Positions 1 to 55,542 of a DNA stretch of 55,542 bases are shown here, in pieces. The notes under the pieces are model-generated. The model had not been told where the DNA came from. It made no database searches and saw only the letters and a list, made by a program, of their open reading frames with translations. Made by a program: the position numbers and the translations under genes. Source of the stretch: Pezizomycotina sp. ARF18 (taxonomy: Eukaryota; Ascomycota); the NCBI GenBank assembly GCA_002224055.1, contig AZLU01000153.1:1-55542 (forward strand). Reading direction: 5' to 3'. How positions within the stretch are numbered: position 1 is the stretch's first letter; every line of letters starts with the position of its first letter.

Positions 1-439
1 AAAAGTAAGTTATTATTTCTTAACTATATATTTAGAGTAAGTTTTTTTTTTATATTTTAAAGAAAAATTAATACAAATTAAATTAATAATAAAAAATTAA
101 ATTATCATAATTATTAATTTAATATATTCTAAATAATCATATTATTTTATATCTTTATAAATAATTTTTTAAAAGAAACGTTACTATATTTATCTTAGCT
201 ATTATATATTAATCTTTTATTTTAAAAATATATTAGAAAAATAAATAAACTATGAAATTATATTCTTTATAGCTTTAATATAATTAGATTTAAATTAGGT
301 TAGATTAAGATCTAAATCTTTTAATCTTTACTAAAATTAGGATAGTAGAATAGAAAGAATTTATTAAAAATTTCGTCTTAGCTTATAGAATTTTAGTTAA
401 AACTTTAATTCTTTATTATAGGCTCTTATTATCTCTTAT

Positions 440-1390
440 ATATATAATCTCTCTATAAAACTATTTAATACCGTTATAGACGTTCTAAATTATATTAACT
501 ATTTAATAAAACTTTATTTTTATACGTATTTAGCTTAAAGAAGCCTATTTATAGTATTTTTAAAATATTTTAATTATATAAAGCTATTAGCTATAGGTAG
601 ACGTTATATAAACGGGTTTATTATATAGCTTTATAGCTCTAAAAGATATCTTTATAACTTTTAAAAATATTCTATATAAAATATTACATATTAGTATTAA
701 GTATTAAAATTATAAAAATAAAAATTAATAATATTAAATTTTTTATTAGTCTACTAAAGAACGATAGTTGCTATAAATACTAATTATAAAATTTTCTAGT
801 AAAAAGAGATACAGAAGTAAATAAAAAAATAGATAGACTCTAATTTTTATTTAGTTTTTTAGATTTTAAAAACTAAGCTAAAGTTAAATTTTATTAAATT
901 AATAAATTTTTAATATATTTTAAGAGTTAAAAGATACTTCCGCCTTCTCACTTATTAAATCTCTCTAAATAAGAAATTAAATAAAACTAGAGTTTATTAC
1001 TTTTTTATCTACTTCTATTTATTTTCTTTTATTAAAGAATTCTATAACCGATATCTATTTTTTAATAAGCTAATTATAAAGATTTAATAATTAGTTTAAT
1101 ACTATACTTAATATTATAATATCTATAAAAAGATATTCTAAACTATAAATATCTCTAAAGCTAATAAAGTTATTTTTAAAGCTATATAATAAAACCCGTT
1201 TATATAGCGTACCTATAATAATAGCCTTTATATAATTAAAAATATTTTAAAAATACATAAATAGCTTCTTTAAAAGCTAAATATATATAAAAATAAGATT
1301 TATTAAATAGTTAATATAGTCTAAAATATTTATAGCGGTATAAATAGCTTTATAAAAAGATTATATAATTATAGAATATTAAGATTTTTA
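440..1390. repeat. Large imperfect inverted repeat, arms about 430 bp
   Basis: The reverse complement of about 960-1390 aligns with about 440-880. Matching blocks include TATATTAACTATTTAATAAA, TTTAGCTT(TT)AAAGAAGC, TATATAAACGGGTTT and ATTATATAGCTTTA, in the same order and at similar spacing. The centre of symmetry is near 915. The arms differ by many substitutions and small indels, as expected after independent mutation. It could be two head-to-head element copies or a foldback element. Confidence 0.7.
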
Positions 1391-2050
1391 ATAAGATATT
1401 TAATATCTTTAAGATAATAAAATAAAAATATTTCCTTTTAAATTTTAACTTAGTCGGTAGAATAAAATAGCTATCTTAATACTTAGCTCTTAGTAGATGA
1501 TAAAGATAGATTAGAAGGAAATTTTTTATTCTAATAGTCTATAATACTTTTAATATTTTTAGATAGAATTAATAAAGATATAAAGAGCTACGCTATTAAT
1601 AAATATAGTATAACGTTAACATAAAGAATAACGCTATATAAAAAGCCTTTAATTAACTTTTATCTATAATATTTTCGCTAAAAATTAATAAATATTATAT
1701 ATTTACTAGCTATAGCGACGCGTATAATATTATAACGTTTTATATCTTTTATAAAACGTTACTTTATAATTTAAAGAGATACTTTCTTAGAATAGTAAAT
1801 AAACTTATTATCTTTATATATTTATCTTAATTAATAAAGCTTTATAGATTAATAATAGATATAAATAATTCTTAGCTATAAAAGTATTATTATTAAAACC
1901 GTTTAATTATTTTTTAAAAATCTATAGTCTAAAATAGTAATAAAAGAGGTATCTACGTACCTATATAAATAAGATAATTATAGATTTACTTTATAAGGAT
2001 AATTATTAATCGTTTATAATAAAATAATATTAATAAGATTAATTAATAGA

Positions 2051-2150
2051 GATATAAAACTATAGTTTAAAGTTTTTAAAGTCTTATTTAATAGTATAAA
2101 ATATTTATAGAAATATAAAAACTATAGTTTAAGAGTCTTTAAAATCTTAA
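2051..2150. repeat. Short tandem duplication, unit about 62 bp
   Basis: A unit containing AAACTATAGTTTAA followed by AGT(C)TTTAAA and TCTTA occurs at about 2056 and again at about 2118 inside the AT-rich block. The two copies differ at a few positions. Confidence 0.5.
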
Positions 2151-2631
2151 AAATAAAAGGCTAAAGTATTTAATAATTTAAAATATTTAAAAAAATTAAA
2201 AAGTAATTTAATAATTTTAATATAAAGGCTATAAAATAAAAAGAAAGATAAATATTAAAGAATTATTCTTTTTTTAAACCCCCTTTCTTTTTTTTATAAA
2301 GAAATAATTTTCTATAAAGGATAGGCTTTAAGAATTATATATCTCTAAAAATAAAATATCTATAAAGATAGATAATAATAATATTTAAAAAAGTTTTTTT
2401 TAGATTTTTTTTTTTCTTCTATAGAGAGATATAATAGTAATAAAGAAAGAAATTTTTTTTAATAGTTTATTCTTTTTTTATTTTAATTATTTATATTAGA
2501 ATAGTAGTTATGTAGGCGCTAAAGCTTAGTAAATTATATTTTTTCCCGCTATTATTAAAAGATAATGCTCGTTTTTTGTAATAAGTACTATTAAAGATAT
2601 AAAAGATACTTTTAAAATTCTACTATATTAA

Positions 2632-2870
2632 AGAGGTAAGATTAGCCGATCTACTTTGTTCTATTTAAACTCGACTAGAAATAAAAAACCCGAATTAGGA
2701 AAGACCATTTCCTAAACTAAAAAAAGACGGGCCTAAAATTTTTTTTTTAAACACAAGTTTTTTTTAGAGACCACTTTAGGAAATTTTAATTTTAATTTTT
2801 TTTGTTCAAAAAATAATCAAAAATAAACATTTTATATTTTATTTAGAAAGATTAAGCGATATTTTTTGAA
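2632..2870 (+). repeat. Hairpin repeat family, copy 1
   Basis: The copy starts with a GGTAAGATTAGCCG word. It carries the core palindrome TTAGGAAAGACCATTTCCTAA at 2695-2715, then AAAAAGACGGGCC and a T-run, a GAGACCACTTTAGGAAATT block, and a closing AAGATTAAGCG word. It is directly comparable with copies at 7437, 10662, 13055 and 13228. It lies at the edge of the RIP-like block, and its core palindrome reads TTAGG/CCTAA where other copies read CAGG/CCTG. Those are C-to-T and G-to-A changes. Confidence 0.75.
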
Positions 2871-2929
2871 TTTTTTTTTTGTACCCCTTAAAAAGAAGGA
2901 AAAAGTAAAAAAACAAAAAAAAAAAAAAG

Positions 2930-3490
2930 GGAATGAAAAAGGAAATTCTGAGGGCTAGCAAATTTCAATAAATCTTCAAATTGTGACGTCAAATTACCAG
3001 GTCCAACTTCCAAGTGTCAATATATTAGTTTTATTTTTATTTTTTTCGGGTAAGCAACCAAGCGGTGAAGGAAATTATTGATACACACAGAGCTCCCACA
3101 CCAAAGAAAAACCCCATACATTTTATTAATTAAGTACTAGTAGTATTTCTGAAACCGTCGTTTATTACACAACCAACCAGAAAGCGACCTTCAATCAAAA
3201 CAATTATCTAACCTTTTTTCTTATCACTCATCACTTTTCTTACTTTTATTCAAAAACATCAAGAAACGAATTCAAAATAAGTATTGACGGATCAGAACAT
3301 CAAGATCAAAAGTCAGCGAACGAACGAGTCCATAAGCTTCCAACAATTAAAACCGAAGAACAAGAAGCAACTTAGAAGATAAAATACTTCACGCTTACAA
3401 AAATATTGTGTTAAAAAGTCCCTGCTTTTTCTCCACGAGGTTGCGGCCGTACGACCAGTTATACACCCTTTTCTCTAATCCCTCTTAGAC
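2930..3490. other. Intergenic, no gene seen
   Basis: Normal-composition DNA between repeat copy 1 and the candidate gene at 3492. It includes CT- and AC-rich stretches that would fit a fungal promoter or 5' leader. I see no conserved element. Confidence 0.3.
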
Positions 3491-3491
3491 C

Positions 3492-4992
3492 ATGGCTTCC
3501 ACGTCTAAACGGTCTCGCAGCTCTTCAACCAGCTGACGGTGAGGTCAAACCGACAGTCCATCCTTCATCTCCAAAGCGTGCCCGAGTTGAACGAAACCTA
3601 CCCAACGTTTCCTCATCGTCTCCCGAAAAAAACCGAATTTCCTTCTCTATCCCGAACGTACTGAAATCAGAATCCGCTCTAAAACTCCTCAAGCGGTCGG
3701 ATCTACGGAAAACCCGCCAACCTCTTCTAAGGATATATCTCGGCTAGCACCGTCACAAGCCTGCTCACCACCGCCCCAGCCCGAGTTGAATATCTCGTCG
3801 AATATCTCGGCAAGATTCAAGAAATATGAATACGGCTAGTACCACCAAAAAACTCATCTACTGCAGGCTCCAGCGCGACGACAAAACACGCCACCGAGCA
3901 TCCCGACGAGCACCGCCAAGCCCTTCGACGAAGACACTTTCGCTAGCAGCGCCGCAAGCCATCCACCACACCCACCAGCCCGACGTTTGAAATTTCGCCG
4001 TACATCCATCGAACACTTCAACACATCAGGTTGGTTCGGAACAGACCCATCTACCACAGCTGCAACGTGACGACGAATATCTCACGAAATCTTTTGATGA
4101 GTTTGCCGCGAAGCCCTTCGATGGACACAACCTCAGCAAGTAGCGCCACAAGCTTGTCGGTGAAAAACATCTCACACGAACACAATAACCTAGAATAATA
4201 ATTCATACGACAGAACCCGAGGTTACCTAGGCAGTGCGAGGTAGCGGGATTCTTATTCCCTGATAGAATAAGCGGAGCTGCCAGCACCAAACCTGGTTTC
4301 ACGAATACGCTTCCTTCCGGTATCGAACTTGATCCTCGAATTTTCACCTTGGTATCGTCACTGGTGTAGAGAAAGTTAATGAAGCCGATTACGTCGTGTC
4401 AAGTTTCCCAATATTATCTTATATAAAGCCCGAAAAACTACATTCGGCGATCCATTATGTACAAGGTTTTGAGAAGTCTGCTTTGCTCGGCATATACCGC
4501 TCCGTTCAAGAAGGCAGATGGAACCATTGATCGCGCTTTTATTGCCTTTATTGACGCAGTTCCTGCGTGGGTGTTTGCAAAAACAGAGGGTGCTGCTGCG
4601 TTTAGGAAAATCAGCGGTAGTTATAATCCTATTTTGATATAAATTTATTGGATAAGAGCTTTTATGTAACTAACTGTTATTAGTGGCATAAGTATTCCCC
4701 TGCTGAGCTTTATAGAGTACCGCATGAGGCCATACAACGCCTAGAAGATTACGGCGAGCGGATGGACACACTCGATTTCGCGGAAGCAGGTACAGAACCT
4801 CAACAGGATGAGGAATTCGACGATGACGAATCCACCGCCGTTCGTCAGCTCGACGACGACCAACAGCACCTTCTCCAAGAACTTCTTCTCGGCGGCGCAA
4901 AAAAGGAAGCGCATGGATTGTTACAGAAAGCGATAGCTGGCAGGAATTTGCGAATAAAAGATTGGCTCTACACGAGTCAGGACGTGTTTTAG
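3492..4992 (+). CDS. Unrecognised accessory gene, frame-disturbed
   Basis: I do not recognise this gene. An ATG at 3492 opens a Ser/Arg-rich N-terminus (MASTSKRSRSSS). Coding-looking segments then continue on the plus strand across several frames: a Ser/Pro-rich stretch to about 3840; two related segments at about 3865-3965 and 4060-4160 that both carry an LQRDD word and an AKPFD word; a hydrophobic segment at 4457-4642 that begins MYKVLRSLLCSAY; and an acidic C-terminal segment at 4762-4992 rich in Asp, Glu, Gln and Leu that ends DWLYTSQDVF. The repeated segment looks like an internal duplication. Stops between segments may be introns, sequencing indels or true decay. The gene lies between hairpin repeat copies 1 and 2, so it sits in the repeat-rich compartment. 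Confidence 0.35.
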
Positions 4993-5284
4993 AAGGGGAC
5001 TTATTCTCCTTTTTCCCCCGTTTTCCACGGTTCTTGTTTTCCATCCTGCGGAATTGGCCAAGATTCGGCTTTTTCTTAATTTGGATCTTTTCTTCAGAAC
5101 TTGAACTCGACAACTTTTAATTAAAAATCTGGAAATAGACCTTATCAGAAAGCCCCTTCTTTTGTCATTCATCCTAAAAGTATTCTACCAAAGTATTTTC
5201 CCATTCTCTCCATCCAAGGGTGTTTTTTTTGCTAGGGATCAAAATCCACCTTCTCTCCTCATGGTCTAATTGAAGAGCCTGTCG

Positions 5285-5330
5285 CTTGGTATATGCCCTG
5301 TTGAGGGACACTTGCTCAACATATGCCAAG
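5285..5330. other. Imperfect palindrome / hairpin
   Basis: CTTGGTATATG, a short spacer and TTGAG are followed nine bases later by CTCAA and CATATGCCAAG. The outer and inner arms can pair to form a 16-bp stem with one bulge and one mismatch. There is no T-run characteristic of a terminator. It may be a protein-binding or folded RNA site in the 3' flank of the preceding gene. Confidence 0.4.
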
Positions 5331-6655
5331 ACACCTTATTCTGTCTCCTTTCTTATCTTGATTCTTGAGAGTTATGTTTGTTTGTTATTGCTAAGAAGCA
5401 CCTTATTATACTATTATTTATATGTTAGACTGGGAGACTTTCATTTTTAATCACTATTGCTGGTTCTTCTAGCCAATGAAAAACCCTCTGTACTTGTTAT
5501 TGAGATACAAAACAGAAATTTGGGTACTTCATGTATATAAAAATAGCACCGCGCAGTATTTACATCTGCGTGTCAAGAAAAAACAAATAAATAGCTAGTT
5601 TAGTATTACACGATTAGAACGAGGAATATCCACAATATATTCAAAACTCGAATGCAATCCTTCAAAATACAATATTTAATTCTAATAATAATAGTAACAA
5701 TAACAAGGCACGCTCCTGTGTCTGCTCCATATAGGTTGAAATTCTCTAGAATAAAGACCTCTAAGGGCACGCTGATGGATATGCTATAGGATATCGATAG
5801 AAATCCTCTAAATCTGGTCATTATTTATTCGAATACAGCAGCAGCATGGAGAAGAGGCTTTAACAGTATTCGATAGTAATCATGATTTGAATGTTTAATA
5901 ATAGCGAAGTTGAAGCTAGTAAAAACTAAAGTCTATGATTTATCGTTTTGAGTAGCCAGAATTATCAGCCTTTCCCCTCGTGTTGCTAGCGTTTTATGGA
6001 ATAAAAATATACCAAACATCTAAAATAAAAACAACAGTTTTTTTTTTGTTGAGCCGAATTTCGAGAATCATACACGTCACGATGAAATCCTCCTCGGGCC
6101 TCACATGTCAACGTCAGCAGTGAACTCGGAAAATTTTCCTCCTTAAAATAAACTACTTCTACTTTTTGCTCTTTATTCATCGCCAAAGGTTCCTTGCCTT
6201 CTTTTTTTTTTTCCTTTTCCTTTTTTCTCTCTTTCTTCTAGGGTTTTCCTTTTATCATCGTCCCTTCTTATTTTAATACTACTAGGTTAAAATTGGGGCG
6301 CATAGGCTTTTCTTATTATTTTGTAATTGAAATACGATCCACTATTTCTATTTTACCCTTAAAAAAATTAGAATTGTGAAAGTGAAGGTGTTTGAGTAGG
6401 AACTTCGAGAATTGTTCTCGACGGGCTACAAAACTTACATTGTATCAAGGATAGAACTTTTCATAATTACACCACTATGTATATTTTTCAAGCAGTTGCA
6501 CAATCCGTGTGTGCGTTTGCTAAGTAAGTAGTGTTGTAATGTGCGGAAGAAGGTGTCTATAAGTAACGAGTCACTCGCCATTGTTTCTTCGAGCGTTGAT
6601 AGTGGTCTTATAGTGATGTTTTGCCTTGTTTGACACTTACTTTCTTGGAGAGAAA
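5331..6655. other. Gene-free stretch
   Basis: AT-rich DNA with pyrimidine tracts near 6200-6240. Only short random ORFs are present. I see no gene, RNA or repeat that I can support. Confidence 0.4.
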
Positions 6656-6659
6656 CTAG

Positions 6660-6870
6660 AATACTAAATGTATCTTTAACAGCAAGAGATGATGGTTTGC
6701 AATAGCACGAGATGTTGATATATTACAGCAAGAGATGTTGAGTTGCAAAAGTACGATATGATGGTGCGCAACAGCAAAACATGATGGTTTTGGCAATAAC
6801 TTTTGATGATTTTTGCCGCTGAAAGATAGTTGTAAAACTTGTAATATCATGCGTTTCATCGCATATACTT
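6660..6870. repeat. Degenerate GCA/GATG repeat array, block 1
   Basis: Variants of a 20-30 bp unit recur: TTGCAA(T/A)AGCACGAGATG, AACAGCAA(A)ACATGATGG and GTTTTGGCAATAAC. The same words return at 7255-7390 and in altered form at 12600-12990. This is a degenerate, satellite-like array without a coding frame. The small ORFs on either strand across it are repeat artefacts. Confidence 0.5.
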
Positions 6871-7254
6871 TTAGTTTGTATTTGATGCACCATTTTGCGG
6901 TGCGATTTTACCTCGTTTTATCGCTTTCTTTCTTATTTTTTTAGAATAATATTATATTCGACGGTCTTGGTTTCGCTTGCAACAGCCTTCGTTCTTCACT
7001 TCTATCAGGATTTGGGTATATAATTTCCACGGCTTCCTAAGCAATTTTTGCTATACAATAACGTATATAGGTATAGTATATAATATGATATGTTAGTCGT
7101 AATATAATATAATAGGGTTGGGTTGTTTGTAGCTATACGATATTATAGAGTGTATAATAAAAAGATACAAAAGGTACTGAGGAAAAGAATATTTTAACGA
7201 GAGAAAATATTTCCTGGGTAAAAAAAATCTCGGGTTTTAAGGGTTATATTTTTG

Positions 7255-7390
7255 TAGCAGCATAGCATGATAATGTTCAACAACATTGGATGATCGCTTG
7301 CAAAAGCACGAGATGTTGATGTGTAACCGCAAGGCATGATGATTTCTAGCACAGCTTGTATCTAAAACGTGTGATATCATAAGTTATCGC
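7255..7390. repeat. Degenerate GCA/GATG repeat array, block 2
   Basis: The words AGCATGATAATG, TTGCAAAAGCACGAGATG and CGCAAGGCATGATG, followed by CTTGTATCTAAAACGTGTGATATCAT, parallel block 1, which ends AGTTGTAAAACTTGTAATATCAT. The block lies directly upstream of hairpin repeat copy 2, so the two families are physically linked here. Confidence 0.5.
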
Positions 7391-7436
7391 CTCACAATGC
7401 ACTTGAGTTTGGACTTGACTTTGAAAGCCACATTGG

Positions 7437-7625
7437 GGAAGGCAATATTAGCCGACTCTCATTACCTGAGCATTTTCAACCGGGCCGGAAAAACAAAAAA
7501 TCTGAATGAGGAAAGACCATTTCCTGAACCGTAAAAAAAGACGGGCCTAAAAATTTTTTTTGAGCACCGTCTTTTTTTAGGACAACTTTGGGAAATTGTA
7601 ATTTTAAATACTTCCGGGTGTAACT
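7437..7625 (+). repeat. Hairpin repeat family, copy 2
   Basis: The copy starts with GGCAATATTAGCCG. It has the core TGAGGAAAGACCATTTCCTGA near 7507-7527, then ACCGTAAAAAAAGACGGGCC (a second small CCGT/ACGG stem), a T-run and GGACAACTTTGGGAAATTG. The layout is the same as in copies 1 and 3. Confidence 0.75.
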
Positions 7626-7759
7626 CTGTGAGAGATCCAAAAACACCAATTGTTAGTGTTCTGCGGGCAAGACTAGACGAGGATTGTCTATAAAATAAGG
7701 AGTAAAAGTTACTCAAAGGTACAAGAAGAAGATACTTAATAGTCAGTACGAAAATTTTT

Positions 7760-8115
7760 AGAATAGATATATATAGAACTCTGTAAGTTACAATTTAGCT
7801 GGAGACGGAGAATAGTCCTGTACGGGAAGACAAGAGTAAGGGCACTTCCCGCTGGACAAAAAGTTTTTGTCTTAGCGATCTCTAAGGGGAGGTATCCCTT
7901 AAACCAGAATTCCGTTTGGCATATTCCCGGACAGGCTATATCCCTTACTACCCAGATGCCTTGTTCGCCCGCTTATGTAACCGGTAAACCCTCCTTCGTA
8001 TCATCCCGTACAATAATCGGGGCCCATCCCGCACGGGCTCTCACGAACACGGGTTTCGCCACTGGTCGCGTTTCTTTGGTGAGGCTCCCACGAAAGAGTC
8101 TAAGTTCGTTTTTTT
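7760..8115. mobile_element. GC-richer anonymous island, possible element remnant
   Basis: A 350-bp stretch of clearly higher GC sits between AT-rich flanks. It includes direct words such as CGGGAAGACAAGAG, GGCCCATCCCGCACGGGCTC and CACGAACACGGGTTTCGCC. It has no convincing coding frame. The sharp compositional edges suggest an inserted sequence such as an LTR or SINE-like fragment, but I found no terminal repeat or target-site duplication, so the class is open. Confidence 0.25.
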
Positions 8116-8169
8116 TTATATTCGTAATCCTAGGATAGATTTTCTTAGGCGAGGTCTAAAACTGTGCAA

Positions 8170-8200
<31 letters not shown>

Positions 8201-8609
8201 ATTTATTAATTAATCTGTTGATTGATAATCGTATACGTTATGAATGATAATAGTTTCGGCTTAAAAAAATGGCAGATTTGACTTTTGTTAGGGGAATTTG
8301 TTAGCACTGCGTATTTTTTTTTTTTTTTTTTTCTTCGAAAAGTTGAAAGTTTTTGAAAAAATTTGGGCCCTTTCATGGCAGATACTCAATAAAAAGCACT
8401 TAGAGGAGCGGACTAGGAGATAGGTCCATTGATTTTTGTAGAGTTTATATATATACATATATATATTATAATTACGAAGAGCACAGATCTTAATTGGATT
8501 AGTCAGCATAAATCTTGGCAAGATTGGTATAAATCACACACACACTCTCTCTTTCTTTCGACATTAATCGTGAATAACCGGCTTACGTACTTGGCTCGTT
8601 TCGCTTCTT

Positions 8610-8640
<31 letters not shown>

Positions 8641-9240
8641 GCTTCGTTCCTTTCTACTTCTTTCAGTTTTCCAAGAGAAGATATTCATTCAAGTCCATTA
8701 TAAACTCACAAACGTCCACACCCAACTTCATTCCGATAATTTCTCATAGACGGTAAGGCGACATGACATTTGATTCTCTACTTCTAGCGTCTAGGGATGT
8801 CATTATATGTATTTATCTTTGACTTCTTTCCCCATGAACAACCCTTTGAAGTTTTCATGTCCCGTTAACCACACAAGGTAATTGTCAAACCTTTGACTTA
8901 TTTTCTACACCACTATTTTCTTTTCCTTCTCTTCTTCGGGTTTCGTTCTTTATTCAAATTTCAATTTTGCATTCCATGATGGGTTAATAAATACTAGATC
9001 CTCTCAATTCTTTTCTAATGTCATTTCCTGCATGCTGATACTCCTCTTCTCATAGATCGTTATACCGGTTATCACTGCTTTCAGCGTCTTAGAATACATC
9101 GAAACCTGCCAAATCTTCTGTCTTGGGGTCAAGATTTTGAATATTTCTCAAAATACAGATCCCATATTGGCCTGAACGAAAATCACACATCTGGAGAATC
9201 TCCGCTCTGATTCAACAAGCGGATAAATCTGCAAACCGAC
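8116..9240. other. Gene-free stretch with long homopolymers
   Basis: Contains an A-run at 8181-8201, a T-run near 8317-8332 and an A-run near 8619-8640. Pyrimidine-rich DNA after 8800 could be the promoter of the gene that follows. I see no RNA gene. Confidence 0.35.
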
Positions 9241-10332
9241 CATTTCTTCAGAACCTGTTGCAAGGGAAAGATCTCTTTCCAAACGAGGAGTCGCCGCCGC
9301 ACGTCACAGCACAACCTCCCACCTACACCAATTCGCGGAATCTTACTCGGACGTAGTAACGAGCTTCCTCGCGTCTCTTAAGAAGTCCACATGGAACTTG
9401 CATCGGTTGGAAGAATTCCTCGAGCAGGAGGTTCATTCCCTCCGGAATCTCCTCGTCCTCATCACCAGCTACCTCGACCTCCACCCCAAGCTGAACACGC
9501 CGGCGGTGATCGCGGTGCAGCTACTCCTCGAACCAACAACAGACAAAGAATTCGAATGTATATGATGGGAGCAATGCCCAATATGAGGATCAATATGAGG
9601 AGGAGCTTGAAGTCAGTGAGCTTCGGCCTCTCGAACCTGCCTACGCTCGGCATGACCGAGGCAACAGTAACGCGCGTCGTGCAAGAACAGGAGAGGTTTC
9701 GGGATGCGGTGGCGTGTCGCCAGACTCGGTGGGCGAGTGGGATGCAAAGTTCATGGTTCAAAAAGGACCAGATTTGCGCCGAAGCCTCGGCGGAGGTCAG
9801 GTCGATAAAGCTTATCAAGGAAGGACTAAGGTCTCGGGTCAGCAGGCTGGTTTTGCACAACTCCGCGTGGTGGACGAAAGGCACGGGCTCCAGAAGGCTG
9901 AGGAAGCTGCCGATGTGCTATCATTGCATGGTCCGGCAGGTCGAGACGCTTCCGCCCCGCTCCCCGGATCCCTGCAGTGTTCCTCGGAAAGGACGAGTCG
10001 GGGGTTCTGACGTCGTTGGTGGTCAGCGAGGAGAAGAAGAGGTCTTTGTTGCATTACGGTCATTAGGCTTCACGGAAAACTATGATGATAATGATTCATT
10101 CGGTCTTCAAGTTTTGATAGAGCAGAAGCTTCCAATCTGGACATCTGATCTAAAGAAAATATACGTTGATAAATATTTGGGTTGCTGGACGGCGAATGGG
10201 GAGGTCAATTTATGGCTGCTTCAGGGAGACGATGGGAAGTTTTGGTGCATTGACGATTACAAACAGGCTTATCAAATGGATAACGAACTCGACGTTATAA
10301 CCGCGTTCTTACGGTCTTGTTTAGACATCTAA
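9241..10332 (+). CDS. Unrecognised accessory gene with conserved-looking C-terminal part
   Basis: I do not recognise this family. Plus-strand coding character begins before 9391 in another frame: at about 9355-9560 a leucine-rich helical segment reads SFLASLKKSTWNLHRLEEFL and on to HPKLNTPAVIAVQLLLEP. A long frame from 9391 to 10332 supplies the C-terminal part, which is the most protein-like piece (LRSLGFTENYDDNDSFGLQV, KLPIWTSDLKKIYVDKYLG, WLLQGDDGKFWCIDDYKQAY) and ends SCLDI. The middle part (9560-10030) switches frame and is doubtful. No signal peptide or catalytic motif is visible. The gene lies between hairpin repeat copies 2 and 3. Confidence 0.4.
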
Positions 10333-10661
10333 AAGAGCCGATGTGTACATCATGCTTATACACTTTTTTTTTTTTAGCTCGAGAATTACCCATCTGTGAT
10401 TAGGTCTGAACGCGGCATTTCTTCGTCGTGAGAAATAAATCAAATCGGCGCTATCAGTCGACCATGCTAACATTACGTCTGATTCTAAGAGATATATTGT
10501 CATCAGAGCTATTTTGTTGATAAGATCAAACAAAACACATTCTAGTTTTACATATCTCTATGCCGGTTTGGCTGTGAGCTGGAGTCCAGGCACCGGCAAC
10601 ATGGTGCTGAAATTTCAGCTTACAAACAGGTACAGAAGGTACTTGTAAAGGAACACACTGA

Positions 10662-10895
10662 GAGGCAAGATTAGCCGCTGACAAGTGCTCGACGTTTTAA
10701 ATTCGACCAGAAAAAACCAAAAACCGGATCAGGAAGTACCATTTCCTGAACCGTTAAAAAGACGGGCTTAAAATTTTTTTTTTGAACATCGGGTTTTTTT
10801 TGGAGACCACTTTGGGGAATCGTAATTTAAAAATTATTCGGCCCCAAAAAAAAAAAGATATTTTTTGGCAAGATTAAGCGAGGTTTGAGCGGTGG
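10662..10895 (+). repeat. Hairpin repeat family, copy 3 (best preserved)
   Basis: The copy starts GAGGCAAGATTAGCCG. It has the core CAGGAAGTACCATTTCCTG at 10730-10748, then CCGTTAAAAAGACGG, a T-run and GGAGACCACTTTGGGGAATCG, and closes with GGCAAGATTAAGCGAGG. The closing word resembles the opening one, as if the next unit of a tandem array began there. It immediately precedes the promoter of the gene at 11148. Confidence 0.8.
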
Positions 10896-11147
10896 CTTGT
10901 ATAAAAATCACGTGAGGTCCACGTGAGTTCTGTGAGATTTTTTAGGTGGTATACCTCATTTTTTAGCCGTGGAACAAACCTCATCATTTCCACTCAATTG
11001 AAACCTCCACTCGTGGTGTTTATTTCTTTTTTTTTGCTTTTAAAGAAACTATTAATTAAAGAGGAAAAGAAGATAAATATCTCCTACTCTAAACTTCTTC
11101 TCTTTACTTCAAAATTTATATTACCAATAACCAACACCAACATATAA

Positions 11148-12503
11148 ATGAGTAGAGACAAGGAAGAAAGAGAAAGGAACATGCTTCCTTCTCCGCCGGT
11201 AACCTCAATTACCTCGAACGAATTGTCACTTAATAACGCCCAGGACGATGAAACCATCTACGCCGCCGCTGAAGACATTAAACTACAACTATTCAAGTTT
11301 AACCTCAATGAAGCGCCAAAGAAGAAGACGACTTTGAGGTTCTTGGTTCTCCAAAACATCGACGCAACTTCTATTCTTCTTGATCTAAAACACGATCTAA
11401 AAAAATACATCACTATACCTCACAACATCGAGTATTACTCAGCTCCCGAACCTTATATCCTTATCACAATGTCTCCTTCGTCACATATTCATAATGTTTG
11501 TCCGCGTTTTCTCCGCAAGCTCGTTACTGAGTGGACGGCGAATATGGACGACGATATCTCGGGTAGGCTTGAAGCTGATAGTGGGAAGGTCAGCCTCTCC
11601 TGGACGGGTCGATCCTCGAAGCCGATGGTATCATCTACCTCCGTCCCGCCTCCTCCCTATCCGTCAAACCTGCTGAGGAGGTTTCATCAGCCGGATCATC
11701 CTCATCGAGAGTACCCCCGCTCAGGTTTTCCCCGACTCGTCTTTCCCATTGGTTGTAGCTGAAGTCTCGTCATCACAGGACCGGGAGGATGCAGTTGCAA
11801 AAATAGATCGTTGGATAAGGGGATCAGAAGGGCATATAAAACTTGGCGTGCTGGTGGACTACACTTTCCGGGGGGAAAAGTCATCATTTGCAAAGACTGC
11901 GAAGGACTTTTTGCCAAAAAAAATATATGTGCGTGCTTTTTTGGGAGAGCTGAGGGATGAGGAGTACCAGGCGAAAGCGATCGGTCTACCCGTGGTACGT
12001 ATTGAATCATAGTTGACAACTTGCATTGCCGTCTACTATCAAACATCATTTTATTCGCTTTTCTAAATTCATCTGTATAGATCTTCGATCCGTCTGTCAC
12101 CACCACCACACTCTCTAGTATCGTGATACCTCCCGACACCCTCTTTGCCGGACATGCCGAACTCCGAGTTCCGTTACAATATCTACGCGAATTGATTGTA
12201 GAAGCCGCGCATAGGGAGTTCTCAATCGAGAGAATTCGACTTGAAGTGCGATCTAGGAAGGCCAGGGAAGAGGAAATCGAAGCCGCTGCGGTCGAAGCAA
12301 CCCAGAAGAGGATGGAGGAGGAGGAGGAGGAGGAGGAGGAGGAAGCTGGGGCGCCAGCGCTGGCGATGGACCTGACCGGCAGAAAGTCTAAAAGGAAGAT
12401 TGAAAGTGACGCAGCCGCCGCTGCTTCAAAGGCTAAGGAAGAACGGTACCAGATTATTATATCCGAGGAAAGAATCAAGGCTAAAGCTAGATATGACACG
12501 TAG
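11148..12503 (+). CDS. Accessory protein with Uma2-like PD-(D/E)XK-type segment
   Basis: The ATG at 11148 follows a TATAAATG context. The N-terminal 160 residues are unremarkable (LNNAQDDETIYAAAEDIKLQ). After that, a frame break near 11620 and another near 11700 join EADGIIYLRP to FPLVVAEVSSSQDREDAVAK and WIRGSEGHIKLGVLVDY. The order aDG, then hydrophobic-VVaEVsss, then Lys and a following strand resembles the Uma2-like branch of the PD-(D/E)XK nuclease fold. This is inference from motif order, since the ExK spacing is not canonical. Exon 1 ends at 11994 and exon 2 starts at 12081. Exon 2 encodes IFDPSVTTTTLSS, a Glu/Arg-rich helical tail with about ten consecutive Glu near 12315-12350, a KRKIE basic patch and the end KARYDT. 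Hairpin repeat copies 3 and 4 flank the gene. Confidence 0.5.
11995..12080 (+). other. Intron in the Uma2-like gene
   Basis: The donor is GTACGT, the acceptor is TGTATAG, and the length is 86 nt. Splicing joins GLPV to IFDPSV in frame and removes the stop codon that ends the upstream frame. Confidence 0.65.
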
Positions 12504-12599
12504 AAAAGCTGATGTATAATAGTGCCCGTAAAATTCATTACTGTGGAACTTATCAACATTGGTATATAGATAATACCCACACTGGATTAGAGAGGACCA

Positions 12600-12990
12600 T
12601 GACTGGTTTACACGAACACGACATAATGGTTTTGTAGCAATATACTATAATCTGCATGCTTCTAGCAGCACGGCTTGTTAATTTGCTGCCACCAAATGAT
12701 ACAATTGTCATGCCGGTATAAACATCGCATGCTGCTACAAACTGATCTAGGGCCTGATTAGCTCTCGCAATATGGCATAATAGTGCTGGTCGATCATGAT
12801 ATAATCGTGCTATACAGTCATAGCATAATGGTGCTGGTAAATACCTATGCTTGCCTATATATTAACGTTACCAACTTAATCAAATAATTGCTACAACTCA
12901 ATCATATCATGTTTCTTCTACAGACCCTTTTCATATTATGCTGTAAATAGCACAGCGCATAGCATGACTGTTGCTGCTAATATATATATA
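12600..12990. repeat. Degenerate GCA/GCATAATGGTG repeat array, block 3
   Basis: Recurrent variants of GCATAAT(A/G)GTGCTGGT, CGATCATGATATAATCGTGC, TAGCAGCACGGC and GCATGACTGTTGCTGC occur over about 390 bp. They are related to the words in the blocks at 6660 and 7255. A TATATATATATATA run follows at about 12980. As with block 2, it lies just upstream of hairpin repeat copies. Confidence 0.45.
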
Positions 12991-13054
12991 TATTATTACA
13001 TTGCTTCAGTATCGATACAAAAGGACTTGGAAAAAAAGCCAAAAGAAAATAGGA

Positions 13055-13190
13055 AAGGCAAGATTAGCTGTCCCTAAATACTTTAATATTTAAATTTGAC
13101 CGCAAAAATTAAATCCCAAATTAGAAATATTGTTTTTTGAATTATAAAAAAGAAGCAAAAAAAAAAAAAACACTTTTACCTTCGAACAAA
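13055..13190 (+). repeat. Hairpin repeat family, copy 4 (decayed)
   Basis: The opening AGGCAAGATTAGCTG and the AATTTGACCGCAAAAATTAAA segment align with other copies. The core palindrome has decayed (TTAGAAATATTGTTTTTTGAA). It stands about 175 bp upstream of copy 5 in the same orientation, so the pair forms a short tandem array. Confidence 0.6.
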
Positions 13191-13227
13191 CAAAGATCTC
13201 AACAAAGTACAAAGTCTCAGGTAGTTA

Positions 13228-13340
13228 TCAAAAAAGCAAGATTAACCGTCTTCAATGACTTTAAGATTTCAAATTGGACTAAAAAATAAGAACCTAAATC
13301 AGGAAGGACCATTTCCTGAACTGTAAAAACAGACGGACCT

Positions 13341-13371
<31 letters not shown>

Positions 13372-13385
13372 GGGTCCGATAGTAA
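13228..13385 (+). repeat. Hairpin repeat family, copy 5
   Basis: The copy opens AAGCAAGATTAACCG. It has the core CAGGAAGGACCATTTCCTG at 13300-13318, then CTGTAAAAACAGACGG and a 28-nt T-run at 13344-13371. It is the last copy in the window; none was seen on either strand after 13.4 kb. Confidence 0.7.
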
Positions 13386-13510
13386 GTAACTTTCAAATGA
13401 TAAAAGGTTTATCTGATAACAAGCTTGTCGCACAGACGGAATATCCCGGCGCCTAAAATAACGAAAACGTCCTTGAAAAAACGGAAATCAACAACCACTA
13501 TTTTCAAACC

Positions 13511-13543
13511 AAGAAAGAAAGAAAGAAAGAAAGAAAGAAAAAG
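13511..13543 (+). repeat. (GAAA)n microsatellite
   Basis: About eight AAGA/GAAA tetranucleotide units lie upstream of the Trm732 gene, probably in its promoter or 5' leader. Similar CTTT/GAAA tracts occur near 21350, 28835 and 40205. Confidence 0.7.
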
Positions 13544-13604
13544 AGCTCTGCACGACTTACTTAAGAGATCTCCCCTCTGAGCATTCAGCTAAATACGAAG
13601 AAGC

Positions 13605-16600
13605 TTGAGAGTTCGAGCTGAAACTAAGCTCTCGAAGATATACACTCTATGTATACAAAATGGCGCTAGAAAATATCGACAGGAATCGTTGATGGGCCTC
13701 CAAAAGGAGTTCAAATGCAGGAAGGACAAGCTATTCTCGGACGAAGAGCAGAGTCCTGAAGTATACAACAAGTTCTTTGCCTTCCACAACATGCTTCACT
13801 TTAAAACCACTGATAAATCCGTTTACCCAAGAAGAAGAAGAAGAAGCTCATCTCTATACTTGTTTTCTCTATCTCGCTTGAGCTAATCTATAAACTGTTT
13901 ATCATACTAAGGAACAGCCTTTCTCTCTTTCGACCATTGATAGACTACGCTCGCATCCACAGCTCCCTCTTAGCGATCGACCGTTACCCCTCGACATTCT
14001 TACCCTTATTCTATCTAGAATTGCCAAAATATCGCCAGCGAAAGCGGATGTATTAATAGAAACCGAGGGCGGGTACGTTCAGACGACATTCAAGGAAGAA
14101 TTCATGGGTCTCTTTTTGTCCTCCTTCGATTCCAACTACCAGCCGCTGGTCAAAGCTTCCAAAGAGTGCCTTGGCGCATTCGTATCAGCTTTCTTGATAC
14201 TATATGGGAATCCGAGAAGAGTTTATTCGTAGAGTCGCTTGTATCTCAAATACTCTCCCGGCAAGAAGGAAAACCGCGCAGTAAAGGAGAATACTATCTT
14301 CTAGACTTGCTCGTGGCTAAAAAGTGGATTACTGCTAGATTTATTCTGGAAAGAGCCGCCAGCAGCAAGCTGCTTGTGCGGTTGATTCAAGAGCTATCAA
14401 ATAGATCGCTTGCGCCGAGCCTTGGAAAGTTTATCGGTCTAGTCTTATCCAGGTATAGGATCGAGCTTCAAGGGCTAAGAGGCGACACAGCCGATATAGA
14501 CTTGGAAGATTGGGTACGACTCCTTACAGAACCGCTCGTATTCGCAATGTCCGAAGACGAGCTCGTCCGCATGCATATTGAGCTTTATGTCATTCCTGGA
14601 ACTTTCAAAGATTGCAAACCGGGCTTTAAAATGTTTGTCAGGGGCATACCAGCTCAAGTGCAGGAACCCCAAAATTGTTGTACGGTCCTATCATGTCTGA
14701 GGATAGGACAAAGTCAGGGCTGGGTCGAAGAGCACGAGCTTGATCATCTCCTACCAGCTCAGCATCCGCTTTCAAATCTGGTCACCCACCGTTTAAATCA
14801 TATACGTCTCTCTTCGCTAGAGCTTCTTATTGTCACACCAAAGAACGCAAACCCGTTACCGCGTTCGTCGATAGGGAGTATTAAAGGATGTTTAGATGAC
14901 TTCTTTGCCGAGACTGATCCAGACTTCCGGGGCAAGATATTTAGTATCTACAGATCGCTAGTTGACAGGCTGCTTACATCATGCTATGCCACCGCAATAC
15001 TAATTTCCAAGTCGCACGGTGAGTTGGTTCGGAAGGGGGAGACGCCACAGGCTTTGGAGCGTTTGGAGTTCAGAAAACCGTTCTACGAGATCAAAGGAAT
15101 TTTGTTGAGTGGATACTCAAGGAGCTCCTGCCATCTCAGCTACGCGTGGGAAGCTCATACCAACGAACTATACTTGCACTGAAGATATACCGCTTTGGTT
15201 CGCGGCTCCCGATGTTAATCATCGGCTTTCAGGACCTTCCAAAGGCGCTGCCCGTGACGAAAATGTGCATTTCCCTTCCCCTTGGAGTACGATAATCCGA
15301 AGCTTAGAAGGCTACTTGTTGAAAAGATTATGGACCCTTTCGAGGATGTCCGTGCCACTGCAGCGTCTTTACTAAAGCAGCTGCCATTGAACCACGATCT
15401 CGCTTGGTCGGATATCCTGGGGAGAGCCGGTGCAGTTCTAGCAACCGCTGGCAGGGCTGGAGAAGCGGATGGTGTTTGCCGTATCATGGAAGCCATCTTC
15501 GATATTTCGACTAGAAAGGGAGAAGTAATCGTCTCAGAGCTATGGGGGAGAAGACTATCGAAAAGTAATGAAGTTGTCAAGGACTTTTTGAGTGGGCGAT
15601 AGGTATTCTGGAGTCTAGCCTCGAGAAGGGCGGACGAGGGGTATTTTAGATGCTGTTAACGAAGGGGGAAAGGGCATCTTTGTATCTTGGGTGGGCTAAG
15701 GCTCATTTTCGATCTGCAGGATTGCCTCGACTGCTTGGTAGTGGTAACGAAGCAGCTTTGGTTGACAACATGTTGCGATTGCTGAAAAGCTGCGAAGACA
15801 TCTGGTCGATCACACGCGAAGTGTTAAGCTTAGACAGCCCTACAGATGGTGCAGGCGACGATCTCAACTACGACGAAGTCGCGCCAGAGGCTTATAACAG
15901 CGGACTCGGAAGCAGGGCTATCTTAAGCTTCAGCTGGAGAGCGGTATCGGAAGCAAGGTTTGAAGTTACAAATCTTTAAAAAAAAAAAAAAAATATTTTT
16001 TTATTGTAGAAAGTCCTCTTATTAACATTTGAAATGATAGTGCACTACTAGAGACTATGGCCAGAAATTTACCCCGAAACCGTGCTTTCGTGTCGGGGTT
16101 TTTGAAACGTTGTGGGCGGCTATTTTTAACTCAGCTCTCGACGATGCGCCATCGTGGTTCCCTGCTTGCAGTTTCGCCGGCATTTCTTACCATTTGCACC
16201 CGCTGCTTTAAGCGACCCCTCGCGGGAAATCTCCTCACTCCCCATTGTATGGCTCGAGGAAGAAATGTCAAACATTAGGGTCAGAGGCAACTTAGTGACG
16301 CGGAGGTCAGCCGGGCTTCCTATAATCATATCAAGCATCGTTAAAGCTGAGGCATATACCGTTAAAGTGCCTTCTGAGAGAAATATCCTTCGACTACGTT
16401 CGCAAAGCTGATACAGATCGTAAACGGAAATAGCGGCTCGATCCCCAAGTCCACTATAGAAAGCGCAACAGAAAACTTTGTTAACAAAGATGAAAGCATC
16501 CTAGATGCTCTCAAGTCCATGCTCTGAACTGTATACGCCAGCTATTTATGGATAGCCGGTTAAGTTCCTCGACCGATATCTTCGTATCTGATGCGCTTCG

Positions 16601-18774
16601 CATTTCAATATCGTGCTTCTCTTCAAACCTGTGGTCATTGAGAACTGCGGTATCATGCTTTTTACCACTGTCGCTGCGAATATTCGGTAGTGGAACTGGG
16701 AAGTCCGTCTACACTGTTGATTCCTCTTTGAGACGTTTGCAGGCGTTAAAGAGCTTATCATGGGCGTTTTGCAGAAGGCCGCCTCCGGCCTTGAAGACCA
16801 TACGGTACGAACATATCATCTGCTTCCTTTTCATTGTGTAGCTTCTAACTTTCTCTTTTTCTTATTCAGTCAATAGATATGGAGTCCGTGTACCCAGCAC
16901 TTTCCTTGATATCCAACTGCATCGGAACCCCTCAAATGAATCTCCTGATACTATAGTATTTGGACTTAGAGAGCTAGTGCTTCAGTTCCTAACCTGCCGC
17001 TTCTGGAAAATCCGCGATGCAGCCGCGAGGGCGTTTGTACCTTTTAGTCGAAGGCTGGGAAGATATGGCTCTATGGGTAACGGTATTCCTAGACTGACTG
17101 CCGGGATGATCCTAGAGAATCGAATGTCATCCACGGAGGGCTCAGTGCCGCTAGACGGTTAGTTGAGGAGGGCTTCAAAGTTCTGCTCCCGAACAGAATG
17201 CCGCGCGTAGGCATGAAACTTTCTCGATAATCGTTCACGATTCGATAGGTTTAGATCCTAGCTCTTGCTCCTGCGCGGTTAATAGAGCGATGTACCAACG
17301 CTTAGTAAGGAAGGTGTACTACCAACGGCTGACGGTCGCGACCTTCTGAAGGAGTGTATTCGAGAATATTTCAACGGTAAAGATCTGCAGCATATCCTTC
17401 GATCGAGAGATATCGGTGGACCTTACTCTGCATAGAGGCTGCTCGCAATTTTGCCTTGACATTTCCGACAGAGTCTATAGAGCTGCTGCATACACGCGGT
17501 CCTGAGGTCGGACAAGCTGTAGCAGAATGCTTCTGTTCATCCGATCTGCACCTCGATATATCTGCGGAAACACAAGCTGAACTCTGGAATAAAGTGGAGT
17601 CGAAAGGTGAATGGGAACCGTACAGAGTGTCTCTGATCGAATTTCTTTGCAAATTCACCAAAACGTTCCAATTAAAAAGCTACAAAAGGCCCTTGAACTA
17701 GCTGAGAAGGGTAACACGGTTCCTCTGCGAGAGGTTGCCTTGGTTTACTGCGGGAACTGGATCAAAAGTCAAGCGATAGTGACAGAAAACGTTGGCAGGC
17801 ATTGCTTGAAAATTTCTCAGACGAAACAAACCACATTCTTCGCGACTCGCAGCTCTTAGGTCAATAACATACTGCTTAGAAAGCAAATGTCGCGGGAGCC
17901 CGAGACAAGTCTGCTTCCAACTTATTTTACTCTACATAGCTCTGAACGACGATGAGGACGATATCAGACGTGCAGCCGCTTCGACTGCTTGTACATTGCT
18001 ATCTATATGGGCTGCTTCCGACTACCGCAAACTGCCTTACAAGAGTGCCAGCTGACATCGGCTGTAGCTTCACGAAGAATATTAGAAGCTTTGTGCAGAC
18101 TCCCTAAACACGTGACGCGCAACACGTAAGCTGCCTTGGAAATCTTTTGCTCAAGGAATCGCTTTCCATATCATCACTACATTTCCCAGAAGAAGTCGGT
18201 AAGCAGCTGAAAACGGCAAGCACTCCGAACACGCTGCTCTTCAAATTCGAAAAGCAGAACCTGTACTATGACCGTTGCAGGAACATGGATTTGTTTACGG
18301 AATGCCTGCTAGACATTTTACCGCATTTATAGGCTTTGCCATTATTGAGGGGAATTGATATTAATCTTGTATCCGTTTGGAGACGTATACCCGTACCGCA
18401 TTGTCTAAGGTCTTAGAACTGTTAACGTCCTACAAGGCATTGCATGCAACAGAAACATGCGCTAGTGATGGGTATCTAGGCTGGAGCACTACGATCGACG
18501 AGGACTTGTTTATCATTGGTCTACGATGCGCGAATGCTTCTCATTGGGTGCTCGTGCTTTAGAATTGGCCGTGTTGGGAATGAACAGCTTTTCAAGTTGG
18601 GCAGAGCTAGTGTCCCTTGTCCGGACCTTGGTCAGCGAAGGCGAAAGAGAGATGTGTGTATCAATGAAGAGTGGCTTCAGCGCTTTAGAAAGGGGTTAGA
18701 AATATGGGGAGCCATTGAAGGATAGCCAACTTAGTATCGTTCTAATAGAAAGAAACATGAAGATTCTTCTATAG
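13605..18774 (+). CDS. TRM732: Trm732/THADA homologue (tRNA ribose 2'-O-methylation cofactor)
   Basis: Trm732 partners the Trm7 methyltransferase for 2'-O-methylation of position 32 in the tRNA anticodon loop; THADA is the animal relative. The call rests on the DUF2428 region at about 16090-16710: QLSTMRHRGSLLAVSPAFLT, then WLEEEMSNIRVRGNLVTRRS and AGLPIIISS, then PQVHALNCIR and DALRISISCFSSNLWSLR ending SLRIFG. HEAT-like helices precede it (NPKLRRLLVEKIMDPFEDVR) and follow it (LREVALVYCGNWIKS). Near the C-terminus lie LLFKFEKQNLYYDRCR, DGYLGWSTTIDEDLFIIGLR and SFSSWAELVSLVRTL. The full span of about 5.1 kb fits the family's 1,400-1,900 residues. The frame changes at least ten times, for example near 14190, 15095, 15285, 16210 and 16670. 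Most changes look like one-base indels, and some may be short introns (near 15990 and 16840). The start is uncertain; the best-fitting frame runs to the TAG at 18774. Confidence 0.85.
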
Positions 18775-18989
18775 TCATAATAAATTATCATGAAAATGCC
18801 TACTCAGATAAATTATCTTGCTTTTACTTATTTCAAAATACTAGACAATAATTTCATGGTCCCTTTAGTGAGCAAACTCCAAGTTCTAACCATAATAAAC
18901 CAATTAAAAAAAAAATCTTGAATGAAATGAAAATCCCCTTGGTAATAATAATTAATGATATATCTCTCTTGTATCCATTTGTGCCACTC
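18775..18989. other. Short convergent 3' intergenic region
   Basis: About 215 bp of AT-rich DNA separate the stop codons of TRM732 (+) and the ArgRS gene (-). It must hold both polyadenylation regions. AATAAA-like words occur on both strands (ATAATAAA near 18778 and 18893). Confidence 0.5.
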
Positions 18990-21254
18990 TCACATGCGAT
19001 CTACTGGCGTCATACCGAGCAGTCTCATACCATTGTTGAGAACAACACGGACGCTCTCATACAGAGCCATACGAGCGTGACTGACGTTCTCCTCCACTCC
19101 TATGACCCTCAAGACATCATAACTGCTGCTAAGCAGGTGTGTGAGTTTAAATAGGTATTGCATGATCGTGCAAGGTTCCTGCGTCTTCAGCGTATTTTTG
19201 ATAACATCGGGGTACTGCGCGATACAGCGAAGCAGATTTGTTGCGTGTTCCTCCTGGAGCAGGGTAAGGTCTGCCGATTTGATCTTCTCCATGGGAAATG
19301 CAGCTTTGCGGAGAATGGAAGAGAGACGGGAATGGGCATACTGGAGATACGGTCCAGTATCACCCTCGAAGGAGGTCATGCGGTTAATGTCGAAAGGATA
19401 GTTGTTGATACGCTTCCCAGACATTGTCTTGAACCATGACGGATGCCCTGCCCACAGGTCGGCTACCGCAACGGGATCTTCGACTTGCTTGTACTTATCC
19501 TCGTTCTTCTTCATTACCGCATGCATAGCATCCGCAACTTCGTTTAGAATGCTGTCGAGGAACACTACTTCTCCGGAACGGGTCTTCATGCCGAGGACCA
19601 TTCCGAAATTGACGTGCTGGAGCTCGGTGCCCACTCGTAGCCCATGAGTTCAAGAATCTTGAAAAGTTGAGAAAGGTGAAGGTCTTGCTGGCTCGCAACG
19701 ACGTAGATCATCTTGTCGAATTTGTACGTCTGGTAGCGCTCAATGGCGGCACCAATATCACGGGTCAGGTACAAGGTCGTACCATCCTTCTTCTGGATAA
19801 TGGCTTTCCCAAGCTTCTTAGCTCCGTGTTTTTGTGAAGTCTACGAGCTTGGCACCAGCATCCTCTTCGCTTATCTTCTTCTCCTCCAACTTTTCGCCAA
19901 CCATCTTCATCACCTCGTTTGAGACCTGTGATTCCCCGAATATATATCAAACTTGATGTTCAAGCGCTTGTAGACAGTTTCGGCTTTCACAATGGATAAC
20001 TCGCGGAAGCGTTTCCACAGCGCAACGGCCTGTTCGTCACCTATTTGGAAGACGGAAGATACGTTAGAGATTTCGTTCTCAACGCATCCTCTCTATATTT
20101 TTCTTCACACAAGCTCATGATACTCACCATCTTCCATCTTCTTGAAGTATGCGCGAGCTTTGTCGTGGATGCTTTCTCCCTCCGCGAACGTTTTCGTGCC
20201 AGCTTTCACGCCTCTTCCTCAGCTGCACCGTCCTTATTGATCCGAACGTAAACCTCAAATAAATGCTGGATGGGGTCCTCTTCAAGCTTCTTCTCGTCTC
20301 CAAACAGCTCAAAACCTACGGCAAGAAGACCAAATTGCTTGCCCCAGTCGCCGAGGTAGTTCATTCGGATAACTTCCCACCCACATAGCTCATACAGGTT
20401 GGAAAGGAAACCGCCGATGATCGTGGAACGGAGGTGGCCGGCGTGAAACGGTTTGGCGATGTTGACAGAGGAGAACTCGACGAGGACTTTCTTGCCCACG
20501 CCGGACTTGTTGGCACCGTATGTTTTCGGCTCATGTAGAATTGTTGGTACGGTAAGTTGCGCTAAGAACTTTGGGTTGAAATGGAACTGTATGAAAGCTC
20601 CATGCTGTACTGGAGGGTTCGTGTGCTCCGTTTTGGGGAACTATTACTTGTCTTTAAGCTGATTGCTTCTAGATATATTTTTGCTTTCAAAATTTTGGGG
20701 TGGATGGAAGATACAGAAAAAAAAGGGTAGTCATTTCTTTGGAAGGATACTAAAGCTCGTACCTTCTCACACCACTCCTTTGCAAGCTCCGCAGGGTTAC
20801 CCTTTACTCTCAAGCGGGGGACAGCGAGAATGAGGTCGCCTTTCTTGAAGTCGGTGGTCCACTCTAAACCTGGATAGATTAGCTCCCGGTCGACGCCACT
20901 AATCTTCGACATCTCCTCGGCTACGTAGCACGGAAGACATCGACCGGGTTATGGAGCGGATCGGAGCTCTCGAAGACTGGTATCTTGTCCTGTACGCCTA
21001 GCTCCTTGACGTACTCGCCCAGTGCATCCACCGAGGACAGTTCGCGTGACTCGAGGTAGCCATTGCTTTGACGGTGAGAGTTGCTCCGGCTGACGGGAGA
21101 AGAGTGCTGCTGTCGTTGAGGAGACGCGCGTGCGGCGAAGCAGAGCTGTCTGGAGGTTGCAGGTAAAGATGCTACTGGAGGCGGTGGTAGACGAATTGTA
21201 GGAGCACTTTGTAATAATACTGCTTAATCGACCAAAGGTGCAACGATGGAGCAT
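18990..21254 (-). CDS. Arginyl-tRNA synthetase, probably dual-targeted
   Basis: This class I synthetase charges tRNA-Arg. Going 5' to 3' on the minus strand, an N-terminal domain contains ELSSVDALGEYVKELGV and GLEWTTDFKKGDL. An intron lies at about 20650-20770. The catalytic domain follows, with FSSVNIAKPFHAGHLRST (HIGH motif), then NYLGDWGKQFGLLA. A second intron lies at 20041-20127. Then come KKDGTTLYLTRDIGAA, HVNFGMVLGM, and the anticodon-binding domain ending LLGMTPVDRM with TGA at 18990. The fungal enzyme usually ends in this same motif. The frame opened by the ATG at 21254 encodes about 56 residues with Arg, Ser and Thr but no acidic residue, a typical mitochondrial presequence. An internal Met in a KAMATSS context could start the cytosolic form. 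At least five single-base frame breaks occur (for example DVFR/CYVAEE at 20925, YSG/ESQ at 19935, TK/HGAKK at 19835, EWA/ELQHV near 19623). Confidence 0.93.
20041..20127 (-). other. Intron in the ArgRS gene
   Basis: Donor GTGAGT, acceptor AAATAG, 87 nt. Splicing joins KKMEDG to DEQAVALWKRF in frame. Confidence 0.75.
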
Positions 21255-22246
21255 AAGCTACTTGGCTTGATGGATTTTCGTTATAAATTCTAGGCGTTGT
21301 GTAATAAGTTGGTCTCAATGGCTTTTTGCTCTGAGAAAGAAGATTCCTTTCTTTCTTTCTTTCTTTCTTTTTTTTTTTTTCTTTCTTTCTTAGGAATGGG
21401 GGTTGTGCTTTTTATGCTCGCTGCCGCTGGTGTGTCAAACAGACTTTTTTTTTTGAGTCACCACTCCACCAAAAAAAAAAAAGAGAGAGAGAGAGACGAG
21501 ACGAAAGAAAGAAAGGATCCTTCCTCGAGTTAAAATTTTAAAAAAAAATAAATAAAAAATAAAAATAAAAGCTTTCTAAACTAATTGATCGAGTAGCTTG
21601 AGAGAATCCAAATATATTGGCAGATACTGAGTCAATAATCCTTTGTTCCAATACTCAAATCCTTTCACTCTTTTTTTTTTTTTTTTTGGACACGGGTAGC
21701 TTGTATGATCAAAGTATTTTGGGGTTGGTCTCTTTGTCTTGGCTTACCGAAGGGTCACTTATTAGGAACTGTTATTTGGCTGATTTAGTTAGTCATTAGC
21801 TCGATCGATCCAACGACTGGATTCATTATTTCACCCTATTAAATCAGTTTGGATCCTATAAAGTTCACACTTTACAGGGCTTTCGCTGCGCCAAAGGTCA
21901 TTATCTCTGGTGCGCCATCAGGAGGCACCGCAACGTCTCACTTCAATAAAGTAATAACTCTTGCCTGTAGATAGCATATTATCGTGATAACCGACTTTTG
22001 GACAGATCAAGAAGACCAAGAGATAAATGAACAAATAAACAACGTAGTTAAGTTAATAATTAAATCTACAGAGGATGAAATGGGGGGAAAAGAAAAGTAA
22101 ATAAAAAAAAACACTCCCGGCCTTTTATACAAGAAAAAGGGTAGCCTTTCACCGTACGCAGTATCACTTTCAAACACTGATGAGAAATTAAAGTAGAGGA
22201 GGGTTCTTGTAGAGTGTATCGGACATCGCAATCACAGGACGTCTTT
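21255..22246. other. Intergenic: ArgRS promoter side, low complexity
   Basis: Contains a (CTTT)n/T tract at 21340-21390, an A-run with (GA)n at 21470-21500, AT-rich runs at 21535-21570 and a T-run at 21670-21688. A short in-frame phrase VIISGAPSGG near 21900 has no extended coding context. No supported gene. Confidence 0.4.
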
Positions 22247-23890
22247 TTAAGACCGCCGGGTTTTCTTCGTCATCATCTTCTTAGCATCTTTCTCCCTCTC
22301 CTTTTCAAGGAACTTCCTCTGCTCTTCTGCAGACATGCCTCTTAGCTTCTCTTCGCGCTCCTTCTTTTTCTTCTCATCCCTCTCCGTGAGTCTAGTCTCC
22401 GCTTTCTCCTCCTCGTACAGTTTCTCAAAGCGCTTCTTCTCTTCCTCGCGGTATTCTTGACCTTTTTGAGAACTTCGGCGCGGAAGTGAGCTTTGGCGAC
22501 AAGATTATCGGCCAGTCGGATGAAATATTCAACGATAGGCACCGTAGATTTAGCCCCCGGAAGTGTAAGTTGCAATACAATGCGCTTCTTAACGTTCGTA
22601 AACTCAGAAAGCCTGAAAAGTTGTAAACGCCGTTAGCAGAAAACTCACTAGTCTCCCCCTTTCATATTTACTTTATTATACTCTTCATCTTTTTTATTTA
22701 CTTTATTTTTAAGATGTAGAAAAAACATACTTAGTAGGCTTTTCAAAGGTTGGTCGGTAATAATCAGGTAATCGAAAGAACTACCAGCGGCTTCAACGGC
22801 GTCAATAAGCTCTTTTGTCAGTAATGCATCCGTTATCTCCCCACTTTCTGTCATGACGGTGAGGTACGAAGGCAGTTTCGGATTGTCAATCGTCCTGGTC
22901 AGGCTTAGATCATAGCGACCTTGCCTGTGTTTTGCCATGGTCATTTTGTTAACAATAGCCCACACGAATCCGTCGTATTTGGAACTCTGACCTCCGGTCT
23001 TCGCCGAATCCGCGCCATCGGCGGGGTGGAGGGTGAGGGTAACCGAATCGCCAGGGCTGGGAAAGGAATCGAAGAGCTGCGCTAGGAACCAATCGAAGAA
23101 CAAGTACAGCGGATTCGCTCGCTTCATCAGGTTGATGTTTATGTTCAGCGAGGTGATGTTGAACCTGCCCGAGGCATAGCCGAGGAACTCCTGCGCGCTC
23201 TCCTCGCCGCAGCAACTCTTCCGGCTTCCGACTATTTTCCCAGCACTAATGTCAGCTTGTACGGCTTCAGACGTCGTTAGCGTCTTGCCAAAGCCTACAA
23301 GAGCAAACTCCTTCTGCAAGAGCGGGGCGTGATGGCGAATCCAATTCTTTGCGATTCGACGATTGGTGCTGACACCGATAAGGTGAACCACCACCACGAC
23401 GGTTATGACGCCCAGGACTAATACTCGGTAAAGAAATCCTTCGGCTCAGTCCGTGTCCAGAAGGCATACCATGGTTGCCATCGTCAAAGAGGGCAGCCTT
23501 CCAGTTGCAGGTGCCGATGACGTCTCGGACGACGCCTGAGAAGCGGCACTTCCGGCTAGAGAGGTGCGACATTTGCAATGGATGATAATGACGAGGTTGC
23601 GAAATCGGCAAAGTCTTTAAAATTATATTTTGAATTCAATTGCGTGTTAAAGTGTCTTGTTAGTCTTGCGCTCCCAATGTCGTTGTCCGGGGGTTACTCA
23701 AAACACATCAAACAAAATCAAAAACCAAAAAATTGCGGGGAGTCAAAACCCTCCTCAAGGGAAATACGGTACCTGCATCTTCCGTCATGGTTGTCGTGGC
23801 GCTTTCCTCCTTACCAAAGAATCCTTTGACTATACCATCCATTGTGTCTTTTGAATAAATAATATCTATATCGCGGGGCGCTGTCTCCAC
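22247..23890 (-). CDS. CCDC47-like ER membrane protein (DUF1682 family)
   Basis: CCDC47 is part of the ER PAT/multipass translocon machinery in animals; fungal members carry the same DUF1682 domain. Exon 1 (23773-23890) starts METAPRDIDIIYSKD. After a 158-nt intron (23615-23772, GACTAAC branch) comes a Ser/Ala-rich linker. Next is WYAFWTRTEPKDFFTEY, then one hydrophobic membrane segment (LVLGVITVVVVVHLIGVS) followed by NRRIAKNWIRHHAPLLQKEF. The domain core includes INLMKRANPLYLFFDWF and LTLHPADGAD, then IITDQPFEKPTK. A second intron lies at 22613-22730. The C-terminal part has LSEFTNVKKRIVLQLTLPG and a long Lys/Glu coiled-coil tail with EKLRGMSAEEQRKFLEKERE, ending KKTRRS. Highly charged Lys/Glu tails typify this family. 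Single-base frame breaks occur near 23555, 23480, 23425, 22745 and 22465. Confidence 0.85.
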
Positions 23891-24025
23891 ATACGCTTGT
23901 AGATTACGTGTTTTCTTTGTGATGACAATATTCCCGAAGAAGGGCTCGAAGTGGGGCTTTCAAGAATTTTCGGAAATTGGTTAGGTGGGAAAACCTCGTT
24001 TGTGTTTGGGGGGGAACTTCTTTCA

Positions 24026-24059
<34 letters not shown>

Positions 24060-24611
24060 CTGGCCATGCGGAACTTTCGGGGCGGGCTTGGCATTACCCT
24101 AGGCGATAATATCAATCAATAGTGCTCCCTAGGTTGATTGCAATATTATTATTATATCTACTCAATTTACCAGCCTCGGACCCTATGAAGTAGGTCCAAG
24201 CCAAACCCAATTGACTGGCACGGTGTGTATTTGCATGGGGTCTTTTAATACCTTTGAATTTATCAATTATTATCAATCAATGTAAACAAACAGAATAGTA
24301 CAATTCCAGGTTTCGAACAGTAAGGAAACAGTAGAAATATTCACAATTGGAGGGTCGCTTATCGCTTGCTTCCCTCCGCAACAGAAAGGCATTGTAGAAT
24401 ATACGTTTTGTACGACGGGCGTAGGAAAGCAGGAATAACAACGTCCAGATGGAAGGGCAAAACATGAAGAGAAAATTAAAAGACAAAAGAGGCAGAACCA
24501 GAGAAGATAGATGGAATTTATCGTCCTTTCACAAAGTTTACACTACCTCCGCTTCCATTGACTTAATTGAGATGGGGTCGGGACCATTCGTCGCTTTTCC
24601 TAAACAAGTGT
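23891..24611. other. Intergenic with 29-nt T-run
   Basis: Upstream of the CCDC47-like gene and downstream of COX7. It contains a T-run at 24031-24059 and an imperfect inverted pair near 24098-24140 (CCCTAGGCGATAATATCAATCA ... CCTAGGTTGATTG). The short plus-strand ORF beginning at 24449 is antisense to the COX7 exons and is not supported. Confidence 0.4.
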
Positions 24612-25185
24612 TTACCACCACGTATGCTTTCCGAATACCGTGCGAACGGTGCCGTACATGCTCCCTATCTCACGGAATCAGTATAAAAAAGAAGGAAGGG
24701 AGCGTCCGAAACGAATTAACAATTAGGCGGAAGAAATTGTAGAGGTGTTTGCAGCGGGTGTAGAATGCATTTCTCACCTCCGAGCGCGAGACGAAAACGA
24801 TAAAGTAAGAGTTAACAGCAGCTTGCTTCTGGGAGACTGTATTTTTTTAAAAAAAATTTAAGACATTAGCAAGATTCCACCTATAAAAAAAAAATTTTTT
24901 TTATTGGTATCGAGCTCCAACAACACTCCAGCGATGGTTTTCGCATGTCGCTTTTGTTTTCCAGCCGCAGGACCAATCATACCTTCATCCAGATACGTTT
25001 GCCATCATCCTTTTGCATCATACGCTGCCACTGAGGGACACGGTTCTCGCGGTTTACAAGGCCACTAAAGGTAAAGCAGACGTCCATTAGCTTCCACCCA
25101 AGAAGCATCATACGAAAAGTAGATAAAAGAACAACAACACAAAAAAAATGGAATATCGGGTGTGATTCGGAGAGCCTCACGCCAT
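24612..25185 (-). CDS. COX7: Cytochrome c oxidase subunit 7 (COX7A family)
   Basis: This is a small single-span subunit of complex IV in the mitochondrial inner membrane. Four exons can be read on the minus strand. Exon 1 is only five coding bases (ATGGC, 25181-25185). Exon 2 (24983-25064) gives MAGLVNRENRVPQWQRMMQK, then DDGKRIWMK. Exon 3 (24778-24836) starts SPRSKLL and covers the membrane span. Exon 4 (24612-24664) gives GGSMYGTVRTVFGKHTWW and TAA. The order N-terminal VPxxQ, DGK, PRSKL, span, then Y..R.V.GK.TWW is that of fungal Cox7. Introns have good donors (GTGAGG, GTATGA, GTGAGA) and acceptors (CTTTAG, ATACAG, GATAG). Exon 3 does not stay in one frame; YFIVF and LALGG appear in two others, so it probably contains two indels. 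Confidence 0.75.
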
Positions 25186-25853
25186 TGTGATTCGTGATTA
25201 GAGTCTAGATAAATATGTGTATTTCTCTCGTGACGATTCGGCTGGGAATGAGTGTTCGGAAATCGCTTCGAGATCGAATCGTGATGTTATTTCGTTAGAG
25301 GTTGCTTTTTTGAGGTTTGAATTAGAGACGTCGGAAGTGAGCTATACTTAATATCTCTAAAAATTGCTGGACGCTGGTTGGAGGAAATTGGAAAAATAAA
25401 AATAAAAATGGCAGACCACCCAATAATTCCCTTCTTAGCGAGTACTGTACCTTATAATACGCTTTGCTGGCGATGTAGTCGTCCCGCATTTACGACGCTC
25501 ACGTGATATAAGCGCGTCGTTTGAGTTATAGTACATAGCTTTTGCACGCTCATCCCGCCATTTTGTTGAAGAAACGCTGCTCCGAAGAAACGAGAAGAGG
25601 CTGCTCAGACGTCTCCCTCGACTTCCTACTTACTTCCCTCACGGTACCGTCGAATCTGAGGAACTACTTAGCAACAACACCAGCTATAACGATAACCCGA
25701 CGATCGACAGTATTGCCATTAGCAGGAGACGAAGCAGACCAGAAAAAAAAAAAAACCGAAATATAGCGCTCGAACGGTTTACGACATTGTACAGGCCGAC
25801 GGATACACAGCCGTTCGAATAGAGCTAAGGCAGAGAAAGAGAACGAGAAAATA
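25186..25853. promoter_or_regulatory. Divergent promoter region, COX7 / TRS20
   Basis: The two start codons face away from each other across about 670 bp. The right half (25540-25850) is less AT-rich and could be the TRS20 leader. A plus-strand ORF at 25542-25766 within it has no recognisable features. No defined site is claimed. Confidence 0.4.
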
Positions 25854-26460
25854 ATGACATCTTCCACTAGCTACTACTTCGTCATTGTTTGGCACGAAGG
25901 ATAACCCCCTCTACGAAGCTGAATTTGGTACCTGGAAACAGGTGGAGATGGTGTTCCAAAGGTACTAACAGAGAACAGAAGGGGTAAATAAACGATCTTA
26001 AGTCGCTAATGTTTGTTATGTATCAGTACCGCGAGGATCAACGCCACATGAACCAATTTATTGCACACTCAAGTTTGGATTGCGTCGAGGATGTACAATG
26101 GGTAACGAAGGATATGTACCTCAAGACTGTCGATAAGTTCGGCAGTCAGTTGGTCTCCTGTTTCCTTACCGGTGGCAGTATGGACTCCATTCCATCCCTA
26201 ATTTAAGCGCTTTATCTTGGTTCTCTAGCAGTATCTGGATTCCTTTACTCTTACTGACCGTATCTTTCATAATATCCTAGACGTCAAGTTTCTCCTTGTC
26301 CATGAAATCAGGGCGGACGAATCGATCCGGCAGTTCTTCAGCGATGTTTACGAACTATATGTTAAAACACTAATGAAACCCATTCTATGAAGTGAACATG
26401 CCGATCAGGAGCTTGGTTTTCGACCAGAGGGTTAGAGCTGCAGCGAAAAAATTCCTCTAG
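25854..26460 (+). CDS. TRS20: TRAPP complex subunit Trs20 (sedlin/TRAPPC2)
   Basis: Trs20 is a small longin-fold subunit of the TRAPP tethering complexes that act in ER-Golgi traffic and autophagy. Exon 1 (25854-25961) starts TSSTSYYFVIVG and continues TKDNPLYEAEFGT. Exon 2 (26027-26177) gives YREDQRHMNQFIAHSSLD, then MYLKTVDKFGSQLVSCFLTG. Exon 3 (26281-26460) gives NVKFLLLHE-type sequence (NVKFLLVHEIRADESIRQFF), SDVYELYVKTLMNPFYE, MPIRSLVFDQRV and ends AAAKKFL-TAG. This covers the whole family length of about 140-170 residues. Introns are 65 and 103 nt. Three one-base errors break the frame: an extra T after VIV (near 25882), a missing A in AAA near 25937, and an extra A before PFYE near 26384. 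Confidence 0.92.
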
Positions 26461-26559
26461 GGGTTGAATTCTGGAACTCCAAACATCAACTTCCTACTTC
26501 GCTGTTCTTCTTTCTCCTTTCTTATTATGATTACACTCTCATTCTTCTTTTTTATTATT

Positions 26560-27240
26560 TTTATAGAAAGTTACACCCTGTTATCTCGCATTGGATTGGC
26601 GTTTAATTGTATGGGATACGTCTCGATCTTTTCTTGTTTTTTTTCCCCAAGTGCTGACATTGAAAAGTGAATAGTATAGTGGGTACTTACTCGGTGGCGC
26701 TGGCACTTTCATATTCGGATAGTATCTTAATTAGAGTTTCAAATTTCGAAAGGATATAATACAAAAGAAATATAACTTTAGCGAAGCAAAACAATTTAAT
26801 ATTATTCGTGACTAAAGCCACGGGACGGCTTCCTTTTCTTTCTTTTTCTCCTCGGATACATGTGTAACTTATAATAGGCTTCGTTGAGCAATCATACGTC
26901 CGGAGGTCCGCTACTGCTTCTATTAGTAAGATCATATTCCCAGTGAAGTGCATAATAGTGACTTACTATCCAGTCCACACTGGATGGATATCTCCATCAT
27001 CCGTTAAAGACGTATACTGTCCCCGTATTAGCATTTCGAAGGTCCGTTTCGCATTGCAACTTTACTCCCCATTTTAAATCGAGTGAGAGGGAAGAAACAT
27101 TGATTAGCAGCAATATTGGTGTGCAAAGTCTTCTTCTTCTTCTGATTTTTAAATATTTTTTTTATTCAACTCTTTTGGTCGATTCGTGATTGAAAGAGGG
27201 TAAAAATACTTACTAACGCCGTTTTCCTATGACAACCCGA
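26560..27240 (-). CDS. Unidentified multi-exon minus-strand gene candidate
   Basis: Several exon-like pieces with good splice sites lie on the minus strand, but I cannot name the protein. One piece near 26990-27040 reads YTSLTDDGDIHPVWTGY and ends at a GTAAGT donor. A second, 26692-26760, reads KFETLIKILSEYESASAT and ends at GTAAGT. A third, near 26580-26660, follows a TGTCAG acceptor and reads KKQEKIETYPIQLNANPMRD. Upstream sequence to about 27660 is open on the minus strand but not convincing. The piece order and direction are consistent with one gene that converges on TRS20. Confidence 0.3.
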
Positions 27241-28890
27241 GGGCATCCAAACTCCCGCCCGTATAGTCCTACCACGCCGTGTAATAAAAGGAAATCTCGA
27301 GATGTCGTCCAACCAACATCGTCCACCTGCTCATCTCGTCGATATCGCATACCCAAATACGCCAAGGACGTAACTACCCAGGTGTTCCATAATTGCTATC
27401 GCGGAAGAATTATTGCAATTCGAGTAATCGCTCTGATTCGCGTCTGTTGCTTTTTTCCGGCGGGTAGGCGTACACTTGGCGCAAATGCCGCGAGCCATTC
27501 TAGACCAATAATATTGAGAATTGATAGCCTGAAGCCCATAAGTTCTAGTGGATTGGCTGGGTTTATGGCAACGGATATCATAGCCGTAGCGCTCGTTAAC
27601 GGTTTTGGTGATCGGTGTTCTATATTCGAATTATAGGCGGCACCCCCTGATGGCATTGGGCTTTCGTGAGCGCATTCCTTTCCCCTTCCCTTCAGTAGAC
27701 CGCTTCGACGCCGGTGGCAGTGCGTTCAGTGGACCTCGCGATTGGTGGTGTTCTGCCGTTGGCGCGCTCGAGGCTTAGCTTTGACAGGTATACTTGATAT
27801 TCGGGAGCTCCAAGTAATAACTTTCGAAAATTCTATCTGAGCTCCCTTCAAAGTAAGAAAAATAGAGCCCACGGCAGCACGTAACAAAGCGGAATAGATC
27901 TCTAGATCCCTCTCCTCCTCGCTATTTCTGGAAACAGATACAGGTGATTATACGCCGGATAACCAAGTCTGGCAAATCAAGAAGCGACAAGCCAGCATGC
28001 CACGTTGACTATTTCGACTCATCGCCAACGACGACCATTGCGAATGATGAGATGTTGTTTTTCATATGATGTGACGATGAAACCTTTACATATCGACAGG
28101 ACGGGCGTGAATCTCGATAGTTTGTATTCTCACGAACTGCCAAATAAACCCAGGGTTTTTAGCTCTCTGAATGGAAAATCATATAGGTAACGCTTAGCAG
28201 TTTACGTTTTTAGGACCATTGAACATACTGTAAATCGATAAATCGATAAATGGATACAATATAAAAAACTCTACACCTAGATATTCCCAAAAAGAGAGAA
28301 GAAGAAAAAAGGGACCCAGATCGAGGGATTTGAGAGGTACCTTCTGGGTACAATGTATATATATTACGTACGCCTATTAACCCTCGTATGGCCAGCCGGT
28401 ATCACACACTACGTAAAGAGTGGGTTATTCTAAGACTTGGAATGGCGACGTTGAATGGGTATGATCTTGCGGACCGTTTCGTATAACCCTTTTTTTTTAT
28501 CTTCTCTTTAAAAGCCCGAAAAAACTCCCAAGTTCTATATCTAATTGCTATGATGTTACCTGCAGGAAATATTCATATTACCTTAAGCAGAGTGATCCGT
28601 GCGAGAATGCCTGATAAGCGGGAAGCAGCCCGAAAGAGGCGTTTATTTTTATTTTTTTTTTCTTTTCCACTTAAACGAATCTAGTGCATTAAAACAAGCA
28701 TCTAGTCGCACAGCGCAATATAATATATAGTCGTCTTAAGATCTTATTTGGCGAGTATGTGCGAGGTTGAGGGGAGGGGGGTCCGACAGTGCCAGTTCTT
28801 TGATTCGAAATTTATATTTTGCTTCATCTTTCTTTCTTTCTTTCTTTCCTTTTTTTTTTTTTTTTCCCTTTTGATTTCCTGCTCACCCAT
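27241..28890. other. Unassigned stretch with scattered short ORFs
   Basis: Both strands carry short open stretches at 27229-27656 in opposite frames, and neither shows a recognisable family. A plus-strand segment near 28005-28190 (TMKPLHIDRTGVNLDSLYSH) ends at a GTAACG donor-like site and might be an exon of the next candidate. A T-run lies near 28490 and a (CTTT)n tract at 28830-28865. Confidence 0.25.
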
Positions 28891-29720
28891 GAATAATCAC
28901 ACAGCGACCATCTTATTGGAAGTTCCACCGAGTGCAGCATATCATCACAGAAGCAGAAGATGTATGACACCGTAGGAATAGATCTCATAGATCTCAAGAA
29001 CCAGCGTGGTAGGACAACGTTGAACTTTGATTCAATCGAGCAGGTGCGCTCCAGTCTATGGCTATTTGTAAAAAAGAAAGAAAATAAAGAAAAGAAAACA
29101 GTAAGAGTCTTTCAATATTCTCAATTGAACGATGGCCAGGGATTTTCACACCAATGCTTGTACTAAACGAGATCGAACGTAGCAGTGTTAGCTCCGCCTT
29201 AACTAGTGCAAGGTTCGGAGGTACATCCTCTTCTCGACCGAGACTATACAGGAGATCCGGGTCGCTATTCAACCAAGTACGGTGCTAATATGCTAGCTTT
29301 CCTATCCACTAGACTACTCTTATTCTTTGCGGATGTAGTAGCGATAGTAATCACAACCTGTACTGGTGCTACTCGCCACCGAGTGCGTTGGCATACAAAA
29401 ACGAGTGATCCCGGACTTAGACAGCTGGAAAATCTTCCCAGGACATCGAAGAGGACCCCGAAAATGGGTACGAATTTACCTACTCAGAAATGCAACTGCT
29501 AATGTCTTTGTTGCCTTCCCTCTCGAGCTGCCTGTTGTTGTGTGGAGACACATTTCGCGCACAGGCCCCTCGCTATTTTTTTTCTCATTGCTGACCGTTG
29601 CTGACCATTTTTCCAAATCAAGAAAACGTCTGACGCAGGACTGTGCGTCCTTCTTCCCCCTGCAAACTCTTGGGATCTTGATTCCCTCGGATGCTGAGCG
29701 ATCCCTTTAATGTGATGTTG
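28891..29720 (+). CDS. Unidentified plus-strand gene candidate
   Basis: Coding-like segments are present, but the family is not recognised. The segment to 29043 reads SSTECSISSQKQK, then YDTVGIDLIDLKNQRGRTTL and NFDSIEQ, and ends at CAG|GTGCGC. A branch-like ACTAAAC at 29163 and a TAG acceptor follow, then SSALTSARFGGTSSSRPRL. A later piece (29390-29500) alternates between two frames: PPSALAYKNE, VIPDLDSWKIFP, then DIEEDPENGYEFTYSEMQ. The frame alternation matches the one-base errors in the recognised genes. The 3' limit is not defined. Confidence 0.3.
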
Positions 29721-29828
29721 CATCGTGGCGTACTCGAGACGAGACTCCCTTTTCTGATGTTTCTAAGCTTCAGATTCCTCCAAATCGCTTTTTCTTTTTT
29801 ATTTATCCATATTTTTGAACTATTGACT

Positions 29829-30062
29829 TATATTACCATGACGTCGCAAAGTTTAGATCGCTTCTCTGGTTTCCTGGCTGTGGGTGGCGCGCTGGATCCC
29901 TTTTTTGCACGGTTGAATCCACGCCCAATTGTCGTCCTTGCCTTTCGGAATATCTGTGGAGATAGATCTTCCGGAAGGGTGATGAACGAAAAGCTGAGTG
30001 TGATAACATTAACAGCTGATAAAACGTGGCAACAGGGTTGTAATGAGATCATGACAAATTAG
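29829..30062 (+). other. Open frame of unknown status
   Basis: This plus-strand frame reads SLDRFSGFLAVGGALDPFFA and NPRPIVVLAFRNICGD. It may be an exon of the preceding candidate or a chance frame. The opposite strand is open over the same stretch, so no product is proposed. Confidence 0.15.
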
Positions 30063-30493
30063 AGGCGGCAAATTTCATATTCTTGGTTTCGATATAGGGT
30101 ACAGTTTCATCTGACTCTGTATGTTATTAAGAGCCTTCGGTGCGCGCTGCTTGTGAAGAGCCCTTTATTGTCTTTTCTCTTCTCCTCCTTGAAAAGTAAA
30201 TTTTCATAAATATAACGTTTTCAAATATCTTACAATGAATGAACAAAGTATACTGTCCTATGGACCTCTATAAAATAGTTTCTTTCTTCTATTATGTTTT
30301 GATTTTGGTATCCTTTCATTCTTTTCCTTGTCTGAAGAATCTCACATGTCTACCGACAAGTGTCTTTCCTGTTCGTCTTTACCCTTTCAGAAACAAAAAA
30401 GAAAAGAAGAGAAAAGAAACTAAGAAGGGAAAGGACAGGAAAGGAAGTGTTACTACCTCTGTGCTCTATCCATAGAAGAATCTCCGACCCTTC

Positions 30494-31838
30494 TCATCTG
30501 CCCGGACTGAACATTGCCTCCAGGCATTTATCTTCCCTCCTCCACACGTAGCCCTCTTTATCTAAGAGGAACGGCTGTCTAGACTCGTTTATATATATAA
30601 ATTGGAAATCTTGGAAAGTGACCTTGCGGTATAGCTTTTGAAACGGTGCTTTGAGTCTGGCGAATAGCCATTCGGAAGTGCCCACTTTCTGGGTGTTAAC
30701 CTGGCTCGGCGCGGGCGATTGATATTTTTGGGCAGCTTGACCTGCTGGGCAGTTGTGGTGATCGTCCTGGTAGTAAAGGGACCCAGCCACCGATTCTGAT
30801 GGCGATGTTAAGGTTAGAACCTGCAGCCGCTCGAGATACGGGACCGAGACAATCGATTTGATAATCCTTTTATTCCATTTGTAAATGTCAGTTTCAAATT
30901 CAGATAAAATAGAAAGGAATAACCCCTTATATATACATAGTGCGGCGGGGTGAACCTATTGGAAGGCTATTTGAGATTATGACAGTATTTGTCACGTTAA
31001 AAAAAAGGCGGGGAAATGGTTTTTAGATGGCAGTGGAACATCCCTTAAACAAACAATAGAAGGGGTTGGCGACATACCTGGTCGGAATCCAGTAGCATAA
31101 GTAGCCACAAATAGGACGACACCAATGGCTACAACAGAGATAACTGAAATCCAAATAGATGATGTTAGAGAGTCATTGATATCAATATTCATCCTTAATA
31201 AGAGTCGAGCTGGTTGGACAAGATCATGCTGAAAGTACGTACCTTGGCCACTGCGCAACCCACGGGGGTAGATTAAGAATATGCGTTTATATTCCAAATA
31301 CTCCACCAATTGAGCATGCTACCAAGCCGTAGCAAAGGATGCTATAACCCAAATTTCTCGATTGGTACACCACAGTTTCCTGACTTTGAAGTTCCCGTTC
31401 GAACGGAAGTACGGCCGGCGGGTTGAAAGACTGTCTAGGCGTAGGCGACGTAGCTAGCTGCACCTGAGGTCGACCAACTGGTTTCGGAGGCGAGGGTGAC
31501 TTGGGCGGGTGCTGGTTTGTAGCAATTTTCTTTTGCTGCGCTTTCTTCGCGGGCTTGGTCCCGTAGGAGCGCAACGGGGAAAATTGATGGCGGCTTGCTT
31601 TGAATTGCTGCAGCAATTGATGCGGCAGCGGTAGTTGACGCTGCTGGTATTGTTGCTGCTGGAGAAGGCATGCGTGAAGATGGAGTTCGTGGCTGTAATT
31701 GGCTGTGTTATAGAAACTGATAAGCTGCGTTGCGGCAGAATCGCCGGTGATCCTTTGCCGGTGAATAAGGATATTATACCACCATTGAGTCCCGGCGCGG
31801 ACGTCGTCCGGCGACAAATTCGAGGCGCAATGGCATGA
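30494..31838 (-). CDS. TMEM223-like mitochondrial inner-membrane protein (tentative)
   Basis: The N-terminal part is basic, Gln/Pro-rich and organelle-targeting-like, with a Gln-rich stretch (LLQQQQYQQRQ). It continues SYGTKPAKKAQQKKIATNQH and RPQVQLATSPTPRQSF. Then comes ERELQSQETVVYQSRNLGYS and a first hydrophobic span (ILCYGLVACSIGGVFGI). After YKRIFLIYPRGLRSGQ an intron (GTACGT) is removed. The next exon carries a second span (SSIWISVISVVAIGVVLFVA). A third exon starts KRIIKSIVSVPYLERLQVL and ends with a soluble domain (LKAPFQKLYRKVTFQDFQFI, FLLDKEGYVWRREDKC). Two spans followed by an R-I-I/V-S-I-V segment and a soluble C-terminal domain match fungal TMEM223-type proteins, which I know only in outline. 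The start codon is uncertain because the N-terminal frame is broken. Confidence 0.45.
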
Positions 31839-31839
31839 A

Positions 31840-31940
31840 CGTATTCATACCCATATCCTTCCCCAACTGTCGCGCACACGGGCGTGTTTGCCTTCTAAAT
31901 ATTATTAATTGTGAGCTTAATCCGGGTTTGATTTATATTG

Positions 31941-31974
<34 letters not shown>

Positions 31975-34900
31975 GCGGTTGCAGCACCACCCTAACACTC
32001 GCTTCGCAGACGAAAAAAAAAAAAGCTTCTAGAAATGAAAAATAGAAAACTCGGATGTAGGTCACGCCACCTCTATTTATGCAGGAAACAGACTCTTCTC
32101 CGCAGCGATAGGAGATAGCAGCCCATAAAAGTACAGAGAAATACAGAAAATCAAGTCGTTATTGCCTTTTGTTGATACTGGAATATTTATTCTAAACACG
32201 GAGGTTCTTGAATTTTACATTATCGTTTTGACGAAAGAGCTTACAGGTCACAATGAGGACCTCGAATGTATATAAATATTTGATCTAAGGTATATATATC
32301 TATATATTTAAAAGGCCCGTCCCATTGGAATTCGAGGGGGAATAGTTTTCTATGATAACCCTTCACTTCTTCTCCCCGGCCAAAACCTCCCACAGAACGA
32401 AAAATAGGTCGAGGCTTGCTTGTCAACCTATCTATGCAGTCTAGAGAGAGAAGGAAAGTGGCGTAAGTAATGAATTGTGTAATTGAACCGTTCCTGTAGA
32501 CTATGAACACAATTAGTAAGCTAAGCTGGGTTCCATAAATATCGTACAGAATTTCAGAGTACGTATTTCATGTATAGTGATAACCGATAGATGCTTCAAG
32601 GATGTTAAAATCAGATTCTGTAGCCCGGTCAAAGGCAAGATATCATCAAGGCTCCAAAGATGGAAGCTATGCTGACCGTCGTGAGATAATGAAAAAATGA
32701 ATCATCATTTGAGTAAATAATATAGTGAGAAAAGGTTTTCAGGGCGGTTCTCCGAAAATATAATTTGGAACCATGGATGCAGAAACGAATCATGATTCTA
32801 ACTTACCATAAGAGCATTAAGGAGTTATCTATCACTATAAAACTGCTTTGTTGATTCCGTTAGAATATAAATTCATTTATTGCGTTGCAAGTGATATTTG
32901 CTCTGAATGACCCAAGACCCAATAAGATCAGTCTGCACAGTGATATCGTCTCAGCCAAAGCTTGGACATATGCTTGTCTAAAATAATGATGCAAATCATC
33001 ATGTGGGCAAAGAAAATCTCAAAAGGACTGGAGATCTTGAAGATCTGTATAACTCACGTTATAAAGTAAACTATATCCCATAGAGGAGAAAAATTTTTTC
33101 TTTTCCTCCAGGGAACCGGATGTTAGCCAAAAGCCGGAACACAATCCATTTTGATGTGAACAAGGAAGAAAGCCCTCTAAAAGATCAGGAAAGTCATGAA
33201 TGGAATTATATATAAAAAGTTTCTCGTCATCGGGAAGCCCGAATAAGACTCGTCATCAAAAATTTCATCACTTGGCAGAAGGTGTTGCGAGAAAAAAAGA
33301 AAAAAAAAAAAAAAAAAAAAAAAAAAGGTGAAAAAAGAGTGTGTGCGACCGAAAGTCTCATACCTTCTGAGATGCGTTAAATGAGGTGTGTTATCTGATA
33401 CATAGGAAACTCATTAGCATAAACCCTTTTGCTATTGCAATTGCTCTTCAAGTAATCAAGTTTTGTTGAATGAAGAAGGATCAGTCGGCGAGGTTTTCTA
33501 GGCCTGCCACAACAAATGCATTTCGGCTCATTATATGTCTGTGCCCAGTGCGTTTCATCATAGACTTCTTAATGTTGAACAACAGTAGCGGGTGGAAGGT
33601 GGATTCTATTACCTCGCTGTGAGCGGTACAGATACCCGCAATGTTGCACCAAACGCAACGTATTTTAGGAGTATCGGTTCTCAAGTTCGACATATCTGAA
33701 CCACGCGGGGGAGTACACTATAGTACGGCCGTCCAACTTAAGGCTCTCTTGGCTTTAGGCTTGGAACGTAGGGCCATGCAAAATTTGGCAGGGAGCGAGC
33801 GGGATTAAAGGTGCAACGACCGCCCTCGAGCAAGAGGAGATCATTATCCTTCTTGAAGGCGCCATATCCTATAAAGGTTTACACTTTTCCGTATCACTGT
33901 GTCAGCTAAACGAACCAGCTTTACTCGAATGTAAGGATCCGACCGCAATATATTCTTGTTTGGGTATGATGTTCAGAAATAGCCTAAAACTGTCGGCATC
34001 CGCTATATTGAATATAACGTAGGACGGTAATTCCATTTGCGTATAGTTGTTTGAAAATTGTTTCATCATGATAGGAATTTTTTTTCTTCCCAAGTGGTTC
34101 TAAGCAAGAAAGCAGGAAGAGCTTTCCACTGGGAAATATAGTTGAGTATGTACCATAGTCTTTTGTTGAGGAAGAATGGTCGAGTCATCCATTATCGCCC
34201 GAGGTTCGGGATCGGCTTGAAGACAGAAAAGTCAGCATTGAGTATTAACTCCGGAGTAAAGCCAAGCTATTATCAGAAAAGCAGACCGAAATGGCCCGTT
34301 TTGCTCTAGGGCCACGATGACGGCGTTGCCCAGGGATTTATATCAGACTGACGTGCTGCACTCTGAGTTTCATTACCAAAATATGTTATTTTGGCGTCAA
34401 AGACTCTAGTTTTATTACGGTGTGTTGTTCATCATAAGAGAGAGTAGAATAATTGTGTTCGGTTTGTCCAAGGAGAATCGAGAAAAGCAGAAGGGTTCGT
34501 TATAACCTACTTAGAAGACCGCACCAAGCGCATCCAGTACTGTAGCAGCATCTTGATGTAAAAATGCTAATAGCATAAACGACGCTCGCTTGCTAAGTAC
34601 AATGATGTAAAATTGATTGCGATCGTTAGTAACGATGCTGGTACTATTATAATACGTAGAAGTTCTTTTTTTTTTTTTTTTTTTTTTTTCGTTAGTGATT
34701 GATGGAGAAAAAAAATGTGGGAAGGTTTAAAAATTTTTCACTTCATTTCTTCGCGCTTTATACCTGAATTTCTCTTGGCAAAATTAAAAACTGACTTGCG
34801 ACGGCAAAAAAAAAAAAACTATAATTTGACAGCAAGGATTACTTCGTTGATTCTGCGCTAACAAGTTTTGAATTAAAAGAAAAAAAAAAAGGATGAGAGA

Positions 34901-35396
34901 GTCTGGCGAAGGTCCTGGGCATATAAACTCAAGTAGTAGTAGGCAAATATCTAATAAGTAGTCTTACAGAACGCGTAGCAGTGATTTACGTCTAATTACG
35001 CCAGTAAGTATAATACAAGTAGTACCTTCTTATATACAGTTATCAACAGCTGATGTGTATTAAAATACATTACAATCTAAAACGCAACCCTCGGGAGAGG
35101 GGGAAGGAGAAGAAAGAAATCAGTAGTAGCAGCAGTAGAAACATGCCGTAGACCATACACAAGACAACATTTCTAAACAGACTTCAAGCTTTTCAAGGGT
35201 ATATGGATAGTAGCATTGAAGACGCAAGTCATCGAATCAAAGTGGAAATCGAAGAAGCAACAGGAGTAAAGGAGATAATGGCGAGGAGAAAAAGAAGATA
35301 AAATCCACGGAATTAGAAATTTTGGGAGATCCTATTGGTTCTTCCGTAGCTCGACATCTTCAGCATCCCAACTTCGGACCCAGCCATTGCTCGACT
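31840..35396. other. Gene-free stretch of about 3.5 kb
   Basis: Only two short ORFs over 60 codons occur past 32.5 kb, both on the minus strand and both featureless. Notable contents are a 31-nt A-run (31941-31971), a 27-nt A-run (33300-33326) and a 24-nt T-run (34666-34689). Composition between runs is ordinary. The last few hundred bases are probably the RER2 3' untranslated region. I looked for tRNA, 5S, RNase P and C/D snoRNA signatures by eye and found none that were convincing. Confidence 0.4.
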
Positions 35397-36715
35397 TCAA
35401 TTCGATACGTTTCTTGTTTGTTTTGACTCGTAGCCAGCCTCTTGTAAGTATTTCTTCCTCTTTAAACCCCAGTTCACGAGGATAGGTATAAAATGCCAGA
35501 TATCGAATTCGGGCCACATGCACTTGACGAATTCAATGTCCGTATCCTGGTGAACCTGCCACAACATGAAATCTGACAATCTTTCGACACCGAGGTACGG
35601 ATGAGAAGGTCACGGCGGATTGTCGGCTGTGAACAGATTTTCTGTAATGGTTTTTTCGGTAATCGATTCAACGTCGAATTGAGCGACCCCATCTCCGACT
35701 TCGGCGCAGCATCCGGCGCCATTTCATCTTTGACAGTGCGAGCATCTGATGACGAGCCGCTAGCATCTCCAACTACGGTAGGAACCGATGTCGAATTCGA
35801 GATCGTAGAATCCGACACCGCCGAGGATGACATGTCCTTCTGCGGCTCCAAAGGCGTTGACGGCGCAGCTTGCTTGACAATTGAGCGTATTGACGAGGTG
35901 ATTTCGTCTCTGGAGGTGTACGGAAAGCAGACATTGAGTATCGCCCTGTACAAAATAAGAGTTAAAATCGATATACTTGCAGAAGAAAAAAAGGGAATTT
36001 ATTTATATTTCCTTTTTTTTCTAATTATTTTATTATATTTTGGAATTTGAAATTTATTTGAAATATACTTTCGGTTATGTTTAGTCATGTTTGTTGCCCG
36101 TTCCATAGCTTCCAAGACGTCCGCGCTGACTAGAGACTTTTGACCAAGGATTCGGATGCTGGCGCCGTATCGATCTAGCAGATCGCCATGCTGGGCCAGT
36201 TGTGACAATTTGACTTTTGCAATATCCATGAGAACGTCGACCTCGTACTTTGACCTCTTGAAGTTTTCGATCGAGAATGCGTATATCGTTACGACCTTGA
36301 CGCCGGACTTGTAACAGACTTCGAGTATCTAAAAGGGAGACCCATTGTTAGAATTTGTCTATGGCCAACATCGTTTCCCCAGCATTATGCGACGATTGTA
36401 CATTTGTGTATGTATTCAGCGCAAAATATCATTTGTGTGTAGTAAATAATAATAAGAATAATAATCGTAATGGTGAGGTGTAACAGTCATACCCGAGCCA
36501 ACGCCTCAAATCCCAGATTATGTCCTTCATGGTCTCGATATGGCTCTTCCTCGCATAACGACGGTTACCGTCCATTATGAATGCCACGTGTTGTGGAATG
36601 GACCCTGACGGAGGGAGGATATTAAAACCTCCTGCAGCTTTGTGATCGCCCATTCGACTGGCGGGACGTATATATCCACTTCCGCGTTGATTGCGAGCTT
36701 CTTAGGTCCTGGCAT
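35397..36715 (-). CDS. RER2: Dehydrodolichyl diphosphate synthase, cis-prenyltransferase (Rer2)
   Basis: This enzyme extends farnesyl diphosphate with cis isoprene units to make dolichol precursors at the ER. Exon 1 starts at 36715 with MPGPKKLAINAEV and reads LQEVLISSLRQGP then IPQHVAFIMDGNRRYARK, the substrate-binding Asp-containing motif. EGHNLGFEALAR follows. Intron 1 is 36329-36492. Exon 2 (36069-36328) gives ILEVCYKSGVKVVTIYAFSI and ENFKRSKYEVDVLM. Intron 2 is 35946-36068. Exon 3 gives LNVCFPYTSRDEITSSIRSI, a Ser/Thr/Asp-rich insertion of about 60 residues, then TENLFTADNPP, DLLIRTSGVERLSDFMLWQV and WPEFDIWHFIPIL, ending at 35397. All conserved regions of the family are present. Five or so single-base breaks occur (QGP/IPQ near 36598, ET/EGHN near 36528, before VESITEK near 35670, PP/DLL near 35617, TS/GVER near 35590). 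Confidence 0.93.
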
Positions 36716-36774
36716 GATTATATTTTTTATCGCTCGATGAGGCTGCAATGCAGAATTAAAGGAATACGGAGGAC

Positions 36775-36813
<39 letters not shown>

Positions 36814-38764
36814 TGGGGTTTGGCTTTGGCGAGTAAAAAACAAGACAAAATAAGAATGGTACTTCGGAAAGTCGATAAACGGCGACAAGAAAGAGCGATG
36901 ATGGTATGTAGAAGGATGATGACAATGCCGCCTTTTTTTTTTTGGGGGGGGGGTTGTGTGTTTTCGTGGCTTTTAATTTTTCCGTTGGGAAATAAATAAA
37001 TGGCTATAGAGATTTGTGGTTGGCCCGTAGCGGTGGTGCGACTGAATAAATAAATCTAAGTATATATTGATCTTACGTAGTAAGTAGTAGCTACTAGTAG
37101 ACGGATCAGGAGTTAAATAATAATAATAATAATAATACACCGCCCTAGTCTTTTTTTTTTTTTTTTCCCTTTTTTTAAGTAAAACTTTTAACTGGCCGTT
37201 CCAATAAATTCAACCGAAATATACCTAGGTAAAGAAAGTATATACTGCTCCCTCATCTTCCGAGTTTACACCAGCAGCAGTCGCCATATAAATTACTTAT
37301 TTGATAGGAATTGTTATATACTTCTCTTTCACTTTCTGCCTCAGCTATATAATACTTATGCTTGTGCAAAAAGGATAAGACTGGTTCAATGTGGAGCCCC
37401 TTCTAATGCGCCCCTTCCAAGCCTTATTAATTATTATTATTGTTACTATCGCTCATTTAAACGAAAAATAAATCAATAAATAATACCAGTAAACGAAGGA
37501 GGAGAATGGTCCCCCAAGTCTTTTTGTCGTGGCAGGCCGTAGGAGCGACCTCCACGTGGTATTCGCAAGCGAGCACTGACATGATCAAGTAGACGTGCTT
37601 CTCAGCCTTGTTTTTACGTAGTTATCTATGTAATTCTATTTTATCATATATATATACGTATTATATTCTTTTACCAATCCGCACTTTGTATTTCTTTAGT
37701 ATATATTGTATTGGCTATAGCTGTTGGTTGGCAACTTAACCTGACCATCACCTCCGCAAATTCAGCATACGATAACCCCGTACACTTCAGCCTTCGGGTC
37801 TCTAAAGAAAGTCGAAACTCCTCTGCCCAACGTTCACAGATTCCGAGCAAGGGTTTCCCTTTCCTTCTTTTCTCATTTTTTATAGGTTCGTGGTTCGTCT
37901 ATTCCCTGCCTTTTCTTCCCTTAAAACATCGGCTGATGTCATGTACATGTTAGAAGAAGTATTCCCCTGCTCAAACTGAATAAGAAAAGCTTATAGAGTA
38001 TGCTCTTTCTCAACTTTGACGAGCGAGGCTAGTGAGCTGTTCGAGAAAGGCTCTAGAGATATATAAGTATACTGTTATATGTTACTTAAAGGAAAAAAAA
38101 AAAATGTAAAATTAAAATAAAATACCAAGTAAAAAAACGAAGCAAGAAAAGGGACAGACATCCCTGACCGTCAGGCGTTGTGGGGTTTGTCCGACCCTGC
38201 AGTTTCAAGGAAGGTCGAAGCAAAAGATACCGGTGCGCTTGAACTGGAACACCCGGGCGGGAAGACGAGGGACGAAGTGGTTGTCGAAAAATACATTCAC
38301 GTCGATGCCAAACCAGACCTATTAGTTGAGAATCCTCATGAAACGAAAAGAAAATATATCTATAAAATAAAATAAATAAAAAGGAAAGATATGAACACGA
38401 GAGTCGCTTTCGAATACCTATTCCTACTGCCAGTTGCTACTAACTGATGTACAACACGCAGCAGTAGTCCGCAGGGCATGTGCTGGTTGCATAGCGCTAA
38501 TTCCTTCGAGGTTCTCTACCAGCACAGGCGGCATTTTTCTCTCCCCGAAGCGTAAGGGAAAGAGGGAAAGGAAGAGAAAGAAAGGGTGAAATCCATTGGA
38601 GAAAAGGGTTCCATTTTTTTGGGGGGGTTCTTTTCTTTCTCGGTTGTTAACTTCCTTGTAATCTAATTGGACCTTCTCTTAACTTTTCCCCCAACTAACA
38701 CATAAATTCATGATAGTCAACCACGTTAACTCTTTTTAACACGTCACAGAACGGAAATAAAATG

Positions 38765-38800
<36 letters not shown>

Positions 38801-40658
38801 CAGCGAGCCCAGATGAATTCCATATTTGAATTGAACGCCGCCATAAACGTTTTACGATCCACCCTTTAAGCCAATCATAAATATTCTTACTCAGAATGTT
38901 GAAAATTTGTTCTAAGTATCATATACTAGCAGAGAGACTTGGAAAGAGAATAAAAATACAAGGCTAAAATCAGCATTCTTCTTGCAGTCATTCTTATACC
39001 TTAGATTCAAGGGTATAGTTATCCAATAAATAACCGGATAAGTCCATTACTACTTATAAGGAGTAGTGTAATCATTAAATCTCTCTTTTCTTATCAACTA
39101 TCAGGGGATCGAGCAAAAGTAGAATACACCCGTTTTGTTTACGATAATTGTATGAGAGCAATAGTATCGCCAATTACAAGGAGCTCCGGCTTCGTTCATG
39201 TAGAGCTTTTTTCAAAAGAAAACTTTCATCTGCATAATCTTGACCATTGCCTTCTCTCTCTCTCTCCTTGTCTATTGCAGATTTCTCATAAAAAAATTTT
39301 TTTTCTTTCCAAAACGCTTCTCTCTCATTATTGACTTATAAATATAAATATACCCTTCTTTTTAAGGACCCTATTTTAGTTGGTTCCTTGCCCTCCCAAA
39401 AATTATTTATTATTTACTTATTTTATATTTATTTTATTTTATTTTATTCTTTTTGTCCTCCTTTAAAAGACAATCAGTCCGGGAAAGGAATATCACGAGG
39501 GCTAGCGTAACACATCTCTGTTCTAAATATCCCGGTCGTCGTTTGGTGTGCCTTCAGGTTCCAGGCATGCCTACCCGATTTCCTCACGGACCTGGCTCGA
39601 TGATTTTACCTGGGATATACTTCTGATATTTGTGATATTCTTCTATTTTCCTCCCCTTGAGTTTAGTAGCAGTAGTATTATGAACTGAGATTCAACCGGT
39701 CCTTCTTTTCTTTTCTTTCTTTTTTCTCTTTCGTTTTTGGATTCATTCCATCTTTTTTTTTTTTTTTTCCCTTCCTCGTCTCGCATCCTTTTCTATTGAA
39801 GCTATCGCGTCGGTTTTGTAATTCTTCTCTCAGTCAACATTTATTACCGAAAGTCTCTCGCTCTTCGTCTTCGTCTTCATTTTACTTTCAACACAATTGA
39901 CCTAAGAAACCCAGCTCAGCGCGAGAATTGTTATTGTTATATTATGGTCAATTAGGTCCTGGCAACTATACAGTCGCTTGCACGTCTGCCAGCAGGGAGC
40001 TCACTACTATAAAATAGTTGCCTGAGAAATTGGCTGATGAGCATTCATAAGATACTTTCTAGAAGACATAAAATCAGCCCTCCCCAGGTTCCCCAGTTTC
40101 TTCTACAACCTATCAGATAACAACATTCGTCTTCCTTGATAGTAAATTATTCTAAGCACTTAGCAGGCTTCTTTGATTCTTTGTCTTTTTACTTCCTTCT
40201 TCTTTTCTTTCTTTCTTTCTTTCTTTCCTTCCTCCCCTTTCGTTGGGCTCATTGCTTACCTGTTCCCATTCCTTCATTCCTCCCTTGCCCGATTTTTTGA
40301 ATTACACTCTTTTTATTCCTCAAGGCTTGAGAGTACGGCTGAGACTTTCCATCATTGCAATTGATCCGTATTGCAACCTCAGAATTCAGCGATAATTATC
40401 TCCCGCTCGTTTATCTCGTAGGTTAGTTTTGAACATGGAGCATTAAAGCTTTATAGAGACCATTCTTTATTTATTTCTTATTCCCCGGCTTGCTAACCTG
40501 TTTTAAAAATGGTGGTGTGCGTGTGTGTGGTAGGAACAAACGGCGGATAAAAGTGGGCCTAGAAGCCCTTTTTCTTTTTTTTCCTCCCCAAGTATTTGTG
40601 AGACACGAACGCTATTTCCTCTTTCATTAGGGAAAAAAAGAAAGAAGAAAACGGGAAG
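36716..40658. other. Gene-poor stretch of about 3.9 kb, low complexity
   Basis: Contains a 35-nt T-run (36777-36811), a G-run near 36943, an (AAT)n tract near 37118-37135, a T-run near 37150 and a 32-nt A-run (38767-38798). One plus-strand ORF, 38178-38375, has a protein-like charge pattern (KVEAKDTGALELEHPGGKTR) but no recognised family and no neighbouring exons. From about 39,700 on the sequence is strongly pyrimidine-rich with a (CTTT)n tract near 40205. This is typical of a long fungal promoter or 5' leader for the gene at 40659. Confidence 0.4.
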
Positions 40659-43600
40659 ATGCCCCCAGATCCATCGCCTTCTACGATAAACTCTCAACCT
40701 CCTTCAATTGCATCACCGTCATCTCATAGAGGAAACGAACCGAGGATACAACAATCCGCCGTGCAATATAGGCACGGCCCCGTTGTCTCACCCTCTTTCC
40801 ATGACAGTAGCAGTAGCACAACGAGCTTGACGCCGAGGAATTCGAATTCGAACCACAGGAGTACCTTCGCCACCTCCGGTAAGCTTGAGCCTACAATAGC
40901 AAGGGCGGCGACGACATCGATCACTGCACCGACAATTCCACCACGGGCGAGTCCCACTCTCACCAAAAGCAATTCTATCCCAAATCCTGTCCCTTGTCCT
41001 CCGGTTCTATCCAAACACTACAGCAATTCCTCTTCGAATCCGATAACACCCCCTCCTAGCCAATCACCTCCAACGAATCTGCCCATCCAGGTCCTGAAAG
41101 TAGGAGGACGATGCAGCGACCAGTGACATTAAACTCACCGCCCTCCTCCCCAGCCACTAAAAAGGACACCAGGAAGGAAGACGTGTTAGGAAGACGGCCA
41201 GCCAGAGTTTGGTCATGATCCTCAATCCTCCCCATCTGTCCAAACCGCGTCCTGTTCGAACCCTAGTAGCCGAGGCGCAACATGGTTTCCGATCAAGCAA
41301 GAGGCGACTTCCAAGCGGAAACGCCAAGTTCGTCCTCCGTTCAACGCTCTCTGACTACTAATGGCCATACCAATGATCCTTCCGGAGGATTCGCCACCAA
41401 AACTTCGATTGTTCAACATACGCCGCTCCTAAATTCCTCCCACGATAACTCTCTTTCTTCGTCTTCTAACTCCGAGGCAGTATCAGATACTCGGTCAACA
41501 TTCCAACAACAACAGCAACAACAACATTATCATAGTCAATCGCACTCTAGCAACAATCAGTATCGGCCACCACTAACAGTCGTCCTCCACAACCACGGCT
41601 TCCACCACTACTTCCACCTCAGGCGACATCTACGACAGGTGGAAGGCTTTCCAGGTCTGATAGTTTCAATTCCAACTCCCCATCATCTCCTAAATCACCC
41701 GATGATCTAGATTCGGAAGACGAGGAATTCGAAGCGTTGGTCATGGCAAAGAAAATCAAATCAGGGCCGACATAGCAGCGTTCCAGAGGTCGAAAGAGTT
41801 GGAACTAGTGGTTTACGAAAAGTGGCTACGAGACGACTTAGCCCGTAAGAAACGCAGGAAGGCCGCTTGAGGAATGTTCGATAGCCCCTCCAGTTCAGCA
41901 TAAGTTGGGGCATCTTCCGGGTATCTGCCCCTTCTTGACGGTGGTAATAGCAATTCGTGGTCGAGACAGCCCAAGCCGATCCAAGCGAACAACGCCATTC
42001 AGTCAACACCTGCACCTGCTCTACAAGATGAGGCCGGTCACAAGCAGGAAAATGCAAAGCCGAGCTCTCGGACAACAAACTTCCACAAAATGGCGAAACT
42101 TCTAGGCGAAACCCTGGACTTACGGTTAAAACCGATGAAGCCCCACGTGTGCGAACGCCCCCTCGTGCCCCGTCTCCCCACGAACCACGCAGACCACACC
42201 GCCTCCGTTATCGCCAACATCCGCAACCGGCAAAGGCTCAATTTGCCCACGCTCTCGTTCCAGGCTATCAGAGCCCTCAATGCGAACGAAAAGCAACCAC
42301 CGCCTTTGGCAAGTAGCCTGAAAAGTACTTCCAGCTGGAGCAGCTACGGTGGTAAAAACAGCCGCAGAAATAGTTCCGTAGAACCCCCACGCAAAAAGAA
42401 GCGTGTTGTGTTCCAACTCGGCCTCGAAGATGGTGGTTGGGTTCGGGTCAGGCCGGATGGGGAGGAACTGTGCCGCGGGAAGACCCCGTGGAGAGAGGAA
42501 AAGCTCGCCCGATAGTCCAAAAAATTTGGAAACCATATCAATTATAAAACGAGAACAGGGTGATAAGTTTGGAGATTTAGTAAAAGAAGAAGAAAGCGAT
42601 GGAGATCAAACCACCTCTACTGCTTCATCCGTGGTTGCCGAAGACGACGGTGTTCCGGATGAGGAAGATTGGAGTTCGAGTTCTGAATTTACTGCAACAA
42701 TCCCGGAGAATCTCAGGGGTGCCCCTCAGTTCTCAGACGATTCCGACGACGACGTGTTTGATTTGGACGAAGAAATTCCCATAGATTTTACAAGTAACAA
42801 CGGCCGGGTCAACAGCCAGGTTGAGCTCGACGACACGGTAGCTGATCTGGGGCTCCCACTAGCCCCCGCGCCTCCGCAAGGCCCATCTCCCTCTGCAATA
42901 TTTTCGCCGCGGCAATCCGGAAGCTCTGCGTTTGAAAGAGCAATAGCCCAGATCGCCGGCTTCTCACAGCCAAGATCATTAATAGGATCTCTTTCCTCCT
43001 CTGTTCCGCTAAACAATTATAGCCTTGTTACCCGAATCTATTAACGAACCCAGTGTCTTTCACGAAGACCATATCATCACCTGTCCAGCCTTCTTCTGCT
43101 AGACCTGTTTTCGGGCGCCAATCTAGTCTAGATCAGGCTACCTCCGAATCTTCCAAAGATCCGGTTTTATCGTCAAAGATGCCGAAAATCACTTTGACTG
43201 GTCCAATCGAAACACCCCCCTCACCGTCAGTCAGCTCATTTAAAAGAAAAGTATATCTAAATACAAAGCAACTGAAGGTGAAGACGACGCCGACACCGAC
43301 GCCGACACCGAATCTACCTTTTCTTCACCCCATGGCGTTGTTGCCTTAAGCGGCCGAAATATTCAGCAGGCTGGAAGTCGCTCTGGAAATGGTGGAGCTG
43401 TTCCGAGTCCCTCGCCGTATGCGACTAGTTTACCGATTACAATCACCCCCCGATCTTCTGGAACTGAAATCATTGCAGCTCCCACCAAAGATGGCGTCAA
43501 GAGTACTGGAAATCTAATTGATGGTTCTACGATTGCGCCGACTGACTCGAAGTCAGTAAATAATCCACCCGTATTAGAGAATGGCACTCAAGATCCGGTT

Positions 43601-44243
43601 GCCATTCAAAAGGCGCAACGGCCTGAAGGAAAACAACTAGCTCTTGAGCCCAAGAATTCGACGAACGTAAGCGCTGCGAAGCGCGATGCTTCCCCTCAGC
43701 TCTCTATACATTGCCACCTCTTTCGAAGGTTAAGAATGGAGATGCTGCCACTGTAGAGCCCGAGGCAAAGAATAGCAAATTGCCCACGAAGGCTCTTACT
43801 GTCACAGCGCCTAATAAAGGTTCATCCTCCGCCTCGGGACCAATAGTCCAACATTTCGTTACTGACAACCGTTCCTCTACGGGATCATCCACCAGTAATC
43901 CCAAGCTTCAGACACCAACGAAACTTACGTTCCCGAGTTCTGCTACAGGCACCCACACCACCTTCCGCAGCTTCGGATCCGGTTCTCAATACGCCTCGGC
44001 TGTGCAGCCGAAGCTGCTGCTGCTGCAGAAGCTGAGGGGCTTGATGGAGAGAGTATAGTAGGAGGTATTGATGGCCGGACGGGGCCCGATGCAAGTAGTT
44101 TAAAAGCAAACCTTCTTGGTAGTTTAGGAGTAACCGCTGGGAGCGTGGCGAAAAGCCTGGAAAAGGCAGGCATTAAACCTGAGTCGATGAGCTTCGGCAT
44201 GAGGCTAGCTCTAGAAGAGGAGGAACAATCAAAGGGGAAGTGA
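40659..44243 (+). CDS. Large Ser/Pro-rich protein of unknown function
   Basis: I do not recognise the family. The ATG at 40659 opens a Ser/Pro/Asn-rich disordered region (MPPDPSPSTINSQPP) with a short poly-Gln stretch near 41505-41525. Around 41700-41870 lies the best-ordered segment: LDSEDEEFEALVMAKK, then IRADIAAFQRSKELELVVYE and KWLRDDLARKKRR, which looks like a charged amphipathic helix. Further on come KKKRVVFQLG (42385-42420) and an acidic Ser/Asp stretch ending FDLDEEIPIDF (42760-42790). Then come Ser/Thr/Pro-rich repeats with a short (P-T)n tract near 43290-43310. The C-terminal tail reads LGVTAGSVAKSLEKAG, IKPESMSFGMRLALEEEE and ends QSKGK at 44243. The length is about 1,150 residues if intronless. 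The frame shifts many times. The basic and acidic patches suggest a nuclear or scaffold role, which is only inference. Confidence 0.55.
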
Positions 44244-45001
44244 TTTGTAGATCCAAAGGAAAGAAGAAAATTTTTTCTCTCTTTGTTCTCCTTGGATGTC
44301 GTACCTGAATTTTCTGCTTCGACATTCCATCCCAGTCGAAACATTTTCAGGATTGCACACGTTCCTTTTTCTCTCCCTCTTTCTCTATTTCTCTCCCCCA
44401 AATTTTTCTTTGTATGGTGCGATTCATTGTTTTCTTTCTTTGCATTTGCTGGACGTCTTGCCATTTTTTTTTTTTTTTTAATCCTTGTTGCCCTTTATAC
44501 GGTGAAAGGGTTATTTTTCGTCTTGTCTAGTGTTTTGCTTAGTGGTTGTTCATTTATATACAGGTAGGGCCTCAGGAGTATATTGTCCAGATCTTTTATA
44601 CATATCTATAACGCTGACCGTTAGAGCACAACAGTACCTCATTTTGTACATATTTATTTATTATACGTATATACGAATCAGGACCTTTGGAATTACTTGT
44701 CACTTTTGCATTTTGAATCCAATCACGACTCACAATGCTCTTAGCTACTCTGAGAAAAGGATTATCCCATCTTGTTTCTCTTCCTTTACTTTACTCTCCT
44801 TGCTCTATTTTAGTTTTTTTCTTTTCATATGGAATAAATCCCAAGTATACTTCAGTAGTTGAATCTGTTACAAAAAAAACTCAAAAAAAAAAAAAAAAAA
44901 CTGCACATCAGAATTTTAAGAAACGACTTCGCGTGCATTATATAGTGTAGTTAGTATTCAATCACGTAAATGTCCACATGTCATCTGCTCGCCTCAGCCG
45001 T
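44244..45001. other. Convergent 3' intergenic region
   Basis: Pyrimidine-rich DNA downstream of the Ser/Pro-rich gene, with T-runs near 44465-44480 and an A-run at 44882-44900. Probably holds the 3' untranslated regions of both flanking genes. No further gene seen. Confidence 0.4.
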
Positions 45002-45656
45002 CTATTCAATTATTTGAACATCGAACATTTTCGGAAGCTGTTCCTCTACATCTTTCCCGCAGACCTTAAGCTTCTCCAAGATCTCTGCCATCGTGGCTTC
45101 GGAGAGCTTCCCTTTCCTAGTAAGCACGTCCATCCCCGCCGACGTGAACAGCGTGGCTTCGAAGTATATCGCCATCCACTCCACACCGCCGTCGATCTTA
45201 TCTTCCCCGTCGTTGCTGACAGCGACGTCATCCCCGCCGTAGGCGATCACCTGCCATTTTGAGCTCGCGATCCTCAGCCAGCCCTTGCCGCGCCATTGGT
45301 ATTGCAGTTGCGAAACACCTTCGCCGGACCTGCCGGGTGGCGGTAGTTTCAGGAGGAGGAGGATTGGGCACCTTGGCGCCAGGTGTGGGCATCGGCTTGT
45401 CTATCCCCGCGACGCTGGAGCGCTTCGACGGGTTCGACGGGTGGGAGTACTCCACCAAGTCGTCGAGCGCACCAGGTCCGTCGCCGCCGCCTGGGACGTC
45501 GGCGTAAGTAATTGTAACGTTGCACCGGCTGCGCCACATGCCCAAGGAGCTGCGGATAACGTGCCACTTGCCCAAGATGCTTTCCCTAGTCAGGACAGGT
45601 GAATTTTCGGGGAAGGGAGTCGACGGCGCGGGCCGTACAACTGACAATGGGGCCAT
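45002..45656 (-). CDS. Fungal lipocalin-like domain protein
   Basis: The frame from the ATG at 45656 starts MAPLSVVRPAP and reads ILGKWHVIRSSLGMWRSRCN, then VTITYADVPG and LDDLVEYSHP, followed by a Pro-rich linker (KPMPTPGAKVPNPPPPE). After a one-base break near 45325 it continues YQWRGKGWLRIASSKWQVIA, then YGGDD, WMAIYFEATLFTSAGMDVL and a C-terminal helix EATMAEILEKLKVCG, ending at 45002. GxW near the start, the LDD-Y strand, the WRGKGWL strand and the ATLFTxAGxD segment are the conserved landmarks of an ascomycete lipocalin-like family of about 180-220 residues. Ligand and function are unknown. No signal peptide is seen, so it is probably cytosolic. Confidence 0.7.
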
Positions 45657-46954
45657 AAATTGTTTTTTTTTGGCTTTGGAGTTCTCGGAAACTTGGGGGA
45701 TACAGAGACACAATGAAAAGAAGCAATATTACTCCAATAAACTATTAGCGCGTATTTTTCAACTACGAAGTAAGTATCTAGTGTATTTTCCTATAGAATA
45801 AATAATACAAAAAGGAAGAAGAAGAAGGAAGAAGAAAAAAATAGGCGAAACGGTGACACGTAGGAGTAACTTCTCCCCGTGGACAGCTGTAACCGTTTTA
45901 AGGAGTGCAAATGTAATAATGCAGGATTCAAAGTATTTCAAAGCCAGTGAATTTTATTTTATTCTATTTTAGATCGATCTCTTTTCTGATAGTTTCCTTC
46001 AATAAGGCTACATAGAAAACCGGGGACTGGTGGTTATGACCAGAAAAAAAAGGGGGTTATAGCCTTATTACTTATTTCGAGCTGCACAAGAAACCTTTTT
46101 TTCTTTCTTTTTCCTTTTTTTTTCGCTTTAACATTCCATTGACGTCAAGGCGCGTACGTATTACTTATATAGATGATATATATAGGCTAACTCATATAAC
46201 GAGCACAGGCAAGTATCGATCGAATCATCTACATCGTCCAGCCTGGGCCTGCATTTGCAACAGGACAAAATCGAACATAACCTCACGTGGCCATGGAACA
46301 TGAAACACAGACGCGGGCGTGGACGTGGACGTGGACGAATCTAAGTGGAATATTGCCAATATATATATATATATATATATATTTAAATATATACTTAAGC
46401 ACAGAGTAAATTAATAAATAAAAATAAAAGGTAGAGAGTGTTGTTGAAGAACGATACTAATATGGATTGCAATATATATTTCTTCTTGTTATTGCTGTAG
46501 AAAAGTTCTAATAGTAATTGTATTAGGTAGTCGTAAGACCTCATCACCAATCAAATACGCCTTGGTTTTAGCTTGAAAGTTCGAATGTGGTCTTCTGTGC
46601 TATAATACAAAGATGAGGGGGAAATTAATAGAATCGTAAAGACATACGCCAAACGAAAAATAAAGACCATGCAAGCATGCATGCAAGAGCTCGTGACTGA
46701 GAGTGTTTTATGAAGAAACGTGAAACTTTCCGTATATAGCATGCTCTAAATGACGCTGAACAAAACATGAATTGAAGGGGGAAAAAAGGAATCCCGAATC
46801 CGGAGTCAAAAAAATAATTTTGGAGAGGACCAAAACGAAGAATCAGCCTCAGAGGCATGATAATCCTCAAAAAGTCCAAAAAAAGGCTCTCCAAATTCCA
46901 AGACCTTATATATTACAAAGTGAACCAATACAATACAAAATTCTAATATCACCG
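45657..46954. other. Intergenic with simple repeats
   Basis: Contains a GAAGAAG-rich tract near 45812-45840, three GGACGT units at 46321-46337 and a (TA)n run of about 14 units near 46357-46385. Downstream of the TOK1-like gene on one side and upstream of the lipocalin-like gene on the other. No supported gene. Confidence 0.4.
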
Positions 46955-49662
46955 TCATTTATCTTTCGAATAACTGCTGAACGGTGACGTGGTATTAAAC
47001 CGAACGCCCATTCGTCTTTCTTGGTGTTTAACAAGCTCCATCATCCCGGCGCAGAGTCTGTCGAGCAGCCATTCTGGCTCACTGGCTTCGTTCATTAACG
47101 GGCTGTCTTCACCGATCCAGTCCCAGAGTATGAAACCTCCACTCACTTCCTCGCTCTCGTCGACCGTTTCGCCATCTTCCCCTTAAGTAGATGGGGCTTG
47201 ATCTCCTCACACGCGCGTATCAGCTTTGTGAATTTAACCCATTCCTCGTAAGAGTACTTCCTGTTCGCATCGGTCTTAGTATGCCGCGAGACTCGACGGA
47301 TTTCCTCCGTCAGAAACTTTAGCAGAACCGAAAGCTGCATTGGTTGCCGTTCCCCACTCGGTGGCGAGAGTAGTCCGTCTCCGACTGGTGGCGAGGGATT
47401 GCTGACGCCACACCGGCAATGTTTTGCAAAGCCGGCGCAATATTGGACATGTCGCCGGGCCGGAACGACTGGTTTCGACTCTTGAGGCGGCGCGCCCGCA
47501 GATCTTGTACATGCTCCATGGCTTGTCTCCTCTCCTGCGTTCGCCGCCGTTTTTCTTCCGCTTTCCCGAACCTCCTTATCCGGTACGCCTTTAATATGCC
47601 AGAGTAAAGTCCTATCCTTGGAGTAGTGTCCACTCCGCAGCCGCGAACGTAGCATTCTGGAATGCCCTGATGACGGTGTCTCCCATACTGCTGATGAGGA
47701 TGGTAATAGATGGTACACTAAGTAAGCTCCAGAGTAAAAAGAAAGATTTTCCGGCATTGCTTCTAGGGCTCAGGTCACCGTAACCTATCGTCAACAGGGA
47801 CACGTAGCAGAAGTACAACGCTTGAAAGTAGGAAAGGCCTTGTGTGTAATGCTCCGCCCTCCAAAAGACAACAGCTCCGAGTAACCACAAAGAAAAGAAA
47901 ACAGTTACAGACACGGCCAGGACATGTAACGTTTAAACCGATCTGTATTCTCCTGAATCTTTCGCATGGCATTAAACCTATCCCGTGACGCTCTCAATAG
48001 TATGCGCTTTGAAGGCTTCCGTCTAATCAGCTGCGGGACCAAAGGGTTGACAATCCTGGTTGCAACTTTGCCAACGGATAACATGCTTCCAGATCTATGA
48101 ATTTTTCTATTCTCAACTTCTTTGCGGAGCTTGTTGAGCCGTGCAGGATCTGCTTCGAATCAATTGATCGAGTGACGGCTCGCTCATATGTCCGCGCACG
48201 CACTTTCTCGACTCGTCTGTAAGCGAACATGGTCAGAAGGATTAGCACTTCCCCAGAATATTTTTTTTTTTTTAGCCAAATACATACATAAAATGAAGAA
48301 CTTACTTCCTGACGATGTTATCGTGTCCAAGTTGCCGGACAAACCCCAAATAGCATTCACAACCAAACGAGCATTATGATACCCCGACTGAGAATGGGAA
48401 CACAATCCTTTACCGACATCCGTGCTGGGTATATATCACCGAAACCAACGGTAAGAAGCGTCACGTTGCAAAAGTACATCGCATTCGCGAACGACCAATG
48501 CTCTACCCTGGCAAAGACTCCAGCCCCGCCGGCCAGCCAGGCGAAGAAAAGAATTGTTTGCAACATCAAACTTCTTTCCGATGTCGAAGACTCGATATGC
48601 GCCGGATAATGGCCCCTGGTATATCCCAGGATATTTACGAACAAGATCGTGGCGCTGAAGAAGTAAAGACTTGCCGATATAACACCGTACCAGTAAGCCT
48701 GGGATAGAGCTTGGGTGTCGTTCGGGGGTCATATTTATGTAGGCAGACTAGAATCGACACTAATGAGCCTGTTGCAAGGTACCAAAACAGTATGGTAAAC
48801 GGCATAGCGTACTTTACTTGATAGCTCTTGCCTATCAACGGTTTCACCTTATTAGTTCAACCAGTATTTAGATAAATAGATAACGAAAATAGGATAAATG
48901 AATGAAGAGTATAACCCTTTCCGTCGTTTAGGACCAATACATACGTAATTGAACATCAGCAGTCTAAATGAGAGGTTAAAATAGATTAGCAGATATACCG
49001 GTGGATAAACTTGCATTCTGAACATGGATGAAACTTACACATTCCCGATAACACCGAACCCGAGGGAGAGCGCATTGATACAGATTGCCCTAGAAATGAC
49101 CAAAAAAAAAGAAAAAAAAAAAGGCGACTAGTTAGTCCCGGGTATTTTCTCTTATCGCAAATTACGTTACAGCTAACCAACCATTTAGGATCATGAACGC
49201 CTTCACCGTATCTCATGTCGAAAGCATAGTCCCCTTTCGGTTGAAGCTGGTCCCTCCAAGGGGAGACCAAGAGCAGCTATAGATGTGACGTTGGCCATGG
49301 CCCAATTGTCGCCGCTAGTAAAGGTATAGCCGAGATGCAAACCACCAAGTATATCGTGGAGGACTCAAATTCTCTTCGGATTCGTTCATTGGCCGCATGT
49401 GTTCCGCCGGATCGAAGGCTCCCATTTCGGGGCTCAATTGATCGCCCTCGGTCGTCCAGGTCATCCGTCGCATCGCCATCGATTTCACCCAGATCAAGCT
49501 CGGTGGGCCGTCTATTGTATGGTATGTTGATATCGGGGAGTCGAGAGATCCCGATGCAGTTTTTTGGGAACCTGCGGCTCTCTCTTCGCCATCTCCGGAT
49601 TCCAAAGGTCCAACGTCGTCGGCCTTCGAGTCTTCGTCTGGAGACATTGCAATTGCTGACAA
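46955..49662 (-). CDS. TOK1: TOK1-type outward-rectifier potassium channel, two pore domains
   Basis: Fungal TOK channels have eight membrane spans and two pore loops and release potassium at depolarised plasma membranes. The N-terminal acidic tail (start near 49662) leads to LSPPRYTWWFAS and IPLLAATIGPW, then SPWRDQLQPKGDYAFDMRYG and VHDPKWLV. Later segments include NALSLGFGVIGNV, YAMPFTILFWYLATGSLVS, YWYGVISASLYFFSATILF, NILGYTRGHYP and SLMLQTILFFAWLAGGAGVF. Pore 1 has LLTVGFGDIYP. A basic cytoplasmic linker follows (VRARTYERAVTRSIDSKQIL, RDRFNAMRKIQENTDRFKRY). Then comes AVVFWRAEHYTQGLSYFQAL and pore 2 with LLTIGYGDLSP, then SITILISSMGDTVI. The C-terminal region includes YSYEEWVKFTKLIRACEE and DWIGEDSPLMNEASEPEWLL. 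Intron donors (GTAAGT) appear near 48303 and 49035. Several frame breaks make exact exon ends uncertain. Confidence 0.93.
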
Positions 49663-50200
49663 GCAAGCTTGACCGGAGTTTATTCTTATCCTTTTCTTGA
49701 ATAACGAATGCCTTCCCTATACTTTGTCCTGAGATATCTTTTTTTGCCAATGCCTGATCTGGCTCGTGCGTTTTTTTCTGGGTCGATTGTTATGCTTCAT
49801 CAAGCTCGAACGCTTCTCCTTTGCTCTCGGTTGTCGGCGTTGTCCCAAAAATAAAAAATCCATAGGTCGAAAAAAAAAAAAAGAGGTCGGGGGTGTACCG
49901 CGGTTCTTTTGGGAATAAATGTCCAAAATAGAGATCTTCAAGAAAAAACGAGGTAGCGGCGAGTCCTGAGATGGTTCAAAAGATAAGAGAATACTAAACC
50001 CTTGTATCTGCATACGAAAGGAAAAGAAGGGAAAGAAAATTCGAAAACTACGTGGAAAGTTGGATCCCTCTTCTTGTATATATAAGTATATATATAATTA
50101 TACTGGCAACTTCGGTATCATACGATCGATCAACAGTAGGATGGAGCGGGGAGGAATGCCACAAATGTAAATATATAAACAAGGTGACAGGCCCTTTTTT
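49663..50200. promoter_or_regulatory. Upstream region of the TOK1-like gene
   Basis: The minus-strand frame remains open to 49750, so the true start may be a little further upstream. Beyond that lie an A-run near 49870 and a short AT repeat near 50078-50098. No defined site. Confidence 0.3.
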
Positions 50201-50872
50201 TTATTACCTTCCTTTTTTTTTTTTCCTCCCCCTTGACTCTCCTTGTCCCTCCGATCGTTTACTAGCTTCGGCAGATGTATTCTTTTTCTCCAAAATGGCG
50301 GCTCTCCAGTTATTCCTTCTTGCTTGCTTCCCTTCTAATGGACATGCTCTCGTCCCATTTCTATTTACTCCAGACGCTCCTGCAAACGATAAACCCCCTT
50401 TTAACAAAGAGGATCTTTAGTCTACCGGCTTCAGGTTCTGGAAGACCTTTTGCGAATTTGCTCAATTGGCGATACCTTACTTTTACTCTTTGCAATGGGC
50501 ATTCCATTTTTTGCCGCTGTGGATGGGTGCACAAGCAGGCTTGTTTGGAACGAAACCATAATAGCAAAGATTGTTGGAGTGGGAGGCGGACGATTGGTAT
50601 CGATGGTGGCGGCTTTAGTTACCTCCTATAGGCCCCTCCAAAATATACGCACACCCTCCTCCAGCCCAGATCCCAAAGCTAAAAAGCTTGACCCCTTCGA
50701 TCCCTCCAGCTGAACTGTTCTTCTTTGTGCCTCCTCTAGTATTCAATTTTTTTCCCCCTTTGCTCCTAAGATCTCCTCAGCTAGTAGGTCGGTACAGTAA
50801 GCTTCTTGGTTCTTTCTCCTATTCATTACCGCTAATGGGAAGGATGGTGTGCGCTGGCCTATTGATGTAGCA
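50201..50872 (+). other. Plus-strand hydrophobic open frames, status unclear
   Basis: Overlapping plus-strand frames carry hydrophobic, membrane-like stretches: GDTLLLLFAMGIPFFAAVDG in one frame, and FCEFAQLAIPYFYSLQWAFH then FLPLWMGAQAGLFG in another. A Pro-rich tail follows (IPPAELFFFVPPLVF). It could be a small frame-broken membrane protein gene. I do not recognise it, and there is no splice or homology support. Confidence 0.2.
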
Positions 50873-51500
50873 TGAATGATGATCGGATAATGCGTTGAAC
50901 TCTTTCAAAAATTATGTATACTTATGATATCGTAATTTCTATTCTTTGTTGGCTGGCAGTGTGGGAACTCAGAATCAGGTCGGCCGGCGAAGATGTCATC
51001 TACCGAGACCCCAACCCCAGGAGCAGTCGACATTTACATGTGCATCCCTCCCACAACAACGGGCAACTATTTTCTTATAAATAAAATGACAAAGAAAAGA
51101 AAAACGAGCATGAGTCTTGGACATTCAAAGTGGTGACTTATAGGACTGTATTGTTGGTTGATTAGAAATGTGTTTATATAACCTTTCCTAACCTTATATT
51201 TTATAAATTATTACGATATATACCCCGACGCCGCTCAAAAAGAATAAAGAGAAAAAAATAATTAACTCGCTCTTCCTCCTCGGTAGGTTTAGCTTTGGGG
51301 CCTGAGTCCTGACGAGATTTTAAAAAATCACGTGATATAAACACGACTCCTCCGTGCAACGGCGGACATTGCCGAAAACCGAATATAGGGGAGAATGAGC
51401 ATTCTGGACCTGAAAAGGCGACTATTCCAAAAAAAAAAAAAATTTAATCCATAACAACGCGAAAATAATAAAAAAATTCACTTAATACGTTATTATTTGT
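50873..51500. other. Intergenic, nothing recognised
   Basis: AT-rich sequence with A-runs near 51060 and 51430. It contains the motif pair AAAAAATCACGTGATATAAAC near 51322, an E-box-like CACGTG that could be a transcription factor site. Confidence 0.25.
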
Positions 51501-51520
51501 TCCGCGTTCTTTTCTCTTTT

Positions 51521-51960
51521 TCATGACAGCTGGTAGACGATGGCTGTAGACAGTATAAACAGTTCAAGAAGAAAAGTTCGCCTTTTAAGGCGCGGAGGGG
51601 TTTCGAGAATCAAACAAGCGAGTGCCAAATCCGCCGCGTAGTCTCGCCAAGGCTCAAAATCGTCGTCAGCTGGCCCGTGATCGAGAATCACGCGGTGATT
51701 ATAAGTGGTAAGATCTGATACGCTTTTGATATAAGGCGTACGTGCCACGGAGAGATAAGTATTTTATTGATTTGTTTATTTATTTTTAAAACTTGCTCAT
51801 GCAAAGATTGATATTTTAGTTGCTAAGAAAATCGCAGTGTTATTGATAGAAGAATACACGAAGAGTGATATCCCGATCGTACCATACGATCAAGTTCAGA
51901 ACGGCCTCGACAAATTTCCACTTGGAGTATGTGATTACTTCTCGGCTCTTTAGCTAAGGG
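51521..51960 (+). CDS. Unidentified small gene candidate, two exons
   Basis: A plus-strand ATG at 51540 opens a basic N-terminus (INSSRRKVRLLRRGGVSRIK). The frame then breaks near 51630. A GGTAAGATC donor at about 51706 and an ATTTTAG acceptor at about 51820 bracket an intron. The second exon reads VAKKIAVLLIEEYTKSDIPI then VPYDQVQNGLDKFPLG up to about 51928. The basic RRGGVSRI phrase recalls histone-fold proteins, but the rest does not confirm this. An open minus-strand frame overlaps 51521-51748 and is the alternative. Confidence 0.25.
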
Positions 51961-52549
51961 TGGCTCTACTTCCTTATTTCCCCGCTTGGATAACTCGGCT
52001 GTCTGCCGCCTTGGAAATTTCCGGAAATATGTGGCTCTTCAAGAAGAACGTTCATCGACGCCGGTCGATGCGATTCGCGCGCTAGAGGGATCTGCTGGTC
52101 AGGAACCCATCGACCATCCGAAGCCAGTCCACTTCTTGTAGGCCCCATCTTGCAACAGCAAAACCTACAGGATTCTTTTCGCGATATCCAGCGACAACTG
52201 CGAACTCCTGGACTGTACCCATGAAGGCACGTACTATCAACTACCACGAGTCCACCGTCTGTCCAATCTCATTTTTGCTCTTTTATTATGTTTTTTCCAC
52301 TCTCTGCTCTTCTTCCCTCCCCCTTTTCGGTATCTAGAAAAGCTAACACTCCATGACTTAGGGTATACTATACCTCCTCAGAAACCCGGTTCTATTCAGA
52401 GTAATAGGTGCGAGATATCTCTTCTAAAGCTGACATGAATCTGTGGTGCTCTTGGCGGCATTCAGATAGAAATTATCAGCTTCCATAGTCTCTAACAATC
52501 TTTAAAACCGGTTATTTTTCGTCATTGAAACAGGGCCGAGGATTGTACC

Positions 52550-53865
52550 GTGTTTTCTCCTCAGTATCGCTGTCGTCTTCGTCATGTTTTTCTTCCTCTA
52601 CCTGCCTCACGTTGCCGTACTCTCGCTCTATCTAGGCGTAGCAGCATTCGTGCAAGCGGCCTAATGATTCTGAACGAGTCTGCGGTCCTTATCAGCGTAT
52701 TGTGCGAGAACTTTCTTTGGAGGAAGGTTTGGTGTGGATGTTTGACGCTGTAAGTTCATATACCAAATCGTTTACAGGGGGGAAACAGCTTCGGGGGGAT
52801 GAAGGGGTACCTTGAAGTGACCTAGATGGAAGGAAGGATTGAGGGGATTTTGAAAAAGCCCTGGTTGGATTCACTGCAAGTGTCAGCTAACCTCTTACAA
52901 GGTTCTCCTACTGGAAAGTTAGATACGGCTTGTCCAAGTTGGTCAGGAGGTTGATCATACAGCACCGAACGTCGTAGCAGAATTAGGAAAATTCAGAAAG
53001 TCGCATCGTTACGACTTCGTTCGAGTGATTGCCGAATTCATATTCTTTTTCCCAGTCAATTTATTCCTTGATAGGCCCCTTTTGTTCTTAGCCATACAAG
53101 GTACACCGTATAATGGCTGTGCTGATTTGAGTATCAAAAAATAATATAGAATGCTAACTTGTTCTGCAGGAAACCGAGCTGGACCAGTAAGTTTGGCTGT
53201 ACCGGAAATATATCTCTTTACCTCAAAAACCCGTGTGCTAACAATAGTTTAGATTGCCCATTATTGGTATTACAAGTATGTGTACCCTTTCTCAAGGAGC
53301 CTTTGACGCTCAAGGAAATCAGATAGACGTTGACACATCGATTCAATAGATTAAAAGGATGGGACAAAAAGACCAAGAATGCCTTATCAGTGCTAATCAC
53401 TGGAACTACATTGCGTGAGTTTTATCCATTCCTTCATCATTACACCCTTATTCTCATTGAATCGTATTTCTTTTTACATCTCCACACATCCATATATTTA
53501 ATGTTCCCAATTTATACTTCTTAAGTTATAAAGTGTATTGAAGTTATTATCTTATCGTCCCTCTTCCAAACGCACTCTTCGTCATTGATGCTTAAATTTA
53601 TGATTACTATTCTTCCTGTCTTGGGACTTGCATACTAGGTCAACGTCGAGAAATAGTTAGGAGGAAGCAAGTAAGCTTGACAGCGATGAGGACCAGCATT
53701 GATAACTAATCCTTTTCGCTCATATTTTTGGTACCGTGGCACTCGGCCTGCAATGGATACCGATCTTGTCCATCTATAAGCTTCACTAACGCCATTGGTG
53801 CAGCACTTTGGGCGGTGTACTTAGAAAAGCTTCCTCTGCAGACTGTGCTGCATCAACTAGAGTAG
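52550..53865 (+). CDS. RRT8/LDS-like multi-span membrane protein (EI24-like)
   Basis: This fungal family (yeast Rrt8, Lds1, Lds2) comprises multi-span proteins linked to lipid droplets and the spore wall. After a CTCAG acceptor at about 52562, the first supported exon reads SIAVVFVMFFFLYLPHVAVL, then SLYLGVAAFVQA and MILNESAVLISVLCENFLW, followed by VWMFDA before a GTAAGT donor near 52750. Later exons give AEFIFFFPVNLFLDRPLLFL, GNRAGPVSLAVPE, LKGWDKKTKNALSVLI and FGTVALGLQWIPILSI, ending FTNAIGAALWAVYLEKLPLQ and TAG at 53865. The pattern matches the family: paired spans, a LNESA-type segment, PLNF-like span, RAGP, KGWDKK, then TNxxGAALWA near the C-terminus. The N-terminal exons upstream are not resolved. 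They may lie at 51960-52260, which holds open but unassigned sequence. Confidence 0.6.
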
Positions 53866-54135
53866 CATATATGGCATGAAGCAAGGAGGGATTAATTGAT
53901 AATTGCGATTTTTCATTACCAAAAAAATACAAAACAAAACTAAACTAATATACTGTCATCGGGAAGAAAGATGTTGGGGGCTCGGGGGAGGGGCAAGTGT
54001 ATTACGAAAGCTTCATATAGAGTTATACATTGCGAAAAGAGCGCAAAAAGCGCTTGAATTCCAAATTACCATGGATTCCCACCAATTTTTTTTTTTATAA
54101 AACATTAATCGCCATCCTCCCTTGATAGTATAAAA

Positions 54136-54246
54136 ATGCTCAGTTTCGAGTGTATTGTGGCTTGCATTGGTAGTGTCCTCTCCTTAGCAGTTTCGTTTGC
54201 AGTTACAGGATTGCTGGAAGAAGGTGAACGTTGCCGTATCCAATAG
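54136..54246 (+). CDS. Short hydrophobic ORF, possible first exon
   Basis: MLSFECIVACIGSVLSLAVS and FAVTGLLEEG form a signal-anchor-like hydrophobic stretch. The frame ends at TAG 54246 after 36 codons, but GACAAGGTATCT nearby offers a donor-like GTATCT. An acceptor-like TTCAG at about 54321 precedes a possible continuation (GFDEELGRYRVKATCAQTVL). No family is recognised. Confidence 0.2.
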   Translation: MLSFECIVACIGSVLSLAVSFAVTGLLEEGERCRIQ

Positions 54247-54629
54247 CAGATGGACAAGGTATCTAGATATATCTTATTGATCCTATTTTAATTAGGCGAA
54301 ATTAGAATATAACGGTCTTCAGGCTTCGACGAAGAGCTCGGAAGATACAGGGTCAAAGCGACATGTGCGCAAACGGTACTCGAAGAAGGATAATATTAAA
54401 CGCTTTTATATATTAATATATATTGCTGATAGCCAACTCGATTGATTGCAACGGCGTTGACCAGTTAAAAAAGACCGTTGTGTTGTTCAAAGAAATAATT
54501 AATATAGCTTTCGGGCTTTGGCAGGTGCCTGAGGTAAGTGAGCAGTACTTGTACCTGCTTGGAAGCAATATATTCCATACACACTAACTAGTGGTCAACT
54601 GCTTATTACTGGAAGGCAATAAGGCTTCC

Positions 54630-54740
54630 TTATTTCTTTTCTTTCTTTCCTTTCTTCTCTTTTCTTTTTCTCTCCTTCTCTTTGTTTTCTTTTCTTTCTT
54701 TCCTTTTTGTCTATTTTTCTTTTCTTTCTTTTTTCTTTCG
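54630..54740. repeat. Polypyrimidine TTTC/TTCC tract
   Basis: About 110 bp of nearly pure T and C with TTTCTTTC, TTCCTTTC and TTTCTCTCC units. The long open frames on both strands across it (Phe/Leu/Ser-rich on one, Lys/Glu/Arg-rich on the other) are by-products of the tract. Confidence 0.7.
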
Positions 54741-54860
54741 GGCGATAATATAATAATAATCAACAACAAATGTTTAGTGATACTTTTCAATATCCCGAAT
54801 TGCGCTAAAACCGAACTGTCGGGTACGGGACAGGTGAATCCCCAACGACTAATCATTTAA

Positions 54861-55157
54861 AAAAAAAAAAAAAAAGTTATATATATACCTACTGAAATAT
54901 ATGCAAAGATATATCGAATTGCGTCCGCCTATCGATAAAACCACTTGAGAATAACAATCTCTAATATTTCTTTGTCTTCTTCTTTCTTTCCCTAACCTTT
55001 TTTCCCCCCTCCTTAGCTTAAGTAGATTAACCTTTAATCATAATAAATAGTCAGTATAGTACTGGTTATTTAAATGGATAAGTATAAACTGATCAAGCGA
55101 GATAAATATCGTTTTCCAATGTGCACGTCTTAGCAAATGAGGTCCCTTTCTTTCTTT

Positions 55158-55188
<31 letters not shown>

Positions 55189-55542
55189 GAGGAGGGGATT
55201 ATTATTATTCTTTGGAATAGGAAATTAGAAATTCCAGAACATTTTCAAGGAAGAAGTACTCGGTACCTCACGGGTACTCCTAAATAATCGCCCCTTGGCT
55301 TTATCCTCGAAGTCCAAGGAAGTCCGATTAGTATGAATTTGTAGATGTCTCAGCCTGTACTGCAGAGAAAATAAAAAAAATAAAATGGTATAAAAAATAA
55401 AAGTAAATGAATTCTCTGGGCTGGCATGTAATCGTTTGCTCACAATCGTCCTTAGGTCTGTCGAGGACTTGGCGGAGAGATGGGCTTTTTTTTTTTTGAA
55501 AGAGAAGAAGAAGAACCATCGGATAAAGCCTTAATTTCCTGA
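54861..55542. other. Terminal intergenic stretch
   Basis: AT-rich with an A-run near 54859-54875 and a 29-nt T-run at 55160-55188. A minus-strand frame at 55225-55519 reads QKKKSPSLRQVLDRPKDD but no family is recognised, and the window ends here. Confidence 0.3.

Follow-up and report, generated by a model that had tools for sequence, protein, structure and literature searches.

Paired, unlike ends of a probably mobile, gene-carrying DNA element family in the fungus Pezizomycotina sp. ARF18

What are the hairpin repeats that punctuate the first 13.4 kb of contig AZLU01000153.1, and do they have a common function? The window analyzed is the whole stretch of 55,542 nucleotides. A sequence-only reading placed a five-copy family at 2632, 7437, 10662, 13055 and 13228, with all copies in one orientation and none past 13.4 kb. 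An nhmmer profile locates related sequence on the + strand at all five positions, and past 13,343 the window has no further profile match at E<=1e-3. Five is the count for the window, but family members occur on at least 39 contigs. With 3 or fewer mismatches allowed, a 30-base core occurs at 48 places in the assembly (46.4 Mb), far above chance, compared with 0 for a reversed-pattern control; it has 0 matches in viral contigs. These copy numbers are lower bounds, as the DNA search for the family gives "at least" counts. The opening word said to be shared by the copies is present in exact form at 16 places genome-wide (control 0), but within the window it is exact only in copy 3. Nor are all of the blocks common to the five copies: the GAGACCACTTT block occurs in copies 1-3 only and is degenerate in copy 2. 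Copy 4 (13055), previously counted as a full copy, is truncated and degenerate and lacks the palindrome (fold z-score 0.20, compared with -2.4 to -2.7 for the other four). Of 40 aligned copies from across the genome, 10 keep the second stem (CCGT...ACGG) intact and 19 have GAGGT or GAGGC at this position.

The hairpin repeat is a 3'-terminal module (GGCAAGATTAGCCG, palindrome, A-run), and the long copies add the 5' module of the next unit (T-run, GAGACCACTTTGGGAAAT). Genome-wide, 19 of the 27 5' modules identified are followed on their own strand by a 3' module at a distance of 1.9-6.7 kb (sought at 1-8 kb, using 48 core matches plus 10 approximate positions from the DNA search). One of the 27 has a 3' module upstream and none has one on the opposite strand; uniform placement expects 0.1. 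The 3' partner is missing from the lists for 8 of the 27, one of which is at a contig start. Profile annotation of the stretches read gives 15 end pairs (with weak 5' matches in L039 and L043, E=2e-4 and 7e-5), which bound units of 2.0-5.1 kb. The unit ends are ~60-90% alike. Given the fixed order, strand and distance range of the two modules, we conclude that they delimit directional units. Read alone, the long copies look like a single block of ~200-250 bp, and could suggest a small SINE- or MITE-like hairpin element of ~250 bp, non-coding and with some copies truncated. We consider this very improbable, since 15 of 21 solitary 5' modules are paired directionally at 2-7 kb, a pattern that truncation does not produce, and a stand-alone ~250-bp element is contradicted by this pairing. 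SINEs carry Pol III A and B boxes; no B box (up to 1 mismatch) was found in the five window copies, and an Rfam search of 2500-13500 returned no family at E<=0.1. An RNA gene or SINE was rejected on these grounds. Instead, the repeats are probably the 5' and 3' termini of non-autonomous, gene-carrying, mobile-looking DNA elements of ~2-7 kb that form one family and differ in their middles. The earlier idea of a small non-autonomous element with folding thus survives in the mobile element and its conserved, foldable palindrome, but the unit was wrongly drawn, as the hairpin repeat is the 3' end of a much longer unit.

In the window, three directional units (A, B and C) lie head-to-tail on the + strand. 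They are preceded by the 3'-terminal module of another unit (unit 0) at 2627-2738 (profile of 3' ends, nhmmer E=1.2e-20; palindrome 2695-2715, terminal A-run 2735-2738), the body of which is presumably in the AT-rich block upstream. Unit A starts with a 5'-terminal module at 2739-2868 (profile of 5' ends, nhmmer E=1.2e-19; T-run 2739-2748), including a GAGACCACTTT block at 2767 (pattern match, 3 mismatches). Its cargo consists of broken coding remains at 3415-4989 (same-strand coding-potential segments with weak scores; no Pfam match in the pieces scanned). Further downstream are a subterminal minisatellite of ~23-bp units (AGCANGANATGATGG) at 6672-7345, in two blocks (6672-6790 and 7250-7345), and the 3'-terminal module at 7424-7553 (E=3.7e-27; palindrome arms 7509-7524). 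Unit B has its 5'-terminal module at 7554-7690 (E=2.5e-22; T-run 7554-7561), cargo at 9227-10332 (open frames that overlap and are 112, 166 and 316 aa long; among those scanned, none reaches the cut-off of a Pfam family) and its 3'-terminal module at 10636-10773 (E=2.8e-28; palindrome 10730-10748). The 5'-terminal module of unit C occupies 10774-10888 (E=1e-22; T-run 10774-10783, block at 10803). It contains GGCAAGATTAAGCGAGG at 10867, the closing word of copy 3 that was rightly noted to resemble the start of that copy; by itself this end word is a poor marker (23 places versus 9 in the control, up to 2 mismatches). Unit C cargo (11148-12503), with no Pfam family in its open frames (204, 111 and 140 aa), is followed by two 3' modules. 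The inner one, at 13021-13126, is the truncated and degenerate copy 4 (E=2.6e-13, profile positions 4-111 of 151), and the terminal one, at 13210-13343, ends the array (E=3e-27; palindrome 13300-13318). This last module, copy 5, leads into a 28-base T-run at 13344-13371, the outer flank of the array and a putative target tract, and then into other DNA. The copies had been described as lacking coding capacity and as punctuating the intervals between accessory genes. The first is true of the modules but not of the units that they bound; the second was the key clue to unit structure, but the accessory genes sit inside the units.

Outer boundaries of the units fall mostly within A-run/T-run tracts. 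At the outer 3' boundary of 26 copies scored as non-junction (a set in which at least two, L016 and L033, lead into a degenerate 5' module and the first core of L002 leads into another 3' module), A3+T6+ is found in 18 and T6+ in 23, compared with 0.4% and 5.5% of random stretches. Units are either solitary or arranged head-to-tail; in the latter case, the A-run at the 3' end of one unit passes straight into the T-run at the 5' end of the following one. Broken tandem arrays had been suggested. Among 22 3' ends (truncated ends left out), array mates are 68.7% alike (9 pairs) and copies on other contigs 71.5% alike (222 pairs). Array mates being no closer than copies elsewhere, tandem duplication is argued against, and the array units fit independent insertions.

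The unit middles that were compared have almost no DNA or protein similarity to one another (protein comparison of 12 of the 15 units). The interior of unit C matches only itself genome-wide at the DNA level, and its 204-aa frame matches only itself at the protein level. The cargo of C330 matches itself and two short stretches (132 and 73 query bases) near the cargo 3' end. Thus, no donor gene was found in the genome for these two cargoes, which is unlike ordinary capture. Both coding strands are represented: the score is higher on the unit strand in 8 of 15 units and on the other strand in 7, with several within the shuffled range (scoring trained on 23 frames of at least 110 codons). The Pfam scan covered the 123 frames left after filtering by length, entropy and GC; they come from 18 stretches, three of which are not closed units (L041, L045 and L057). 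HNH_2 genes recur, with 4 of 11 genome matches within 5 kb of a family member (lists compared by eye). This recurrence, the gene-like middles and the fairly narrow size range of the 15 units would suit dispersed accessory gene loci that are not mobile, in which common 5' and 3' regulatory flanks surround coding parts that were replaced or diverged past recognition, as in variable gene families. We regard such loci as improbable, because both coding strands occur, the boundaries fall in A/T tracts, units are joined end-to-start, and protein similarity is almost absent among the 12 middles compared.

The 3' end carries its palindrome ~25 bp ahead of the terminus of the A-run. Across 40 aligned copies (the degenerate window copy at 13055 left out), 95.2% of cells pair, compared with 25-59% for slid pairings. 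Neither covariation (177 of 500 shuffles reach the score) nor the paired percentage (345 of 500) exceeds shuffles, because the columns hardly vary. In most units the palindrome is preceded by minisatellite units of ~23 bp: their density over the 900 bp leading up to 18 3' ends is 3.5 matches/kb, compared with 0.26/kb in the window past 14 kb, and a same-strand match occurs at 15 of the 18.

The 5' end is a T-run followed by a GAACACC-like sequence, and the two tips resemble each other in their colinear layout (ACACC, then a TCTTTTTT tract, then GGAAAT). This layout invites comparison with Pack-MULEs and other TIR elements, which have terminal inverted repeats, a target-site duplication of 8-11 bp and cargo copied from a resident gene, and which also place common ends around unrelated gene pieces. 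Cut-and-paste transposition of the TIR type (Pack-TYPE, Mutator-like or hAT-like) would involve inverted tips that are short and diverged, with an A/T-rich duplication of ~10 bp at the target site. In keeping with this, L047 and a few other solitary units have similar interrupted A/T runs on both sides (AATTTCTTTTT and AATTTGTTTTT in L047), where homopolymers obscure any target duplication. However, the inverted similarity of the tips is not significant (its score is reached by 87 of 1000 shuffles) and the match within units is not unit-specific (2769 of 5000 permutations reach it, in 12 of 15 units, three with truncated 5' tips being left out); thus, a TIR element was not taken as proven by the tips. 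The length of the 5' T-run hardly varies, and L002, L019, L046 and L047 all have a C within it, so that it looks like part of the element and not a duplicated target. There is no clear TIR or readable target-site duplication, neither an unoccupied insertion site nor a MULE transposase domain was found, and the two cargoes searched have no resident donor. The TIR explanation is therefore unlikely.

Within the mobile-element reading, we rank a rolling-circle (Helitron2-like) class ahead of TIR-type transposition, as a tentative assignment that falls somewhat short of even chances. Canonical Helitrons (Helitron1) have 5' TC, 3' CTRR and a hairpin 10-12 bp from the end. The family does not resemble these, given its T-run and GAACACC-like start and an end-adjacent stem that is intact in only 10 of the 40 copies. 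It is more like the Helentron/HINE/DINE-1 (Helitron2) group, which is described as having boundary T-strings that can vary in number, T-rich targets, internal tandem repeats, a 3' palindrome 8-35 bp from the end (a range that includes the ~25 bp seen here) and non-autonomous derivatives, some with gene fragments (PMC4067079). Helentrons leave the target unduplicated; the A/T tracts at the boundaries here are clear, but such homopolymers would mask a duplication. Unlike Helentrons, the family lacks significant subterminal inverted repeats, the tip tests giving no support for the subterminal or asymmetric repeats of 11-15 bp of that group. Its T-run is ~10 long, compared with 2-5 in the Helentrons of that description, its ends are only ~70% alike and its middles are almost all unrelated. 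Fungal Helitron2-like elements are described as having ATTTT ends, 3' hairpins and multiple termini (PMC5148889). FoHeli1/2, non-canonical Helitrons of Fusarium oxysporum, share with our family the A-then-T run at the 3' boundary (cf. ATTTT), a hairpin tens of bp before it, a size of ~5-6 kb and multiple termini. FoHelis also have an encoded RepHel, a TCAG start and inverted repeats of 12 bp (PMC5148889), none of which was found here. No Rep or helicase of the family was found: there were 0 matches to Helitron Rep (PF14214), in a search that recovered no positive control, and PIF1 was identified at two loci. These loci were not accepted as Helitron helicases; one looks like a host gene by eye, and neither contig carries a listed family member.

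On the mobile-element reading, the ends would serve as cis signals for an enzyme acting in trans, and units would insert at A/T tracts. The A-run/T-run boundary at the end of an element may itself be a good target, which would give rise to same-strand arrays. The palindrome may mark where the mobilized strand stops, as in Helitron2/Helentron rolling-circle elements, and reading past or between ends could swap cargo into the same pair of ends. Mobility of the units would mean that a single family of ends has distributed many different orphan genes across a fungal genome. Accessory genes in fungi would then have a concrete and testable way of arising apart from large Starship-type elements, and the non-canonical Helitron-like group, itself poorly described, would gain a gene-carrying family whose ends are well kept and for which no enzyme is recognized. 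Any sequenced relative can be searched for this layout of ends.

Integron cassettes each have one attC and are moved by a site-specific integrase. Like the units described here, they line up unrelated and mostly unknown genes on one strand, with a foldable site after each gene, but differ in that our units have two different ends, also occur as scattered single insertions and reside in a eukaryote. A eukaryotic cassette system, in which many single-copy orphan genes, unrelated to one another, are mobilized by one conserved end pair and gathered at A/T tracts in same-strand arrays (integron-like gene collecting by a rolling-circle or unknown enzyme), is a long shot. No title or abstract matched in a literature search on the species, orphan-gene cassettes and HNH-carrying elements in fungi, which does not show the family to be undescribed.

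Outside the array, the window has no open frames of at least 300 codons. The broken gene at 13.7-18.7 kb is assigned by Pfam to Trm732, which rules out the name TBCD for it.

Related sequence is present at all five window positions where the sequence-only reading placed hairpin repeats (2632, 7437, 10662, 13055 and 13228, all + strand). In the assembly (46.4 Mb, 408 contigs; the window is C153:1-55542), a 30-base core with up to 3 mismatches was found at 48 places, compared to 0 for a reversed control pattern. The third copy, as a 241-base query, gave at least 43 matches (40 of 64 candidates scored). The observation thus holds up in part: the repeats are real, but the unit, taken at the time for a small dispersed element, is redrawn here as a gene-carrying, directional, mobile-looking element.

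When aligned, copies on other contigs are of two kinds. Long copies continue across a T-run into a GAGACCACTTT block, whereas short copies end at the T-run, with unrelated DNA beyond it; the GAGACCACTTT part also occurs alone. Separate profiles for the GAGACCACTTT part (5' module) and the palindrome part (3' module) detected both. The stretches read contain 15 pairs, two resting on weak 5' matches, with the 5' module 2.0-5.1 kb upstream of the 3' module on the same strand. Genome-wide, 27 5' modules were identified (control matches, 0), and in 19 of them a 3' module follows on the same strand, 1.9-6.7 kb downstream, where uniform placement predicts 0.1. The 3' module lies upstream in one case and on the opposite strand in none. 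Eight 5' modules, including one at a contig start, lack a 3' partner in the lists; among non-junction 5' modules, 15 of 21 have the downstream partner. Given this directional pairing, the long copies are junctions, where the 3' end of one unit joins the 5' end of the next. The window carries three head-to-tail units (A, 2739-7553; B, 7554-10773; C, 10774-13343), and a fourth 3' end (2627-2738) just ahead of them. The first 3 kb is AT-rich (GC 15-18%), which together with the fungal snoRNAs in the window suggests a filamentous ascomycete with RIP. Positions 1-2620 form a very AT-rich, RIP-like block of the same GC range, which presumably holds the body of the upstream unit, with its 3' module surviving at 2627.

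In the 5' end, a T-run of roughly 10 is followed by a GAACACC-like tip, another T tract, GAGACCACTTTGGGAAATCGTAATTTT and, about 100 bp inward, a GGCAAGACTAGACGAGG-like word. Alone, this word is a loose marker (the form GGCAAGATTAAGCGAGG at up to 2 mismatches occurs at 23 places, versus 9 for the control). The 3' end comprises minisatellite units of about 23 bp, GATACAAAAGGTACTT, GGCAAGATTAGCCG and the palindrome CAGGAAGGACCATTTCCTG, then either GACGGGCCT or GAGGTGTCT as a variable segment and an A-run. Minisatellite matches reach 3.5 per kb ahead of 18 3' ends (beyond 14 kb in the window, 0.26 per kb), with a same-strand match at 15 of the 18; none was found ahead of the 3' end of unit B. Across 40 aligned copies, standard pairs fill 95.2% of palindrome cells, compared to 25-59% for slid versions, and column shuffles reached the pairing in 345 of 500 cases and the covariation in 177 of 500. 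Neither exceeds the shuffles, so the stem is kept, but RNA and DNA are not distinguished. The second stem, described as common to the copies, is intact in only 10 of the 40. An extra, truncated 3' module lies just inside the true one at window position 13021 and in three stretches around family members elsewhere (L040, L053 and L045, the last with no 5' end found). Module copies may also be nested or lie on opposite strands: in one stretch (L002), two 3' cores are spaced by 98 bp and the other strand bears a 5' module, and in another (L051) a 5' module at 2312-2432 is reversed.

At the 26 3' ends scored as lacking a following 5' module, T6+ comes next in 23 (5.5% of random stretches) and A3+T6+ in 18 (0.4%). 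Seven solitary 5' ends (L001, L002, L040, L046, L047, L054 and L058, the last missing the tip itself) have a run of at least three A ahead, then the T-run of about 10. The run contains a shared C in four 5' ends (one at a junction, the others solitary), which suggests that the T-run is part of the element. Similar interrupted runs on both sides would instead suit a target duplication; L046 and L047 show such runs, which are ambiguous within homopolymers. The runs are of uncertain length: within 13680-20000, two genes named by Pfam, one Trm732-like (13.7-18.7 kb) and one for arginyl-tRNA synthetase (19.0-20 kb), show frame breaks, apparently from homopolymer indels, so base errors in the assembly are probable.

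The unit interiors differ. Among 18 stretches compared as DNA, no match above 70 bits was seen outside the end regions. Among frames of at least 110 aa from 12 units, protein matches were one weak match of L053 with L051 (HNH region) and four of L052 with other units, near 3' ends. Pfam recognized HNH_2 in three (L051, L053 and L057) of 123 filtered frames from the 18 stretches, Trypsin_2 in one and clathrin light chain in one, leaving at least 118 without a Pfam family (E<=0.001). The clathrin frame, in L045 on the strand opposite to its 3' module, is probably a neighbouring gene. HNH_2 occurs at 11 places genome-wide, four of them no more than 5 kb from a family member (C5, C186, C202 and C27; lists compared by eye). 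Donor-type searches of the genome covered two cargoes: the unit C interior as DNA and its 204-aa frame as protein matched only themselves, and the C330 cargo, besides itself, matched two short stretches, of 132 and 73 query bases. Coding potential in 15 units was higher on the unit's strand in eight and on the other in seven, several within the shuffled range.

Mean identity of 3' ends is 68.7% within arrays (9 pairs) versus 71.5% between contigs (222 pairs). In the 3'-end tree, two window copies and a C202 copy form one weakly supported group (0.58); the remaining array mates sit apart. The arrays therefore look like repeated insertion of elements into one another's A|T ends rather than tandem duplication.

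The layout is closest to that of non-autonomous Helitron2/Helentron elements, a likeness that carries no claim of membership. The resemblance is to features that the cited passages describe for Helentrons (T-strings at the element boundaries, T-rich target sites, a palindrome lying 8-35 bp before the 3' terminus, and internal repeats; PMC4067079) and, among fungi, to the ATTTT ends and multiple termini of non-canonical, Helitron2-like elements (passages of PMC5148889). Inverted tips were not significant (score reached by 87 of 1000 shuffles; within units, by 2769 of 5000 permutations). Genome searches found no MULE domain and no Helitron Rep domain, the latter search ringing in no control; any autonomous partner may have been lost to RIP. 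PIF1 was found at two loci, C154 and C257, the former reading like a host gene (judged by eye). The latter (C257:26000-27700) is an unbroken PIF1-like helicase frame adjoining another long open frame, intact though frames in this assembly are often broken, and possibly of foreign or virus-like origin. Elsewhere in the window, three C/D-box snoRNAs (snR73, snR75 and Afu_513) cluster within 1 kb on the - strand (32609-33565).
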